This document shows, piece after piece, positions 1-64,000 of a stretch of 64,000 bases of DNA. Origin of the DNA: Hyphobacterium sp. CCMP332 (GTDB lineage Bacteria; Pseudomonadota; Alphaproteobacteria; Caulobacterales; Maricaulaceae); NCBI RefSeq assembly GCF_014323565.1, contig NZ_CP058669.1, forward strand, positions 2,011,501 through 2,075,500, read 5' to 3'. The notes under the pieces are model-generated. The model was given only the letters and a program-made list of their open reading frames with translations, had not been told where the DNA came from and searched no databases. The stretch's first letter is position 1, and each line of letters begins with the position of its first letter. A program made the position numbers and the translations under genes.

Positions 1-510
1 GGACGGCATGGTTTCATGGATGACCGTTACAACAGACATGGCGATGGGCAGCAGCATCAACGTGGTCGAGGTGTTGGATATCCACATGCTGACAAAGGCG
101 GCGGCAAGCATGAAACCACCCACAAGGGCTCTGGCATCCGCCCCGGCGAGCGCGAAGACGGCGAGCGCGATACGGCGATGCAGGCCGCAGCGCTCAATGG
201 CCAGCGCAACCACAAAGCCGCCAAAGAAGAGATAGATGATCGGATTGGCGTAGGGCGCAGCGATTTCGCGTGTCGATATCACATCAAGCAGAGGCAGGGC
301 CACGAGTGGCAGGAATGCCGTAATGGCAACCGGAATCGCTTCCGTCGCCCACCATATCGCCATCCATGTTCCGATAGCGGCGACGATCACGCCTTCACGG
401 GGCAAGCCCTCAGGTGCGAAGGTAAATCCGATGAGCAATGCCGCAAGAGGCCCGAGCAACAGGCCGATCCGCTGATAGAGTGCGGGGCTGGAATCCTCTT
501 GTGGGGTCAT
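1..510 (-). CDS. DASS/SLC13-family divalent anion:Na+ symporter, N-terminal part
   Basis: The gene runs off the window start, so only the first 170 residues are visible. They translate without a stop as a very hydrophobic protein. Family hallmarks are WMAIWWATEAIP in the second membrane segment and ISNTSTTLMLLP near residue 155; the SNT tripeptide is the first of two Na+/carboxylate-binding motifs in this family. Members import C4-dicarboxylates, citrate or sulfate into the cytoplasm. The start is ATG at 510, preceded by AGGTG. The gene lies 71 nt downstream of the esterase and in line with the TBDR, so it is probably the last gene of that unit. A dicarboxylate substrate would fit the fumarase-superfamily lyase encoded opposite. 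Family assignment is firm; substrate is inferred. Confidence 0.85.
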   Translation of the reverse strand, partial: MTPQEDSSPALYQRIGLLLGPLAALLIGFTFAPEGLPREGVIVAAIGTWMAIWWATEAIPVAITAFLPLVALPLLDVISTREIAAPYANPIIYLFFGGFVVALAIERCGLHRRIALAVFALAGADARALVGGFMLAAAFVSMWISNTSTTLMLLPIAMSVVTVIHETMPS

Positions 511-581
511 CGGGTCACCTGTTCTGGGTCAATTCTTATGAAAGAAGGCGAGACAGGAGGCGCCGGGGGCACGACCTGTCA

Positions 582-1445
582 TCATGGGGCTGTTCTTGTC
601 CTGTCCGGCTGTGCCGCGATCAGGGCCGCGGCGGCCTCGGCCATTCCCGCATTGTCGTGTGCAATCCCGGGAACACTGACAGTGCTCCACAAGAAAGGCG
701 TATCGAGCCGGTCGGCCTGAGCCTGTGCAAAAGCGAAGAAAAATTCGCCGCGGGCGTATCGATGCGGGCCTTGCGTCATCGCGTCCGGCGTACGCCGCAA
801 ATTCACGTCTTCCGGATCCGTGTCCTGATCACCCAGTAGCAACACCATCGGCCGGCCCAGCCATTGACGCACATCGTTCTGATCTGCCGGCACGCCGTGA
901 AGCCCATAGGGCCAGGGCGTCCCGGCATCCGGTAATGTGTACCAGCCTGCATTTGCAGAATAGGCCGTATTCAGGCGCGGCAAGTCCTCGAACAGAAGTG
1001 CGCGGTGAACAAATTGCGCGCCCGCCGAATGGCCGAAAAGGAAATATCCCTCCGCCGTACCACCGCGCTGCATAATCGCATCGAAGAGCGGTTCGATTGC
1101 CGAGTAGGCATAGGGACCGTCAGTGCCGATTCCGCCAAGATTATACAAAGCGGCTCCGGGAAAGGAGTTTGCCGAGAATTCCGGCGCATAGATCCGCAAA
1201 CCATATTCCCGGGCCAATGTCTCCCAGTTTGCCGCATAATCGTCCGCATTCCGGTTCACGCCGTGCATAACGATCACCACGGGCGCATCGCCCATGGCCT
1301 CCGGCAGGGGCTCGACAAAGAAGACGTTCATCGCCGGGCCGGACCAGCCGGAAAACACAAAACGGCCCGTGCGCAGGTCGTCGGCCAGAGCCAACCCTGC
1401 GGGAAGCATCGCAATGAAAAGGAAGGCAGCCAGACGGCGCAGCAT
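582..1445 (-). CDS. Exported alpha/beta-hydrolase (esterase-like)
   Basis: This 287-residue protein begins with a Sec signal peptide ending in LALADD. The alpha/beta-hydrolase fold is shown by VVIVMHGVN (HG oxyanion loop, about residue 60), the nucleophile elbow GHSAG (about 140), a GDQDTD segment for the acid and a late PGIAHDN histidine. It probably hydrolyses an ester or amide in the periplasm. The substrate cannot be read from the sequence. It lies between the upstream TBDR and the downstream DASS transporter on the same strand, so a role in processing what the TBDR imports is plausible. The Shine-Dalgarno is weak, and a strong hairpin (1455-1480) separates it from the TBDR, so its expression may differ from that of the receptor. 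Confidence 0.8.
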   Translation of the reverse strand: MLRRLAAFLFIAMLPAGLALADDLRTGRFVFSGWSGPAMNVFFVEPLPEAMGDAPVVIVMHGVNRNADDYAANWETLAREYGLRIYAPEFSANSFPGAALYNLGGIGTDGPYAYSAIEPLFDAIMQRGGTAEGYFLFGHSAGAQFVHRALLFEDLPRLNTAYSANAGWYTLPDAGTPWPYGLHGVPADQNDVRQWLGRPMVLLLGDQDTDPEDVNLRRTPDAMTQGPHRYARGEFFFAFAQAQADRLDTPFLWSTVSVPGIAHDNAGMAEAAAALIAAQPDRTRTAP

Positions 1446-1454
1446 GAGATGATC

Positions 1455-1480
1455 GGGGCGCCGCTGGACAGCAGCGCCCC
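1455..1480 (-). terminator. GC-rich hairpin after the TBDR gene
   Basis: The plus strand reads GGGGCGCCGCTG, GA, then CAGCAGCGCCCC, giving a stem of about 12 bp with one wobble pair and a very short loop. It lies just after the TBDR stop and directly before the esterase ATG. No U-tract follows, so it could be an attenuator or an mRNA-stabilising 3' hairpin rather than a true terminator. Confidence 0.4.
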
Positions 1481-1492
1481 TGCAATCACGAG

Positions 1493-4400
1493 CTAGAAGA
1501 ATTTACGAATGTCGAGATAGATCTGACGTCCGCGAATGCTGTGATAGGCCGCATCATAGCCGTTGGTTTCATCGGCCAGCGGCGGATCTTCATCGAAGAT
1601 ATTATTTGCGCCAACGCGAATGCGCAGGCCATCGAAGGATCCATTGCTGTCGATGTCATACTCCATATAGGCGTTTACCTGGGTCCATTCATTGACAATG
1701 AATGGATCGCCATTCGGATCCAGTCCAGCGCCGGTATCGATAAACTCGCTGGTGTAGTCGGCGCGCACGCCACCACCAAAACCGCTCGGGTGACGCCATG
1801 TCAGGCTTCCTGCGACACGCCATTCCGGCTGACCGTCCTGGCGGATGATGTCCCCTTCCTGCGAAACGGTAATTTCATTGGAGATCAGGCCGCTATTCAC
1901 AGCATCCCGGATCTGCTGGGCCCCGGGTGAAAGAGCGATGAAGTAGGTATCGAGGAAGGACGCATTCAGGCTGAGATCAAAGTCGCCGAGCGGCGTATCT
2001 TCGATTTCGTAGTAGAATCCGTAATCAATGCCGTCGACATCAATGTCTTCGTTATTGTCATACGTATCGCGGACAAACTGGATTTCGCCCACAGGGGTCA
2101 GGCCCGCTGCGGTGAAGAAGTTGATCTGGTCCTGATTGGGGGCCGAGCGAACCACATTGGGGTTGGACGAACCCTGCAAGCGCAGCAGGTAATCCAGGCT
2201 GATATGGTTTTCTGCGCCAAACACGCCCACCACGCCGCGGCGCTGGATCTCCCAGCGATCAACGGTGATGGTCAGGGAGTTCAGCACGCTGAGCGGTCCT
2301 TGCAGGCCCCGTGGCTCGAAAACAACGCCATAAGTGACGTTGATATCGTCTTCCGGGCCGATATCGTCAGCCACGGAACGGCGCTCGGTACGGCCTTCCG
2401 TGAAGCCGTTACAGGCCGCAAAATTGGCAAAGGTTCCGTTTCGAACGCCGCCTTCACAAAAGTAGCTGTCTTCGCGGGAATTGGAGCGATCGACACCTTC
2501 ATTGACCACTAGCAGGTTTGGTGCCCGGAAGCCTTCCGAATAGGCGCCGCGGAACATCAGGCCTTCAAAAGGCGTCCATGCCGCCGCCACACGCGGTGTC
2601 ACGCCACTGCTGCCGAAATCGGAATAATGTTCGGCACGCGCCGCAATCTGGATGTCGAACGTATCGATCAGCGGAATATTCATATCCGGGCTGACAAGAG
2701 GGATGGACGCTTCGACAAAGGCCGCGAAAACATCGCGTGCCCCCCGCGAATCCGGCGTCGGGCTGGTGCCATAAATGTCGGTTTCGCTGGTTTCGCCGGT
2801 GACGGCGTCTGTGAATGTGATCGTGCCGTCGACGCGGGCGTCGCGATCTTCCTCATAGCGCCTCATTCCGAATTCGGCGCCGGTCGCAATACCGATATCG
2901 CCCCCGGCGATGCTGAAGACGCTGCCATTGCTGGCCCTGAAATCGATCAGGGAAAGCTCTGTCGTACTTTTGCGGACCACATCGACGAGGAAGGGGTCAA
3001 TGAGATTTTGCGCGTTGGGCGTGGCATCGCCGATGGATGGATTGTTCGGATCGCCACCGTTGAAAATGTTGTAGACGTTCGGCGTTTCGTTCGAAAGCGC
3101 CTGCTGGAACAGGGTCCGGGAAATCGAATTGTTGACCGTGTCTTCAGCATAAGCGCGATTATAGAGCAGCGCCGTATCCCAATCCCACCCCGACGTGCCA
3201 AACTCGCCGCGGGCACCGCCGAGCAGGCGCCATTGCGTGTTGACGACCTCGATATCGCGGAAGCCCACATCAACGAAACGATAGCGACCCGCGTCGGTGA
3301 AGACGGGCAAACCGCCAACCGGTACATTTGTCAGACCCGGCAGACGGTTGGGGTTGGGAGAGCCATCGGAGAACGTCACCGGTCCGAACGGATTGTAATA
3401 ATAATTGGCCGGAATGGAGATGTTTGTCGCACCAATGCCGTTCCGCGGCTCGTTGGTCGATTGCGTCTCGGCATAATAATAGCCGAACTCGCCATAAAGA
3501 CGGATACCGATATCCATGTCGTGATTGACGAAACCAAAGAGGTTGACGCGTTCGCGATCGGAGATGATGGAGCGTTCATAAGCGCCGTCAAAGCGCAGAT
3601 CGCGATCCTGACTACCATCGTCAATGCAGATATTGGCCACCGACAGCGCACCAGCCGTATTGGCGCGGCAACCGGCGAAACTGTCCGGCTGGATATGAAA
3701 AACGCCGGAAGTCGATGTCAGTGTCGTCCCGTTCTGCCTGACCCGGGTGCTCGACGTCGTCCGCAACGTCCATTGCCCCCAGGGCGTTTGGGTGGCCCGG
3801 TTGTCAAACGAGGCATCGCCCTCGAAACTCGTGCCGATCAGAAAGGGGCGTCTGTCCTCGGTCGCCGCGAAAGGATGCTCGGAAGCAAACATTCCATCGC
3901 GTCGTGAATATTCCGCCGAGAGCGAGATATTGGTCTGGCCATTGTTGAAGTCATCGCCCGCGCGAAGCGTCAGCGTTTGTTCGTTGAGCCCGCTGCCGGT
4001 GGCAAACAGATGGCGGGCGCGCGCATAGAGACCATCGACATCATCGGAGAGAATTGTGTTGAACACACCCGCAACCGCATCGGAACCATAAATGGCGGAC
4101 GCGCCGTCATTCAGCACTTCGACGCGCGCAATCCCAGCGACCGGAAGCGAGTTGACGTTAATCGTGGTGACCGGAGTCGACAATTCCGCCTGGGTCGACG
4201 GGTGATTGACGACGCGGCGGCCATTGAGCAGGACAAGCGTACCGCTGGAGCCGATCGAACGCAGGTTGATGGACGCGACATCACCGCGGGCATTGTTGTT
4301 CGTGGTGTTGTTGTCGGTCCGGAACTGAACGCCGCCCTGCGAGGGCAGGGAGCGGATCAGGTCTTCGCCATCGACTCCGCCGATGGAGTCGAGCTCGTTC

Positions 4401-4606
4401 TGGCCGATAATGGTCACGGGCAGTGATTCGTTGATGCGGGCACCCTGAATATTGGTACCTGTGACCACAATAATATCGGCTGGTTCAACCTGTGCAGGCC
4501 GCGCGTCCGGCGTTTGCTCCACGGGCGCATTTTGCGCGAAGGCGCTCCCGCCAAAGGCCAGAACGCTGAGTGCGATCCCCGAATTCAAGATACCCCGATA
4601 TGACAT
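1493..4606 (-). CDS. TonB-dependent outer-membrane receptor
   Basis: The protein has 1037 residues from the ATG at 4606, chosen because AGGGGAGA sits just upstream and a signal peptide (ending SAFAQN) follows directly. A start 13 codons earlier would spoil the signal. A TonB-box-like DIIVVTG precedes a plug domain (INLRSIGSSGTLVLLNGRRV, then YGSDAVAGVFN), followed by a long beta-barrel ending in an aromatic terminus (DIRKFF). It imports a substrate too large for porins, powered by TonB. The plug type is common in Caulobacterales and Sphingomonadales and does not reveal the ligand. The neighbours (divergent TetR, exported lyase and carboxypeptidase, esterase, DASS permease) suggest a small organic or peptidic nutrient rather than a glycan; no glycosidase is adjacent. 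Confidence 0.93.
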   Translation of the reverse strand: MSYRGILNSGIALSVLAFGGSAFAQNAPVEQTPDARPAQVEPADIIVVTGTNIQGARINESLPVTIIGQNELDSIGGVDGEDLIRSLPSQGGVQFRTDNNTTNNNARGDVASINLRSIGSSGTLVLLNGRRVVNHPSTQAELSTPVTTINVNSLPVAGIARVEVLNDGASAIYGSDAVAGVFNTILSDDVDGLYARARHLFATGSGLNEQTLTLRAGDDFNNGQTNISLSAEYSRRDGMFASEHPFAATEDRRPFLIGTSFEGDASFDNRATQTPWGQWTLRTTSSTRVRQNGTTLTSTSGVFHIQPDSFAGCRANTAGALSVANICIDDGSQDRDLRFDGAYERSIISDRERVNLFGFVNHDMDIGIRLYGEFGYYYAETQSTNEPRNGIGATNISIPANYYYNPFGPVTFSDGSPNPNRLPGLTNVPVGGLPVFTDAGRYRFVDVGFRDIEVVNTQWRLLGGARGEFGTSGWDWDTALLYNRAYAEDTVNNSISRTLFQQALSNETPNVYNIFNGGDPNNPSIGDATPNAQNLIDPFLVDVVRKSTTELSLIDFRASNGSVFSIAGGDIGIATGAEFGMRRYEEDRDARVDGTITFTDAVTGETSETDIYGTSPTPDSRGARDVFAAFVEASIPLVSPDMNIPLIDTFDIQIAARAEHYSDFGSSGVTPRVAAAWTPFEGLMFRGAYSEGFRAPNLLVVNEGVDRSNSREDSYFCEGGVRNGTFANFAACNGFTEGRTERRSVADDIGPEDDINVTYGVVFEPRGLQGPLSVLNSLTITVDRWEIQRRGVVGVFGAENHISLDYLLRLQGSSNPNVVRSAPNQDQINFFTAAGLTPVGEIQFVRDTYDNNEDIDVDGIDYGFYYEIEDTPLGDFDLSLNASFLDTYFIALSPGAQQIRDAVNSGLISNEITVSQEGDIIRQDGQPEWRVAGSLTWRHPSGFGGGVRADYTSEFIDTGAGLDPNGDPFIVNEWTQVNAYMEYDIDSNGSFDGLRIRVGANNIFDEDPPLADETNGYDAAYHSIRGRQIYLDIRKFF

Positions 4607-4632
4607 TGTGTTCTCCCCTACACGATTTGAAA

Positions 4633-4675
4633 TTGACGAAAGCAACGCTGCTGGACAGTGTCAACAAAAATTATA
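4633..4675. promoter_or_regulatory. Divergent promoter region with candidate TetR operator
   Basis: A perfect minus-strand TATAAT (4675-4670) lies about 65 bp before the TBDR ATG. Directly downstream is a dyad with arms TTGAC (4633-4637) and GTCAA (4660-4664), placed where a bound repressor would block the TBDR promoter. The adjacent double TetR protein is the obvious candidate binder. The inner part of the dyad is not symmetric, so this is tentative. Confidence 0.35.
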
Positions 4676-4774
4676 CACTCGGTTCAAATTCAATGCAGCC
4701 AGTTGGCTTGGTTTTCCGGCCAGCATTTTCCATGATGCCGCCGCCGGTGCGCTTTCGTTTCGGTTGTCAGAACA

Positions 4775-6097
4775 ATGGCGAAATCCAGAATGACCGTTCT
4801 CAGACCCAAATTTCCGGACCACAGATCGCCCTTTTCAAAGCGGCAGGAGCGGGCTCGAAAGACAGCGGCCATCCGCGCGGCTGCCGCCCAGCGGTTCAGC
4901 ACATACGGAGTGCAGGGGACACGGCTGGAGGATATCGCAGCCGATCTCGGCCTGACCAAGACCAGCATTGCATACTACTATCCGTCGAAGGATGACCTGG
5001 TCGAAGCGGTCTTCCTGACCGCCGCCGAGTTTCTGGAAGAGGCCGTCAGCCATGCCGAGGAAATGGCGGCGACGGCTGACCTCAGGATTCTGGGCCTTTT
5101 TCAGGCCTATGTCGATCAGCTCACCGATGCGGTTGACGGCCAGCGCAGCCACCCGGCTCAGCTCCAGGAGCTCGATACACTGCCAGAGGACATGCAGGCG
5201 CGGATCGTCAAACGCCTGAGTGCAACTGTCGGGCGCGTCAACGCTATCGTCCAGGACTGGCTCGATCAGACCAATCATTCTCCGGGACGCAGCGAGCCCG
5301 TGACCTTCTGCCTGTTTGCCTTGCTGGACTGGTTGAAGGTGAGCGCGAACGAGTTGTCAGGCGAAGATTTCAAGAAAGACTCCACAGTCTTGCTGGATAT
5401 CCTCGGTGGAGGATTGGCAAGGCGCGGTGCGCTGTCAGGCCGGATCACGCCGCAATTCAACACGCATGATGAATTGCCGCAGATTTTTGATCGCGAGGCC
5501 CGCAAGCAAGTCAAGCGTGAGGCCTTTCTCAAGGCCGGGATAAGGTTTTTCAATCAGTATGGGTTTGAGGGCGTATCGCTCGCCGATGTCGCCGGTTCCC
5601 TAGGCGTCACACGCGGCGCTTTTTACTATCATATCCCTGACAAGGAGAGCTTTCTCGAGCAATGTCTCGACCACTCTCTGGATACGGCGGAAGCCACGTT
5701 TGATGCAGCAGATCAGACCCATAGCGGTCTCGATTTCATTCAGCGCGTTCTGTTCGATTTGATCTACATGCAGGCAAGCGGCGCAACGCCTGTCATCCGG
5801 CCCGGACTGATGTCTGCCCTGCCATCTACGCGGCAGAAAAGGTATCAGGTCCGTCTTCGCAACATCGCTCGCCGCCTGGGAGATGCCCACGACGCTGCGA
5901 TCGCCGCCGGCACGGCGCGCCAGCACGATACAGCGGCCGTCGAAACCATTCTGGCCAGCATCATGTTTCTCAATGACGGTTACACTCTGGCGGCAGCCAA
6001 CAGTTTCAACGACTGGCGCATATCCGAACATCCGCAGTCTGCGACGAATGATTACCTGTACATCCTGTTCTTCGGATTGACGGCAGGTGACGCGTGA
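4775..6097 (+). CDS. Double-headed TetR/AcrR-family regulator
   Basis: The 440-residue protein contains two complete TetR DNA-binding domains in tandem. The first is at about residues 24-75 (LEDIAADLGLTKTSIAYYYP). The second is at about 246-300 (LADVAGSLGVTRGAFYYHIP). Each is followed by a helical ligand/dimer region, whereas an ordinary TetR is about 200 residues with one head. It is transcribed away from the TBDR and shares 4 nt (GTGA) with the lyase gene, so it is very likely the pathway-specific regulator of both units. No clear Shine-Dalgarno precedes the ATG at 4775; ATG 4790 is an alternative start. The two halves are diverged, which indicates an old fusion rather than a recent duplication. 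Confidence 0.9.
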   Translation: MAKSRMTVLRPKFPDHRSPFSKRQERARKTAAIRAAAAQRFSTYGVQGTRLEDIAADLGLTKTSIAYYYPSKDDLVEAVFLTAAEFLEEAVSHAEEMAATADLRILGLFQAYVDQLTDAVDGQRSHPAQLQELDTLPEDMQARIVKRLSATVGRVNAIVQDWLDQTNHSPGRSEPVTFCLFALLDWLKVSANELSGEDFKKDSTVLLDILGGGLARRGALSGRITPQFNTHDELPQIFDREARKQVKREAFLKAGIRFFNQYGFEGVSLADVAGSLGVTRGAFYYHIPDKESFLEQCLDHSLDTAEATFDAADQTHSGLDFIQRVLFDLIYMQASGATPVIRPGLMSALPSTRQKRYQVRLRNIARRLGDAHDAAIAAGTARQHDTAAVETILASIMFLNDGYTLAAANSFNDWRISEHPQSATNDYLYILFFGLTAGDA

Positions 6098-7587
6098 TAA
6101 GGGCGCTCCTGCTGATCGCGGCGCTTGTGCCTGCCGCCTGCTCCCGATCGACAACGGATAACGCCGAAGTCGCGCCTGTTACAGCCGCAGCGATCGAGGC
6201 TGAAGCCGCCGTCACGCCGGATCCACCAGCCTTCATTCCCCAGACCCGCCCCCTGTCGCGCAATAGCGAAATCGCCACGATTTTCTCGACGCCGGCGTTG
6301 AACGCCGAGGTGCTCAGGCTGGAAGCCGCGCTCGCGCGGGCCCAGGCTTTTCATGGTGTCATCCCGCAATCGGCGGCGGACGCAATCTCTGCTGCGGCCG
6401 TGCCGGAAAACATCCCGCAGGACGCGATCGACGCCGAATATGCTGTCGTCCGCCACCGCATGGTCGCCTTTCTGAACGTATTCCGGCGGTCACTCGACGA
6501 GGAGAGCGCGAATTACCTGCATTTCGGGGCGACGACCGTCGACCTTTACGACAGTGCCGCCATGCTTCAGATGCGCGCCTCCGTCTTCGAAATGATCGAG
6601 AATTTGCGGACCATCGAGCTGCAACTCATCGAGCTCGCCGACCGCTATAAAGACACCCCCATGATCGGGCGCACTCTGGGCCAGCACGCACTGCCCATTA
6701 CGTTCGGCAAGAAGCTGAGCGGCTATATCGGCGAGAACCGGCGCCACATCGATCGCCTCGCAGACCTGCTCGACCGCATCGAGCGATCGATCATCATGAA
6801 GGGTGCCGTCGGCAGCTATCTGGGCCTCGGGCCCGAGGGGCAGAATGTCGAAGCCCGGATGGCAGTCGAGCTCGGCCTGCCGGCGCCTTACCCGGACGAC
6901 TGGCATGCCAGCCGCGATGTTTTTGCCGAATTTGCCCTGGTGCAAGCGATGATGGCGCGCACCTGGGGCCGGCTGGGACAGGAGGTTTTTCTGCTCCAGA
7001 TGACGGATATCGGCTCGGTCATGGAGGCGGTGCCCACGGGCTCCGTCGGGTCAAGCACAATGCCGCACAAGGTCAACCCGTCGCTCTCCGAGGCCCTGAT
7101 CCAGCACAGCCGCACCATACCGCGTCTCGCCGAGATCGTATTGGATGACATGGTCAATTTCTTCGAGCGGGACAACACCTCCCGGCCCAACCGCGCCATC
7201 GAGGATGTCGCAATTGCCACAGAGGAAATGCTCGGCGATGCCAGCCGCTTGCTGTCGCGCATACGAGTGGACGAGGCCCGCATGGCAGAAAACCTTCAAC
7301 GCAGTCAGGGCTGGATTCTGACCCAGCGTATCGTGTTTGCGGTGCAGGAGGATCTCGGGCGTGAGGCCGCAGAGCACCGCCTCCGCGATCTGGCCGCCGC
7401 GGCAACCGGCACCGGCGCCTCGCTGCGGGACGCCATCGAGAGCGATGCCGAACTGTCCGCTCTCCTGTCGCCGGAAGAGCTTGAAGCCCTGCTCGATCCG
7501 AACACCTATCTGGGCCTTGATGCCGCGCTCGTAGATGCCGTGATTGCCGAAGCCCGCGCCGCCCGGCTGGAGGACCCCGTCCGATGA
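6094..7587 (+). CDS. Lipoprotein of the fumarase/aspartase (adenylosuccinate lyase-like) superfamily
   Basis: The protein has 497 residues and starts with GTG overlapping the TetR stop (GTGA). It opens with a lipoprotein signal (LLLIAALVPAAC, lipid Cys at about residue 16) and a short linker. A full lyase fold follows. TLGQHALP carries the conserved general-acid-type His, and GSVGSSTMPHKVNP is the superfamily signature with the catalytic Ser loop. The family cleaves C-N or C-O bonds of succinyl groups and releases fumarate, and its usual members are cytosolic. A lipid-anchored periplasmic member is unusual. Cofactor-free chemistry would allow activity outside the cytoplasm. The next gene, overlapping by 4 nt, is another exported hydrolase. 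The substrate is unknown; an N-succinyl or aspartyl adduct is inferred from family chemistry. Confidence 0.85.
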   Translation: MIRALLLIAALVPAACSRSTTDNAEVAPVTAAAIEAEAAVTPDPPAFIPQTRPLSRNSEIATIFSTPALNAEVLRLEAALARAQAFHGVIPQSAADAISAAAVPENIPQDAIDAEYAVVRHRMVAFLNVFRRSLDEESANYLHFGATTVDLYDSAAMLQMRASVFEMIENLRTIELQLIELADRYKDTPMIGRTLGQHALPITFGKKLSGYIGENRRHIDRLADLLDRIERSIIMKGAVGSYLGLGPEGQNVEARMAVELGLPAPYPDDWHASRDVFAEFALVQAMMARTWGRLGQEVFLLQMTDIGSVMEAVPTGSVGSSTMPHKVNPSLSEALIQHSRTIPRLAEIVLDDMVNFFERDNTSRPNRAIEDVAIATEEMLGDASRLLSRIRVDEARMAENLQRSQGWILTQRIVFAVQEDLGREAAEHRLRDLAAAATGTGASLRDAIESDAELSALLSPEELEALLDPNTYLGLDAALVDAVIAEARAARLEDPVR

Positions 7588-8816
7588 ATGTCAAACCTGT
7601 GTTGAGCACGCTGGCGCTTCTTGGCGCGGCCGGCTTTCTGGGCGCTTGCGCGACCCCATCAACAGAATTGGCCGATTGCGCGCAAGGCGATGTCCGCCTG
7701 ACGCAGGATTTTTCCGGCTCGCCCGCTTACGCCTGCACACGAACGGGGCCGGCAGCCTTTCAACTGGCTGTCGCGCCGGAAAGTGCACCGATCAATCCCA
7801 GCCCCTGGTTCGCCTTCGACCTTGAGGCAGAGCGCGAGACCGGGGTGAGCGTTCAACTCGATTACGGTGAGTACGAACATCGCTACCGTCCGGAAATCAA
7901 TCACGGCGATGGCATCTGGGCCGCCTTGCCCGATACCGCCGTCCGGCTCGAAGCCGGCGACAGTGTCGCCGTGATAAGTGTTGATATCGGGCCGGGCATT
8001 GTGCGGATCGCAGGACAAGAGGTTTTCGGCGTTGAAGACCGGGCGCAATGGCGGGCGGAGTTTGCGGCGCGAAACGGCCTCACCCGCCAGACCATCGGCC
8101 AGAGCATCGATCGCCAGCCTGTCGAGGCCCTGTCCCGGTCCGCATCGGCACAGAATGCCCCGCTCATCGTCATACTGGGCGGCCAGCACCCGCCGGAGGT
8201 GACCGGCGTGCTGGGGCTTCGGGCTTTTCTGGAAACCCTGCTTGGTTCCGCGTCCGGTGACAACCCGCTGGATCTCTATGAATGGCTGATCATACCCGAC
8301 CTCAATCCGGACGGCGTCGACCGCGGACACTGGCGGCAAAATCTTGGCCGGATGGATCTGAATCGCGACTGGGGTCCCTTCACCCAGCCCGAAACCGCTG
8401 CCGTCCTTGCCGAACTCGAAACGCGCGTGTCAGAAGGGCAGGTGCCTTTTCTGATGCTGGATTTTCACAGCACACATCGCGACGTGCTGTACACGCCACC
8501 CGATGACCTTGGCCTGTCACCCGATAATTTCGCGGCGGACTGGATCGCTATTCTCAATGGAATCTGGCCGGGTGAAGGTGAGGCTTTTGCCCGGGGCCCG
8601 GGGCATAATCCCGACCTTCCCACATCCAAGACCTGGTTCGCGACACGCTTTGGTGCGCCGGGAATAACGGTGGAGTTCGGCGATGAAACCGACCGCGGCC
8701 GGATCATGATGCTGGCGCAAACAGCGGCACAGGCGCTCAGGATTTATCTCGAGGATGCCCAAGCGGAAAATGAAGCCGCCGGATTCTTGCCCCCTGGAAA
8801 TGCGCGCCCGGATTGA
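7584..8816 (+). CDS. Lipoprotein M14-family zinc carboxypeptidase
   Basis: This 410-residue protein has a lipoprotein signal (LGAAGFLGAC). After an N-terminal beta-rich region of about 140 residues comes an M14 catalytic domain. GGQHPPE supplies the HxxE zinc ligands, LNPDG and DLNRDW supply the Asn-Arg pair that binds the substrate carboxylate, LDFHSTHRD supplies the third zinc His, and TVEFGDE supplies the catalytic Glu. All key residues are present, so the enzyme should be active. It would remove a C-terminal residue or cleave an amide next to a free carboxylate in the periplasm. Its ATG overlaps the lyase stop (ATGA), which implies coupled translation and a shared pathway. It ends the operon, and a degenerate repeat follows. 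Confidence 0.88.
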   Translation: MNVKPVLSTLALLGAAGFLGACATPSTELADCAQGDVRLTQDFSGSPAYACTRTGPAAFQLAVAPESAPINPSPWFAFDLEAERETGVSVQLDYGEYEHRYRPEINHGDGIWAALPDTAVRLEAGDSVAVISVDIGPGIVRIAGQEVFGVEDRAQWRAEFAARNGLTRQTIGQSIDRQPVEALSRSASAQNAPLIVILGGQHPPEVTGVLGLRAFLETLLGSASGDNPLDLYEWLIIPDLNPDGVDRGHWRQNLGRMDLNRDWGPFTQPETAAVLAELETRVSEGQVPFLMLDFHSTHRDVLYTPPDDLGLSPDNFAADWIAILNGIWPGEGEAFARGPGHNPDLPTSKTWFATRFGAPGITVEFGDETDRGRIMMLAQTAAQALRIYLEDAQAENEAAGFLPPGNARPD

Positions 8817-8819
8817 GGC

Positions 8820-9060
8820 CGTGTCAGACGAACGCGAACCGGTCTCATTTTGCCAGGGTGTCGCCGATTCAGGCGGCAAGCCGCCGCCATTCGGCCAGCG
8901 CGATTTGGCGGCTCTCCTTGAACCGGCTTCGGTCGTTGATGTGGCACGCGGGATTGAAGACGTCGTGGTCCGCGGCGCTGTTTGGCGCGCCTTCGCGAAC
9001 AATCGAACGAGACAGGAATGGGTGGCGGCGCTGTCAGACTAAAGCGAACCGGTCTCAGTT
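8820..9060. repeat. Degenerate intergenic repeat, copy A (convergent gap)
   Basis: Two direct repeats of about 27 bp, beginning GTCAGAC and containing GCGAACCGGTCTCA, lie at about 8824 and 9034. They flank a minus-strand remnant reading NDRSRFKESRQIALAEWRR then LAA and a stop. A related remnant, NDGNGFKEKQHDALSECRQ then LAA, lies at 59248-59430. No intact reading frame spans it. It fills the gap between the converging carboxypeptidase and eda genes and may be a dead mobile-element end or a REP-like convergent-gene element. Confidence 0.55.
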
Positions 9061-9073
9061 TGCCGCCAACCCG

Positions 9074-9721
9074 CTAACACCGAGTTTCTTCTGACAAAGC
9101 CTTCAGCTCTGCAGCAAGCTGGGAATTATACGAAATTGCTCGCCAGTCGCCCGCATTTATGAGCGAAGGTGGCGCAATCCAGGAGCCCCCGACACAACCC
9201 ACATTTGGCAAAGCGAGATAGTCTACCGCCCTGTCTTTTGAAATTCCGCCTGTCGGACAAAAACGAAGGTCCGGTAGAGGTCCGCTCAGTGATTTGAGGT
9301 AATCAATGCCGCCGGCCGCCTCGGCTGGAAAGAACTTCAACCCCCGAAACCCCTGATCAAAGGCTCGCATGGCCTCGCCAGCTGTCGCCACACCGGGCAG
9401 GGCCGCACAACCGGAGGCGATCATCGCTGCTCCCAGCTCCGGTGTCAGGCCCGGCGATACAAGGAAATCCGCACCGGCCTCAACGCTTGCATCGATCTGT
9501 GACGTGCTCCGGATGGTTCCCATACCCACCAGCAGATCGGGGCAGGCGGATTTCATTTCCTTCATGATGGCAAGAGCATCATCGGTTCGAAGCGTCATTT
9601 CGATGACTTTCAGACCACCGGAATATAGCGCCTCTGCCAAGGGCACAGCATCGGCAATGCGCTCGACGGTCAGAACGGGAATAATGCTGGCAGCTTCAAA
9701 AATCGTATTCACGCTGCTCAT
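9074..9721 (-). CDS. eda: 2-dehydro-3-deoxy-6-phosphogluconate (KDPG) aldolase
   Basis: This 215-residue class I aldolase splits KDPG to pyruvate and glyceraldehyde 3-phosphate, the last step of the Entner-Doudoroff route in the cytoplasm. The Schiff-base lysine is in GLKFFPAEAAGG (Lys129). The general-base Glu is in VIEMTLRT (Glu41), and the C-terminal phosphate loop is CPTGGIS. The ATG at 9721 overlaps the glk stop by one base (TGATG). A TTG one codon upstream is possible but unlikely. It is the last gene of the glucose operon. Confidence 0.95.
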   Translation of the reverse strand: MSSVNTIFEAASIIPVLTVERIADAVPLAEALYSGGLKVIEMTLRTDDALAIMKEMKSACPDLLVGMGTIRSTSQIDASVEAGADFLVSPGLTPELGAAMIASGCAALPGVATAGEAMRAFDQGFRGLKFFPAEAAGGIDYLKSLSGPLPDLRFCPTGGISKDRAVDYLALPNVGCVGGSWIAPPSLINAGDWRAISYNSQLAAELKALSEETRC

Positions 9722-10698
9722 CAATGATCTCCATACCGCGCAGCCAGGGCTGCGGCGCCGCGCAAGGCCGGTGTATCTGAAAGTATAAGGGAAACGGGTA
9801 TCCCCGCGGCGAAATCATTCATGGGCGCATGCTGACGGAACCGGTCCAGAAACTGCTCGGAATCAAAAAGCGGGTGGATGACGGGCGTGATCCCGCCGGA
9901 TACATAGACGCCTCCTTTTGCACCCGTGATATAGGCGGCATCACCTGCAAAGCTGGCAAGAACCAGCCAGAACGTCTCCACCACACGACGGGCAAGGCTC
10001 TTGGGTTCAGCCAGAGCTTCAAACGTTATGTCCTCGGCCGAATATCCCGGCCATGTTCGGCCTTCAATCGCACAAAGCGCGCGATGCAGATTCACCAGAC
10101 CCCGTCCCGACAGGATGCGTTCCCAGGACACGAAACCGAGTTCCTGGGCCAGATAGTCCGCGACTTCCCGTTCCAGCTCGCTTCGAGGCGCAAACCCGGC
10201 ATGGCCACCTTCCGTCGCGACAATACGTATGTCGTCGCCGTCCTGATGGAGCTGGCCAAGGCCGAGACCTGTACCGGGCCCCAGGACAATTCGCGGTGCA
10301 CTGGATTGCCCGGCCCCGGCGAAAACGATCTCGCATTCCGACCCGGACGCGAAAACCGCGCCGCGCGCCTGGGCTGCAAAATCATTCACCGCAGTCAGAA
10401 ACGGCAAACGAAGGTCATTTTTCAAAGTCGTGCTTTCAAAGGACCATGAGGTATTGGTCAAGCGAATCTCGGGAGTACCGACAGGGCCAGCCACGGCAAA
10501 ACATCCCCCCGAAAGCCGCGTATCGGAACAGCTTTCGAGATAGGCATGCGCGGCATCGCGAAGCGTTTCGAAATCAGCGGTTTTCAGCTTCCGTGTATTT
10601 TCCAGTACGAACCCTTTGCGCAGATTACCGCTGGCCAACGCAAATCTCGCATTGGTCCCGCCTATATCGGCTACGAGATAGATAGCCGACCCCATCAT
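9721..10698 (-). CDS. glk: Glucokinase (Glk family)
   Basis: The 325-residue protein opens with the ASKHA phosphate-1 motif [14 protein letters not shown]. The catalytic-base region [11 protein letters not shown], the adenosine segment [11 protein letters not shown] and a C-terminal [11 protein letters not shown] follow, as in E. coli-type Glk rather than ROK kinases, which carry a zinc motif. It phosphorylates glucose brought in by the SSS symporter of the same operon. The ATG overlaps the edd stop (ATGA), and its own stop overlaps eda, so translation of edd, glk and eda is coupled. Confidence 0.94.
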
Positions 10699-12539
10699 GT
10701 CGAAACAGCTTCCCCTGCCGTCCCGGCCCCATCAAGCCCCGGTAAGGAAATAGCTCCGGATTCCGCGGACGTCGCAACAGAACGGAAGCCGGCAAACAAT
10801 TCGCGCCCGATGCCCGTCTCGCTGCTCTTACCAGCGGTAGCTGGCGGTCGACGGGACAGGTCTGCGGCTATATCCAGCCGCCCCGAACGAGCGTCCAGTG
10901 TGATGATGTCCCCGTCACAAACCCTTGCCAGAGGACCATCGCATGCGGCTTCCGGCGAGACGTGAATCGCGGCTGGTACTTTTCCAGAGGCCCCCGACAT
11001 CCGCCCGTCCGTCACCAGCGCCACTTTGAAGCCCCGGTCCTGCAACACTCCGAGTGAAGGAGACAGTTTATGTAATTCCGGCATGCCATTGGCGCGCGGT
11101 CCCTGAAACCGGATAACCGCAACAAAATCCCTGTCCAGTTCGCCGGCCTTGAAACGCTCGATAAACGTATCCTGACTATCGAACACAATCGCCGGTGCGG
11201 AAACGACATGATGCTCTGGCTTAACTGCTGAAACCTTGATCACTGCCCGCCCGAGGGGCCCGTCCAATACCCGCAGGCCACCATCTTCCGAAAAGGGCGC
11301 AGACACCGGCCGCACAATGTCAGTGTTTGCGCTTTCGGCGGCTCCGCTTTGCCATTTAATGCCATCGCTCGCCTCGAACGGCTCCTGCGTATAGGCCCGC
11401 AGCCCCCGCCCGGCGACGGTGCGGACGTCTTCATGCAAAAGTCCTGCATCGATCAGCTCCCGGATCACCAGGGCCAGCCCGCCTGCGGCATGGAAATGAT
11501 TCACGTCAGCGGGGCCATTGGGGTAAATCCGGCAAAGCAACGGCGTCACCGCGGCCAGTTCGTCAAAATCATCCCAGTTCACCAGAATACCGGCGGCACG
11601 GGCAATGGCGACAAGGTGTAGCGTGTGATTGGTTGATCCACCAGTGGCGTGAAGACCGACAATGGCGTTTGCGATCGAACGCTCATCAACCACTTTATAG
11701 AGGGGAGTGGGATTAGATCCTGTCTCGGTCAGGTCGACAACTGCCCGTGCAGACGCCTCGGTAATAGGTCTTCGCATTGGGTCATCGGGATTCACGAAGG
11801 CGGCCCCGGGCAAATGCAGCCCCATAATTTCCATCAGCATCTGGTTGGAATTCGCTGTGCCATAGAATGTGCATGTCCCCGGCGAGTGATAGCTCGCCGA
11901 CTCCGCTTCCAGCAAATCTTCCCGGCTGGCCTTACCTTCAGCATAAAGCTGACGGATACGGGCCTTTTCCGGATTTGGCAAACCGGACCGCATCGGGCCT
12001 GCCGGAATAAAGATGGTCGGCAAATGCCCAAATCGAAGCGCCCCCATAAGGAGGCCGGGCACGATCTTGTCACAGACGCCCAGACACAAAACGCCGTCAA
12101 ACATGTCATGCGACAGAGCGATCGCTGTGGACATGGCAATGACGTCCCGGCTGAACAGCGACAGTTCCATCCCCGCTTGGCCTTGCGTGACACCATCGCA
12201 CATCGCCGGCACGCCACCCGCCACCTGACCGGTTGCCCGGACATCGCGCAAGGCCGAGCGAATGATTTCCGGATAAGCTTCAAAAGGCTGGTGCGCCGAC
12301 AACATGTCATTATAGGCGGTGACGATACCGATATTGGCCGCACGCGCGCCCTTCATCGCCTCCTTGTCTGACGCCGGGCAGGCCGCAAAACCGTGCGCCA
12401 GATTCCCGCAGGACAAAGACAATCTGCGCGGCCCGCGGCCCCCAGCCGCTTCCATCTGGGCAACATACGCAGCGCGGGGCTCCCGACTGCGTTCAATGAT
12501 GCGATCCGTGACGGACTTCAGTACCGCATTGCGGTTCAT
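10695..12539 (-). CDS. edd: 6-Phosphogluconate dehydratase
   Basis: This 614-residue IlvD/Edd-family iron-sulfur dehydratase turns 6-phosphogluconate into KDPG. Cluster-binding cysteines lie in [20 protein letters not shown] and [12 protein letters not shown]. The C-terminal [15 protein letters not shown] segment is the substrate loop typical of Edd. I chose the ATG at 12539 because GGGAG lies 9 nt upstream and the pgl stop is 17 nt away; a start seven codons earlier would lie against the pgl stop without a ribosome site. Confidence 0.95.
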
Positions 12540-12556
12540 GCTATTGCTCCCGTAAT

Positions 12557-13285
12557 TCAAGGTGCCCAGCAGATGCTAAGGTCGATGGCCGGGTCATTCA
12601 ACAACGCCCGGACCGGCATTTCTTCAATCGGACCGGGCCCAATCACCCGCGCCCAGCTGGAACGCTTATCCGTACCTTTGAGCAAGAGCGCCGTAAACCG
12701 TGCCCCCCGTAAAGCCGACCGCGTCAGTGTCATGCGCTCAACAAACGGCCCCGTGATATCGGAGCGTTCCGCAGTGACAGCCGCAGCCATGAGTGTGTCA
12801 TCATTCAAGGCCGCCTCCAGCCCCTCAGCTTCCGGGAACCAGCTGGCCGTGTGTCCGTCATTTCCCATGCCCAGCACAACGGCATCAAACGGTCTGGACA
12901 ATATGGCCAGACGTTCATTGACGGCGTCAACTGCCTCCGCAGGCGTTCCATGCGGCGTCTTCAGCCCCACAAATCGGGCCTTGGCCGCCAGGTCCTGCAA
13001 CAGGCAATTGCGCACGAAAGTTTCGTTGGACCCTGCAAGCCCCGGATCGACCCATCGGTCATCCACCAGGACAATCGTCACCTTCGACCAGTTTATCGGC
13101 GCAAAGGAAAGTTGCCGATAAACCGGCTCCGGGGTCGAGCCGCCGGAAACGGCCAGCACCGCCTTCCCGCGGGCTTCGATCGCGGCCGCAAGCGTTCGGG
13201 CGATCTGATCCGACAGCGCCACTGTCAGATCATCCATCGAGGCAAATTCCTGATAGTTTGTCATCAACTCAAGTACGGCTTTCAT
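12557..13285 (-). CDS. pgl: 6-Phosphogluconolactonase (DevB/NagB type)
   Basis: The 242-residue enzyme hydrolyses 6-phosphogluconolactone. The NagB-like fold shows [15 protein letters not shown] (sugar-phosphate loop) near residue 46, [15 protein letters not shown] in the middle and [16 protein letters not shown] (the conserved GxGxDGHxASLFP motif). The ATG at 13285 has GGGAG at good spacing and overlaps the zwf stop by 17 nt. ATG 13264 is a weaker alternative without a clear Shine-Dalgarno. It sits directly after zwf, as in most Entner-Doudoroff operons. Confidence 0.94.
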
Positions 13286-14744
13286 CGAACCACTCCCGGT
13301 TGTCTTTTGCCAGCAATAGCGCGGACTCGGCGGGACCATCCGTGCCGGCTGGGTAGGTGAGTACGGGGCTTTGCGAATCCGTCCAGGATTGCAGGATCTG
13401 GTCAGTCCAACGCCAGGCGGCCTCGACCTCGTCGCGCCGCATGAACAGACCCAGATTGCCGCGTATGACCGCCATTAGCAGCCGCTCATAGGCATCCGGG
13501 TAATTCTTCTCGAAGGTTTCGGCATAGCTGAGATTAAGCGGGACATAACGCACCCGCACACCACCCGGACCGGGGTCCTTGGTCATCAGCATCAGCCGCA
13601 CCGCCTCATCCGGCTGCAGCCGGATAATCAGGCGGTTGGGGCGAATTTTTCCGCTGTCTGCCTTCACGACATCATGCGGTACTGGTTTGAATTGAATCAC
13701 GATTTCCGAATATCGGTGGGACATCCGTTTTCCGGTTCGAAGGTAGAATGGCACACCGGCCCAGCGCCAGTTGTCGATTTCCGCCTTGATCGCTACAAAT
13801 GTTTCGGTATCGCTCGACTGCCCCAATTCGGCTTCATAACCGGGAACGGCTTCGCCCTTGATGGCGCCTGACGCATAGCGGGCACGCACAGCTTTTCCGG
13901 AAATATCGTCCGCACGGATTGGCCGAAGCGCCTGAAGCACTTTGAGTTTTTCTGTACGAACCGTATCGGCCTCAAGATCTGACGGCGGCTCCATGGCGAC
14001 CAGGCACATCAGCTGGAGCAAATGATTCTGGACCATGTCCCGCAGCGCGCCTGCCGTGTCGTAATATGCCGCCCGCTTGCCAGCTCCGACAGATTCAGCA
14101 ACCGTGATCTGGACATGATCGATTCCGGTCGCGTTCCAGATCGGTTCAAACAACCAGTTTCCGAACCGCAGGATCAGAAGGTTCTGGACAGATTCCTTGC
14201 CGAGATAATGATCAATCCGGAAAATTGAATCTTCGCCGAAGACCTCTCCCACACGCTGGTTGATTTCCCGGGCCGTATGAAAATTGGAGCCAATGGGTTT
14301 CTCGAGCACAATGCGTGACCCGGGACTGTTCAGTCCGTGATGGGCGAGATTTTCCGAAGCCGGCGCATAGAGGCTGGGGGGCAGCGCGAGGTAGAAGAGC
14401 CGTAAACGGCTGCTGTCGCCAAATGCCGCCTTCAGCAAGCTCCAGTCACTATCGCGGTCCGTCGCATTGAGCGGCACATAGACGAGCCTTTCGGCAAAGG
14501 CGTGCCAGGTCGAATCTTCATCCAGATCCCGCTCATACCCTTCAAGATAACGCTTTCGAACGAGCTGTCGGAACGCCGCATCGTCGAGCTCGTCTCGCGC
14601 GACGGCAATAATTCGCGAATTCGCCGGGATCTGGCCGTCGCACCAACGGTGAAACAGTGACGGCAACAGCTTGCCCAGCGCCAAATCTCCGGTCGCGCCG
14701 AATATGGCGAGGTCAAAAGGTTCGACTGGTACGAGAGCGGCCAC
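13269..14744 (-). CDS. zwf: Glucose-6-phosphate 1-dehydrogenase
   Basis: This 491-residue cytosolic dehydrogenase oxidises glucose 6-phosphate with NAD(P)+. It has the Rossmann motif FGATGDLALGKLLPSL, the active-site signature RIDHYLGKE (catalytic His plus substrate Lys) and the substrate loop EKPIGSN. It starts with GTG, which overlaps the last base of the symporter stop (TAGTG), so it depends on translational coupling. Length is normal for the family. Confidence 0.95.
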   Translation of the reverse strand: MAALVPVEPFDLAIFGATGDLALGKLLPSLFHRWCDGQIPANSRIIAVARDELDDAAFRQLVRKRYLEGYERDLDEDSTWHAFAERLVYVPLNATDRDSDWSLLKAAFGDSSRLRLFYLALPPSLYAPASENLAHHGLNSPGSRIVLEKPIGSNFHTAREINQRVGEVFGEDSIFRIDHYLGKESVQNLLILRFGNWLFEPIWNATGIDHVQITVAESVGAGKRAAYYDTAGALRDMVQNHLLQLMCLVAMEPPSDLEADTVRTEKLKVLQALRPIRADDISGKAVRARYASGAIKGEAVPGYEAELGQSSDTETFVAIKAEIDNWRWAGVPFYLRTGKRMSHRYSEIVIQFKPVPHDVVKADSGKIRPNRLIIRLQPDEAVRLMLMTKDPGPGGVRVRYVPLNLSYAETFEKNYPDAYERLLMAVIRGNLGLFMRRDEVEAAWRWTDQILQSWTDSQSPVLTYPAGTDGPAESALLLAKDNREWFDESRT

Positions 14745-16390
14745 TACCAGAACACTCCATAGATCGCGATGAGCACGGCGATGATCGCAAGGCTCGCGAG
14801 GTTGAACACCGGCTCGGTGGCGAAACGGATGCCGCCCAGTTCGACGGGTCGGTGCTCGGCCGGCTTCGCCGTGATCAGCGACACGCCAACACCAATGACC
14901 ACACAGGCCATGAACACGATCCAGATCCGGATCACGAAGGGCAGATCAAGCGCCTCCAGACCCAGCATGGTCAGCAGCCCCGCGCCGGCACCGCCCATAG
15001 CGGCCGGATTGGCCATAAGCCAGAACAGGAATGACAGCACCACGGAACTGATCAGCAAGGCAAAGGCCCCGCTGGTGTTCGTTCGCTTCCAGAAGAACCC
15101 CAGGAGGAAGACAGCCACAATTCCCGGCGCGATAAATCCGGTATACTCTTGGATAGTCTGGAACGCGCTCTCCATGCCGCCGAGGAATGGTTGAGCAAGC
15201 ATCAGTGCGATCGCCATCGCCGAGAACGCCGTGATACGGCCAACCGTAACATAATGATGCTCCGGCTTATCCGAACGAATTGACCGGTAGAGGTCCATTG
15301 TGAAAATGGTCGATATCGAATTCATCATCGATGCCAGCGAGGACACGATCGCAGCGATCAACGCGGCGAATACCAGCCCGCGAATACCCGTCGGAACCAG
15401 TGTCATCAGCACGCCGTATGTACTGTCCGGACGCGCATCCAGCGCCGACTGATCAATGAGACCGTTCTGCGCGAGGTACAGCGCGGCAATGCCGGGCACG
15501 ACGACAATCACCGGGATCAGCAGTTTCAGCGAAGCCGCGAAGGCAAGACCTTTTCGGGCTTCGGAGAGGCTCTTGGAACCTAGTGCGCGCTGGATGATGT
15601 ACTGATTGAACCCCCAGTAGGAGAAGTGCAACACCCACAAGCCTCCCAGCAAGGTCCAGATGCCGGGGAGGTTGGAATAGCTGGGATGTTCCGGATTCAG
15701 GATCATGTTGAAATGATCAGGTATCTCGTTCATCAGCGTCGCGAATCCGGACACAGGGCCGGCGCCCTCGCCAACAAGTGACAGGGATATCCAGGTGATC
15801 AGTATACCGCCTGCAATCAGCACGATGACCTGGATGATGTCGGTAAGCGCCACGGCTTTCAGCCCGCCATAGATCGAATAAACGACCGCAAACGCCGCCA
15901 ATGCCGCCATGGCAGGCCAGACGCCGAGGCCGGATACGGCATTGATAGCGAGGCCACCGAGCCACAGCACGCTGGTCAGATTCACCGCCGTGTAAAGGGC
16001 GATCCAGAAGACCGCCATCACCGACTTGACCCCGCCGCCAAACCGCTGGTCGAGAAATTGCGGCATCGTGTAGATATTCCGCTCGAGAAAGATGGGCAGG
16101 AAATACTTGGCGACGATGAGAAGGACGATGGCCGCCTGCAATTCATAGGCAGCGATCGCGAGACCCACGACATAGCCTTGACCCGATTGACCGATAATCT
16201 GTTCGGCAGAGATATTCGCGGCGATCAGAGAGGCACCAACAGCCCACCATGGCAAGGCTTTGCCGGCGAGAAAATAATCCGTTGAATTCTTGGCGTGACC
16301 CGCTTTTTCGCGGCTGACAAAAAGCGCAATCGCAATAAGTGCCAGCGCATAGCCAAACACAATTGCTAGATCAATTGGTTCCAGAGTCAT
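14744..16390 (-). CDS. Na+/glucose-type SSS symporter
   Basis: The 548-residue protein has about 14 hydrophobic segments of the SSS/SGLT family. TDYFLAGKALPWWAVGASL, ISAEQIIGQSGQGYVVG and the later NQYIIQRALGSKSLSEAR are characteristic of bacterial sugar symporters of the vSGLT group. It is the first gene of the minus-strand zwf-pgl-edd-glk-eda string, which points to glucose as substrate. The Shine-Dalgarno is strong (AGGAGG before ATG). It lies 135 nt after the GH3 gene, so the glucose released by GH3 in the periplasm would be taken up here. Confidence 0.9.
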   Translation of the reverse strand: MTLEPIDLAIVFGYALALIAIALFVSREKAGHAKNSTDYFLAGKALPWWAVGASLIAANISAEQIIGQSGQGYVVGLAIAAYELQAAIVLLIVAKYFLPIFLERNIYTMPQFLDQRFGGGVKSVMAVFWIALYTAVNLTSVLWLGGLAINAVSGLGVWPAMAALAAFAVVYSIYGGLKAVALTDIIQVIVLIAGGILITWISLSLVGEGAGPVSGFATLMNEIPDHFNMILNPEHPSYSNLPGIWTLLGGLWVLHFSYWGFNQYIIQRALGSKSLSEARKGLAFAASLKLLIPVIVVVPGIAALYLAQNGLIDQSALDARPDSTYGVLMTLVPTGIRGLVFAALIAAIVSSLASMMNSISTIFTMDLYRSIRSDKPEHHYVTVGRITAFSAMAIALMLAQPFLGGMESAFQTIQEYTGFIAPGIVAVFLLGFFWKRTNTSGAFALLISSVVLSFLFWLMANPAAMGGAGAGLLTMLGLEALDLPFVIRIWIVFMACVVIGVGVSLITAKPAEHRPVELGGIRFATEPVFNLASLAIIAVLIAIYGVFW

Positions 16391-16525
16391 AATTCCTCCT
16401 AGTGGCCGGACGGATCCTGACGGGTCGGAAACCCGCCTCTGCCCATCCTTGGCCTAAAGCATTCTGACCGCATTCCCTGATTGAAAAGCGGGACGCATAT
16501 GAAAAGGCACCAACGCAGCCATCGC

Positions 16526-19129
16526 TCAGAGCTCACAGCCCATTGTTTCGTTGGCTTGGCCGCCGATCGAAACGTCATCGATCCACAGGTCGAGACCATT
16601 CCGACCGGCAATAATCAAGGGCGCATCAATGGCTGCGAGATCGGCACCGGCCTCAACGAAACAATGAAGCGGCAGGCTTGCAGTCATCCAGCCCTTGCCT
16701 TCCGCCCAGCGGATGCCGGCCGTGACATCGAGGCCGCCTTCGCAGCTCTCGCCGCAACCCATGGCCAGGCTGACTGCACCGCTGCCGCTATCGGTAACCT
16801 GATAGGAAATGTGCACCAGCTGATCGCGGGAAAGAACGTCCATGCCGCCTTCAAGGCGCAAAATTGCGTCTCCCGACCAGATGATGCGGCGCGTATCATC
16901 CTGCACATCGCGCTCATCCAGCGTGACGCTGATCGCACCATCCGCGGTGGCGGCGTCGGGGCCGCTGACGGTAACTGTCTGTCCCTCGCTCACAAGTGCC
17001 AGTGTGAAGCCACCCGACGCGCGCCCGTTTTCCAGCAGGGTTAAGGCGTCCGGGCCCTCAATATCGGCAATACCGCTTTCCTCGTTCAGCACCCCGAGTG
17101 GTTCACCCGGCTCGGCGTAGCTGAGGCCATAACCGAAGGCGAAAAGCGGATCGTAATTCTCGTCCCACGGGTTCAGCACGGTCTGATCGGCGCGGCGAGG
17201 CCAGGAATATGAAAGCCGACCGGTGAAATCATGTCGCGGCGAACCATCGGCATTGCCCACAAGGACATCGGCAATGCCGGCTCCTTCCGAACCCGGCAGC
17301 CAAGCCGCCACAAAGGCATCGGAGGCGTTGAGTTCGCGATTCATCCACAGCGGGCGACCGGACATGAAAATGGCAACGGTCGGAATTCCGTCGGCCCGGA
17401 ATCGCCGCAGCAGTTCAAGTCCGTCCTCGTTGGCGAAATCCACAAACTCCTGGTCGCCAACGAATTCGGCGTAAGGCTCTTCACCGAAGACAACGACAGC
17501 GACATCCGGTGGGGTCGTGTAGCTGCCATCCTCGCTGAGCGTCACGGTGCCGCCGGCTTCGGAGAACGCCGCTTCGAAACCGTCAAAAATCGACTGGCCA
17601 CCGGGGAAGTCCTCATTGGTATGTCCGTCACCCTGCCAGTTGATGGTCCATCCACCCGCCTGCATCCGGATATTATCGGCACCATCGCCCGCCAGCAGTA
17701 TGTTGGTGGTCGGGTCGAGCGGGAGGACGCCGGAATCATTCCGCAGCAGCACAAGCGAACTGCGGACGGCCTCGCGCGCAACGGCGCGGTGTTCCTCGCT
17801 GCCGATCAAGTCGAAATTCCCGGCATGCGGGCGTTCCGACGGCGCAACGCCGTCGAACAGTCCGGCGCGCGCCTTGACGCGAAGGATACGCGTGACCGCC
17901 TCATCCAAACGCTCCATGGGTATGGTGCCATCTTGTACCTGGTCCAGCAGGTTTTCATACAACCCCCGCCAGCTGCCCGATGCCATATACATGTCGACAC
18001 CGGCGATCAGCGCCTGGGGACAGTTTTCATTCTCACACCCGGCAATCTGGCCGTGGCCTTCCCAGTCGCCAATGACAAATCCGTCAAATCCCAGCCGATC
18101 AACGAGCACATCCGTCAACATGGCGCCATTGCCATGCATCTTGATACCGTGCCACGAATTAAAGGACGCCATGACCGTTTGCACACCGGCCGTTATGGCC
18201 GGCGGATAACCCGCCGCATGTATATCGCGCATGTCAGCTTCACTGGCGCGGTTATCGCCCTGATCGATACCGCGGTCGGTGCCACCATCGCCAACCCAGT
18301 GCTTGGCCGTTGCCACGACATAACCTGCACCCAGAAAGTCTTCGGAACCGGCAGTGCCCTGCAATCCCTCGACCATGGGGCCGCTCAGGCGCGCGACAAT
18401 CTCCGGGTGTTCGGAATATCCTTCATAGGTCCGGCCCCAGGTGTCATTCTGTACGACCGCCAGCGTCGGAGCGAAGGTCCATTCCTGACCGGTCGCTCGC
18501 ACTTCCAACGCGGTGACGCGGCCGATCCGCCGGATCAGATCCGGATTGTTGGCCGCACCCAGACCGATATTATGCGGAAACAAGGTCGCCCCGACAATAT
18601 TGGAGTGGCCATGAACAGCATCCGTTCCCCAGATAATCGGAATACCGGCACCACCGTCGGATGTATCCGTCGACGCATTGTAATACGCGTCGGCCAGCGC
18701 CAGCCAGGCTTCGGGCGGCGCAAAGTTGTCGTCACCCGGGCCGGAATTGCCGCCGTTCAGAACGGACCCGAGATGGTATTGCGCTGCCAGCTCTGGTGTC
18801 ACTTCTGAAATGTCGGCCTGGATAACCTGGCCGACTTTCTCCTCGACGGTCATTCGGGACAGGATGTCGGCAACAAAGGCTTCGACCTGCGCGTCCCGCT
18901 CCACACCGGACTGCCCTTCCGGCCAGTTCGCAGGATCAATGACAACGCGGCCGCCAATATCGTTAGAGACGGTAATCGCCGAGTCCAAGGGCTGGGTTTG
19001 GTCTGACAACACTTCGGAATCCGCCGGCTCGGCATTCATTTCGGCCGCCGGCTGACAGCCCGCCAGCAAGAGTGCAGCAATGGATGTCGTCAGGAAGAAC
19101 TGGGGAAATCTGGTTTTTTCGGCTGTCAT
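16526..19129 (-). CDS. Lipoprotein GH3 beta-glucosidase/exo-glucanase
   Basis: The protein has 867 residues from the ATG at 19129, which has GGAGG upstream and leads directly into a lipoprotein signal (IAALLLAGC). The GH3 N-terminal barrel shows IIWGTDAVHGHSN and the nucleophile motif GFVIGDWEGHG (Asp). The second GH3 domain shows VAIFMSGRPLWMN. The last 200 residues form an extra beta-sandwich ending DLWIDDVSIGG, as in marine ExoP-type exo-1,3/1,4-beta-glucanases. It should release glucose from beta-gluco-oligosaccharides at the membrane or in the periplasm. It lies between TBDR 19388-22564 and the glucose symporter, completing the sequence uptake, cleavage, glucose import. Confidence 0.92.
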   Translation of the reverse strand: MTAEKTRFPQFFLTTSIAALLLAGCQPAAEMNAEPADSEVLSDQTQPLDSAITVSNDIGGRVVIDPANWPEGQSGVERDAQVEAFVADILSRMTVEEKVGQVIQADISEVTPELAAQYHLGSVLNGGNSGPGDDNFAPPEAWLALADAYYNASTDTSDGGAGIPIIWGTDAVHGHSNIVGATLFPHNIGLGAANNPDLIRRIGRVTALEVRATGQEWTFAPTLAVVQNDTWGRTYEGYSEHPEIVARLSGPMVEGLQGTAGSEDFLGAGYVVATAKHWVGDGGTDRGIDQGDNRASEADMRDIHAAGYPPAITAGVQTVMASFNSWHGIKMHGNGAMLTDVLVDRLGFDGFVIGDWEGHGQIAGCENENCPQALIAGVDMYMASGSWRGLYENLLDQVQDGTIPMERLDEAVTRILRVKARAGLFDGVAPSERPHAGNFDLIGSEEHRAVAREAVRSSLVLLRNDSGVLPLDPTTNILLAGDGADNIRMQAGGWTINWQGDGHTNEDFPGGQSIFDGFEAAFSEAGGTVTLSEDGSYTTPPDVAVVVFGEEPYAEFVGDQEFVDFANEDGLELLRRFRADGIPTVAIFMSGRPLWMNRELNASDAFVAAWLPGSEGAGIADVLVGNADGSPRHDFTGRLSYSWPRRADQTVLNPWDENYDPLFAFGYGLSYAEPGEPLGVLNEESGIADIEGPDALTLLENGRASGGFTLALVSEGQTVTVSGPDAATADGAISVTLDERDVQDDTRRIIWSGDAILRLEGGMDVLSRDQLVHISYQVTDSGSGAVSLAMGCGESCEGGLDVTAGIRWAEGKGWMTASLPLHCFVEAGADLAAIDAPLIIAGRNGLDLWIDDVSIGGQANETMGCEL

Positions 19130-19312
19130 TGAAGCCTCCACATTCGGCTTGCCTTCAGCAATTTGGAAAGGACGGAAAACGGCAGCATCACCTTGAATCC
19201 GACCACACCGGCCCGGTGAACCTGCCAGAATCGGGATCATTCAGCCGCGACCATAAACGGAACTTTCGGAGCCTCCGAAACCGGCTTCAAGATAAAAAGG
19301 CCCGGTCTTGAG

Positions 19313-19345
19313 GGGAGAAAAAGGGGCGGGCTGACCAGCCCGCCC
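19313..19345 (-). terminator. Rho-independent terminator after TBDR 2
   Basis: Read on the minus strand, a perfect 9-bp stem GGGCGGGCT / AGCCCGCCC with a four-base loop is followed by CTTTTTC. It lies 43 nt past the TBDR stop. Only part of the transcription is likely to continue into GH3, giving high receptor and lower enzyme levels. Confidence 0.85.
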
Positions 19346-19387
19346 TCTATCTCCAGCCATACCAAGCCGTAAATGTACCACCAGCTA

Positions 19388-22300
19388 CTAGAATGCGTAA
19401 CGCAGGCCGAATTCGAACCGGCGGTCATTTTCGAACACCGACCGGCCAAATCGCTGGCCCCGCGCATCTATCTGCTGATAGGCCACCGCCTGGGTATCCA
19501 GAATATTGGCCAACTGGGCCCGGACGGTTACACTATCAGTAATATCCCACCGGATAGACGCATCGAGGAAACCGATATCATCCTGAATGATCGGATTACC
19601 CGTAATGAAATCCCGATAGGAACTGATGTATTCAGAGCGCCAGTTATAGGCGATACGAGCCTCGATAGTATCGCTCTGATAGATACCGATCAGATTGTAG
19701 GAATAATCCGACAGCCCCAGAAGATCGGCCACATTCCAGCGATAAACCGTCAGGAAGCCCTCAACGCCATCACCATCCGCATCCGGCACCGGCGGCAGAG
19801 CCGTCGCCGATGACGACAGGATCGTCAGGTTCGCCTGGACACCCAGATTTCCGAGTTGACCCGGCCATTCGGTGAAGAATTGCTGGTAGGCAAACTCGAT
19901 ACCTTCGACGGTGCCATCATTCCGGTTGGTATTACCAAAATAGGTCACCGGAACCGTGTAACCATCCAGAGTAATGGTATCGACCACCTCTTCGCCATAG
20001 ACGATGATGTTGCTGAGATCCTTGTAGAAGGCGGATGCGGTAAACAATCCGTCCGTGCCAAAGTAGAATTCGACCGCAACGTCAAGGTTTGTTGCTTCGA
20101 TCGGCTCCAGGTTCGGATTGCCGCCGAATACATTGATCCCGCCCAGCACAATATCCTGAATCACCGGCGGCGTTGCCGTCGCGTCAACGACGAAGCCCAA
20201 CTCGGCCTGACGGCTTTGCGTCGAGTTCAGGTTGGAAATATTCGCCGGTGTGATCGCACGGCTGGCGCCGATACGGATCAGCCACTCGTCATTGAGGTCC
20301 CAACGCATATTGAAGGACGGCAAAAGGTAGCTGTACGAATTCGAAATCGAATTCGGCTGGTTTGCCTGATCGAGATAGGCCGCCGTTTCCGGAAGGAAGT
20401 CCCGCTCTTGCCTTGGGTTCGCCGGATCGTCAGGCGCGAACTCGACGAAGCCGAGAATACCACCGCCCGTGGTTTCCGAATTCACGTAACGCAGACCGAC
20501 ATTACCCGACACGGACTGACCGCTGGCCAGATCATGCGTGAAATTGGCCTGCGAGTAGAAGTTATAGGTCACTTCCCGAACGTTGCCATCAACGCCCCGG
20601 CCCGCATAGTCGATCGTGCCATTCTGACGAAGCGGCACCCAATCGCCGATCTGCAGATTGCCGTCGGCATTCGGACCGGAATTCATCAGCGGCTCAGCCG
20701 CAAGTGAATTCACGAAGGCATCGTAATCGCGCATCTGCGCGCGGCTCGGATACACGACCGACGTATTGTTGCCGAGGAAAACGCCACCGCCCTGGAAATC
20801 GCGGAAGTCAAAGATGTCATACGAGTTCTGGTCAGCACGGTTGGCATACGGCAGATAGCCATTGCCATCCCATGGCGGTGCAATGGCACCCCAGTTCAAC
20901 CCCGCACTGCGATTGTTTTGCTCGCGCTCGGAGAAGCGTGCACCAAAATCAACCGACTCAAACCAGCCATCTCCGCCCAACTCGTAGCGCGCATCCGCAC
21001 GTGTCGAGAAGAGATTGCCTGTATTGTCCTGGAATTCGTCAGCCGCATACAGCATGAAGGCATACCGAGGATCACCGAGGTCACCAAGGATGCCCGGATC
21101 CGCCCCGCGGAATGTACCGCCCCAAGTGGCCAGCTGAACCTGGTCCGACATGAAGAGTTCAATCTGCGGGTTTTCGATATCCGAGAAATTGTAGCGATAG
21201 TCAGCAAAGTGGTTGCCACCCGACCAAAGTCGCTGAAGCTGCGCCTCTGCTTCCGTGTAATGAGCATCAAGCTCGACAAACAGACGATCGCTGACGCGCC
21301 ATTGCAGATTGGCCGCAAAATCCTGCGTCATGGACGTTTCGGTTTGCGAAACGGCCAGCGACTGAAGCGGCGTCTGGAGATTGCCGGTCTGACCCAGCCA
21401 GTCGCGCAGATTGTTCGAGACAACGCCCGACTCCATCAGCCCGCCATTGACCGGGATCAGCTGTTCGCAGATTCCGATACCGCCATTGGCGGCTTCTCCG
21501 TTACCGTTACAGCGCGGGAGACCCGGCGATGAGAACGGAACAAAGCTGCGCGAACCGGGCCCGTCAAGAATGGTCCAGTTGGCCCAGGATTCTGCATCGG
21601 TGAAGAATTCGAGTGTGCGCTCGTCATTCGTGATCTCGTTTTCGACCCGAACAGCCGTGAACGAGAATTCCACATTCCCGCCCGGCGAACGCCACTGGCT
21701 GGCAAGATAGTAACTGTCACGCTCGCGATCGACATCGGCGTCGCGCGCCTGCCAGCCGCCCGGAAGCGCCATGGTGGTGCCCGGGACATCCGGATTCGCG
21801 ATAGCCATCAGCTGGCCATACTGGAAACCGTGAATGCTGGACCGGAGATTGGACGTCGAATACGAGGCCAGCAGACCGAACTCACCACTGCCCGTATCCC
21901 AAGTGTTGCCAAGAACAGCACTATATCCCGGGCTGAATACATCGGCAATATCGGTGTAAGTCTGCTCGACGGAGGCCACAGCAATCAGGCCATCGCGATC
22001 AAAAGGCAGCAGGGTGCGCAGGTTCACGAGACCGGAGATACCACCCTCGATCTGGCTGGCCGTCGCGTTCTTGTAAACCTCGACGGCGCCGATCAGCTCG
22101 GGCGGGATACTGGCCCATTCCAGAGCACGTCCGCCATTGGCACTGAATGAATCCCGGCCATTGAATTCTGAACGCACGTATTGAAGCCCGCGAATGATGT
22201 TGCCCGAACCTTCTGGAGACGGGAAGTCGCCGTCACTGCCACCAAGTTCGAACCGCTGGGTCACCACACCCGGAACCCGCGACAGCGCCTCGGCAACCGA

Positions 22301-22564
22301 AAGGTCTGGCAGTTCCGAGACATCGGATGAAGCGATGGAATCTACCAGAGTGTCCGAATTGCGCCGGATATTCCGCGCATTCAGGAGAGCCCCCCGGACG
22401 CCGCGGACGACAATAACGTCCTGCGCCTCTTCGGCTCCTTCATCTGTTGTATCCACATCCTGAGCCATCGCGGGAAACGCGCCGAAAGCCGTTACCAATG
22501 CGGTTGTTGCAAGAAGCGCGAATTTGGTTGGCTGCCAACGGTCAGCCGTCTTTGGATCACTCAC
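19388..22564 (-). CDS. TonB-dependent receptor, Caulobacter/Xanthomonas carbohydrate type
   Basis: The 1058-residue receptor starts with GTG preceded by AGGGGAGA. It has a signal peptide ending FPAMAQD, a TonB box in DVIVVRG and a plug with SVAEALSRVPGVVTQR, EGSGNIIRGLQYVRSEFNG and IEGGISGLVNLRT. The plug form is that of the large receptor family seen with polysaccharide loci in Caulobacter, Xanthomonas and Sphingomonas. The barrel ends in an aromatic residue (LRYAF). A GH3 enzyme and glucose operon downstream and halogenase-like genes divergent suggest uptake of beta-glucan oligosaccharides. A LacI-type operator (22660-22673) lies in its promoter region. Confidence 0.93.
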   Translation of the reverse strand: MSDPKTADRWQPTKFALLATTALVTAFGAFPAMAQDVDTTDEGAEEAQDVIVVRGVRGALLNARNIRRNSDTLVDSIASSDVSELPDLSVAEALSRVPGVVTQRFELGGSDGDFPSPEGSGNIIRGLQYVRSEFNGRDSFSANGGRALEWASIPPELIGAVEVYKNATASQIEGGISGLVNLRTLLPFDRDGLIAVASVEQTYTDIADVFSPGYSAVLGNTWDTGSGEFGLLASYSTSNLRSSIHGFQYGQLMAIANPDVPGTTMALPGGWQARDADVDRERDSYYLASQWRSPGGNVEFSFTAVRVENEITNDERTLEFFTDAESWANWTILDGPGSRSFVPFSSPGLPRCNGNGEAANGGIGICEQLIPVNGGLMESGVVSNNLRDWLGQTGNLQTPLQSLAVSQTETSMTQDFAANLQWRVSDRLFVELDAHYTEAEAQLQRLWSGGNHFADYRYNFSDIENPQIELFMSDQVQLATWGGTFRGADPGILGDLGDPRYAFMLYAADEFQDNTGNLFSTRADARYELGGDGWFESVDFGARFSEREQNNRSAGLNWGAIAPPWDGNGYLPYANRADQNSYDIFDFRDFQGGGVFLGNNTSVVYPSRAQMRDYDAFVNSLAAEPLMNSGPNADGNLQIGDWVPLRQNGTIDYAGRGVDGNVREVTYNFYSQANFTHDLASGQSVSGNVGLRYVNSETTGGGILGFVEFAPDDPANPRQERDFLPETAAYLDQANQPNSISNSYSYLLPSFNMRWDLNDEWLIRIGASRAITPANISNLNSTQSRQAELGFVVDATATPPVIQDIVLGGINVFGGNPNLEPIEATNLDVAVEFYFGTDGLFTASAFYKDLSNIIVYGEEVVDTITLDGYTVPVTYFGNTNRNDGTVEGIEFAYQQFFTEWPGQLGNLGVQANLTILSSSATALPPVPDADGDGVEGFLTVYRWNVADLLGLSDYSYNLIGIYQSDTIEARIAYNWRSEYISSYRDFITGNPIIQDDIGFLDASIRWDITDSVTVRAQLANILDTQAVAYQQIDARGQRFGRSVFENDRRFEFGLRYAF

Positions 22565-22659
22565 TAGCTTTCTCCCCTACGCTAGCATTCCCTTTGGTGA
22601 TCGTGTCTGCAGATTTGACTGCTTGCTGAATCAACACGACCGGCGGGCACTGTCTAATT

Positions 22660-22673
22660 TGATAGCGCTACCA
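22660..22673. promoter_or_regulatory. LacI-family operator TGATAGCGCTACCA
   Basis: This near-perfect 14-bp palindrome lies in the 178-bp gap between TBDR 2 and the first halogenase gene, positioned to control both. It shares ten of fourteen positions with sites at 29927 and 42196 (TGnTAGCnnTAnCA). A CG-centred even palindrome is the usual shape of LacI/GalR operators. Confidence 0.6.
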
Positions 22674-22742
22674 TAAATGCTAAACACTTTGCAATAGATG
22701 ATCCGTATGGCCACAGTGATTTGAGTTTTTCGGGGAACGGAT

Positions 22743-24272
22743 GTGACATCAATTTCCAAAGTTTGCATTCTCGGTGGCGGCACTGCCGGATGGATGAGCG
22801 CTGCAGCGTTATCTAATAAATTCAATAATCTGGACTTGGAAATAACGCTGATAGAATCCGATGAAATCGGAACGATCGGGGTAGGCGAGGCAACCTTGCC
22901 ACATATCCGATATTTCAATCAGACACTGGGCATTAACGAGCCCGAATTCATGAAATCGACCGAAGCCACGTTCAAACTCGGCATCCAGTTTTGCGACTGG
23001 GGTCGGCGTGGCGACCACTACATCCATCCATTCGGTGAATATGGACAACCAATTGATGAACTCGATTTTCATCAGTTCTGGTTGCGGCTGAATCAAAGCG
23101 GCCGCGCACCGCGCCTGAGTGATTATTCCTATCCGGTTCTGGCGGCAGAAAAAGGCCGCTTCCGGATCCCGGATGAAGACATAACCCGCATCGGTTCAAA
23201 TTTCGGATACGCGTACCAGTTTGACGCTAGCCTGTATGCGCGCTTTCTGAGAAACCATAGCGAGCTGAACGGTACAAAGCGGATTGAAGGGCGGGTTATC
23301 GATGTCGAGCTTGATGGCGAGACCGGCAACGTCAGATCCGTCACACTGGAATCGGGCGCGCGCATCGAGGCCGATCTCTTTGTCGACTGTTCCGGTTTTC
23401 GCGGGCTTCTGATCGAGCAGGCGCTTCAAACAGGTTATGATGACTGGAGCCAATGGCTGCCCTGCAACCGGGCCATCGCCGTTCCCTGCGAATCTCGCGG
23501 CGAGCTGCTGCCCTATACCCGGGCGACGGCGCGAACCGCCGGATGGCAATGGAGAATTCCACTGCAGCATCGCACCGGCAATGGGCATGTTTACTGGAAT
23601 GAATTCGTTTCGGACGATGAAGCCGCACACCAGCTGATGACGTCTCTGGAGGGCCCTGCCCTCGCCGAACCGAAGCAATTATTCTTCAAGACAGGCCGCC
23701 GCAATAAATTCTGGAACAGGAATGTGGTGGCCATTGGTCTGTCGGCAGGGTTTCTCGAGCCGCTTGAATCAACGTCCATTCATCTGATCCAGGAGGGTAT
23801 TACGGCTCTGGTGGAGTTGTTCCCGACAACGGAAATCAATCCGCTCGACATTGCCGAATACAACACGCACATGGCATTGAACTTCGAACGGGTCAGGGAT
23901 TTTCTTCTTTTGCATTACGTGGCGACCCAGCGCGATGACAGCGAAATGTGGCGCTTTTTCCGGTCCATGGAGCTGCCGCAGAGCCTTCAGGAAAAAATCG
24001 CAGCCTGGTCCTCCAGAGGCTATCTGCTCAAATATGAGTTCGGCGTTTTCCTTCCCCCTAGCTGGATTGCGGTCATGTTGGGACAGAACCTGCTCCCGGA
24101 AGGTTACGATCCGAGGGTCGACCGCTATGCTGATGGGGACCTGGTACGGGAGATGGAAAGGGTCCGCCTAGAAACCGAGGCGGCCGTCAGAAACACGCCC
24201 ACGCAAAGCGAGTTTCTGACCCGGTATGGCGCCACATCCGATTCAAGGCCGCTCAGCGCTTCGCTGACCTGA
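22743..24272 (+). CDS. Flavin-dependent tryptophan-halogenase family protein 1
   Basis: This 509-residue protein starts with GTG. The N-terminal FAD motif is CILGGGTAGW. The halogenase lysine is present in TFKLGIQF (Lys78, the position of Lys79 in RebH). The WxWxIP motif that shields the site from monooxygenase chemistry is at 268-273 (WQWRIP). GFLEPLESTSIHLI keeps the Glu used in halogenation. It should therefore be chemically competent with a flavin reductase, none of which is seen nearby. Homologues beside TBDR genes are widespread in Caulobacterales and Xanthomonadales; some halogenate free indole in vitro, but their role in sugar loci is unknown. It heads a tight four-gene run and shares the operator region with TBDR 2. 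Confidence 0.9.
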   Translation: MTSISKVCILGGGTAGWMSAAALSNKFNNLDLEITLIESDEIGTIGVGEATLPHIRYFNQTLGINEPEFMKSTEATFKLGIQFCDWGRRGDHYIHPFGEYGQPIDELDFHQFWLRLNQSGRAPRLSDYSYPVLAAEKGRFRIPDEDITRIGSNFGYAYQFDASLYARFLRNHSELNGTKRIEGRVIDVELDGETGNVRSVTLESGARIEADLFVDCSGFRGLLIEQALQTGYDDWSQWLPCNRAIAVPCESRGELLPYTRATARTAGWQWRIPLQHRTGNGHVYWNEFVSDDEAAHQLMTSLEGPALAEPKQLFFKTGRRNKFWNRNVVAIGLSAGFLEPLESTSIHLIQEGITALVELFPTTEINPLDIAEYNTHMALNFERVRDFLLLHYVATQRDDSEMWRFFRSMELPQSLQEKIAAWSSRGYLLKYEFGVFLPPSWIAVMLGQNLLPEGYDPRVDRYADGDLVREMERVRLETEAAVRNTPTQSEFLTRYGATSDSRPLSASLT

Positions 24273-24296
24273 GACCGGAAGCACCGAAGGAAACCC

Positions 24297-25724
24297 ATGC
24301 GGTCTTTAACAAAAAACATTGCCGTATGCGGCGGAGGTCTGGCCGGTAACATGGTCGCGACACGGCTCGTCGCAGGACTGGGCGCGGACTGGAAAATCTT
24401 TCAGCTATGCGATTCAATGCCCCCGCAGCACGACATTGCCTACGGGAATACATCAGATCCGGACAGCTACAATTTCCTGCTCGATCTTGGACTCAACGAG
24501 CCGACGCTCTTTTTGAAAAGTGCAACGAGCTTTTCCTTCGGCACCCATTTCAGCAACTGGCTGAATAGAAGCTGGATGCAATGTCATCACACACCCTTTC
24601 AAACTCTGCGCGGCATACCTTTTCGCCATTTCGTCGCCCGCTCGAACACGTCGCTCGAACCGCTCCTGATATCTGCCCGGGCCGCGATTGCGGGTCGCTT
24701 CGCCCACCCGCCAAAGGACCCTGCCATCATCTTGTCGCGCGCCGAGTATGGCTACCAGTTCGATGTGCGCGAGTGGGCGGCGCTACTCGAACAGAAGGTT
24801 CTGGCAAGTCGCGTCATCAGAAAATCCTCACCGATCAGATCCGTCACAACCGATGGCGATACACTGACCGGTCTGAAGCTGGAAAATGGAGAAGATCTCG
24901 AAGTTGATCTAGTCATAGATGCCGCCGGGACGGGACGGGACGTCATAGGGGCCGCTGGCGGACGCTTCCGGTCGCACCGGACAGTAAGGATAAACGGCAG
25001 CATCACGCGCGAAGCCGAGACCGGCCCTCCGCTTCGGGACGTCTGCTCGCAGCTGAACGGTTGGACCAGCACGGCTCATTTGCAGAAGGCGCGGAGTGTC
25101 ATTCAGGTCGAAGCCGCTGATAGCGGCGGCGAACAGGCGGGCGATTGCATCGACATCGGGTTACTGGACAGGGCCTGGGTTGGAAATTGTATCGCCATCG
25201 GGCACGCGGCCAGCGTGATCGAGCCCCTGACGCCCGCTCCGGTCATGATGCTCAGGCGCGACATTGATCGCTTGCTGGAACTGATTCCTGTCTCAAGCGA
25301 TATGACCATCGAAAGGCGGGAATTCAATCGACGGTTTCATGAGGATTATGAACATATCGGGTTATTCCATTCTGCCCTGATGGATTGCGACGACAGGCCT
25401 GACACGCCCTATTGGCAGGCGGCGGCATCCGGGAATTCGGATGACAAGCTCAGGCGGAAGATTGACCAGTTCGAAAATCGCGGGAAGCTGGCGAGCTATG
25501 ATCTCGAGCCGTTTAACGATGAGGACTGGACCATCCTGCACCTGGGCATGGGGCGGCGCCCGCGAATATATGACCGCCAGGTCGATCGGGTGCCCAGAGC
25601 AGAAAGCGAAAGCGCATTGACCGAGGTCCGACAATCCATTCAGCAGCTCGTTTCGAAAATGCCGCCTCATGGCGCCTATATAGATCGTCTCAAGCAATTC
25701 CTCTCGAGGCAAGACAATGTCTAA
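24297..25724 (+). CDS. Degenerate halogenase-family flavoprotein (catalytic residues lost)
   Basis: The 475-residue protein aligns along its length with its three neighbours and keeps a dinucleotide motif (AVCGGGLAGNMV). The catalytic Lys is replaced by Ser (SFSFGTHF, Ser80). WxWxIP has become WTSTAH. The Glu of EPLESTS is gone (EPLTPAP). The reading frame is intact, with a good ribosome site (GAAGGAAA), and it overlaps the next gene by 8 nt, so it is maintained rather than decaying. It probably cannot halogenate. It may act as a different flavoenzyme, a partner subunit or a ligand-binding protein. Its spacing shows it is expressed with the active-looking paralogues. Confidence 0.82.
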   Translation: MRSLTKNIAVCGGGLAGNMVATRLVAGLGADWKIFQLCDSMPPQHDIAYGNTSDPDSYNFLLDLGLNEPTLFLKSATSFSFGTHFSNWLNRSWMQCHHTPFQTLRGIPFRHFVARSNTSLEPLLISARAAIAGRFAHPPKDPAIILSRAEYGYQFDVREWAALLEQKVLASRVIRKSSPIRSVTTDGDTLTGLKLENGEDLEVDLVIDAAGTGRDVIGAAGGRFRSHRTVRINGSITREAETGPPLRDVCSQLNGWTSTAHLQKARSVIQVEAADSGGEQAGDCIDIGLLDRAWVGNCIAIGHAASVIEPLTPAPVMMLRRDIDRLLELIPVSSDMTIERREFNRRFHEDYEHIGLFHSALMDCDDRPDTPYWQAAASGNSDDKLRRKIDQFENRGKLASYDLEPFNDEDWTILHLGMGRRPRIYDRQVDRVPRAESESALTEVRQSIQQLVSKMPPHGAYIDRLKQFLSRQDNV

Positions 25725-27240
25725 CTCCGCGGCCGTTCCCATCAGGCAGATCGTTATTGTTGGCGGAGGCGCTGCCGGGTGGATGACGGCTGCGGCCCTG
25801 TCCAGCCTGTTGCCGGCCGGAAGCGTCAGGATTTCTCTTATCGAGTCAGAGGCGATCGGAACAATTGGTGTCGGCGAGGCCACGATACCCGATATCATCA
25901 ACTTCAATGCGCTTTTGGGAATCTCCGAAACAGAGTTTCTCAAGGCCACCAACGGCACCTTCAAACTCGGCATCAAGTTTGTGAACTGGGGTCGCGTTGG
26001 TGAGGACTATTTCCACCCCTTCGGTCCGCATGGTGCGGACATGAATGCAATTGATTTCCATCAGTTCTGGCTGCGCCATCAAGTCACCAACCCCTCCAGC
26101 GATATTGAGGAATTCAGTCTGAACGCGGCGGCGGCCAAGGACGGCAGGTTCGCCCTGCCCGACCCGAATCCGCGTTCGGTCCTTTCCCGACTCCGGTATG
26201 CCTACCATTTCGACGCAACGGCCTATGCGGGCTTTCTTCGCAATTATGCCGAGCACCGCGGCGTGCGGCGGGTCGAGGGGATCGTGACGGAGGTCCGGCA
26301 GGATGCGGAGACCGGCGATATCTCAGAGATCGTTCTGGAAAACGGATCGACCATAGCCGGTGACCTGTTTTTCGACTGTACAGGGTTTCGGGGCCTGTTG
26401 ATCGACAAAACCCTTGATGTTCCTTTCACGGACTGGTCGCACTGGCTGCCTTGTGACACCGCACAGGCGGTTGCCTGCGATCGGGGCAGCGAAATCCTGC
26501 CCTACACCATCTCCACGGCAAAGTCGGCCGGTTGGCAATGGCGCATCCCGACGCAACACCGCACCGGAAACGGGCATATCTACTCCAGCAGCCTGTTGAG
26601 TGACGACGAGGCCATAGACAGTCTCCTGGAAGATCTGGACGGCCCGGCGATAGGTGAGCCGAGAAAGATCCGGTTCCGCACCGGGCATCGCGCACAACCC
26701 TGGAACAAGAACTGTGTGTCGATCGGATTGTCGGCGGGTTTTCTGGAGCCCCTGGAATCGACCTCGCTCTTCCTGATCCAGGAAGGCATCAGCAAATTCA
26801 TTGCCCTTTATCCGACCGCCGACATGCCAGACGTGGTCCGCGACGAATACAATCGGCAACTGGTCAAGAAATTCGAACAGGTTCGAGATTTCATCATCCT
26901 GCACTACAAGGCAACGGAGCGGGACGACAGCGAATTCTGGAATTACACGCGGACGATGGACATACCGGATTCTCTGGACAACCGGATTGAGCTCTTCAGG
27001 GAGGCGGGTCGGGTCTTCCGGTATGAGGACGAGTTGTTTGCCAAGCCGAACTGGGTGGCCGTGCTTCTGGGTCAGAACATTGTCCCCAGGTCGATCGACC
27101 CGATCGTGGGCGCAATCGATCCGGCAAGTATAGCGCATAGTCTGCAGTCGATGAGGTCCGCCATGAACAATGCCGTCACCCAGATGAAATCACACCGTAA
27201 CTTCCTTGAGAGTTATGCGTGGGCGACCGAAAAATTCTAG
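25717..27240 (+). CDS. Flavin-dependent tryptophan-halogenase family protein 2
   Basis: The 507-residue protein has VIVGGGAAGWM (FAD), TFKLGIKF with Lys83 at the halogenase lysine position, GWQWRIP and SAGFLEPLESTSLFL. All catalytic features are present. The ATG lies 8 nt inside the previous gene, with GAGGC upstream, so translation is coupled. It is clearly paralogous to the genes at 22743 and 27259 but divergent over the substrate region, suggesting different substrates. Cytoplasmic; no signal peptide. Confidence 0.9.
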   Translation: MSNSAAVPIRQIVIVGGGAAGWMTAAALSSLLPAGSVRISLIESEAIGTIGVGEATIPDIINFNALLGISETEFLKATNGTFKLGIKFVNWGRVGEDYFHPFGPHGADMNAIDFHQFWLRHQVTNPSSDIEEFSLNAAAAKDGRFALPDPNPRSVLSRLRYAYHFDATAYAGFLRNYAEHRGVRRVEGIVTEVRQDAETGDISEIVLENGSTIAGDLFFDCTGFRGLLIDKTLDVPFTDWSHWLPCDTAQAVACDRGSEILPYTISTAKSAGWQWRIPTQHRTGNGHIYSSSLLSDDEAIDSLLEDLDGPAIGEPRKIRFRTGHRAQPWNKNCVSIGLSAGFLEPLESTSLFLIQEGISKFIALYPTADMPDVVRDEYNRQLVKKFEQVRDFIILHYKATERDDSEFWNYTRTMDIPDSLDNRIELFREAGRVFRYEDELFAKPNWVAVLLGQNIVPRSIDPIVGAIDPASIAHSLQSMRSAMNNAVTQMKSHRNFLESYAWATEKF

Positions 27241-27258
27241 AATAATGGGGCGAAACAG

Positions 27259-28767
27259 ATGTCAGATATGAACATCAGGGAAATTGCGATCGTTGGCGGA
27301 GGCACAGCGGGCTGGATGGCGGCGGCCGGCCTGTCGATTCTCCTGCGGGATCCGGGCATTCGTATCCGCCTGATTGAATCCGATGAAATCGGGACAGTCG
27401 GCGTCGGCGAAGCCACCATCCCGCACATCCGCTATTTCAATCAGCTGGTTGGCCTCGATGAAAAAGAATATCTGCGGCGGACGAATGCCACCTTCAAGCT
27501 GGGCATTGAATTCGTGAACTGGGGTCAGGTCGGAGATCGCTACTTCCACCCCTTCAGCCCGTATGGCGTGAGTATGGATGGCATCCATTTCCACCATTTC
27601 TGGCTTCGTCATATCCGCAAGCCGGGCGCGCCACCCATCGATGATTACAATCTTCAGGTGCTCGCCCACAAACTCAACAAATTCGCTCACCCGCAGCCGA
27701 ATGCCCGCTCCTCGCCGCTGGCATCCATAGAATACGCCTATCAATTCGATGCCAGCCTGTATGGAAAGTATATGCGCGACGTCGCGGAATCGCGCGGCGT
27801 TCAACGCATCGAAGGCAAGGTGACCGACGTCAGACAGCGATCGGAAGATGGGTTTATCGAATCCGTAAAGCTGGAATCGGGCGAAGAGATTGCCGCCGAC
27901 CTTTTTATTGATTGTACGGGATTCCGCGGCCTGTTGATCGAGCAGACGCTGAAGTCGGGTTATGATGACTGGTCAAACTACCTACCTGTTGACCGCGCCG
28001 TCGCACAGGGGTGCGAGCTGGCAGGCCCGCTCACACCCTACACGCGCGCGACAGCGCATGAATCCGGCTGGCAATGGCGCATTCCGCTACAGAACCGGCT
28101 GGGCAATGGTCATGTCTATTGCAGCGAGTATATCAGCGATGACGAGGCCTATGCGAAACTGAGCTCGGGGCTGGATGGCGCGCCCATCGCAGAGCCGCGT
28201 TTCCTGCGTTTCAAGACAGGAATCCGTAAAAAACCGTGGAACAAGAATGTCGTTTCCATGGGGCTGGCCTCGGGCTTTCTAGAACCGCTGGAATCAACCT
28301 CGATCCACCTGATTCAAACTGCAATTGCACGCCTGATGACAAATTTTCCGGACAAGCATTTCAGCGAGAAGGATATCGATTATTACAATGAGCGCACGCT
28401 TGCCGAATTCAAACAGGTGCGCGACTTCCTCATTCTACACTATTGCGCGACACAGCGGGACGATTCACCCTTCTGGAATTATGTCCGCACGATGAAGCTC
28501 CCCGATACGCTGCAACAGCGCATCGACATCTATATGGAGAATGGCCGGCTCTATCGGCACGACAATGAATTGTTCGGCGAGCATAGCTGGTTTGCGGTCT
28601 TTGAAGGGCAGAATCTCAGGCCCGAACGCTATCACCCGGTCATCAATCATTTGTCCGACCAGATGCTCGACCAGCGCATGGCGGAGATCCGTCGCGCCAT
28701 GCAGAAATGCCTCGAGCAATTCGAGGATCACGAGCAATATCTGAAAAAACAGGCTCAGGCCAACTAG
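27259..28767 (+). CDS. Flavin-dependent tryptophan-halogenase family protein 3
   Basis: The 502-residue protein has AIVGGGTAGWMAA, TFKLGIEF with Lys80, GWQWRIP and ASGFLEPLESTSIHL, so the halogenase chemistry residues are complete. GGGGCGA precedes the ATG, 18 nt after the previous stop. It is the last gene of the halogenase run and converges on the LacI gene at 28783 with a gap of only 15 nt. Confidence 0.9.
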   Translation: MSDMNIREIAIVGGGTAGWMAAAGLSILLRDPGIRIRLIESDEIGTVGVGEATIPHIRYFNQLVGLDEKEYLRRTNATFKLGIEFVNWGQVGDRYFHPFSPYGVSMDGIHFHHFWLRHIRKPGAPPIDDYNLQVLAHKLNKFAHPQPNARSSPLASIEYAYQFDASLYGKYMRDVAESRGVQRIEGKVTDVRQRSEDGFIESVKLESGEEIAADLFIDCTGFRGLLIEQTLKSGYDDWSNYLPVDRAVAQGCELAGPLTPYTRATAHESGWQWRIPLQNRLGNGHVYCSEYISDDEAYAKLSSGLDGAPIAEPRFLRFKTGIRKKPWNKNVVSMGLASGFLEPLESTSIHLIQTAIARLMTNFPDKHFSEKDIDYYNERTLAEFKQVRDFLILHYCATQRDDSPFWNYVRTMKLPDTLQQRIDIYMENGRLYRHDNELFGEHSWFAVFEGQNLRPERYHPVINHLSDQMLDQRMAEIRRAMQKCLEQFEDHEQYLKKQAQAN

Positions 28768-28782
28768 GCTGTTCGCGGGCGT

Positions 28783-29829
28783 CTAATCCGTTTTCGCGGG
28801 TGGCGCAGTAGATTGGCGAACCACCAGCTTGTAGGGCAGTCTGAGTTTTTCAGGCGGCACCGAACCGCCAGAATTGGTGTCGTTCACGACGCGCTCGAGT
28901 ATTTCGATTGCGGAGCTGGCCATCTCCCGGATGGGCTGGCGGATCGTGGTCAGGGGCGGCCAGGTCGACGACGCCGCTGCGGCATCGTCAAAACCGACGA
29001 TGGAAACGTCTTCGGGCACCCGCAATCCTGCCTGATGAACCGCGGTTATCGCACCGATGGCCATGTCATCATTGCTGGCAAATATTGCGGTGGGTGAAGA
29101 CCCGGCATCGAGAAGCTTTCGCGTGAGACGCATCCCCGAAACATAGGTGAAATCTCCCTCGCTGATCACGCGCGCATCGAATGGGCGGCCCCGGGCTTCA
29201 AGCGCTTGCTTGTAGCCCGTCAAGCGAAGCTCACTGGCACGGTGATCGGGCGGCCCCTTGATAAATCCGATACGCTCATGACCCAGGTCCAGCAGATATT
29301 CGGTCATTTCGCGTGCCGCGTCGATTTCATTCATGCCAACGCTGGCACCTGCATAATTGTTCAATCTCGGGCTCACGCAGACATACGGCATCTTCAATCG
29401 TTCGAGCACATCAATGAGCTCCGGATCATCCGACAGCGGCGGTACAACGATCAGGGCCTGAATGCTCGTGTCCAGAAAACGCCGCTCGATGATCTCGAGG
29501 TCAACCATTTTCCGGTCAAGCATCGGTTCCTCGACAATGAGATTGTGCCCCAGTCGGCGACAGGCACTCAACGCGCCAAGCAGAAACTCGCTGAGATAGC
29601 CATAGGATGGGTTGCGGTAGATCAGGCCAATGAACAGGCCTGAACGTCCGGCCAGGCTGCGAGCCATGAGGTTTGGCCGGTAATTCAAAGATCGCATGGC
29701 CTGCTGAACGCGTTGGCGCGTTGCCTCTTTGACCGCACCGTTATTGTTCAGAACGCGTGACACCGTCATCGGCGAGACTGCCGCCATTTCCGCAACGTCC
29801 TGGATCGTGATCTTTTGTCTTTTGTTCAT
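28783..29829 (-). CDS. LacI/GalR-family transcriptional regulator 1
   Basis: The 348-residue regulator has an N-terminal LacI helix-turn-helix (ITIQDVAEMAAVSPMTVSRV), a hinge (YRPNLMARSLAGRSG) and a periplasmic-binding-like sugar domain ending PYKLVVRQST. It lies between the halogenase run and the beta-glucan genes. A symmetric element (29926-29941) in its upstream region resembles the sites at 22660 and 42196, so it probably represses itself, TBDR 2/halogenases and the exported protein at 41594. The ligand is likely a gluco-oligosaccharide or glucose; this is inferred from neighbours only. Confidence 0.92.
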   Translation of the reverse strand: MNKRQKITIQDVAEMAAVSPMTVSRVLNNNGAVKEATRQRVQQAMRSLNYRPNLMARSLAGRSGLFIGLIYRNPSYGYLSEFLLGALSACRRLGHNLIVEEPMLDRKMVDLEIIERRFLDTSIQALIVVPPLSDDPELIDVLERLKMPYVCVSPRLNNYAGASVGMNEIDAAREMTEYLLDLGHERIGFIKGPPDHRASELRLTGYKQALEARGRPFDARVISEGDFTYVSGMRLTRKLLDAGSSPTAIFASNDDMAIGAITAVHQAGLRVPEDVSIVGFDDAAAASSTWPPLTTIRQPIREMASSAIEILERVVNDTNSGGSVPPEKLRLPYKLVVRQSTAPPAKTD

Positions 29830-29925
29830 GCCGATTTCAGAATAGCTGCGCTTGCCGTGGCTCGAGTCGATTAATCACATTTTTTGTATTGTTTTACCCC
29901 TCCTTTGGACAGCGCCTCAACCAGA

Positions 29926-29941
29926 ATGTTAGCCGTAACAT
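29926..29941. promoter_or_regulatory. LacI-type operator, near-perfect palindrome ATGTTAGCCGTAACAT
   Basis: The arms ATGTTA and TAACAT are exact inverted repeats around GCCG. It lies 97 bp before the LacI 1 start and about 186 bp before the divergent permease gene. It belongs to the TGnTAGCnnTAnCA group and probably serves autoregulation. Nothing else convincing is seen in the 297-bp gap (29830-30126) except an AT-rich stretch near 29875 that may hold the LacI promoter. Confidence 0.5.
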
Positions 29942-30126
29942 CAAATTTCTGTCCGCCGGATGATCTGAAAACGGTTCGGAAGGCGTCAAATGTCGCAGCA
30001 TCCTGCTTGAACGATCTCGAAAACAGCCCTGCTCCGCAGCAGAACACAGCGCTTTCATTTGACAGGCTCGGAAAGACCGCTAGGTCAGCAGATCGTCTGG
30101 CGTCCTTCCCTTCAGCGAGATAATTC

Positions 30127-31065
30127 ATGGCCACCCAGCAGAATGCGCCAGAACAGAAATCGAGGCTGCGCTTTCGTATATTGCTGGGCGCACTCATAGC
30201 TTTTCTGGGTCTGTCCTATGGACTGGTCGTCCATGCCGCGGTCACATCCACTGCACTGCTGGATTTCTCCCCCTTTGCATTGGTTGGCTTGTTGGGAGCG
30301 TTGATTGCCAATTCTACCGGCGTCGGTGGCGGTGTGGTATTCGTGCCGGCTTTTTCATTTCTCCGCGAAACAGGCGTGATGGAGGTGTCTCCCGCTCAAA
30401 CGGTGGGCGTGAGTTTCGCGATCCAGTGTTTTGGCATGTCGACGGGCGCCGTGACTTGGCTCAACCATTTTCGCGATCGAACCGGGAACGCGGTCCCGCA
30501 GACCCGTTTGCGTCTATTGGGTCAGGCCGTGCTGATTGTAGCACCGCTCAGCCTGATATCCCTGTGGATCACGCAATACGTAATCCAGCCCGATCCACGG
30601 CTGGCCTTCCTGTTGTTCAAGCTGTTCTCCATCACTTTGGGTCTGGCGCTCTTCCTGCAGATACTGATCGCGCGCCAGGCGCAGGGTGAGCGCTCGCATT
30701 TCATCCCGGCTGACATGATTGCCCTGGCCTTGATTGGCAGTCTTGGCGGCGCGGCAACCGCCCTGTTTTCCGTTGGCGTCGGCGAGCTTATGGCGCTCTA
30801 TCTGTTTTTGCGGCGTTTCCCGCTGGACGTGTGTGTCGCATCGGCCGTGATCGTGTCGGCGATCACCGTGCTCGGCGGAACACCCTATCATCTGGCGACC
30901 GGCAACCTGATCTTCGAGATTCTGTTTTTTGCCGCCCCCGGCGTAATGCTGGGCGGTTTTCTGGCCCGCAGGCTTGCACACGCACTGGGGGCGTTTCGAC
31001 TGAAACTTGGCGCCGCTGCATGGATCGTTGCGTCCAGTATTGTCCTGATCGCCATTTCATCCTGA
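30127..31065 (+). CDS. TauE/SafE-family membrane permease
   Basis: The 312-residue protein has about eight hydrophobic segments with the internal duplication typical of TauE/SafE (formerly DUF81): ALIANSTGVGGGVVFVP in the first half and IGSLGGAATALFSVGVGELM in the second. Members export sulfite or sulfoacetate or move other small anions; the substrate here is unknown. It is a single gene divergent from LacI 1 and converges on GH3 31091. A role for sulfated algal glycans is possible but there is no sulfatase in the window. Confidence 0.85.
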   Translation: MATQQNAPEQKSRLRFRILLGALIAFLGLSYGLVVHAAVTSTALLDFSPFALVGLLGALIANSTGVGGGVVFVPAFSFLRETGVMEVSPAQTVGVSFAIQCFGMSTGAVTWLNHFRDRTGNAVPQTRLRLLGQAVLIVAPLSLISLWITQYVIQPDPRLAFLLFKLFSITLGLALFLQILIARQAQGERSHFIPADMIALALIGSLGGAATALFSVGVGELMALYLFLRRFPLDVCVASAVIVSAITVLGGTPYHLATGNLIFEILFFAAPGVMLGGFLARRLAHALGAFRLKLGAAAWIVASSIVLIAISS

Positions 31066-31090
31066 AGCGCGTACCGCCGATGCCCCCGGG

Positions 31091-33304
31091 CTATCCGGAA
31101 ATCGAGAATACGGCGTGCAATCCACCTACGCTTGAGGCGGAAACCCAGACATCAAACGCACCCGGTTCGGCCGCGAACTGCCCGTTACGCCCGTAAAAGG
31201 CCAGATCATCTGTGTGCAGCCTGAACGACACCTTGCGGGTTTCTCCCGGCTCGAGATGGACCCGCTTGAAGCCCTTCAGCTCCCGCACCGGCCGCGTCAG
31301 GCTTCCGAAACGATCGCGGATATAAAGCTGAACGATCTCGGTCCCGGACCGGTCGCCGGAATTGGTGACTGAGGCCTCGACGACAACGCTGCCACCCATC
31401 GGGATGTCATGATGGTTGATCGACAGGTCACTGTAGTGGAATGTCGTGTAGCTGAGCCCGAAACCGAACGGGAAGAGCGGTTGATAGCCAGCGTCCAGAT
31501 GAAAGGCGGTCATGCCAAGCGATGTCTGTTCTGCGCCCGCCGGAATATCGTCAATATGGATCACCGTTTCGGGAGTGGCTGGTCGACCGGTCTGCTTGTG
31601 ACCGTAATAGATCGGCACCTGGCCGGACATGGTCGGGAAGCTCACCGGCAACTTGCCGGACGGCACGCATCGGCCGAACAGCGTGTCGGCGATCGCCGGC
31701 CCGCCCATGCTTCCCGGATGCCAGGCATAGATGAGCGCATCGAAGTGTTCGATGATATCGCCCATAGCCAACGGGCGACCGGCAAGGATGACACCAATGA
31801 GCGGCTTGCCCGTCGTGCGCAGCCGGCGCACAAGATCGGCCTGAACCCCGGGCAGGGTGATATCGGCGCGGCAATGGGCCTCGCCGGACAAGATCGACTC
31901 CTCACCAAGGAAGAGGACGACAGCATCCGCCGCACCGGCGGCGTTCAACGCATCATCAAACCCGCCTCTGTCACGGCTGCGGCTGGTTTCCAGCGCCCGC
32001 ACATAATCAACCGCGACATCGCCGTCGAGCATGGATTTCAGGGCAGAAAGCGGCGTGACGCTGCGCGCTGCATCTCCGTCAAAAATCCACGTCCCCAATT
32101 GCTCGACCGGCTCATCTGCAAGCGGCCCAATCACCGCCAGACGTTCAATATGAGCCGCATTCAGTGGCAATATGTTCTGCTCGTTACGCAACAGCACCAG
32201 GCTCTGCTCGGCTGCCTCGCGGACTTTCGTCAGAGCCGCCATACGGGGCGGTTCGTCGGGCGGCGAAGTCACATCGCGATCCATCAGTCCACCGAGAATT
32301 TTGGTGCGCAGCACATTTCCCGCCAGCTCGTCGAGCCGCGCGATGGACATCCGTCCATTGGCGATCAGCTCGGGCATATGCTGCTGGTAGGCCGCGCTGA
32401 CCATGTCGATATCGACACCCGCATCAGCAGAGAGATGGGTCGCCTCGACATCATTCTCGCAAAGGCCATGAACGCAGAGTTGATGGATGGCGTCCCAGTC
32501 GCTGACCACCGCCCCCTCAAAACCCCATTCCTCTCTGAGTACGGTCTTGAGCAGGAAATCGCTGGCCGTGGCGGGAATGCCGTCAATGTCGCTGAAGGAC
32601 GTCATGAATGTGCCCACGCCGGCGGCTCGAGCGGCCTGGAATGGAGGCAGATAGACGTTGCGCAACTCGTTCAGGGGCACGTTTGTCGTATTGTAATCGC
32701 GACCCGCTTCGGACGCACCATATCCGGCGAAATGCTTTGCACAGGCGATGAGCGTGTCGGCACCGTTATCCTCACTGATCTGGAAACCATGGATCATGGC
32801 CGTGCCCAGCTGGCCTGTCAGAAAGGGGTCCTCGCCAAAGCTCTCGGCAATACGGCCCCAGCGTGGATCCCGCGCAATGTCGATCATCGGGGCAAAGGTC
32901 CAGTTGATTCCGAAAGCGCTGGCTTCCTGCGCGGCGACGCGCGCGCAATCGCGAACAACAGCCGGATTGAAACTCGCCGCCTGACCCAGCGGGAGAGGCG
33001 CAATGGTATGATAGCCGTGGATGACATCGCGCCCGATCAGTAGCGGGATGCCATGCCGACTTTCATTCACGGCAATATATTGCAGTGCATTGATGGCGTC
33101 GCGATCCTCGACATTGAGGATGGAACCGATACGCCCGGCGCGGATGTCTGGTGCGAGGTCCTCGACGACATGCGGGCCCGTGCACTGAACCAGGTTCAGC
33201 TGACCGACCTTTTCTTCCAGCGACATCCCGTCCAGCAGGGCCCGGATGCGATCCTCCACATCCTGCCGGCTGACGATTGTACTTTCTTCCCGTGCACTGT
33301 TCAT
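31091..33304 (-). CDS. Cytoplasmic GH3 beta-glucosidase (BglX-like)
   Basis: The protein has 737 residues from ATG 33304 (GGGA upstream); an ATG 13 codons earlier is an alternative. The GH3 barrel shows LLIGRDVIHGYHT, FAPMIDIARDPRWGR, AKHFAGYG and the nucleophile segment AVVSDWDAIH. The second domain (GVILAGRPLAMG) and a C-terminal fibronectin-III-like domain (GTEIVQLYIRDRFGS) follow. No signal peptide is visible, unlike E. coli BglX, so it is predicted to be cytoplasmic. It is the third gene of the GH16-GPH-GH3 unit and would finish imported beta-1,3-gluco-oligosaccharides to glucose. Confidence 0.92.
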   Translation of the reverse strand: MNSAREESTIVSRQDVEDRIRALLDGMSLEEKVGQLNLVQCTGPHVVEDLAPDIRAGRIGSILNVEDRDAINALQYIAVNESRHGIPLLIGRDVIHGYHTIAPLPLGQAASFNPAVVRDCARVAAQEASAFGINWTFAPMIDIARDPRWGRIAESFGEDPFLTGQLGTAMIHGFQISEDNGADTLIACAKHFAGYGASEAGRDYNTTNVPLNELRNVYLPPFQAARAAGVGTFMTSFSDIDGIPATASDFLLKTVLREEWGFEGAVVSDWDAIHQLCVHGLCENDVEATHLSADAGVDIDMVSAAYQQHMPELIANGRMSIARLDELAGNVLRTKILGGLMDRDVTSPPDEPPRMAALTKVREAAEQSLVLLRNEQNILPLNAAHIERLAVIGPLADEPVEQLGTWIFDGDAARSVTPLSALKSMLDGDVAVDYVRALETSRSRDRGGFDDALNAAGAADAVVLFLGEESILSGEAHCRADITLPGVQADLVRRLRTTGKPLIGVILAGRPLAMGDIIEHFDALIYAWHPGSMGGPAIADTLFGRCVPSGKLPVSFPTMSGQVPIYYGHKQTGRPATPETVIHIDDIPAGAEQTSLGMTAFHLDAGYQPLFPFGFGLSYTTFHYSDLSINHHDIPMGGSVVVEASVTNSGDRSGTEIVQLYIRDRFGSLTRPVRELKGFKRVHLEPGETRKVSFRLHTDDLAFYGRNGQFAAEPGAFDVWVSASSVGGLHAVFSISG

Positions 33305-33357
33305 GACGGCATTCCCATGACTCTTGGCGAGAACTCGCCACACATCTGTTAGCTGAC

Positions 33358-34809
33358 TTATTCGGCCGGTGCGTTCACTTCCGCCTGACGTCGTTCTTCA
33401 AGCTGTTGCCTCACCGCCTGCGATTTTTCTTTCGAGACATTGATCGTCATGATCAATCCGAGGGCGAGGGTATAGAGCAGGATCGGAACGCCGATATCGT
33501 AGACCCGCATCAGGAAGAACGTTGCGTCGCTCTGTTCGCCGCCGAGGCTGGCGTCAAGCCCGGTCGTGGCCAAAAGCCAGGCACCGGCCATGATGGCCAC
33601 CGTCTGCCCCAGCTTGACGACCCACCAGTACATGGAGGCGAACATGCCCTCCCGGCGCTCACCGGTGCGCAACTCGTCCTGATCGACGATGTCGGCCATC
33701 ATCGCCGGCATCAGTGTAAACAGCGAACCAAGACCAAAAGCCATCAACGGCGCCGGCACCAGAATCCACCAGGGGTTTTCAGGGCTGTAGGCGAATGTTT
33801 TCAACGCGTATCCGACCATGGCCAGCGCGATGGCAATGATGAAAGTCTTCCGCTGACCGATCCGCTTCGCCAGGTAGGTCACGAAGGCGACAATAAAGAA
33901 AGTCGCCACAATCCCGGTCGTTCCGAGCAGGCCGGCCATCGCTGCGCCGGCCGCCGTGTCACCGGAATACACGTAATAGGCAAGCACCCAGTAACTGTAT
34001 GAGGAGATCAGGATAAACCCGTTGAAAACGAGGAAGGTCACCAGGCAGAGTTTCAGGAAGGGTACGAATGTCAGCGTCTGACCCATGCTTTTGAAGAATG
34101 CGCCGATTTCGGACAGGAAACCTGTCTTGCCGCCACGATGTGCTTTTTTTTCCTGCAGGGCGACAGTCGCCAGGCGCTCGCGCAGGAAGATGGCCGGAAT
34201 TATGCCCGTGATGATGACAAGAATGGCGACGCCGCCGGCGACCCAGCGTGCGCCATCAATTGCATCTGGAAATTGCTTGGCAATCGCGAGCATGAAGAAG
34301 GACGGTATGAAGCCGATCTGGCCAATGAAATTCTGGGTGCCCATCAGCAGCGTGCGCTGGTCATAATCGGGTGTCAGCTCGTAACCGAGTGCCACCCAGG
34401 GCGTTGCGAAAATCGTGTAGGCAAGAAAGAAGATCAGCGAACCGATCAGATAATACCACGCATAGAAGGTCGGGCTCTGACCATCCGGGAATTGCCATAG
34501 AAAGAAGAAACACACGGCGACAAGAATCGCGCCAACGAAAATAAACGGTCGGCGGCGACCCCATCTGGATTTAAAATTGTCGGACATATAGCCGATGATC
34601 GGGTCTGTAACCGCATCAAACAGGCGCGGGAGGCTTGTAATCAAACCGAGCATGACAAGGCTGACGCCCAGATTTTCGTTCAGCAACACCACCATCGCCA
34701 CGATTCCGTTGGCCAGCAGATTATTGGCGAAGGCGCCCGAGCCGTATGCCAGCCTGTGGAGAAAGGAAATACGATCTTCCGGTCGTGTCTCGGTTACAGC
34801 TTCGCTCAT
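33358..34809 (-). CDS. GPH-family (MelB-like) sugar:cation symporter
   Basis: The 483-residue protein has 12 predicted membrane segments. The N-terminal GSGAFANNLLANGIV, DAVTDPIIGYMSD with the Asp residues of the cation site, and RWGRRRPFI after helix 2 are GPH/MelB hallmarks. The family imports glycosides with Na+ or H+. Its place between an exported GH16 and a cytoplasmic GH3 makes short beta-glucan oligosaccharides the likely cargo. Confidence 0.9.
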   Translation of the reverse strand: MSEAVTETRPEDRISFLHRLAYGSGAFANNLLANGIVAMVVLLNENLGVSLVMLGLITSLPRLFDAVTDPIIGYMSDNFKSRWGRRRPFIFVGAILVAVCFFFLWQFPDGQSPTFYAWYYLIGSLIFFLAYTIFATPWVALGYELTPDYDQRTLLMGTQNFIGQIGFIPSFFMLAIAKQFPDAIDGARWVAGGVAILVIITGIIPAIFLRERLATVALQEKKAHRGGKTGFLSEIGAFFKSMGQTLTFVPFLKLCLVTFLVFNGFILISSYSYWVLAYYVYSGDTAAGAAMAGLLGTTGIVATFFIVAFVTYLAKRIGQRKTFIIAIALAMVGYALKTFAYSPENPWWILVPAPLMAFGLGSLFTLMPAMMADIVDQDELRTGERREGMFASMYWWVVKLGQTVAIMAGAWLLATTGLDASLGGEQSDATFFLMRVYDIGVPILLYTLALGLIMTINVSKEKSQAVRQQLEERRQAEVNAPAE

Positions 34810-34846
34810 GGAAAAATCCTATCTGACGGCGCTCGAATGGCGTCGG

Positions 34847-35830
34847 TCAACTGGCGCAGGAGCGCGCCGTCTCGGTATCTTCGGGACAGTCATAGACCCG
34901 CACCCAATCGATAAGAAACTGGCGCGGATAGCCTTCATAGTCGACACCGCCAGCGGTATGGCTTTCGGCGAGGTGCCCCCCGATCGCCAGATTCAGGATA
35001 AGATGGAAACGCTGATCAAAGGGTGCGTTGGGGTTGCCTTCAGCAAGAGGGGAGTCGGTGTTCCAGTTCTCCGGCGTCAGATAGCCATAGCTCTCGCCAT
35101 CCAGAAACCATTCGACCCGGCCCTCGGTCCACTCGATCGCGAACACATGGAAAACCTGTTCGCCATCAGGACCGGTCGGTAATGTCGTACGACGGTTTTC
35201 ATAGCGGTTCTGCGGCCAGGCTCCGCCAAAGTGCAGCGTTCCGAACATGCGGTTCTCGACTGCACCGTCACAGTCCTCGCACTCAGCACCCAGATTGACG
35301 GCCTCGAGTATGTCAATCTCGCCCGATAACGCCCAGCCACCATAAACGTCATCCGTCGGCAGCATCCAGATCGCCGGCCAGGTTCCCTGACCTTCCGGCA
35401 GAAGAGCCCGGACTTCAATCCGGCCGTAACGCCAGTCGCCCTTGCCGCTTGTGTTCAGGCGAGCGGACGAAAAGGGCTGGGATGTCGTTTCGACGCGCTG
35501 CTCGGGCGTGACCTCGTCCATCAGGCGCGCGGGCCAGGCCGGCCCCGTCGTTTCTTCCAGATGGGCCTCGATGACGAGACAGCCTTCGTCGAGCCGGGCG
35601 TTGGTCTCCGACGCCGTGTAGCATTGCCGCTCTTCATTGCCGCCACCCCAGCAATCGACTTCACGGGTCCAGCGGTCTGTATCGATCTGCTCATCTTCGA
35701 ATTCGTCGGACCAGACAAGCCGCCAGCCATTGTCGGACTCGCTGATGCCAGCCGATCCGTCGCAATCAGCCCAAACCATCGAGGATGAAACCAATCCTGC
35801 AGCAATTGCCAATGCCAGACGTCGCATCAT
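34847..35830 (-). CDS. Exported GH16 endo-beta-1,3-glucanase (laminarinase-like)
   Basis: The protein has 327 residues from ATG 35830, chosen because AGGGG precedes it and a signal peptide (ending MVWADC) follows. The open frame extends far upstream but without signal or ribosome site. The GH16 catalytic motif is GEIDILEAVN (ExDxxE). WMLPTDDVYGG and HFGGAWPQNR are as in bacterial laminarinases. It would cut beta-1,3-glucan in the periplasm or outside. It leads the GH16-GPH symporter-GH3 unit. A 17-bp operator and a TTGACA promoter element lie in the 361-bp leader. Confidence 0.93.
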   Translation of the reverse strand: MMRRLALAIAAGLVSSSMVWADCDGSAGISESDNGWRLVWSDEFEDEQIDTDRWTREVDCWGGGNEERQCYTASETNARLDEGCLVIEAHLEETTGPAWPARLMDEVTPEQRVETTSQPFSSARLNTSGKGDWRYGRIEVRALLPEGQGTWPAIWMLPTDDVYGGWALSGEIDILEAVNLGAECEDCDGAVENRMFGTLHFGGAWPQNRYENRRTTLPTGPDGEQVFHVFAIEWTEGRVEWFLDGESYGYLTPENWNTDSPLAEGNPNAPFDQRFHLILNLAIGGHLAESHTAGGVDYEGYPRQFLIDWVRVYDCPEDTETARSCAS

Positions 35831-36037
35831 GAATGTCCCCTGTTGGATTCGCGCGCATTCTCGCCTGGCACGCAAAGCGCCCATGACGGAGAGAAACACG
35901 GCCTGTTGTTTTCCGGGAAATAGAACATCCGCGCTGCCGACAAAATTCGTGCAGCCAAGTTCTCGCGATGCCAACCTAGGTTTGGCAATGCCTGTTCTCC
36001 CCAAAATGTTGCCCGTTTTCGGTGCAGATTTCTCCCA

Positions 36038-36066
36038 GTAATCAGGCTCGGGAACCCGATTGTCAA
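36038..36066 (-). promoter_or_regulatory. Candidate promoter of the GH16-GPH-GH3 unit
   Basis: On the minus strand a perfect TTGACA (36066-36061) is followed after 17 bp by GATTAC (36043-36038). The operator 36072-36088 lies 5 bp upstream of the TTGACA. Confidence 0.4.
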
Positions 36067-36071
36067 TAAAA

Positions 36072-36088
36072 ATGTCCAACCTTGTCAT
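36072..36088. promoter_or_regulatory. 17-bp operator ATGTCCAACCTTGTCAT
   Basis: It differs at one base from the reverse complement of the site at 41477-41493 (ATGTCCAACGTTGTCAT). Two long, nearly identical, partly symmetric elements before two glucanase transcription units point to one shared regulator, most likely LacI 2 (38483-39505). Confidence 0.6.
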
Positions 36089-36191
36089 TATCGGCAGGCA
36101 ATTGCCGAGAGAGTAAATTCCACAAAGGGCAGGGCCGGGATTATTCCGGTCAGGCCGGATTCCCGCACTCTGCGCGGTGGAACAACAAAAG

Positions 36192-37064
36192 TCAGGGGAC
36201 CGGCTGATTTCTGGAAGCCTCCAGAACCGCATACCAGCTCTCATTGTCAAAACGGGTGGCTGTCATCTTGGCCACCTGACGTTCCATTCTTTCTATTTGC
36301 GTACCGCCCAGAATCGGAACCGGCGCCGACGGATGATGGCCCACCCATGCCAGCGCGGCGCCGGCAATGCCATCTTCGGACCCGTCATCAGCGATCTGTT
36401 CCAGCACCGTCCTCACGCGGTCAGCGGGAGCAAATCCGGGATCAAAGAAACGACCGCCGCCAAGGGGCGACCAGGCGGAAACAGCGCGTTTCGCCGATTG
36501 GGCATCGTCCAGAAGGCCGTTGTCCAGACAGGATGTTTCCAGCACCGAGAATTCGAGCTGGTGATGCGCAATGGGCAGAGACAGATGCGAGCCCAGAGTT
36601 TTCAGGCGCTCGCATGGAAAATTCGATACGCCGACCTGCCGGACCTTGCCCGATTGCACCATGCGCTCCAGGGCCGTCGCCAGCTCATCGAAGTTGAGAA
36701 GGTAATCCGGCCGATGCACAAGGAATATGTCAACAGCCTCTGTCCTGAGGCGACGGAGAGAGGTCGACAGGGAGTCCTCCAGATGTTGGGCATCATTGCG
36801 ATAATGGTGAGCCGTGGCACCGTTGCCTTCGGACGCGAAGACGACCGCAGACTTGGCAATCAGCGAGAACCGGTCTCGAAGCTCCGCTGAGCTGGACAAG
36901 GCCTCACCGACCAGAGCCTCACTGTGTCCATTGCCGTAAATATCGGCAAGGTCGATCTGCGAGCATCCCATATCCGCGCAGCGGCCCAGAAAGGTCGCCA
37001 GAGCACCGGGTGTAGCCGTTTCCGGCGAAGCCGTTGCGCGCATGCTGCCCCAAATAAATGACAT
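36192..37064 (-). CDS. Aldo/keto reductase
   Basis: The protein has 290 residues from ATG 37064, which has GGAGGGAG upstream. The AKR tetrad can be read: Asp and Tyr in IDLADIYGNGHSE, Lys in LIAKSAVVF and His in IFLVHRPDY. The VGVSNF strand and a C-terminal cofactor segment (PVPILGGTQIERMERQV) follow. It reduces carbonyls, probably of sugars, with NADPH; specificity is unknown. It is divergent from the VOC gene (91-bp gap) and upstream on the same strand as the GH16 unit. Confidence 0.9.
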   Translation of the reverse strand: MSFIWGSMRATASPETATPGALATFLGRCADMGCSQIDLADIYGNGHSEALVGEALSSSAELRDRFSLIAKSAVVFASEGNGATAHHYRNDAQHLEDSLSTSLRRLRTEAVDIFLVHRPDYLLNFDELATALERMVQSGKVRQVGVSNFPCERLKTLGSHLSLPIAHHQLEFSVLETSCLDNGLLDDAQSAKRAVSAWSPLGGGRFFDPGFAPADRVRTVLEQIADDGSEDGIAGAALAWVGHHPSAPVPILGGTQIERMERQVAKMTATRFDNESWYAVLEASRNQPVP

Positions 37065-37131
37065 CTGGCATCTCCCTCCATCGGCCCTGGCAGCAAGCGG
37101 GCTGGCCGCCACCGGACACTGCTTATAACCT

Positions 37132-37148
37132 CTCCTGCAAGACAGGAG
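37132..37148 (+). promoter_or_regulatory. Hairpin covering the ribosome site of the VOC gene
   Basis: CTCCTG (37132-37137), a five-base loop and CAGGAG (37143-37148) form a perfect inverted repeat. The second arm is the Shine-Dalgarno (AGGAG), 7 nt before ATG 37156. Folding would hide the ribosome site. Confidence 0.45.
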
Positions 37149-37155
37149 TCCAGAT

Positions 37156-37599
37156 ATGCTGCAACAGCGCCTGAGTGTGATTACCCTGGGGGTGGCGGAC
37201 ATTGAAGCATCACGGCGTTTCTACACTGACGTACTGGGTTGGAAGACCGATGATCGCGAGAACTGCATCTTCTTCGATCTGGGCGGGTATGCGCTCGCCC
37301 TTTATGAAGTCGGCAAGCTGGCCGAGGACATCAGCCTGACGATCACGCCACCGGAAAGAAGGGGCTTCAACGGCTTCACGCTCGCCTACAATGTTGGCTC
37401 CGCCGAGGAGGTTGACCAGCTGTTTCGAAAGCTGGCCGCACACAATGTCGATATCCTCAAACCGCCTCAAGCCGTTTTCTGGGGCGGATATTCGGGATAT
37501 TTTGCGGACGTTGACGGTCATCCCTGGGAAATCGCGTTCAACCCTTTTGTGACCATTGATACGGCCGGCAGGATGCGGATGGACAAGCCGTCGGACTGA
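37156..37599 (+). CDS. VOC-superfamily (glyoxalase/bleomycin-resistance-like) protein
   Basis: This 147-residue protein has the paired beta-alpha-beta-beta-beta modules of the VOC fold: LGVADIEASRRFYTDVLGWK in the first half, and GYFADVDGHPWEIAFNP, with the usual Glu metal ligand, in the second. The first-half His ligand of glyoxalase I is not obvious, so the reaction is unknown. Its start carries a possible ribosome-site hairpin. It converges with GH16 37604 with only 4 nt between stops. Confidence 0.85.
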   Translation: MLQQRLSVITLGVADIEASRRFYTDVLGWKTDDRENCIFFDLGGYALALYEVGKLAEDISLTITPPERRGFNGFTLAYNVGSAEEVDQLFRKLAAHNVDILKPPQAVFWGGYSGYFADVDGHPWEIAFNPFVTIDTAGRMRMDKPSD

Positions 37600-37603
37600 C
37601 GCA

Positions 37604-38413
37604 CTAGATTTTTTCGACGCGCACCCAATCGATCTGGATAGCTGCCCCCTCGCGGCGGATAAGGTCTGCGCTGGCAGGAGGCAAACCGTAATAAGGCGCC
37701 TTAAACCGGTTGACCTTGTACGGGTACTCGCCGCCGATCGCGAGATTCAAAATGAGGTGTTTCGGCGTGTCAAAACGCCATTTTCCGTACAGCTCGACCA
37801 TGGGCCGGGTAACCCGGTAGATCGTACGTCCATCCACCTTGAACAGGATCGTCTCCGGGTCCCATTCAACTTCATATATGTGCCAGTCGGCCGCGGTCGC
37901 GCCATCCTCGAAAAAATACTTGTTCACCAGAGGCGTCTCGCCGGAATATCCAGGGCCATGAACCGCCACGCCGACCCAGTCGGATTCACCGACATATTCC
38001 AGGATGTCGATCTCGCCGGTTTCCGGCCAGCTGCCATTGCCCAGCATCCAGAAGGCCGGCCAGACGCCCTCTGTGTCGGGTAGCCGGATTCGCGCCGACG
38101 CCCGCCCGTGTGTGAAATCGAACTTGTCGCGCGTATCGATCCGTCCGGACACGAAATCGACGGAGCGCCCGTCCGGCGTCTGGAATCCGGCTGAGTAGCG
38201 CGCTCTGAGTTCAAGGACACCACCGGTTGCGCCGGCAATGCTGCCTTCAGGAAGCAGGCGGACAGTTCCCGGCGAGTCGATATACGCCTGCGCCTCCCGG
38301 TTAACCCAGAAGACCGGTCCCTCGACATTCCAGAGACTGCGGTCGAGTTCGCGACCATTGAAAGTGTCCTCAAAGAGGATGGATGACGCTTCAGTCGGTT
38401 TGCTATCTGACAC
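37604..38413 (-). CDS. GH16 glucanase without signal peptide
   Basis: The 269-residue single-domain GH16 has the catalytic motif GEIDILEYVG (ExDxxE), plus WPAFWMLGNG and HLILNLAIGGEYP. The N-terminus (MSDSKPTEASS) is polar and has no export signal, whereas the other GH16 in the window (34847) has one. It therefore probably acts in the cytoplasm on imported beta-glucan oligosaccharides. Non-classical export cannot be excluded. It follows LacI 2 on the same strand (69-nt gap). Confidence 0.9.
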   Translation of the reverse strand: MSDSKPTEASSILFEDTFNGRELDRSLWNVEGPVFWVNREAQAYIDSPGTVRLLPEGSIAGATGGVLELRARYSAGFQTPDGRSVDFVSGRIDTRDKFDFTHGRASARIRLPDTEGVWPAFWMLGNGSWPETGEIDILEYVGESDWVGVAVHGPGYSGETPLVNKYFFEDGATAADWHIYEVEWDPETILFKVDGRTIYRVTRPMVELYGKWRFDTPKHLILNLAIGGEYPYKVNRFKAPYYGLPPASADLIRREGAAIQIDWVRVEKI

Positions 38414-38482
38414 TTCGGATCCCTTGATCTTCTCTGACGGGCCAAAATGATGCGCCGTCTGAAAAATGAACTGGCCTGTACG

Positions 38483-39505
38483 TTACAACTCTCTCGCGGA
38501 CGGAGGCGGGGCTGTTGAGCCCCTGATTATCAGGCGGCATTCCAGCGTCGAATTCAGACCGTGTTGGGCGTCCGGGTCCGTATCAATCAAGCGCCTGACC
38601 GCTTCTTCAGCCATCACATCGAAAGGCTGGGAGACCGTCGTGAGGGGCGGCCATATCGTGGTGGCAATCGCAACATCATCGAATCCCGCAACCGATAGAT
38701 CATCGGGTACAGAAAGGCCGAGACTGTTGGCCGTGTAGCAAACAGCTGCCGCCATTTCGTCATTGGCGGCAAAGATTGCAGTTGGCCGGTCATCGGCGTC
38801 GGCAAGCATCTTGCGCGCGCTCGTCAACGCGTCCCGAAAACTGAATTCTCCATCACCGATCCAGCCATCCCGGACCTTGAGGCCTGATTGCGACAGCGCG
38901 CGGAGATAACCCGCCTTTCTGAACTGGGTTGCAACATGACCGGCAATGCCGGCGATATGGCCGATTTTCGTATGTCCCAGAGCGATCAGATGTTGTGTAA
39001 TCTCGAAGCCGGCCTGCTCCTCATTCACACCGAGGGATACAGCCCCCTCATTCATGATGGAGGGTGAAATCAGGGTGAAGGCAATGTCCTCGGCAATGAG
39101 CTGTTCGTGCAAAAGGGTTGAATCACAGAAAGGCGGAACAAGGATCATTCGCTTGACCCGCGTCCGGCTGGTAAAGGCAGCCAGTTCATCCGTCCAGTTG
39201 TCATCATTCTCGTCGATCAGGCCGGCGGTCAGAAAACAACCCGCATTACGGCATGCTTGCAGGGCGGCCATATGCAAGCGTCCCTGAAAACCCCCGCTCG
39301 AATCACTCAGTATGATACCGATGGCTCTCGATTGACCGCTTCTGAGCTCGCGGGCGGCAAAGCTTGGATGATAGTCCAGCTCCCGCATCGCAAGCTGGAC
39401 TTTCTTCCGGGTTTCAGATCGGACATTGGTGGCATGGTTCAATACCCGGGACACGGTCTTGATCGACACGCCGGCCTTTTTTGCGACATCGAAGATTGTA
39501 ACCAT
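38483..39505 (-). CDS. LacI/GalR-family transcriptional regulator 2
   Basis: The 340-residue protein has the HTH (VTIFDVAKKAGVSIKTVSRV), the hinge (YHPSFAARELRSGQS) and a sugar-binding core ending LECRLIIRGSTAPP. A good GGGGAG precedes the ATG. It lies inside the glucanase cluster, between GH16 37604 and the GH17 pair, making it the best candidate for the ATGTCCAACnTTGTCAT sites before both glucanase units. It is clearly paralogous to LacI 1 (both keep the segment SVxGFDDxAxAxxxWPPLTT). Confidence 0.92.
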   Translation of the reverse strand: MVTIFDVAKKAGVSIKTVSRVLNHATNVRSETRKKVQLAMRELDYHPSFAARELRSGQSRAIGIILSDSSGGFQGRLHMAALQACRNAGCFLTAGLIDENDDNWTDELAAFTSRTRVKRMILVPPFCDSTLLHEQLIAEDIAFTLISPSIMNEGAVSLGVNEEQAGFEITQHLIALGHTKIGHIAGIAGHVATQFRKAGYLRALSQSGLKVRDGWIGDGEFSFRDALTSARKMLADADDRPTAIFAANDEMAAAVCYTANSLGLSVPDDLSVAGFDDVAIATTIWPPLTTVSQPFDVMAEEAVRRLIDTDPDAQHGLNSTLECRLIIRGSTAPPPSAREL

Positions 39506-39579
39506 TACATCTCCCCGGACCTGCCCATTGCTTGTTTGCCGACGATAGAAGACCGAAAGCGCAAGCCAGCTGACAAGTC

Positions 39580-40539
39580 CTACCTGACCTCGGCCAGATC
39601 GGCAAAACGCTCTGCCACGGCGCGCTTCGGCTTGCGGTGGACGGTAAACACACCCCAGTGCTTCTCGGGTTCGTCAGGGTCCGAGGACCCTTTCCAGCTC
39701 TCGTCAAACGCCTCGAACACAAAAGTGATCACACCCTGCTCCCCGGACCAGGCTTCGAGCTGCGCCAGATAGCGAGCCTGCAGATCCTCGGAGGCATTGT
39801 GCGGTTCGATCCCGCGCCCGTTGGCGCGTGTTGTCCATCCGGCTTCGGTAATGACAACCGGCGTTTCGGGGAACCTGTCCTTTACCGCTCGAAAATTCGC
39901 TTCGGTATAGGCCATGGCCTCATCGATCGATTTGTATTCCCAGACCGGGTAGGTATGAACGCTCAGCACGTCCAGATAAGGCACCAGCGGATCGAGTTTT
40001 CCCGTCCACGGCACGTAATTCTCGCAGAATGTCACGGGATGACGGGCACGTCGGCGCAGCGTTTTCGCAAAATGGATGAGCCGGTCCACGCTGACCATGT
40101 GATCATTCCAGTCAACGCTGGCTTCGTTGCCGATCGAGACCGCCAGAACTTCTTTCCGGTATTTGCGGGACAGGGCGATCATCTCGCGGAGCTCTGCATT
40201 ATTGCTCCGGCGGTTCGCCGCCAGAACGTCATCCGGATAGACACCCCCCCAAGGGCAGGAGGCATTATTGATCTCTGCCTGCAAACCCATGCCCAGCATG
40301 ACTTTCAGCGGCAGACGCTTGTCTCTTATGACCCGCAGAACCGTAGCGGCATGAGGCGTGCAGTCATAGACCCGTATATATCGCCAGTGACGCGCAAGGA
40401 TTTGTAAATCCTCGAAAATTTCATCATAGGATGGAAAAATACCCGATGGCGGACTCTGGCCATCGCGATAGCCCGAATAGCAAATGGCGGGCGCGAATTC
40501 CGGTGCGAATTTTCGTGGGGATCTGAAGAAACCGAACAT
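39580..40539 (-). CDS. GH17-family beta-1,3-glucanase B
   Basis: The 319-residue protein starts at ATG 40539, which shares one base with the stop of the upstream GH17 (TGATG). The GH17 acid/base Glu is in AVSIGNEAS and the nucleophile Glu in VVITEAGWT. No signal peptide is visible, so it is predicted to be cytoplasmic. Family members cleave or transglycosylate linear beta-1,3-glucan. It shares the fold but not close similarity with its neighbour, suggesting different chain-length or product preferences. Confidence 0.85.
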   Translation of the reverse strand: MFGFFRSPRKFAPEFAPAICYSGYRDGQSPPSGIFPSYDEIFEDLQILARHWRYIRVYDCTPHAATVLRVIRDKRLPLKVMLGMGLQAEINNASCPWGGVYPDDVLAANRRSNNAELREMIALSRKYRKEVLAVSIGNEASVDWNDHMVSVDRLIHFAKTLRRRARHPVTFCENYVPWTGKLDPLVPYLDVLSVHTYPVWEYKSIDEAMAYTEANFRAVKDRFPETPVVITEAGWTTRANGRGIEPHNASEDLQARYLAQLEAWSGEQGVITFVFEAFDESWKGSSDPDEPEKHWGVFTVHRKPKRAVAERFADLAEVR

Positions 40540-41429
40540 CAGGACATATGGTATTTCGGATGTCCATCCTTGTCCCAAATGCCCCAGAACGCACCGACAT
40601 CGCCCTCCTTGGCAACCTTCCAGGCCTCATCAAACCCGGCGAAATAGAACAGGTCGATGCCTTCCTCCTGCGTCCATTCCACGGCCTCGATAAGATATTT
40701 CATGGCGTTGATTTTCGACGGCTCTGCGCCCCGGTCCCGGGTTCCGACATTCGGCCAGCCCGTTTCGGCGATAATGACTTTCTTGCCTTTGGCAACGCGT
40801 TGAGCACGCCGGTACATTTCGCGCATATAGATATGCGCATGCTCGATCGGATAGCCTTCCCAGAAAGGATAGCAATTGACGAGGATGACATCGCAGGCAT
40901 CGGCCACTCGCGGATGGTTCTCGAACAGGAAATAGGCATCGACATAGCCGACCGGTACGTCCACTTCCGCCTTGGCCCGCTCGATGTATGCGATCAACTG
41001 GTCCTCGGTGAGCTCTTTCCTGAGCATGACCTCATTGCCGATCGCCAGAATGCCCGCATGCCCCTGTTTGGCAATCTCGATACTGTTGGCGAGTTCAATC
41101 TCGTTATTCTCGAGGTCATCATCAATCCAGGCACCGACCATTGTCTTCAGACCCAGCCCGGAGGCGATAGCCGGAGCCAGTTCATTGCCGCGGGTACAGG
41201 AGAATGTCCGGACCCAGCGCGTATAGGGCGCCAGCATGGCCATGCGCGCACGGATCTGTTCGGCCGGGATCTCGCATGTGTTGTCCTGCCCGTCTGTATA
41301 GGGACTGAAGGCCAGCCCGTGCAGACCTTCGTCAAGGATTTCCCGGAGACGTTTTGACATGACAGCCTCGCCGGTCGTGGCCGGGTCCATGCCCATCAGG
41401 CTCAGCTTGCGATAATACGGATTGGACAT
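40539..41429 (-). CDS. GH17-family beta-1,3-glucanase A
   Basis: The protein has 296 residues from ATG 41429, the last of a run of ATG codons; GGGG lies 6 nt before it, while earlier ATGs overlap the ribosome site. GH17 catalytic residues are in ILAIGNEVM (acid/base) and VIIAETGWP (nucleophile). No signal peptide. It is the first gene of the GH17 pair, with an operator 48 bp upstream. Confidence 0.87.
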   Translation of the reverse strand: MSNPYYRKLSLMGMDPATTGEAVMSKRLREILDEGLHGLAFSPYTDGQDNTCEIPAEQIRARMAMLAPYTRWVRTFSCTRGNELAPAIASGLGLKTMVGAWIDDDLENNEIELANSIEIAKQGHAGILAIGNEVMLRKELTEDQLIAYIERAKAEVDVPVGYVDAYFLFENHPRVADACDVILVNCYPFWEGYPIEHAHIYMREMYRRAQRVAKGKKVIIAETGWPNVGTRDRGAEPSKINAMKYLIEAVEWTQEEGIDLFYFAGFDEAWKVAKEGDVGAFWGIWDKDGHPKYHMS

Positions 41430-41476
41430 CATCATCCCCATCAGAAATCGAACGTTTGAACAGCGCCAACTCCACT

Positions 41477-41493
41477 ATGACAACGTTGGACAT
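41477..41493. promoter_or_regulatory. 17-bp operator (ATGTCCAACGTTGTCAT on the minus strand)
   Basis: It matches 16 of 17 bases of the site at 36072-36088 and has a symmetric CAACGTTG core. It lies just upstream of the GH17 pair, where a bound repressor would overlap the promoter. An extra TTGTCA lies next to it. Confidence 0.6.
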
Positions 41494-41593
41494 TTGACAA
41501 GTCGAAACAGCGCATATTCCGGACAGGCCCGGAATCGCGGTCACTTTTCTCGAATATGCGGGTCCGGTGCGCAGGCGATCCCGCGCCGCCAGT

Positions 41594-42157
41594 CTACTCT
41601 TCGGGGTCTATTCGGGTGACAAAGATGGGACCGAACTGGATCGTTTGACGGCCATATCCAAGATTGGCGCCGAAAACCACATCTTCCGCGTCGAAATCCG
41701 AGTTCGCGACGCCGCGAACCGTATAGTACTGGCCCTCGCTCGTCGGGCGGATATTCTCGCTGAATATGTTGTCATAGGGCTCTCGGGTCCGCACGATCTG
41801 GAGGTCAACATTGCCCGTTCCCAGGGAGTTGAGCGGCGATTCAGCACGCACCCAGACGCGGACCTCGACGGTATCTCCGGCCTGAATATCGCGAATCAGG
41901 GGCACGGTGACGCGCGAACGCCAGGCTTCCTGATTGCGGCGACGAATGCTCACCTCAAGGGCCGCACCACCGGGAGCCGTTACCGATTCAACAATGCTCC
42001 GGCGCACGCCGCGCCCTTCTGTATCCCAGCGCACGGACATGCGATCGTTGAGGGCTTCGTTCACCCGTGCGGACGCAACACCCGGCAACGTCATGCCCAA
42101 TCCGATAATCGCCGCGACAAAAACGGCGGCCATCCTGTTTGTGCGCTTCTCAGTCAT
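41594..42157 (-). CDS. Exported jelly-roll (CBM-like) protein
   Basis: The protein has 187 residues from ATG 42157 (GGGG upstream), with a signal peptide ending GVASARV. The rest is a single beta-sandwich. Strand patterns such as VTVPLIRDIQAGDTVEVRVWVRA, cut here into two parts (VTVPLIRDIQ and GDTVEVRVWVRA), and the ending TIQFGPIFVTRI resemble CBM4/9/22-type carbohydrate-binding modules. No catalytic domain is attached. It may bind beta-glucan at the cell surface or in the periplasm. A TGnTAGCnnTAnCA site lies 39 bp upstream. Confidence 0.65.
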   Translation of the reverse strand: MTEKRTNRMAAVFVAAIIGLGMTLPGVASARVNEALNDRMSVRWDTEGRGVRRSIVESVTAPGGAALEVSIRRRNQEAWRSRVTVPLIRDIQAGDTVEVRVWVRAESPLNSLGTGNVDLQIVRTREPYDNIFSENIRPTSEGQYYTVRGVANSDFDAEDVVFGANLGYGRQTIQFGPIFVTRIDPEE

Positions 42158-42534
42158 GATCAAATCCCCGGTTTCTCCTGAAAACACCGCCAAAATGTTA
42201 GCGATATCACCAGCCCGGCTCAAGACCAAAATCGCCGCGCCCATTGGCCGTCTTCCCGGAAACCGTATCAGACGAGCGCGAGCGGAGTCGTCCGGCTGGA
42301 ATATCGAGCGTGTGCCTGGCGGACCCGCTGGCGACTGTCTGGCGACTGTCTGGCATATGATCGAAGGGATCGGCAACAAACGCTGGCGGGGTAAATCCCA
42401 ACATCAGGCCCGGCTATGATCGGCAACCATTTCGCCCCGCAGCGGGTGTTCGAATGATGGATTTAAACATAGGGTCAAAGAGAACTCCCCGGACGATTGG
42501 CGAGTTGTGGATTCAGAATACGGGGGCGGACGCA
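42158..42534. other. 377-bp divergent gap between the jelly-roll protein and oxidoreductase
   Basis: No credible gene is seen. The stretch contains the operator 42196-42209 and an exact tandem duplication of TGGCGACTGTC at 42329-42350, probably a replication slip. The promoter of the oxidoreductase gene should lie near its right end but is not obvious. Confidence 0.5.
42196..42209. promoter_or_regulatory. LacI-type operator TGTTAGCGATATCA
   Basis: It shares ten of fourteen positions with the sites at 22660 and 29927. It lies 39 bp before the ATG of the exported jelly-roll protein, linking that gene to the LacI 1 group rather than the LacI 2 group. Confidence 0.5.
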
Positions 42535-43509
42535 ATGAAAAAGGTTCGATGGGGCATTCTGGGCGCCGGCAGAATAGCCCGGCAGTTTGCCGCCGACATC
42601 CGGTTTGCGCCCACCGCCGGGCTTCATGCTGTCGGTGCCCGGCAAGGACCGAGCGCGATTTCGTTTGCCCGCGAATTCGGAATTCCCGCCGCACATGCTT
42701 CCTATGAAGCCTTGCTTTCGGATCCGGACGTGGACGCGATATATGTCGCGACGCCCCACAGCTTTCATCTGGAACAATCCCTGGCGGCCTTACGCGCAGG
42801 CAAGGCCGTGCTTTGCGAGAAACCCCTCACGACCAGTCCGGACGATTGCCGCGCACTCGCCCGGGCGGCGCACGATCAGGACACCTACCTCATGGAGGCG
42901 TTATGGACCGCCTTTCTGCCCTCCATTCAAAAAGCGCGGGAATGGCTGGATGACGGACGGATCGGCGAGTTGGTGCAGCTTCGCGCGGACTTTGGTTTCT
43001 CCGCTGCGTTCAATCCTCGGGACCGCCTCTGGAATCCCGCCCTTGCAGGCGGCGCCTTGCTGGATATCGGCATCTATCCAATCGCCTTTAACCGCTTGAT
43101 GCTCGGTCGAGGGCCCGATCACATCAGTTCCATTCTGAAGATGGCGTCCACCGGCGTGGATGAAGAGGTTTTCACGATGTTCCAGACAGGGGACATCACG
43201 TCACTTCTGACCTGCTCGTTCAAATGCAATCTCGACAACACGGGCGTTCTGATTGGCACCAGAGGCCGGATTGTTCTTCCGGACTTCTGGCGATCAACAT
43301 CGGCCTTTCTCTACGAAGACGGATCGTTGATCGAATCGTTTGATGACCAGCGCAGGGGAAACGGGTTTGAGTTCGAGATTGAAGCGGCCTCGCGTGACAT
43401 TCTGAACGGCCGGAAACAATCGGAAACCGTACCGTTATCACTCAGCCTTGCCCTTCAGGAAGACATGGCCGACGTCATCAGTGCTGGCGATGCCGCCCGA
43501 GCCGGCTAA
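42535..43509 (+). CDS. Gfo/Idh/MocA-family oxidoreductase
   Basis: The protein has 324 residues from ATG 42535; the open frame extends 27 codons further, but GGGGGCGGA lies before this ATG and the Rossmann motif WGILGAGRIARQF starts just after it. CEKPLTT carries the catalytic Lys of the family, and the GFO C-terminal sheet domain follows (GGALLDIGIYPIAF). It is a cytoplasmic NAD(P)-dependent sugar or polyol dehydrogenase of unknown specificity. It precedes the galactoside symporter on the same strand, so a galactose-side reaction is possible. Confidence 0.88.
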   Translation: MKKVRWGILGAGRIARQFAADIRFAPTAGLHAVGARQGPSAISFAREFGIPAAHASYEALLSDPDVDAIYVATPHSFHLEQSLAALRAGKAVLCEKPLTTSPDDCRALARAAHDQDTYLMEALWTAFLPSIQKAREWLDDGRIGELVQLRADFGFSAAFNPRDRLWNPALAGGALLDIGIYPIAFNRLMLGRGPDHISSILKMASTGVDEEVFTMFQTGDITSLLTCSFKCNLDNTGVLIGTRGRIVLPDFWRSTSAFLYEDGSLIESFDDQRRGNGFEFEIEAASRDILNGRKQSETVPLSLSLALQEDMADVISAGDAARAG

Positions 43510-43649
43510 CAGCGTCGCATTCGGCTGAAACAGCCTCCAGCGGGGCGTGGCCACCCCCCAAAGTGTACGTCAGACCCGGCCCTAACCGACGCACCAGTGG
43601 CTTGTATAAAACCCGCGATGGGGGCAGTTTGCCGACCGGGGAGACACAC

Positions 43650-45089
43650 ATGCCAACAAATCTTGCGCTCGATCCGCTACAGATCGGCATTTTTGCTGCG
43701 CTGACTCTGGCGATCGGGGCTTTGACCTGGTGGCGCGTCTCGCAAATGAAGAAGACTGCGGGGGACGACGAGAGCGAGTATTTCCTTGCCGGACGCAGTC
43801 TGGGCTGGATGCTGGTCGCGGGCTCGATCACGCTGACCAATCTGTCGACAGATCAACTGGTTGGCATGAATGGAAACCAGATGGCCCTGCTCGCCTGGTG
43901 GGAACTCTCTGCAGTTGTCGGGCTGATCATTCTCGCCTTTGTCTTCCTGCCAATCTACTACAAGAACAACTGCAGGACGACGACGGAACTCCTCGGCCAG
44001 CGCTATAATGACCGGAATATCCGCGCCCTCATCGCAGCGCTCTTCCTGCTTGGGAACATAATCGTTTTCCTCCCCGTCATGCTCTACACAGGTTCGCTCT
44101 TCCTGAAGTCCATGTTCGGCGTCGACTGGCCCATTCTGAGCTTTGCGATTCCCCTGGCACTGATCGGCTCGGCCTACGCCATTTTTGGCGGACTCAGAGC
44201 CGTTGCGGTATCAGATGCCATTTCCGGCGTAGGCGTGCTCGGCGTCGCGGTTCTGGTGGTCGTCCTGTCCCTCATGGCGATTGATTTCGATCTCTCGGGG
44301 ATACCTGCCGAACGCCTGACAATGATTGGCGGCAATGATTCTCCCATACCGTGGCACACCCTGCTGACCGGCATGATCTTCATCCAGATTTTCTACTGGA
44401 GCACCAATCAGACCATTACCCAGCGTGCCATGGCTGCCAGCAGCCTGCGTGAGGCGCAAAAAGGGGTCATGGCCGCAGCGGGCATCCGGCTGCTGATCGT
44501 ACCGGCGATTGTTGTCATTCCGGGCATTGTTGCATTCAAACTGTTTGGTGATGTGGGCGATGCTGCCTATGGGCAGATCGTGGGGGCCGTACTTCCGCCC
44601 TGGCTGTCAGGCGCTTTTGCCGCGATGATCGCGGCGGCTGTTCTGACCAGCTTCAATTCAGTTCTGAACTCATCGACCACGCTCTACGTCCTGGATATTC
44701 ACGAGACCTACTTTGACTCCACGCCCAATGTGGGGCGGATGAACCTGGTAATCACGCTGATCTTTGTCGGCCTCGCCATTCTGCTCGTGCCCATCTATCA
44801 GAGCGCGGAAAGCATCATCAATCTGGTCCAGCAACTCTTCGGACTGTTGTCGATGCCAATCCTGTCCGCCTTCATTGTAGGGCTCGTCTTCCGCAATGTA
44901 GGCGCGGGCGCGGCCATGACGGGCGTGCTCTCCGGCACGCTGATTTATGCGTGCTTCACCTTCGTCTGGACACCGCTGCACTATATTCACCTGATGCTGA
45001 TCACGCTGATCGCCTCAATCAGCATTGCGCTGATCTATAACCGGCTGATCCTCGGCAATAAGGAAGAGTTCGTCGGCATGCCGCGCTAG
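43650..45089 (+). CDS. SSS-family Na+/sugar symporter (probably galactose or galactosides)
   Basis: The protein has 479 residues from ATG 43650, with GGGGAG at good spacing. The SSS signature shows SEYFLAGRSLGWMLVAGS, LTNLSTDQLVGMNG, and NQTITQRAMAASSLREAQKG in the middle. It is a paralogue of the symporter at 14744. The gene runs into GH42 tail to tail with a 4-nt overlap and faces the galE-galK-galT unit, which suggests galactose or small galactosides as cargo. Confidence 0.88.
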   Translation: MPTNLALDPLQIGIFAALTLAIGALTWWRVSQMKKTAGDDESEYFLAGRSLGWMLVAGSITLTNLSTDQLVGMNGNQMALLAWWELSAVVGLIILAFVFLPIYYKNNCRTTTELLGQRYNDRNIRALIAALFLLGNIIVFLPVMLYTGSLFLKSMFGVDWPILSFAIPLALIGSAYAIFGGLRAVAVSDAISGVGVLGVAVLVVVLSLMAIDFDLSGIPAERLTMIGGNDSPIPWHTLLTGMIFIQIFYWSTNQTITQRAMAASSLREAQKGVMAAAGIRLLIVPAIVVIPGIVAFKLFGDVGDAAYGQIVGAVLPPWLSGAFAAMIAAAVLTSFNSVLNSSTTLYVLDIHETYFDSTPNVGRMNLVITLIFVGLAILLVPIYQSAESIINLVQQLFGLLSMPILSAFIVGLVFRNVGAGAAMTGVLSGTLIYACFTFVWTPLHYIHLMLITLIASISIALIYNRLILGNKEEFVGMPR

Positions 45090-47047
45090 CTGCGCCAGGC
45101 AGCAACCCCGGCAGGCGGAAGCGTGGGGCCACCCAGAATAAAGTCGGGAGTCTCCGGTAGCAGCCCTTCGAGCGGTTCGGTTTCAAGGCCGTAGTTGAAC
45201 GCAAACTCCAGTCTGCCGATGCGACGCAGACGAAGACTCAACCCGAGCGGTCTGGGCTCCAGCCCGGCGCGTTTGGCAAAAATTCCAGACAGGTTGAAAG
45301 CCGTGTCGGGGTCCGGCCAACCTGCTAGATAATGGATATTGTCGCTTTCCACCCAGAAGGGCGCGCCATCGGCAAACCGCGCTTCTACATGAACACCCAG
45401 CTCACTGTCCGGGGGCGGCAGTTCGAGGTGCTCTCGCCAGTTTACAATACGCAGCTCGCCGCCGGCCCAATGGGCCGTCTCAATGATGGACGGCCGCAAA
45501 CTCTCCACACGCACGACCTTGACGCCGCTCAAAGACCGTAATTTGCCCGGTGGAAGTTCCGGCGGTATCTGGAATGTCCCCGTCTTTGATCCCGACCGGG
45601 GCAGGATGACCACTTGCGCCCGGCTGCTCCGGATCTGATCAACCAGCGCATCCTGAATGATCGGCAAGCCGGGAAGGACAATCAGCTTATAGTCGGACAG
45701 GTCTGCGCTTTGTGGGAGAATGTCAATCGACAGGCCGTTGGACCGCAGAGCCGAATAGGCGTCGAAGGTCTGTCGGAGCAAATCCATCCCCCGACCCTGC
45801 GGCTGGACCATGTGTGTCCACTGGCCCTCATAGTCAAAGATCAGCGCGACATCCGCCTGGCCCGGCTGCATCATGCCGAGTCTGGCAACATCCTCGGCAA
45901 CCTGTCGCGCCTCCTCATAAGCCGGGGCCGGTTCGCCATCCGGCCGCTGGAGACCGGCGTGCATGTGCTCCTGCGCAAACGGCACCTGTCGCCAGCGAAA
46001 CCAGCTGACCAGGTCAGCCCCGTGCGCCATTGCCTCAAGCGACCAGAGCCGCACCATACCGGGGAGAGGCGCCGGATTGTAGGGCGCCCAGTTCACCGGG
46101 CCCGGCTGTTGTTCCATTACCCCCCATTTGTGCGAGCAACCGCGATAGAGATCATGGTGGAAGGCCTGAAAGTCCGGATGTCCCTGGCGCAACCAATAGC
46201 GTTTCAGATCGTCCGGCACCGGGCTGAGATCCAGAAAACCGAGCGGGTAGCTGTCCCATGTCGCAATATCGATATCCGCCCCGACCTTGTGATGGTCAAA
46301 AGCGGTAAACGCACCCATGAAGTTGTGCGTGATCTCCCGGCCCGGCGAGTGCTGGCGGATAATATCGACCTGTTCGCGATTGAAGCGCGCCACCTGATCG
46401 GACGAGAAGCGCTGGAAATCGAGCCGGTGGGACGGATTGGCTTCCGTGACGGTGGCGCCGGGCAGATCGACCTCGTCAAAGGACCGATAGGTCTGACTCC
46501 AGAATGTCGTTCCCCAGGCGTCATTCAGCGCGTCTATCTCGCCATACCGGTCCTTTAACCAGAGACGGAAGGCCGCCTTTGCGGCGGGCGAATAGCTCTC
46601 TACCGTATCGTGACAGCCATATTCATTATCGGTCTGCCACATCACCACTCCGGGATGCTCGCCATACCGTTTGACCATTTCCGAAACGATCCGCCGGCAT
46701 TCGCGTCGATAGGTTTCGCTGGAAAAGCAATAATGCCGCCGAGAGCCGAACCGCCTTGGACGGCCATGCGCATCCTGCGCCAGAATGTCGGGATGCCGGT
46801 CAATCAGCCTTTTGGGCGGTGTCGCCGTTGGTGTCCCCAGGATCAGACCGAGACCTTCACCGTGAAGCGTATCAATCGCGCGATCAAACCACGCCCACTC
46901 AAACCGGCCGGGTTCGGGCTCGAACCTGGCCCAGGCAAACTCGCCAATCCGGACACAGGACAGGCCGATCTCGGCCATTTGTCTGGCATCCCCGGCCCAC
47001 ATTTCTTCCGGCCAGTGTTCGGGATAATAGCAGACGCCCAGACGCAT
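45086..47047 (-). CDS. GH42 beta-galactosidase
   Basis: The 653-residue GH42 enzyme has the barrel opening RLGVCYYPEHWPEEMW, the acid/base Glu in WQTDNEYG (Glu142) and the nucleophile region FRWRQVPFAQEHMHAGL. A trimerisation domain and a small C-terminal sandwich follow. No signal peptide, so it is cytoplasmic. Its ATG shares a base with the GH36 stop (TAATG). It would release galactose from imported beta-galactosides and feed galK. Confidence 0.94.
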   Translation of the reverse strand: MRLGVCYYPEHWPEEMWAGDARQMAEIGLSCVRIGEFAWARFEPEPGRFEWAWFDRAIDTLHGEGLGLILGTPTATPPKRLIDRHPDILAQDAHGRPRRFGSRRHYCFSSETYRRECRRIVSEMVKRYGEHPGVVMWQTDNEYGCHDTVESYSPAAKAAFRLWLKDRYGEIDALNDAWGTTFWSQTYRSFDEVDLPGATVTEANPSHRLDFQRFSSDQVARFNREQVDIIRQHSPGREITHNFMGAFTAFDHHKVGADIDIATWDSYPLGFLDLSPVPDDLKRYWLRQGHPDFQAFHHDLYRGCSHKWGVMEQQPGPVNWAPYNPAPLPGMVRLWSLEAMAHGADLVSWFRWRQVPFAQEHMHAGLQRPDGEPAPAYEEARQVAEDVARLGMMQPGQADVALIFDYEGQWTHMVQPQGRGMDLLRQTFDAYSALRSNGLSIDILPQSADLSDYKLIVLPGLPIIQDALVDQIRSSRAQVVILPRSGSKTGTFQIPPELPPGKLRSLSGVKVVRVESLRPSIIETAHWAGGELRIVNWREHLELPPPDSELGVHVEARFADGAPFWVESDNIHYLAGWPDPDTAFNLSGIFAKRAGLEPRPLGLSLRLRRIGRLEFAFNYGLETEPLEGLLPETPDFILGGPTLPPAGVAAWRS

Positions 47048-49104
47048 TACGTAATCCTTTCAAGGTGAATCAAACGCCCGCTCAGAGCGCGGCCCGGATC
47101 GAGTAAAAGGCCTTCCGTCAAAAGGCCCGCGCCGGAAAATTCTCCGACAGGCCAGAGCTCGGCCTCGCCCTCAAGCGCGATTTCATTCAGGCGGTACATG
47201 GCCCCTGCTTCCAGTCCCGCCAGCCGGATTCGTGGCTGCAGGGGACGCATGGGCGTATTGACCCGCAGAAGACGCAAAAGTGCCTGACCGCCATCTCTGG
47301 AAAGAGACATCTGGACATCAGGATCACTGTCAGCCTCGCTGATCCGGATCCATCTCCCCTCCACCATCCAGTCGCGGTGCCGCTTGTAGATATCTATACC
47401 GCGCCTCAGCACAACGCGATCGGCCTCCGGGATTGTCTCCGGGTCCGCCTCGATTCCGAAGTGTCCGAAGAGTGCTGCAAGCACGCGGAAGCTCATCGGG
47501 ACATATCGACCGGTCATAGGATTCGGGCTCGGGCCGACATGCGCGCCACACATTTCCGCAGGGAAAAGCAGGCTGGCGGCCCGCTGTATGCGGATGCGGT
47601 CAATCGCGTCCGTGGCGTCACTGGTCCAGAAACGCTGGGTATACGCGGCGATGCCGGCATCCATCCGCCCCCCACCGCTGGCGCAGCTTTCGATGACAAC
47701 AGGATGCGCTGCAGTGATCCGCTGCATGAGCGCATAAAGCCCGTCAGTCTGGGCGGCTGCACGCGCAATCCCCATGCGCGTGGCCGGATAGAGGTCGCGA
47801 TTGCAATCCCATTTCAGATAACCGATCGGATACGCTGCCAGCAGGGACGAGATCGCGTCAAAAACAAAGGTCTGCACCTCTGGAAGGGCGAGATCGAGCA
47901 CAAGCTGATGTCGACCCGTCGCGAGGGCTTCGTCAGGATGGCCCAACACCCAGTCCGGGTGTGCGCGATAGAGATCGCTGTCCGGGCTCACCATTTCGGG
48001 TTCGACCCACAGACCAAATTCCATGCCTTCCTGATGGACGACATCAACAAGGGGCTGGAGCCCGTCGGGAAACTGCCGGCCATCAACGACCCAGTCGCCC
48101 AGGCTGGTCTGGTCATTCCGACGCCCCTTGAACCAGCCATCATCAAGGATGAAACGCTCTGCACCCAGCGCCGCGGCTTGTCGGGCCAGAGCCATACAGC
48201 TGGCTTCATCGACCGCGAAATATCGGGCTTCCCATGTATTGAAATGGACCAGCCGCGCCACCTTCCGCGAGCGGCAACGGAGCGTCTCGTGAAAAATCTG
48301 TGAGACGCCGTTAAAGCCCTGATCGGAAAGCGCCAGCAAGGCTTGAGGTGTTTCCATGTCTTCCAGAGATGAAAGGATGCATTCGCCCGGCGCCCAATTG
48401 GCCTCAGCCAGGATCTGTCCCTGGCCATCCGTCGCGCGCTCGGCAGCAAGCCGGAACGCCCCGCTCCAGGCCAGATGCGCGGTCAGGGCGCGACCCGCAT
48501 GCTCGGATGTTGCCGTTTCGCACAGGGTCAGTGTTGGCCCACCGTCAAATCCGGGTCGACCGGAACGGCCCACCTGTTCAACACGGCCAGATGTCCAGGG
48601 CGTGCGAATACTATGCCCTTCCCGACCCCAGGCGCCGGCCTGACTCAGCACGACATTCGCCCAATCAGGCGCTGGCAGCAGACAGGACGCAAGGCGCTGC
48701 ACGCAGATCCGCGAAGCGCCCGAATTGACAATACGAGAGGATGTGACAAGCGCATCCCCGTCGAAACGGATCAGGCTTTCGACGCGAATCCCGAGTGCGG
48801 CATCTTCAGCGTCGAGAAGAATTCCGTCGCTTGCCTCGCGGATCTCCGGATCGCTCAGTCGGATGCGGCGGCCTGTCTCCAGACAAAAGCCTTCTATCTG
48901 GGCAATGCCATGAAACCCCTTTCCATGTTCCGGCATCAGGCCCGGACCTGTCGGAATATCCGGACTGGCAGGCAGTCGCTGGAAAGAAGCGGCCCTGGCC
49001 ATCTGCGCGTTGGATGCGCGGCCGAACCAGACGAGATGGGCCGCACCATCCTCACCCCGCTCGGCTATCAGCGACAGCGTCCGGCCTTGAAGCCGCACCC
49101 TCAC
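47047..49104 (-). CDS. GH36 alpha-galactosidase
   Basis: The protein has 685 residues from GTG 49104, which overlaps the galE stop as GTGA and has AAGGA upstream; a TTG three codons earlier is an alternative. The N-terminal supersandwich is followed by a barrel with GAERFILDDGWFKGR, the nucleophile motif YLKWDCNRDL (Asp) and the acid/base FWTSDATD. Cysteine follows the nucleophile where many relatives have Met. No signal peptide; cytoplasmic. Likely substrates are melibiose, raffinose-type sugars or algal galactosylglycerols such as floridoside; the last is only ecological inference. Confidence 0.94.
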   Translation of the reverse strand: MRVRLQGRTLSLIAERGEDGAAHLVWFGRASNAQMARAASFQRLPASPDIPTGPGLMPEHGKGFHGIAQIEGFCLETGRRIRLSDPEIREASDGILLDAEDAALGIRVESLIRFDGDALVTSSRIVNSGASRICVQRLASCLLPAPDWANVVLSQAGAWGREGHSIRTPWTSGRVEQVGRSGRPGFDGGPTLTLCETATSEHAGRALTAHLAWSGAFRLAAERATDGQGQILAEANWAPGECILSSLEDMETPQALLALSDQGFNGVSQIFHETLRCRSRKVARLVHFNTWEARYFAVDEASCMALARQAAALGAERFILDDGWFKGRRNDQTSLGDWVVDGRQFPDGLQPLVDVVHQEGMEFGLWVEPEMVSPDSDLYRAHPDWVLGHPDEALATGRHQLVLDLALPEVQTFVFDAISSLLAAYPIGYLKWDCNRDLYPATRMGIARAAAQTDGLYALMQRITAAHPVVIESCASGGGRMDAGIAAYTQRFWTSDATDAIDRIRIQRAASLLFPAEMCGAHVGPSPNPMTGRYVPMSFRVLAALFGHFGIEADPETIPEADRVVLRRGIDIYKRHRDWMVEGRWIRISEADSDPDVQMSLSRDGGQALLRLLRVNTPMRPLQPRIRLAGLEAGAMYRLNEIALEGEAELWPVGEFSGAGLLTEGLLLDPGRALSGRLIHLERIT

Positions 49105-50078
49105 AGGTCCCAATCCTTCTGGTGAAACCGCCAGGCGTCTTCAACAATTGTGCGGATGTCCGATCGTTGCGGCGAGAAATTGAGGAGGGAGCTGGACAGG
49201 CGTGTATCGGAATACAGCTCGGCGGCATCGCCGGGACGACGCGGTTGAACGACCAGAGGCACTTGCCGACCTGTGACGGCTTCAACGGCTTCGATCACTT
49301 CCCGTACCGTTATGCCGGTCCCCGTTCCCAGATTGCAGGCGAAACTGTCGCCACCTGCCACGAGCCGGTCCATCGCCGCCAGATGCCCCGTAGCCAGATC
49401 ATCAACATGAATGAAGTCACGCACGCAGCTGCCATCGCGGGTGGGATAGTCATCGCCGAAAAGATGAAACGCGTCCAGCAAACCGCCCGCTGCCTTCAAC
49501 GCATTGGGGATGAGGTGGGTTTCCGGGTCATGCCTTTCGCCAATCGCGGCATCCGGGCTGGCACCGGCAGCATTGAAATAGCGAAGTGCGGCAAAGCGCA
49601 GCCGGCTGGCGCTCGAGACATTTTCCAGAGCGTGTTCGACCGCCAGCTTGGTGCGGCCATAGACATTGCCCGGCTTGCGGCTCTCGCTTTCCGGAATGGG
49701 GAGTGTGTCGGGTTGGCCATAGACCGCACAGGTAGAAGAGAAAACAAAGACCTCACACCCCTGCCGGACCATCGCCTCGAGCACATTCAATGTGCCCGCG
49801 ACATTATTCTGCCAGAAGGCCAGGGGTTCGCGTTCGCCGATCCCGACTTCGATAGAGGCTGCAAAGTGTATGACAGCTTCCGGCTGACACCGGCTGAAGA
49901 CGCGGTCGAGTGCCTTCGGATCTCGAATATCGCCTTCAATCAACGGCCCCCATTTTACAGAATCGCGATGTCCGGCCGAAAGATTGTCAAACACGATCGG
50001 CGTATCACCACGCGCTGCGATCGCCTTGCAGACATGCGAGCCGATATATCCCGCACCACCCGGAACAAGAATATTCAT
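49101..50078 (-). CDS. galE: UDP-glucose 4-epimerase
   Basis: The protein has 325 residues from ATG 50078, with an excellent GGAGG. The long upstream extension of the frame lacks a ribosome site. It is an SDR-family enzyme: LVPGGAGYIGSH (NAD), SSTCAVYG (catalytic Ser/Thr region) and YGRTKLAVE (YxxxK). It interconverts UDP-galactose and UDP-glucose in the Leloir pathway. It overlaps galK by 4 nt. Confidence 0.95.
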   Translation of the reverse strand: MNILVPGGAGYIGSHVCKAIAARGDTPIVFDNLSAGHRDSVKWGPLIEGDIRDPKALDRVFSRCQPEAVIHFAASIEVGIGEREPLAFWQNNVAGTLNVLEAMVRQGCEVFVFSSTCAVYGQPDTLPIPESESRKPGNVYGRTKLAVEHALENVSSASRLRFAALRYFNAAGASPDAAIGERHDPETHLIPNALKAAGGLLDAFHLFGDDYPTRDGSCVRDFIHVDDLATGHLAAMDRLVAGGDSFACNLGTGTGITVREVIEAVEAVTGRQVPLVVQPRRPGDAAELYSDTRLSSSLLNFSPQRSDIRTIVEDAWRFHQKDWDL

Positions 50079-51115
50079 TTCAAACCTCCGGCATGAGCGT
50101 TCTCGGAATTCAGCCAACAGACAAGCCGGGCCTGCGGACAAGCCGCATTCAGCCTGCCCCACCAGTCCTCGGGTGCATCGGCGCCGAGCAGAGCGACGAT
50201 ACATCCGCCAAAGCCGGCCCCGGTCAGCCGCGCACCTCTGGCACCAAGGCGTGTCGCATCCCGGACCAGATCATCGATCCCGGCGGTCGAAACCAGGAAA
50301 TCATCCCGCAAGGATGCGTGGCTCTCATTCATTGTCATTGCAAAGGTCGAGATGTCGGATTGCCGGACCGCTTCCAGCGCCGCGACAGACCGCTTGTGCT
50401 CTGACACGACATGTCGGGCTACCGGCTGCGACCGCGGGTCGAGGTCATCAATATTCGTCGCCTGACACAGCCAGTCGACCCCCAGCTTCTCCGCAGCCGC
50501 GAGGCAGGCACGGCGTTTTTCGGCGTACTGACCATCGGCCAGCTGCCGGCCCACTCCCGAGTGAATCACGGCGAATCTCCAGTCCTTCGGAATCGGCAGG
50601 GTCTCGACACCCAGTGATATCGTATCCAGTGCGATCAGTTCGCCGGGCCTCGCATGGGTAACGGCCATCTGATCCATAATCCCGCACGGTACGCCGATAA
50701 ACTCGTTTTCGATCCGGCGGGCCAGAAGAGCGATTTCCTTCGGGCCGGCATCATCCGGCTTGAGTGCGGCCAGCACCCCGACGGTCACAGCGGCCGAGGA
50801 GGACACGCCTGCGCCCGCAGGAATGTCGCCATCAAGATGAACACGGATACCGCCATCCACCCAGCCCATTTCACGAGCCGTCTGTAACGCTCCGAAAACG
50901 TAATCCGCCCACTGTCCGGAAGCCGGCTGATCGAGATCCCCCTCAGCCACGTTGTCAAACTGCGCCGAGCTGACGCGGTCCCGGACTCCCGGCAAGGCCG
51001 TGGTTGTCACCGTCACGCCGAGCGGCAGAGCTGCCGGCAGCACCAGGCCACCATTGAAGTCGATCCATTCCCCGATCAGATTGACCCGGCCCGGCGTCCA
51101 GCTTTGTCGCCTCAT
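50075..51115 (-). CDS. galK: Galactokinase
   Basis: The 346-residue GHMP kinase phosphorylates galactose at C1. The GHMP ATP motif is IPAGAGVSSSAAVTVGVL, the catalytic Asp is in GIMDQMA, and the C-terminal GAGFGGCIVAL is present. The family signature near the N-terminus reads GRVNLIGEWIDFN instead of the textbook GEHTDYN: His is replaced by Trp and Tyr by Phe, while the sugar-contacting Glu and Asp remain. The ATG overlaps the galT stop (ATGA). The genomic context leaves little doubt about function. Confidence 0.93.
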   Translation of the reverse strand: MRRQSWTPGRVNLIGEWIDFNGGLVLPAALPLGVTVTTTALPGVRDRVSSAQFDNVAEGDLDQPASGQWADYVFGALQTAREMGWVDGGIRVHLDGDIPAGAGVSSSAAVTVGVLAALKPDDAGPKEIALLARRIENEFIGVPCGIMDQMAVTHARPGELIALDTISLGVETLPIPKDWRFAVIHSGVGRQLADGQYAEKRRACLAAAEKLGVDWLCQATNIDDLDPRSQPVARHVVSEHKRSVAALEAVRQSDISTFAMTMNESHASLRDDFLVSTAGIDDLVRDATRLGARGARLTGAGFGGCIVALLGADAPEDWWGRLNAACPQARLVCWLNSENAHAGGLK

Positions 51116-52182
51116 CCCGCTTGCCTGAGATCTGCAGCCGCCGCCCTCGGGTCCACATCAACGGTAAACACGCCGGTCGCCTGCTCGACACTGGCGAGGT
51201 ATTTGAGCCGGCCGGCAGATCTCATGATCGGGTAGAACTGAACGGAAAACTGAAACCCCTTCGACAATCCATTCGGGGCTCCGTGAAAACTCATCATGTA
51301 GGGCATGGGCTGGTCAAACAGTCGATCGTATCGGGCGACGGTATCGCCCAGAAGCGATGCCAGGCCATCCACTTCGTCAGCCGAAAAATCCCAGGGCCCC
51401 TGTTTTCGCGCGCGTGTGGACAGCCAGGTTTCGTAGGGGAAGCGGCCAAAGGGGGGGCAATAGGAGAAAACCCCACCCGCATCCGCCACCGAGAATTCGG
51501 CGCCCCAGTCCTGACGATCGCCTTCCAGATCATATCCCTGCGAAAAGGCGTCCGCCGCACGCGCCTGGGGCTCGGGAATAACGGGGAATGAATAGATTTG
51601 CCCATGCGGATGAGCCAGCGTCACACCGACCGCCTCTCCGCGATTTTCGAACGGCAGGACATAGGCTGCCCCGGCGCTGAAATGATGCTGATAGCGATCA
51701 ATCAGGGCCTCGACCAGCAAGATCCGTCGCGCTTGCCCGATTGTCGCCAGCGAGCCTTCAGCCGCCGGTGAGAAGACAACGACTTCGGCATCGCCAATAG
51801 CCGGTCTCGCCTTCCAGGGCGCGGAGAACGGCTCCGGAGCTTCGGGATGCAGACTCGGAAAGCGGTTGCCGAATATGGCCAGCTCGAAGTCGGAAAACGG
51901 TATCTCTGTCATTGGACCGCCGGGCCGGGCCGGGGCCAGCGGATTGGCCGCGTCAGATGGCTTGAACGTCCGGTTCTGGCGATGCGGCGAGTAGAGCGCC
52001 CACTCCTGACGCAGGGGGTGAAACCGCATCTCGGAACCCGATGAAACAGCTTCGTCAAACTCGGGCCCTGCCTCTCCCTCATGGGGCGCATAGCCGTAGA
52101 GATATAGCGAGCGCCCATCCGCCTTGGCGTGATGCCGACGGTAATACGCCGATGAACGACCCTCAATTCTGGCAGCACACAT
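51112..52182 (-). CDS. galT: Galactose-1-phosphate uridylyltransferase
   Basis: The protein has 356 residues from ATG 52182 (GGGGAG upstream); an upstream in-frame GTG at 52254 lacks a ribosome site. The catalytic motif HPHGQIYSFP carries the uridylylated His, and FGNRFPSLHPE and SFHGAPNG are typical. It transfers UMP from UDP-glucose to galactose 1-phosphate. It is the first gene of the galT-galK-galE-GH36-GH42 string, all overlapping by 1-17 nt, so the cluster is one transcription unit. Confidence 0.94.
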   Translation of the reverse strand: MCAARIEGRSSAYYRRHHAKADGRSLYLYGYAPHEGEAGPEFDEAVSSGSEMRFHPLRQEWALYSPHRQNRTFKPSDAANPLAPARPGGPMTEIPFSDFELAIFGNRFPSLHPEAPEPFSAPWKARPAIGDAEVVVFSPAAEGSLATIGQARRILLVEALIDRYQHHFSAGAAYVLPFENRGEAVGVTLAHPHGQIYSFPVIPEPQARAADAFSQGYDLEGDRQDWGAEFSVADAGGVFSYCPPFGRFPYETWLSTRARKQGPWDFSADEVDGLASLLGDTVARYDRLFDQPMPYMMSFHGAPNGLSKGFQFSVQFYPIMRSAGRLKYLASVEQATGVFTVDVDPRAAAADLRQAG

Positions 52183-52276
52183 CCAGACGCTCTCCCCGCG
52201 AGAAGGATTAGGCAATTGACACGGAAGTTCAACGGGCAATTGGCCGTCGATCACGATAAGAAGGCCGGGGCGTTTT

Positions 52277-52297
52277 GCCGGTTCTGCCTGAACCGGC
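52277..52297. other. Hairpin between the histidine kinase and galT
   Basis: GCCGGTTC and GAACCGGC form a perfect 8-bp stem with a 5-base loop, just after the histidine-kinase stop. No U-tract follows in the kinase direction, so it is at best a weak terminator. It lies in the galT leader. Confidence 0.35.
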
Positions 52298-52302
52298 AGC
52301 AG

Positions 52303-53631
52303 CTATCCTGAAAGCGCTGGCCTTTCGGCCGTCAATTCCAGAGGCAACCGGATCGTGAAGACCGAGCCCACACCGGGTTTCGATTGAACCTCGATTTCAC
52401 CGCCCATGGCGTTGATGAGACTGCGGGTGATGGCAAGACCGAGCCCGGTTCCGCCAAAATCGCGAGAGATGGAATCCTCTGCCTGGGTGAATTTATCAAA
52501 CACCTGGTCAAGCTTGTGCGACGGAATGCCGATGCCGGTGTCCGTGACTGTGAACATTATGGACGCCACACCCTGTTCGACAGAATCGCAATCGACATCG
52601 ATCCGGACATGGCCCCGCTCCGTGAATTTCACGGCATTGCCGACAATATTGGTCAACGCCTGACGAATCCGTCCCGGATCACCATTGACGGCGTCCGGCA
52701 CATTCGGCTTCACATCCACGCAAAGCTCCAACCCCTTGCCCTGGGCCGAGATGTCCAGCAGCTTCGCGACGTCATGAGCAATCTCGCCAGCGCTGAATGG
52801 CAATGATTCGATCTGAAGTTTGCCAGCCTCGATCGAGGACAGGTCCAGAATATCGTTGATGATCGTCAGCAGGGCCGATCCGGAGGTTTCAATGATTTCT
52901 GCATATTTTTGCTGTTTCTCGTCCAGACCGGTTTGCTGGATGAGTTGGGCAATACCGAGTATGCCATTCATGGGCGTTCGGATTTCATGGCTCATATTGG
53001 CGAGGAATTCCGATTTTGAAGTGTTGGCCAGCTCCGCCCTTACCCGTGCCGCTTTCAGCTGGGCCGCTGCCGTGTTCATTTCAACAACAAAGAAAATGGT
53101 CGCAACGCCCGCCAGCAATAATGCAAGCACCAGACTGACAAGCGTCCACATCGAGATCTCGGCATAGGAAAGGGTTGGCATCACCTCATCAAGTCCGGTG
53201 CCGGCCGCCACGCCATGGAAATGCCCCCAGATCAAAAGGCCCAGGGTTGCCGCATTGATCACCGCAGCCTTTTTCCATGTTGTGGTGAGTGAGGACGCCA
53301 CACAGATCGCCACGAGAAAAAATGGCGCGCGCGTCATCAGGCCGCCGGCCATATAGATGGTCCAGGCACAGAAAATGACCGCGAAACCGAGTACAAATGT
53401 CTGAGTGCGTTCAAGGTCGAGGCCAAGACGCAAATAGAGTGGAGCCGCTATCAGAATGAGGGGGCCAAGCGTCGTGCCCAGTGTAAAGACCGGATAGTCC
53501 GAGAACGCCTCGAGCAGATAGATGAAGCTGGAGAGAAAGGACAGCCCGCCTCCGACCACAGCGAACGCGACGAATGACCGCGTTCGCGCGCGGATCAGAA
53601 AGCTGTCTTCCCAGATGTTGTTCTCGCTCAT
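52303..53631 (-). CDS. Membrane histidine kinase (orphan)
   Basis: The protein has 442 residues from ATG 53631. About six hydrophobic segments fill residues 20-190 without a large periplasmic sensor loop. A short coiled linker follows, then HisKA with the phospho-acceptor box NMSHEIRTPMNG and a HATPase domain with NIVGNAVKFT (N box), DTGIGIP (G1), FGGTGLGLAI (G2). There is no receiver domain and no response regulator nearby. The input is probably in or near the membrane. It is divergent from the TIR/TPR/RyR cassette, so a link to it is possible but unproven. Confidence 0.9.
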   Translation of the reverse strand: MSENNIWEDSFLIRARTRSFVAFAVVGGGLSFLSSFIYLLEAFSDYPVFTLGTTLGPLILIAAPLYLRLGLDLERTQTFVLGFAVIFCAWTIYMAGGLMTRAPFFLVAICVASSLTTTWKKAAVINAATLGLLIWGHFHGVAAGTGLDEVMPTLSYAEISMWTLVSLVLALLLAGVATIFFVVEMNTAAAQLKAARVRAELANTSKSEFLANMSHEIRTPMNGILGIAQLIQQTGLDEKQQKYAEIIETSGSALLTIINDILDLSSIEAGKLQIESLPFSAGEIAHDVAKLLDISAQGKGLELCVDVKPNVPDAVNGDPGRIRQALTNIVGNAVKFTERGHVRIDVDCDSVEQGVASIMFTVTDTGIGIPSHKLDQVFDKFTQAEDSISRDFGGTGLGLAITRSLINAMGGEIEVQSKPGVGSVFTIRLPLELTAERPALSG

Positions 53632-54058
53632 TGGCAATATCACTTCCGACGCGCGTCCAGAAAAGCCACTCTTCAGGGAACTTGGTAAACGGCGCCCTAA
53701 ACCTGCCTGTTCGGTCGCGGCCGGGCGACAGCAGGCGGCTCTCGGAAATCACGATAAACACGTTCAGGCGGTCAGCACGCGGTCGTTGATCGCGCCACAT
53801 GGGCTCTGAACGAGGTTGCAATCTCTTTGATAAAGCTTGTACCTCTGCAGGATCACACCATCGTTTGGGGTATCATGATCGTTTGTTACGCACCGACAGA
53901 ACAACGCGGCCAGCTCAGCCATCCGGATCTCTCCGGGCGTCACCTGAACGCTGAAGACAGAGAGCCGGAGCAATGAAAGAAGCCCGCGTTTCGGCACCTA
54001 TCTCCGGCGTCACACCGTCGAACCACCGGACCGGCATCACCGGAATGAGGTATGTGCC
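53632..54058. other. Gap between the histidine kinase and the RyR-TPR-TIR cassette
   Basis: The left 240 bp hold no gene I can support and should contain the divergent promoters. The right part holds two tiny coupled reading frames annotated separately. No repeat or clear operator is seen. Confidence 0.4.
53875..53976 (+). CDS. Possible 33-residue leader peptide 1
   Basis: A short frame (starts MIVCYAPTEQ, ends REPEQ) has GGGG 6-7 nt upstream and overlaps the next tiny frame by 4 nt (ATGA). It has no recognised motif. The only support is its place in a chain of coupled starts leading into the RyR protein; it could be chance. Confidence 0.2.
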   Translation: MIVCYAPTEQRGQLSHPDLSGRHLNAEDREPEQ

Positions 54059-54062
54059 ATGA
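53973..54062 (+). CDS. Possible 29-residue leader peptide 2
   Basis: The frame starts MKEARVSAPI and ends MRYVP. It overlaps the previous tiny frame and the RyR-protein ATG, each by 4 nt (ATGA). It could deliver ribosomes to the RyR gene. No motif or similarity is recognised. Confidence 0.22.
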   Translation: MKEARVSAPISGVTPSNHRTGITGMRYVP

Positions 54063-55936
54063 ACAGGGTGCGTCGGTTTTTCGTTACGATCCGCAATCAC
54101 CTGATCGGCATTTTGCTGCTCGTCGGCACTGTGGTGACGTTCGCGCTGGCCTTTTCTGCCTGGCATGCCCTTTTGCCGACATCTTTGACCGGGTGGGAAC
54201 GCATTTCGCAAGCGGCCTATCTGGCGCTGCGGGCCTTCGTATTTGGAGATGAATATGCAGGAATCGGGTTACGAAACCTGGGTATCGTGGAAACAGGGAA
54301 TCTGCCTGCTTCCATACAGAATCAACTCTATACTGCACGCTGGACGGGGGCATTTGTCGCACTTGGAGCGGTGGTAAAGGCGGCGCTTACCGTCTTCAGA
54401 GAACCCCTGATACGTCTTCAGGCGATGATGCGGGCGCGACACGCAGTGGTATTCGGTGATACCGTAATTGCACGTAAGTTTGCCGAGGACTGGGCTGCGG
54501 TCCGGAAGCTTCCGGTAACCCATCACGCCCACGAGGTCGAACACCAGTGGGATGGCGTGCTCACACTTCCCCGGAACGCCCGGTTGAACGCTGGACTGAC
54601 CCTCAACAGCCTGCGCTGGGCCGACCGGATCGTCATATCAGAATCTGATGAAGCCGCGACCGTCGAGACCGCCTTGGAAGCCGCCCGACGACGGCCAGAG
54701 ACTCCGGTCTTTGCGATTGTGCGCGACCCGTGGCTCGCAGAACATGTGCATCATGCGATGGAACACGAAGCCGCTGCCAGCGGCCAGGGAGACTTGCTTG
54801 TTACGGTTTCAGAGCACTCGGCTTCGGCACGGGCTGTCTTGTACCGTCATCCCGCTCACCTTATTGCCGAGCGTTCCGGCCAGGACCGGATCCACATTCT
54901 TATTGCCGGCTTGGGTGGGTTGGGCGAAGCACTCGTGCGTGACCTGCTGCATACGAATCTGGTCTCCTTTCTCGACCGACCGATGATCACGGTGCTCGAC
55001 CTTGAAGCCCGGGCAAAGAGCACGAAATTTGCTCTACGCTATCCCGGCATTATCGATCATTACGATATTTCGTTCATCGAATGCGATGCTGCGACGATGG
55101 ATAATGCGGCGTGCACGCTTCTCGAGGAGCGGGTTGCTGTGGCTCCAGTAACGGCCGCCTATGTCACGACAGGCGAGCGCGCACCGCCTTTGAGTATCGC
55201 GTTGGGCTTGCAGGAGCAGGCTCAACGCAATGCGCTTTTCCAGGCGCCGATCTTCATCGCGGCGCGCGACGGAGCTGGCTTGCCCGTGCACCCTGGCGGC
55301 GGGAATTTCGAATCTTGCGAGCTCATCGCCTTTGGGTCATGGGCCGATATCAATACTGCGGGCGGACTCCTGGACCGGGAACCGGATCGGCTTGCGAAGG
55401 AAATTCATGAAACATATTTGAAGTTCGAGTCGGGCGGCGAGGCTGCAGCACCGTGGCCAAAGCTCAAGGAACGCTTCCGAAACTCAAACCGGCGAGCCGT
55501 CGCTCACACGCAAGCGAAGCTTGCCAGCCTCGGTTTTGACATCAGTCCGCTGACCCGCGAATTTTCTATCGAACTTGATCGCCCGACCATTCGCACGGGC
55601 GAAAAGCTCTTCCGCAACGCAACCGAATTAATGAATATCGCCAGGCTTGAACATGACCGTTGGAGTGCCGATCGCCTCGTTGACGGATGGCGATACGGCC
55701 CGACCCGCGACAACCTCAAGCGAACCCACCCCAACCTCGTTCCCTTCGATGAGCTGCCACCCGACATTGCCGCATACGACATCCGGCTCGTCGCCCGGCT
55801 GGCCGACTGGATAGGCACAGGCAGTGACGGGCTGCAGCGCAGCGCGCGCTTTTTGACCCCTCCGCCCGAGCGGGCCGAAGATCGCGCAACGCTGAAAGCG
55901 GCGGAGGTTGATTTCGATGCAATGGGTCGGCTCTGA
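54059..55936 (+). CDS. Two-TM, tandem Rossmann (RCK/TrkA-N-like) protein with C-terminal RyR domain
   Basis: The 625-residue protein has hydrophobic helices at about 14-37 and 92-113. The loop between them (AYLALRAFVFGDEY) recalls a channel pore region but lacks the TVGYG potassium filter. A first Rossmann-like unit follows (about 127-262, HAVVFGDTVIARKF), then a second at 278-400 with IAGLGGLGEALV. Residues 524-580 match the RyR repeat domain: ARLEHDRWSADRL, DGWRYGPTRDNLKRTHPNL and VPFDELP. The layout resembles a ligand-gated RCK channel or castor-like protein. I infer a nucleotide-sensing membrane effector or channel in the cassette with the TPR and TIR genes, but no activity is known. It ends 83 nt before the TPR gene. 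Confidence 0.75.
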   Translation: MNRVRRFFVTIRNHLIGILLLVGTVVTFALAFSAWHALLPTSLTGWERISQAAYLALRAFVFGDEYAGIGLRNLGIVETGNLPASIQNQLYTARWTGAFVALGAVVKAALTVFREPLIRLQAMMRARHAVVFGDTVIARKFAEDWAAVRKLPVTHHAHEVEHQWDGVLTLPRNARLNAGLTLNSLRWADRIVISESDEAATVETALEAARRRPETPVFAIVRDPWLAEHVHHAMEHEAAASGQGDLLVTVSEHSASARAVLYRHPAHLIAERSGQDRIHILIAGLGGLGEALVRDLLHTNLVSFLDRPMITVLDLEARAKSTKFALRYPGIIDHYDISFIECDAATMDNAACTLLEERVAVAPVTAAYVTTGERAPPLSIALGLQEQAQRNALFQAPIFIAARDGAGLPVHPGGGNFESCELIAFGSWADINTAGGLLDREPDRLAKEIHETYLKFESGGEAAAPWPKLKERFRNSNRRAVAHTQAKLASLGFDISPLTREFSIELDRPTIRTGEKLFRNATELMNIARLEHDRWSADRLVDGWRYGPTRDNLKRTHPNLVPFDELPPDIAAYDIRLVARLADWIGTGSDGLQRSARFLTPPPERAEDRATLKAAEVDFDAMGRL

Positions 55937-56019
55937 GCTTCTTTGGCTTCCGAATGCATCGAACTCTTGATAGCGTTGTCTTCAGCGCTCTGGAAAAGAG
56001 CGACAATATTGGAGGGTGA

Positions 56020-58197
56020 ATGGTGCGGATTTTACTCGCCGTGTTTTGCGGGCTTCTTTCCATGTGTACCGTGCTGGCGCAGTCCCCCGGCACCGATCTT
56101 GATGCACGTGCTCGAGCCGAGGTGAGTGCGGCGATGTACTACGCCGCGTCCACTCAGGCAGCCGCCCTGCGCGAGGCCGATGAGAGAATTGGCACGCTTC
56201 AGGAGCGCGTCGCGGCACTGGAGGCGGAGGTCGATGCGGCTGATGCGACCGAAGCGCGCCTGGCCGCGTTGACCCGGGCACGCGATGATGTGGTGGCCGA
56301 GCTGGCTCTGCGAGACCGTGAATACGCCCGCGAGATTGCCGTCTTCCGCGATGCGGTCGAGGACATCGCCTCCACACCCGAAGGTGCCCGGGCGCTCGCG
56401 CGCTACAATACTGGAGACCGCTTGGGCGCTTTGTCGATTCTCGATGATCTCGCCGAGGCCCGCGCACGGGCGCGGGAAACCGCCGCCGCGATCGCTGAAG
56501 CAACAGACCGCCGCGATATTGCAAATCTTGCTCTGGATGCACGTGACCAGGGTGATGTGACGACCGATGACGTCATTGCAAGGTTCGAGGCGGTTGTCGC
56601 ACTTGACCCGACCCAACATGCGGACTGGATCGAGCTCTCGCGCCTTTACGATGAAGCCGGGCGGCTTGAGGACGCCGCCAGCGCCGCGGCGCAATCGCTG
56701 GAGGTGGCTCCCGATGACCGGGCGCGGTCTATCAGCATGAGTCACCTCGGTGAAATCGCCCGCATCCAGGGCGATATAACGGGTGCGCTTGACATTTTGA
56801 ATCAAAGTCTTGCGATCAGCCGCCGCCTGGCAGAAGACGATCCCGGCTCAGTCGAGGCACAGGCCGATCTGGCCTTCATCCTGGGCGAAGTGGGCAGAGC
56901 GCGGCGCACACAGGGGGATCTGGCCGGCGCCCTCGCGGCTTTTGAAGAAAGTCTGGAGACGTCACGGAGGGTCGCCGGCGGCAATCCGAACTCGGCCGAT
57001 TTCCAACGTGATGTGTATTTGGGTCTCTACAATGCGGGCAACATTCTGCTTGATCAGGGCGATCTCGCAGGCGCGCTTGGCTATTATCAGGAAAGCTTCG
57101 AAATTGCGCAGCGCCTCGTCGAGACCAATCATACTTCCACCAGCGCCCAGCGCGATATCACGGTCATCGTGAACAGGATCGGCAATTTACGCCTGGAACA
57201 GGGTAATCTGTCCGAGGCCCTTAGCGCCTATGAACAGGGCCTGGCCATCCGCCGCCGCCTCGCCGAGGCCGATCCGAGTTCGGCATGGGCGCGGCGCGAC
57301 ATTTACGTCAGTCTCAGCAAGATTGGCGACGTCCTCTACCGGCAAGGCAATCCCACCGAAACCTTGGCGGCCTACGAGGAAATGATGGCCATCAGCGAAG
57401 GTCTCGCCCGAGCAGATGAGAGCTCGGCATTTGCCCAGCGCGACCATGCCTACAGCCTGGACAGGGTCGGCGATGTCCGTTTTTACCAGGGTGACCTGGC
57501 GGGGGCACTGCTTGTCTATGAGGAGGGTTTGGCGATCCGGCAGCGGCTTGCAGAAGACGATGAGGGCTCGGTCGAAGTTCAGCGCGATATAAACGCCAAC
57601 ATCATCCGGATCGGCGATGTTCGCTTCGAACAGGGCGATTTTACAGGAGCGCTCGCCGCCTATGAACAAAGCCTGGCCATCAGTCGCCAACTCGCCGAGG
57701 CCGATGAAAGTTTTGCCCGGACCCAGCGCGATCTCGCGGTCAGCCTGGCCAGCGTGGGTGCGGTTTACCTCGAACAGGGAGACCTCGCCGAAGCGATCGA
57801 TGTCTATGAGCAGAGCCTTGCCATCCGCCGCCGCCTTGTCGAGGCCGATGATAGTTCGGCACTCGACCAGCAAGGTCTCGCTTCTGTGCTGGCGGGCATT
57901 GGCGATGTTCGCCTGGAACAGCGAAATCTCACTGACGCGGTCACCGCTTACGAACAGAGCCTGAGCCTCTACCGAGGCATCGCTGAAGCCGATGAAGCAT
58001 CGGCAGAAGGTCAACGCGGTCTCGCCCGCAGCCTGGCAAAGCTGGCGCCACTTCCGGGCCATCCGGTGGACTGGGCCGACGTTGTGGAAGTTTACGAGCG
58101 AATGGATGAGCGTGGTTTGATAAGTGCGCAGGATCAGGATTTGCTTGATCATGCGAGGGAGCTCGTTCGAGCTGACGAAACGGAGATCGCGCAGTGA
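56020..58197 (+). CDS. Exported coiled-coil and TPR-repeat protein
   Basis: The 725-residue protein has a strong GGAGG before the ATG and a signal peptide ending TVLAQ, so it is periplasmic. Residues 45-110 and 120-160 form heptad-rich coiled coil. From about residue 190 a TPR solenoid continues to about 670. The later units are about 50 residues long and very alike, of the form GDVrLEQGDLxeALaAYEqSLAIrRRLaEaD. This TPR type is often fused to TIR domains in other bacteria; here it is a separate exported protein whose stop overlaps the TIR start (GTGA). It probably binds another envelope protein, possibly the outer domain of the TIR protein. Confidence 0.88.
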   Translation: MVRILLAVFCGLLSMCTVLAQSPGTDLDARARAEVSAAMYYAASTQAAALREADERIGTLQERVAALEAEVDAADATEARLAALTRARDDVVAELALRDREYAREIAVFRDAVEDIASTPEGARALARYNTGDRLGALSILDDLAEARARARETAAAIAEATDRRDIANLALDARDQGDVTTDDVIARFEAVVALDPTQHADWIELSRLYDEAGRLEDAASAAAQSLEVAPDDRARSISMSHLGEIARIQGDITGALDILNQSLAISRRLAEDDPGSVEAQADLAFILGEVGRARRTQGDLAGALAAFEESLETSRRVAGGNPNSADFQRDVYLGLYNAGNILLDQGDLAGALGYYQESFEIAQRLVETNHTSTSAQRDITVIVNRIGNLRLEQGNLSEALSAYEQGLAIRRRLAEADPSSAWARRDIYVSLSKIGDVLYRQGNPTETLAAYEEMMAISEGLARADESSAFAQRDHAYSLDRVGDVRFYQGDLAGALLVYEEGLAIRQRLAEDDEGSVEVQRDINANIIRIGDVRFEQGDFTGALAAYEQSLAISRQLAEADESFARTQRDLAVSLASVGAVYLEQGDLAEAIDVYEQSLAIRRRLVEADDSSALDQQGLASVLAGIGDVRLEQRNLTDAVTAYEQSLSLYRGIAEADEASAEGQRGLARSLAKLAPLPGHPVDWADVVEVYERMDERGLISAQDQDLLDHARELVRADETEIAQ
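56740..58020 (+). repeat. Tandem TPR-coding repeats of about 150 bp
   Basis: Units of about 50 codons recur eight or nine times. Recurring DNA such as GGCGATGTTCGC, GAACAGGGCGAT and CTCGCCGAGGCCGATGA shows that several units are also similar at the nucleotide level, as expected from recent duplication or gene conversion within the gene. Confidence 0.75.
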
Positions 58198-59231
58198 CCA
58201 AAGCAGATGTTTTCATCAGTTATAAGCGCGAGGACGAGGCGATCGTTGCAAAGATGGTTGCCAGTTTTGAGGCGGAAGGTCTGGTGGTCTGGTGGGACCG
58301 GGATATCGAAGGTGCCAGCGGTTGGCGCGACGCGATCCATCAACGCCTGACGTCTGCAGCTTGCGTTATCGTGGTGTGGTCGGAGGCCTCGGTCTCGGGT
58401 GCCGGAGAATTTGTCCAGGATGAAGCGGCGGTTGCGAAATCCCGCGGATCATTCTTGCCGGTGCGCGTTGACAAGGTCGAGCCACCTTTGGGTTTCGGCC
58501 AGCAACAGGCTCTCGACCTCGTAGGTTGGCGTGGGAACCGGAGGGACCCGCGATTCCATGATGTCCTGGAAGCCGTCAAGGCGCTCGTAAATGGCAGACC
58601 CATTCCGCCACCCCAGGCGCCACGCAGGCGTATGCGCCAACGGGCTATCGGAGGGGGGGCCATTGTCTTCACGGCAGCATTGATCGGATTTGTGTTTAAC
58701 CTGTTCGGCGCTCAGAACACGCTCTGCCAGGGACCATTCCGGGATGTTTGCGCCATTGTCTCGATCGGAGGTGTGCCGAGCGTGCAGGACGAAGCTGTGT
58801 TCGAGCAGGCAAGGGCAGACGGGTGCGACGGGCTGCGCGCCTTCATCGAATCCGGGCGCGGCGGAGTTTTACAGTTTGAGGCCGACCGCCTCCTCTCGGC
58901 ACGGCGTACCGAGACCGTCACTGAATGGGTTGAAATCGAACGCCGGCTTCCTCTGTATGAACCCAGTCTTCGGAATGGGCAGTCGAGCGAAACCGCCGCA
59001 CGCACCGCAGTCGCGACACAGGCGGAGCAACAGGCGCGCGAACTCTGCTCCGGCATGAGCCAGTCAGACATGTTTCGCGAAAGGGCGACCTCTCTGGCCA
59101 TTGAAAATGCCAATTGCCGCAATGGCGCTGACGGATGGCGTTGCTCACTTGAAGGTGCGGCCATATGCGCGCTGGAAAGCCGCGAAACACGCGAAGTTGA
59201 GATATGTGACGGGGTGGAGCCAAGCCAATAG
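58194..59231 (+). CDS. Membrane-anchored TIR-domain protein with cysteine-rich outer domain
   Basis: The 345-residue protein starts with GTG inside the TPR stop (GTGA). TIR domain: residues 4-130, with DVFISYKRED (box 1), VVWWDRDIEGASGW and an EFVQDEAAVA helix in which Glu77 takes the place of the catalytic Glu of NAD-cleaving TIRs. A basic linker and one membrane helix (151-171) follow. The C-terminal 170 residues should lie in the periplasm and carry eight cysteines, which suits disulfides there. It may cleave NAD+ or make a nucleotide signal when the outer domain is engaged; this is inferred. It is the last gene of the cassette. Confidence 0.87.
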   Translation: MTKADVFISYKREDEAIVAKMVASFEAEGLVVWWDRDIEGASGWRDAIHQRLTSAACVIVVWSEASVSGAGEFVQDEAAVAKSRGSFLPVRVDKVEPPLGFGQQQALDLVGWRGNRRDPRFHDVLEAVKALVNGRPIPPPQAPRRRMRQRAIGGGAIVFTAALIGFVFNLFGAQNTLCQGPFRDVCAIVSIGGVPSVQDEAVFEQARADGCDGLRAFIESGRGGVLQFEADRLLSARRTETVTEWVEIERRLPLYEPSLRNGQSSETAARTAVATQAEQQARELCSGMSQSDMFRERATSLAIENANCRNGADGWRCSLEGAAICALESRETREVEICDGVEPSQ

Positions 59232-59247
59232 ACAGCATCCGCAGGTA

Positions 59248-59430
59248 CCGTCAGACCAGAGTGAACCGGTTTGGTCTGGCGCAAAGCTGATGATTAGAGC
59301 GGCAAGTTGGCGGCACTCGGAAAGCGCGTCGTGCTGTTTTTCCTTGAATCCGTTTCCGTCGTTGGTGTGGCCATCTCCCGATGTCCTGCCGGTCCGCGTT
59401 TCCGGTGGCGGTCTTCGCGATGAGTGAATG
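59248..59430. repeat. Degenerate intergenic repeat, copy B (convergent gap)
   Basis: It is related to copy A at 8820-9060. The minus strand reads NDGNGFKEKQHDALSECRQ then LAA, followed about 30 nt later by a GACCAAACCGGTTCACTCTG segment matching the GAACCGGTCTC repeats of copy A. It again fills the gap between two converging genes, here the TIR and gluconolactonase-like genes. Confidence 0.5.
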
Positions 59431-59483
59431 ACCGAGGTCATCTGCCGGATGGCAGCGACCGGAAGGCCCGCGCACTGAAGAGA

Positions 59484-60533
59484 TCACGGCGCGGTCCGCA
59501 TCGCCGTGCGGCCCTGCCACTGGAGGCCAACAGCGTTGACGGGCAGCTGAAGCAGCCGATCATGTGCCGTCATGAACAGGCTGCGCCCGTCTTCGCCGCC
59601 AAAGGCGCAGTTTGCCGTCGCCCGGCCTGTCCGGATGCGCGCCAGCAAACCACCCTCCGGCGACAGAACGAACACGCCTCCCGGCCCCGTAGCAAAAATC
59701 GTCCCGTCCGTGCTCACACACAGGCCATCGGGCAGGCCGGGCTCCCCCGCAGCCAGAAATTCGCTCGTATCGAACCAGCGCTCCAGCGGGCCGTGTAGAC
59801 CGTCCGCGTCCAGCGGCGCCCGGAAAATATAGGGAGCGGCCGGGTCTGACTGGGCCACATACAGCCAGCGCTCGTCAGGGGACAATGCGATTCCGTTCGG
59901 AAAACCCAGCTGATCGAACAGACGTTCACAGCGTCCATCCCGGGTCAGGCGATAGACACCGTTCGACTCCATTTCCTTCAGGGGCGAAGCGTCCAGCCCC
60001 TCAAGGCCGTAGGGAGGATCCGTGAAGTAGATGCTGCCATCGCTCGCCCGGACCAGGTCGTTCGGACTGTTGAATCTCTGCCCCTCATACACATCGACAA
60101 GAGTCTCGCGTACCAGCGTGTCGGGCCGCAGCCTCTGCACGGCGCGCATTCCGTGATTGCACAGATACAGCCACCCGTCATCGCCAAACCAGAGACCGTT
60201 TGCGCCCGCCTCGCGCAGGCCAGTTGTCTGTGCCGCCTCGACGCCCGACGGGTCCAGGAACACCTCGAGACCGGCCGCATCCGTCCAGCGAAACGCCCTG
60301 TTACCGGGGACATCGGTAAAATAGAGGCAGTTTCGCTCCCGGTCCCAGGCGGGGCCTTCGCTCCAGACAAACCCGTCTGCCAGCTGCCGCAGCCCGGTTG
60401 AGCCGCTGAACAGGGCCCGTGCGGCGGGATCATGGATTTCGACATCACCCGGCACACCGCCATCGCGACACCCGGTCATCGATACAATGGTCGCGCCTCC
60501 AAGTCCCCTGAGCATGTCGCGGCGTGTTGGCAT
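59484..60533 (-). CDS. Exported SMP-30/gluconolactonase-family protein
   Basis: The 349-residue beta-propeller protein has an N-terminal twin-arginine-like signal (PTRRDMLRG) followed by a possible lipoprotein site (SMTGC, Cys22). SMP-30 features are FVWSEGPAWD with a metal-ligand Glu, RFNSPNDLVRASDGSIYFTD with the conserved Asn and Asp, and LGFPNGIALSPDERWLYVAQS. It would hydrolyse a sugar lactone such as gluconolactone in the periplasm using a divalent metal. It stands alone, away from the glucose operon, so the true lactone is uncertain. Confidence 0.87.
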   Translation of the reverse strand: MPTRRDMLRGLGGATIVSMTGCRDGGVPGDVEIHDPAARALFSGSTGLRQLADGFVWSEGPAWDRERNCLYFTDVPGNRAFRWTDAAGLEVFLDPSGVEAAQTTGLREAGANGLWFGDDGWLYLCNHGMRAVQRLRPDTLVRETLVDVYEGQRFNSPNDLVRASDGSIYFTDPPYGLEGLDASPLKEMESNGVYRLTRDGRCERLFDQLGFPNGIALSPDERWLYVAQSDPAAPYIFRAPLDADGLHGPLERWFDTSEFLAAGEPGLPDGLCVSTDGTIFATGPGGVFVLSPEGGLLARIRTGRATANCAFGGEDGRSLFMTAHDRLLQLPVNAVGLQWQGRTAMRTAP

Positions 60534-60635
60534 GATTGTCTCCCCCGGAGCTCATTGTGCGCGGACGTATCCGGGAAGGTCAATTCCGGCGTACCGCCGG
60601 ATGGAAAACCTGTTCTTGAATGACGCTGGCAGGGT

Positions 60636-60720
60636 GGTGTCAGACAAAAGCGAAGGGGTCTCGCATGGCCGCACATTGGCCTGAGCGCCGCGCTCGACCA
60701 GAGAGATTCTGATCTCTGAC
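60636..60720. repeat. Degenerate intergenic repeat, copy C (fragment)
   Basis: GTGTCAGACAAAAGCGAAGGGGTCTC at 60638-60663, in two parts GTGTCAGACAAAAGCG and AAGGGGTCTC, matches the 27-bp direct repeats of copy A. The rest of the element is missing. It lies between two minus-strand genes. Confidence 0.4.
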
Positions 60721-60733
60721 AGCCGCGCGCGTC

Positions 60734-61888
60734 TTATTCGGCCGGCGCCTCGGCGAAATCCGGAACTTCGACAGCTCTCGCACAGTCGGTCGCATTCGCC
60801 AGAACGCAGGCAAAATAGTCGCGGATGGCCGCTTCCATCGATCGGGGGATCGAATGGCCGATGCCGGGCAAGAGGATGGAATTGAAGTCCGCCATGCCGA
60901 AATCGGTATAGACCGCGCTGACTTCGGGGACACGGGCGACAGTTGACGCGCCTAGCGTTTCATTCACCCAGAGGGCCTGGCTGCAGTCATAGCTGTCAGA
61001 CCTGTAACGCTCGCAGGTGAATGGGGGTTGGGGGACGGAGTCATTTTCGTCAGCGCCGCCCTGAAACAACAGGAAGGGCGTTTCTCGCAAGGCGTCGCGG
61101 TTCAATGTTCGACCGGAAATGACCTCTAGATCGCCAACACCCACCGGATAGGTCAGGGTTTCGCCATCATAGGTCTCAACGGGCAGAATGGGCAATCCGC
61201 CCACCCCGCCGGCGGAGACTGCGCGAACACGTTCGGGATGGAGAACCGTCATGCGGGTGACGAAGTCTGCGGCGGCGGAGAAGCCCCAGAAGAGCGCGTC
61301 TTCGGATACCTGATGGCCATTGTCCGCCAACTTGGCCCGGGCATCATCAAGCATCGCCAGCAACTGCAGATCGGGCCGCGTATACCTGTTTTCCATTTGG
61401 GTCATGGCCGGGCGAGTCAAAGCATGGATGTAGAGATTTCCATCGCCGTCTTCGACCAGCGGTCGCGGAAAAACGGGCGTCAGCACCGGAGCGCCGAGAG
61501 GACGGCCGAAATCGAGAAACAGCTGCTCATTTCGGATCGCAGCCCAGTATTGATGCGTTTCAAACGGCGCGCCCCACAATCCGTCATTATTGGGCTCGAC
61601 CAGAATTGCGGCGTCGGGTGTGACAGCCTCCGGCAAGAGCAGGAAATAGGGCCAGAAAAAGCCTGCTTCGGGGTTGGCCTCGATGCGATAGACCCGCCCG
61701 GGCTCAAGCACGTCGTCATAGGCATGAAAATCAGGAGCGGGCCCGACGATCTCGCTGATATGGTCTGGAATGCGCGAGTTGGGGTCCCAGGAGACGCGGG
61801 CACGCGGATCGTAGCTATCCAACTCTTGTGATGCGGCTCCGCCAACGGAGGCGACCGCGATAAGAAGCCCTGCAAGAAGTCGTCTCAT
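60734..61888 (-). CDS. Exported alpha/beta-hydrolase-like protein
   Basis: The protein has 384 residues from ATG 61888, followed directly by a signal peptide (ending GGAASQE). Alpha/beta-hydrolase features are FWGFSAAADFVTRM (nucleophile-elbow-like GFSAA), FLLFQGGADEND (acid region) and LLPGIGHSIPRSM (late His). Four cysteines may form disulfides. It resembles poly(3-hydroxybutyrate)-depolymerase/esterase-like periplasmic hydrolases, but I cannot name the substrate. It follows the tRNA gene on the same strand and precedes the gluconolactonase-like gene (200-nt gap). Confidence 0.72.
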   Translation of the reverse strand: MRRLLAGLLIAVASVGGAASQELDSYDPRARVSWDPNSRIPDHISEIVGPAPDFHAYDDVLEPGRVYRIEANPEAGFFWPYFLLLPEAVTPDAAILVEPNNDGLWGAPFETHQYWAAIRNEQLFLDFGRPLGAPVLTPVFPRPLVEDGDGNLYIHALTRPAMTQMENRYTRPDLQLLAMLDDARAKLADNGHQVSEDALFWGFSAAADFVTRMTVLHPERVRAVSAGGVGGLPILPVETYDGETLTYPVGVGDLEVISGRTLNRDALRETPFLLFQGGADENDSVPQPPFTCERYRSDSYDCSQALWVNETLGASTVARVPEVSAVYTDFGMADFNSILLPGIGHSIPRSMEAAIRDYFACVLANATDCARAVEVPDFAEAPAE

Positions 61889-62122
61889 ATGACTGTGCCT
61901 TCCGGGTATTCGAGCCACGCATCGCAGCTCGCAGCGAGGCTGACGGAGCACTCAAAACCAAAATCGTCGTCTGAGGATGGGGCCGCCTTCTCGCCCCCCC
62001 GGGGACGCGGCCGAGCGCCACCCGTCCTCAAGCTGTCGCCAATCGGCACGATCGGATAAACGCACAGCGAGCTCAAGCCCTGCACCCAGCACCATCCGTC
62101 TCTCGGGTTCGCTCGAAATGAA

Positions 62123-62212
62123 TGGCGGAGAGAGAGGGATTCGAACCCTCGAGACTCTTCCGAGCCTACACACTTTCCAGGCGTGCGCCTTCGACCACTC
62201 GGCCACCTCTCC
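62123..62212 (-). tRNA. tRNA-Ser (anticodon GGA)
   Basis: The minus strand folds as a class II tRNA: acceptor GGAGAGG with TCTCTCC (one G-U), D-arm GGCCGAGTGGTCGAAGGC, anticodon loop CTGGAAA (GGA), a long variable arm TGTAGGCTCGGAAGAGTCTC with stem pairing, and a T-arm GAGGGTTCGAATCCCTC. The discriminator is G and CCA is encoded, giving 90 nt in all. It reads UCC and UCU serine codons. Confidence 0.96.
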
Positions 62213-62468
62213 GCTGGAAGCCGCGCAAAATAGCCAAGCCTGTGTCAGGGTCAAGCGCGGCGGGCGGTCAGAAGCGCCAATACTCCCGCAGACGCAGCCA
62301 TTTCCGGTGAACCGCAAGCCAAACCGCACTGCCGGTGATTTCGCGGACCCGTTGCCCGACGCCGCCCGGCCTTCACCTGCCCCGCCGCATTTTTTGATCA
62401 GCGCCGGTCTGGCAGTCTGCCGCCGACGGCTTATCTAGGGAGCTCAACCTTGATCACAGGAGGCCGGA

Positions 62469-63113
62469 ATGGCCTGGTTTGATTTACGCTGGAAAAAGGA
62501 AACCATCCCCGCCGATCGGGCGCTGCCGGGACGCGACACGGCCATTCTCGTGCCGCACCCGCACCATGTCTCCGGGGCTTCGCTGACCGAAGTCAAACCC
62601 GGCGAAGAGGTCATCTTTTTCGCCATGGGCTGTTTCTGGGGTGCAGAGCGCATTTTCTGGGAAACGCCGGGCGTGGTCTCCACCGCCGTGGGCTATCAGG
62701 GCGGGCACACGAAAAATCCGACCTATCAGGAAGTCTGCTCCGGCGGCACCGGCCATACCGAGGCGGTGCGCGTCGTCTATGACCCGGCCCGCATATCGCT
62801 TGAAGACCTGCTGAAGCGCTTCTGGGAAGGACATGACCCGACGCAAGGCATGCGCCAGGGCAATGATGTCGGTACGCAATACCGATCCGCCGTCTACTGG
62901 ACGACGGATGCACAGGAAGCCGTCGTCCGCGCCAGCGCAAAAATATATGCCGAGGCGCTGGATCAGGCCGGCCGGCGGGACATCACGACCGAGCTCGCCC
63001 CGGCCCCGCCCTTCTATTATGCCGAGGATGACCACCAGCAATATCTTGCCAAGAATCCGGGCGGTTATTGCGGACTGGGCGGCACAGGCGTCGCTTGCCC
63101 GATCAGCGCCTGA
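62469..63113 (+). CDS. msrA: Peptide-methionine (S)-S-oxide reductase
   Basis: This 214-residue enzyme repairs methionine S-sulfoxide in proteins. The catalytic motif [12 protein letters not shown] carries the reactive Cys at about residue 54. GYQGG, the substrate loop [11 protein letters not shown] and the C-terminal [12 protein letters not shown], with likely resolving cysteines, follow. No signal peptide, so it is cytoplasmic. AGGAGG lies 6 nt before the ATG. Confidence 0.96.
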
Positions 63114-63288
63114 CCGACTAGCTGCCCCGGAAATGTGAATCTCCACATTGCCGCCGCCGCACGGCATTGACCGGCGCGGTGCGCTCATCTGCAAGAGGTT
63201 CGAAAACAATTCGCCGATTTCCAAATCGGCAAGACGCCGGAGCATGGGACAGAGAGGATAGCCGAATTCAATTCCGAATGGAGCTCGC

Positions 63289-64000
63289 TTGACCCTCTCA
63301 CCCCTCCCCCGCCATCCCGTAACGATCGCTCGTCTGTCGGGACTCGCCTATCTCGCCATCATCCTTTGCGGCATTTTAGCCCAGATTGTTGTGCGCAGCA
63401 GTCTGATCGACTGGCAGGACGCCAATGGCACCGCGGCGGCAATCATGTCACAAGACACATTGTTCCGGCTCGGCCTGCTGGCCGACTTTGTGGTCTTCTC
63501 ACTCGATATCCTGCTGGCGGTGACCTTCTATCGCCTGCTCGCCCCGGTCGATCGGGGGGTCGCGCTCTTCGCCTTGTCCGCGCGGCTGGTGATGAGCGCG
63601 GTGATGGTCACGGCGCTGCTGGCCCAGACAGCCCCGCTCCTGCTTGTAGGCGAGTCGCCCATCGCCGGACAGTTTGATACCGAGACCGCGAATACGGTCA
63701 GCCTGTTTTTTCTGGGACTGCACAATGAAGGCTATATTCTCGGCCTGATGCTGTTCGGGCTTCATTGTGGCGCGCTGGGCATCCTGCTCGTCCGCTCCAG
63801 CTATTTTCCGGCCTTTCTGGGTCTGCTCATGGGTCTGTCCGGCATCAGTTATCTGGCACTTGGCGTCGTTCATTTCGGCATGCCGGCGCTCAGCGATGTC
63901 GGGGGGCTGCTGCTTCTGCCCGCCGCCTTGCCGGAATTCGTCTTCGCCGGCTGGCTGATTGTCATCGGCCTCAACCGGAAGAAATGGGAGGCTCAAGGCT
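63289..64000 (+). CDS. DUF4386-like membrane protein, partial
   Basis: The gene is cut by the window end; 237 codons are visible. It starts with TTG after GGAG; the only nearby ATG leads to an immediate stop. The protein has about six hydrophobic helices. ARLSGLAYLAIILCGI, LADFVVFSLDILLAVTFY, LFFLGLHNEGYILGLM and LPEFVFAGWLIVIGLN match the pattern of the DUF4386 family, which has no known function. It reads away from msrA with a 175-bp gap. Confidence 0.72.
   Translation, partial: MTLSPLPRHPVTIARLSGLAYLAIILCGILAQIVVRSSLIDWQDANGTAAAIMSQDTLFRLGLLADFVVFSLDILLAVTFYRLLAPVDRGVALFALSARLVMSAVMVTALLAQTAPLLLVGESPIAGQFDTETANTVSLFFLGLHNEGYILGLMLFGLHCGALGILLVRSSYFPAFLGLLMGLSGISYLALGVVHFGMPALSDVGGLLLLPAALPEFVFAGWLIVIGLNRKKWEAQG

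Follow-up and report, generated by a model that had tools for sequence, protein, structure and literature searches.

We identified four consecutive genes of the family PF04820, all on the forward strand (A, P, B, and C), in the window, by which we mean the whole stretch of 64,000 nucleotides of the Hyphobacterium sp. CCMP332 chromosome analysed here. The second gene, P, is degenerate. We consider it probable (at roughly 0.58) that P is a pseudoenzyme with a halogenase fold, maintained by selection, which would act as a non-catalytic partner of its intact neighbours, most likely A. The cassette consists of the following features:

22743-24272, + strand: slot 1 (A), a halogenase paralogue with all motifs, 24 nt 5′ of P (PF04820, 625 bits; top PDB match BrvH, 497 bits)
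24297-25724, + strand: slot 2 (P), a degenerate halogenase-family protein of 475 aa (PF04820, 180 bits; K80 to S, WxWxIP lost, EPLESTS changed to EPLTPAP; predicted halogenase fold)
25717-25724, + strand: overlap of 8 nt between the stop of P and the start of B (read from the sequence)
25717-27240, + strand: slot 3 (B), a halogenase paralogue with all motifs, its start overlapping the end of P by 8 nt (PF04820, 602 bits; top PDB match 9luq)
27259-28767, + strand: slot 4 (C), a halogenase paralogue with all motifs (PF04820, 627 bits; top PDB match 9luq, 539 bits)

P starts with an ATG closely preceded by an AAGGAAA stretch, runs for 475 codons without a stop, and ends 8 nt inside the gene starting at ATG 25717, so that the open frame with translation signals described in the first-pass annotation of this DNA stands. 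It belongs to PF04820 (E = 7e-53; gathering cut-off 21 bits), with 180.4 bits vs 602-627 bits for its three neighbours. Residue 80 of P is a serine in SFSFG, where the paralogues have TFKLG; P thus lacks the catalytic lysine of a functional flavin-dependent halogenase (K79 in PrnA). The MAFFT alignment places GWTSTAH where GWxWxIP is expected, EPLTPAP in place of EPLESTS (which holds the catalytic glutamate and the halide site, the EST loop, of halogenases), and YGNTSDP in place of VGEATxP; P therefore also lacks WxWxIP and the Glu and Ser/Thr of EPLESTS. Since the established halogenase mechanism needs residues that P has lost, halogenation by P cannot be expected from its sequence. Pfam found no domain in P beyond the halogenase family, further matches being weak and below cut-off (NAD_binding_9 in Pfam and a hydroxylase model in NCBIfam), and a search against PHROGs gave a halogenase family only. 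In the window paralogues and their relatives from the same loci as P, the lysine, described as crucial to the halogenase mechanism (PMC7336383), is kept in 29/29 rows of A, 29/29 of B, and 27/27 of C, as is WxWxIP (29/29, 29/29, and 27/27); from these motifs A, B, and C are inferred to be active enzymes.

A family search of 137 genomes recovered P itself and orthologues in 30 further genomes, one of them partial (G018); other family matches at E <= 1e-20 were ordinary or differently degenerate halogenase-family genes, with about 24-33% identity. A profile of the P orthologues scored full-length orthologues above 480 bits, the partial gene at 314, and all others at 301 or less. Searches with this profile added an orthologue in ten more genomes of the order, from three other families, and in one of 298 sphingomonads, giving orthologues in 42 genomes in all. 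A plasmid search gave no P orthologue, and among the matches listed there were only relatives at 22-28% identity. The lysine column of the 42 orthologues holds serine (37), alanine (3), threonine (1), or cysteine (1), and never lysine; WxWxIP is absent from all 42. The losses first noted for 24297-25724 (lysine to serine at position 80, WxWxIP, and the glutamate of EPLESTS) are therefore in the sequence and, being shared by the 42 orthologues, not due to chance, and the finding that would have pointed to decay, relatives that keep the lysine and WxWxIP, occurs in 0/42. The orthologues instead have a signature of their own: FSxG, EPLTPAP, YGxxTxP, FAHPP, and EDWTILHxGMGR, and also EYGYQF.

The gene order A-P-B(-C) is found at every locus with a P orthologue where the contig permits. 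Of 41 orthologous loci, 21 have the overlap with the next gene, also reported in the first-pass annotation, at exactly 8 nt, and 37 have it at some length (two of these, L063 and L067, have uncertain starts and were counted as odd-length overlaps), which suggests translational coupling of P and B. The A-P junction overlaps by 1-4 nt in 10/41 loci, and the B-C junction in 3/33, one of them an artefact. None of seven other genomes of the window's genus (G024-G030) has a slot-2 orthologue, and the nearest one is in another genus (G071); the presence of the cassette is thus patchy.

We surveyed 110 loci from Alpha- and Gammaproteobacteria: the window, 30 orthologue loci, and 79 further loci (L106-L184). 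The orthologue loci were picked for holding P, and 68 of the others (L117-L184) were taken from matches to the P model and PF04820, mostly at places with multiple matches. Across these loci the degenerate member is second in all 73 same-strand runs of three or more family genes (53 A-D-A-A, 18 A-D-A, and 2 A-D-A cut at the end, where A is an intact and D a degenerate gene). There are eight further A-D pairs, so that the degenerate gene lies directly downstream of an intact one in 81/81 cases. Runs without a degenerate gene comprise 14 A-A pairs and 2 pairs in which an intact gene lies next to one that scores low but is motif-complete; among genes standing alone, 25 are intact and 2 score low. 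One further fragment is cut by the end of its stretch. Locus L116 stops within P. Two less biased draws, both confirmed at the sequence level, agree: slot 2 is degenerate in 7/7 same-strand runs of three or more among 41 order-level genomes (one of the seven, G148 or L143, being a form of 266 aa) and in 4/4 runs among 29 sphingomonads. The same layout is found in cassettes non-orthologous to that of the window, with quite different substitutions: across slot-2 groups the lysine column has serine, arginine, alanine, cysteine, or a retained lysine, and EPLESTS is replaced by EPLTPAP, EPLNGDD, EPLMGSP, EPLGFLN, and others. Beyond what the first-pass annotation had claimed, sequence comparison thus indicates that two classes retain P as a subfamily, and that it always comes immediately after the first halogenase gene.

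Slot 2 varies considerably in the extent of its degeneration. The least degenerate examples (L134:7704-9179 and L135:6589-8064, both reverse strand) keep W-x-W-x-I/V-P and have lost the Glu/Ser/Thr motif; the one in L134 also keeps the lysine. At the other extreme are L143:6992-7792 (reverse strand; 41 bits against the slot-2 profile) and L144:1583-2401 (forward strand; 29 bits), where slot-2 ORFs of 266 or 272 aa, flanked by intact halogenase genes and counted among the 81, represent an extreme shrinking of the degenerate subunit. In L128, L129, L131, and L167 the cassette is split into an A-degenerate unit and a convergent intact pair, and the degenerate gene stays with A. In Sphingomonas parapaucimobilis YK209 (L187:8476-10220) the gene following slot 2 is annotated as two short pieces, and slot 2 is open; Catenovulum adriaticum (L188:6989-9251) has a lone halogenase gene, flanked by a TonB receptor gene and a SapC-family gene. 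The slot-2 gene of Niveispirillum cyanobacteriorum TH16 (C0V82_RS25825, L185:8494-9927) has GFSLG, GWTRRIP, and DPVGGVA at the key motifs; annotators should be warned, since this protein is named “tryptophan 7-halogenase” and its catalytic residues are gone.

An AlphaFold2 model of P (pLDDT 93.0, pTM 0.92) was compared to solved structures, and the best matches were BrvH (6frl), Xcc4156 (6y1w), and the Pseudoalteromonas enzyme 9luq, all open-site flavin-dependent halogenases (Z 40.5-40.7, 453-456 residues aligned, 25% identity; for BrvH, Foldseek E = 8.9e-39 and VIA-align Z = 40.7). According to this model, the halogenase fold is retained in P. A, B, and C are close relatives of the same three enzymes (453-539 bits), whereas P differs from them in lacking the lysine, WxWxIP, the EST halide/Glu motif, and the VGEAT loop. 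P similarly shares the Pfam family PF04820 and the overall fold with the tryptophan halogenases PrnA, RebH, PyrH, and Thal, but has none of their catalytic signature residues. A set of 30 intact paralogues has 88 invariant columns, of which 35 diverse slot-2 proteins have lost 30 (<25% retention), including K78, E342, S343, W270, E49, and H95 (A numbering); those kept include glycines such as G332, and W324, N327, P361, and N374.

On the FAD side of these 35 proteins, the retention is 0.57 for the third glycine of the dinucleotide motif, 0.37 for the glycine and 0.11 for the glutamate of GEAT, and 0.31 for E38. The window P keeps GxGxxG (as GGGLAG) and has its GEAT loop replaced; some slot-2 proteins are without GxGxxG outright. 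Judged by these residues, the FAD side of slot-2 proteins is eroded, not erased. In the orthologue group of the window the dinucleotide motif never varies at G12 or G14, so that FAD may still bind P and other flavin chemistry would be possible; D208 is near-invariant in this group. P could then be a flavoprotein monooxygenase or oxidase of new chemistry, still using FAD after the loss of halide handling. The intact predicted fold, the strong motifs of its own (FAHPP and EYGYQF), and the weak NAD_binding_9 and hydroxylase matches would allow this, but the FAD-side residues are not kept across the diverse slot-2 proteins, and the lysine has no single replacement among the types, making this reading unlikely.

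The cassette adjoins a divergent TonB-dependent receptor gene, and genes for sugar uptake and breakdown lie on both sides:

16526-19240, - strand: GH3 glycosidase, same locus (Pfam)
19388-22564, - strand: divergent TonB-dependent receptor adjoining the cassette (TIGR01782, 521 bits)
28783-29829, - strand: LacI-family regulator (Pfam LacI and Peripla_BP_3)
31091-33343, - strand: second GH3 glycosidase (Pfam)
33358-34809, - strand: MFS sugar transporter (Pfam)
34847-36250, - strand: GH16 glycosidase (Pfam)

Positions 9721-37202 of the window hold genes for a glucokinase, an Edd-type dehydratase, G6PD, an SSF (sodium:solute) symporter, an MFS transporter, and an aldo/keto reductase, together with the two GH3 genes, GH16, the TonB receptor, the four halogenase-family genes, LacI, and a TauE-family protein; from its gene content this region is an apparent beta-glucan utilisation locus. 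A similar TonB receptor is found in 72 of the 81 loci with a degenerate gene, and several of the nine without it are on short contigs. We found no explanation for halogenase genes in glycan-uptake loci in the open-access papers searched. Such a setting, and a fold predicted to retain its cleft, would also suit a substrate-binding or sensing protein, in which P binds a substrate (aromatic or linked to a glycan) or a product and either passes it on or acts in signalling, without forming a stable complex; however, Pfam finds no further domain in P, and co-assembly agrees better with the fixed slot and with the overlap with B, so we regard this as a rather unlikely role.

We built a tree under a site-mixture model from 43 rows and 11 loci. 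The P rows lie on one side of a branch with support 100/100, and A and C have 99/95 and 86/97, respectively; the best tree does not recover B as one clade, and a forced B clade is not rejected (p-AU 0.114). Wider trees, made quickly, include sphingomonad and gammaproteobacterial cassettes: in one, P has support of 100 and A of 90; a second again puts P on a side of its own (100) and places one gammaproteobacterial A outside its group. Where gammaproteobacterial cassettes have three genes, the last of them clusters with C in the first of these quick trees; in the second, several sub-clades recur in parallel across A, P, B, and C. Because the trees set P (100/100), A, and C apart, the A-P-B-C cassette looks ancient and inherited together. 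A single origin of the degenerate slot-2 genes is favoured by these trees, not proven, since P has long branches throughout and the tool warned that such branches meet. The degenerate genes would otherwise have arisen several times from intact neighbours, their single group being due to long-branch attraction; the length of all P rows and the different substitutions among groups fit this, but even the least degenerate P (L132, L134, and L135) are separated from every A, B, and C at 100/100 under the site-mixture model, and the mirrored sub-clades also speak against it, leaving repeated origin improbable. It concerns the origin of these genes, not their function, and can be combined with a role of P as a pseudoenzyme partner.

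Selection on P was evident in all eight pairs compared, with far more changes at third codon positions than at first and second positions. NG86 dN/dS was about 0.08-0.21 for P (computable in six of the eight pairs) and 0.02-0.13 for A, B, and C, values that are rough because dS is saturated. Averaged over 30 loci, protein distances for P come to about 2.5 times those for A, B, or C, and the distances of P correlate with those of the neighbours (r 0.66-0.76). The P orthologue rows of the family search contain no internal stops, and the hallmarks of a decaying pseudogene (frameshifts, stops, or relaxed selection in relatives) are not those of P. P is under constraint, less tight than that on A, B, and C. 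The comparison across relatives that had been suggested for P thus gives low dN/dS (about 0.08-0.21, with dS saturated) and an excess of third-position changes, and the earlier proposal of a changed function is well supported, with P kept by selection: across the orthologues the frame stays open, the order of the genes and the overlap persist, and purifying selection acts. The regulatory or structural partner proposed there would be the most probable form of that function. A reading of P as a decaying passenger of the operon, which its faster evolution and the shortened slot-2 ORFs in L143 and L144 might suggest, is hardly credible given 42 orthologues with a common signature under purifying selection and a slot kept in two classes as one tree grouping. 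For the orthologue group, we rejected decay on its shared losses and signature and on purifying selection.

A role as a non-catalytic partner is suggested for P by the conserved slot, the retained fold, and the preserved operon layout. P has lost the residues that make and deliver hypohalous acid, and its predicted fold is kept under selection; its gene comes second in an apparently ancient cassette of four, which is linked to the TonB-dependent uptake of glycans. It would be made in step with A, B, and C, and may pair with them, most likely with A, through the usual dimer face of the family; in such a complex its effect could be to make the intact halogenase more stable, to shape the open site for the substrate of that enzyme, or to regulate the enzyme. 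Pseudoenzyme subunits in general are dead paralogues that serve a live one, and P resembles them in that its catalytic residues are lost while fold, operon layout, and selection are kept; its own partner role is what we infer. The open-access papers searched contained no description of inactive members of the halogenase family in cassettes of this kind. The family dimer offers a pairing face for P, since BrvH is described as eluting as a dimer (PMC5945002) and related enzymes as forming the same dimer in crystals (PMC5945002, PMC7336383); the account of brvH also mentions a second halogenase gene upstream of it (PMC5945002). Because P is always behind A, even in split cassettes, A is the likeliest first partner, and not only the proteins encoded at 25717 and 27259. 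Rate correlation gave no clear winner as the partner of P: the excess correlation is weak, and highest for C, not A (partial r 0.22 for A, 0.14 for B, and 0.43 for C). The roughly 2.5-fold faster evolution of P counts against the partner reading, as an obligate partner need not evolve faster than its neighbours. Furthermore, one role for all slot-2 proteins is not certain, because they range from nearly complete (L134 and L135) to 266-272 aa.

A dead paralogue in the same slot across two classes implies that the cassette works as a unit, and slot 2 gives a concrete handle on halogenase assays, namely to add the slot-2 protein. More tentatively, and at present doubtful, the TonB-linked cassettes of Alpha- and Gammaproteobacteria might encode a hetero-oligomeric halogenase of which the dead slot-2 protein is a required subunit. 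The natural substrates of halogenases of the BrvH/Xcc4156 class are stated to be unknown (PMC7336383). If slot 2 is indeed a required subunit, BrvH and Xcc4156, which were studied singly, would have lacked a partner, which would help to explain why natural substrates were never found.
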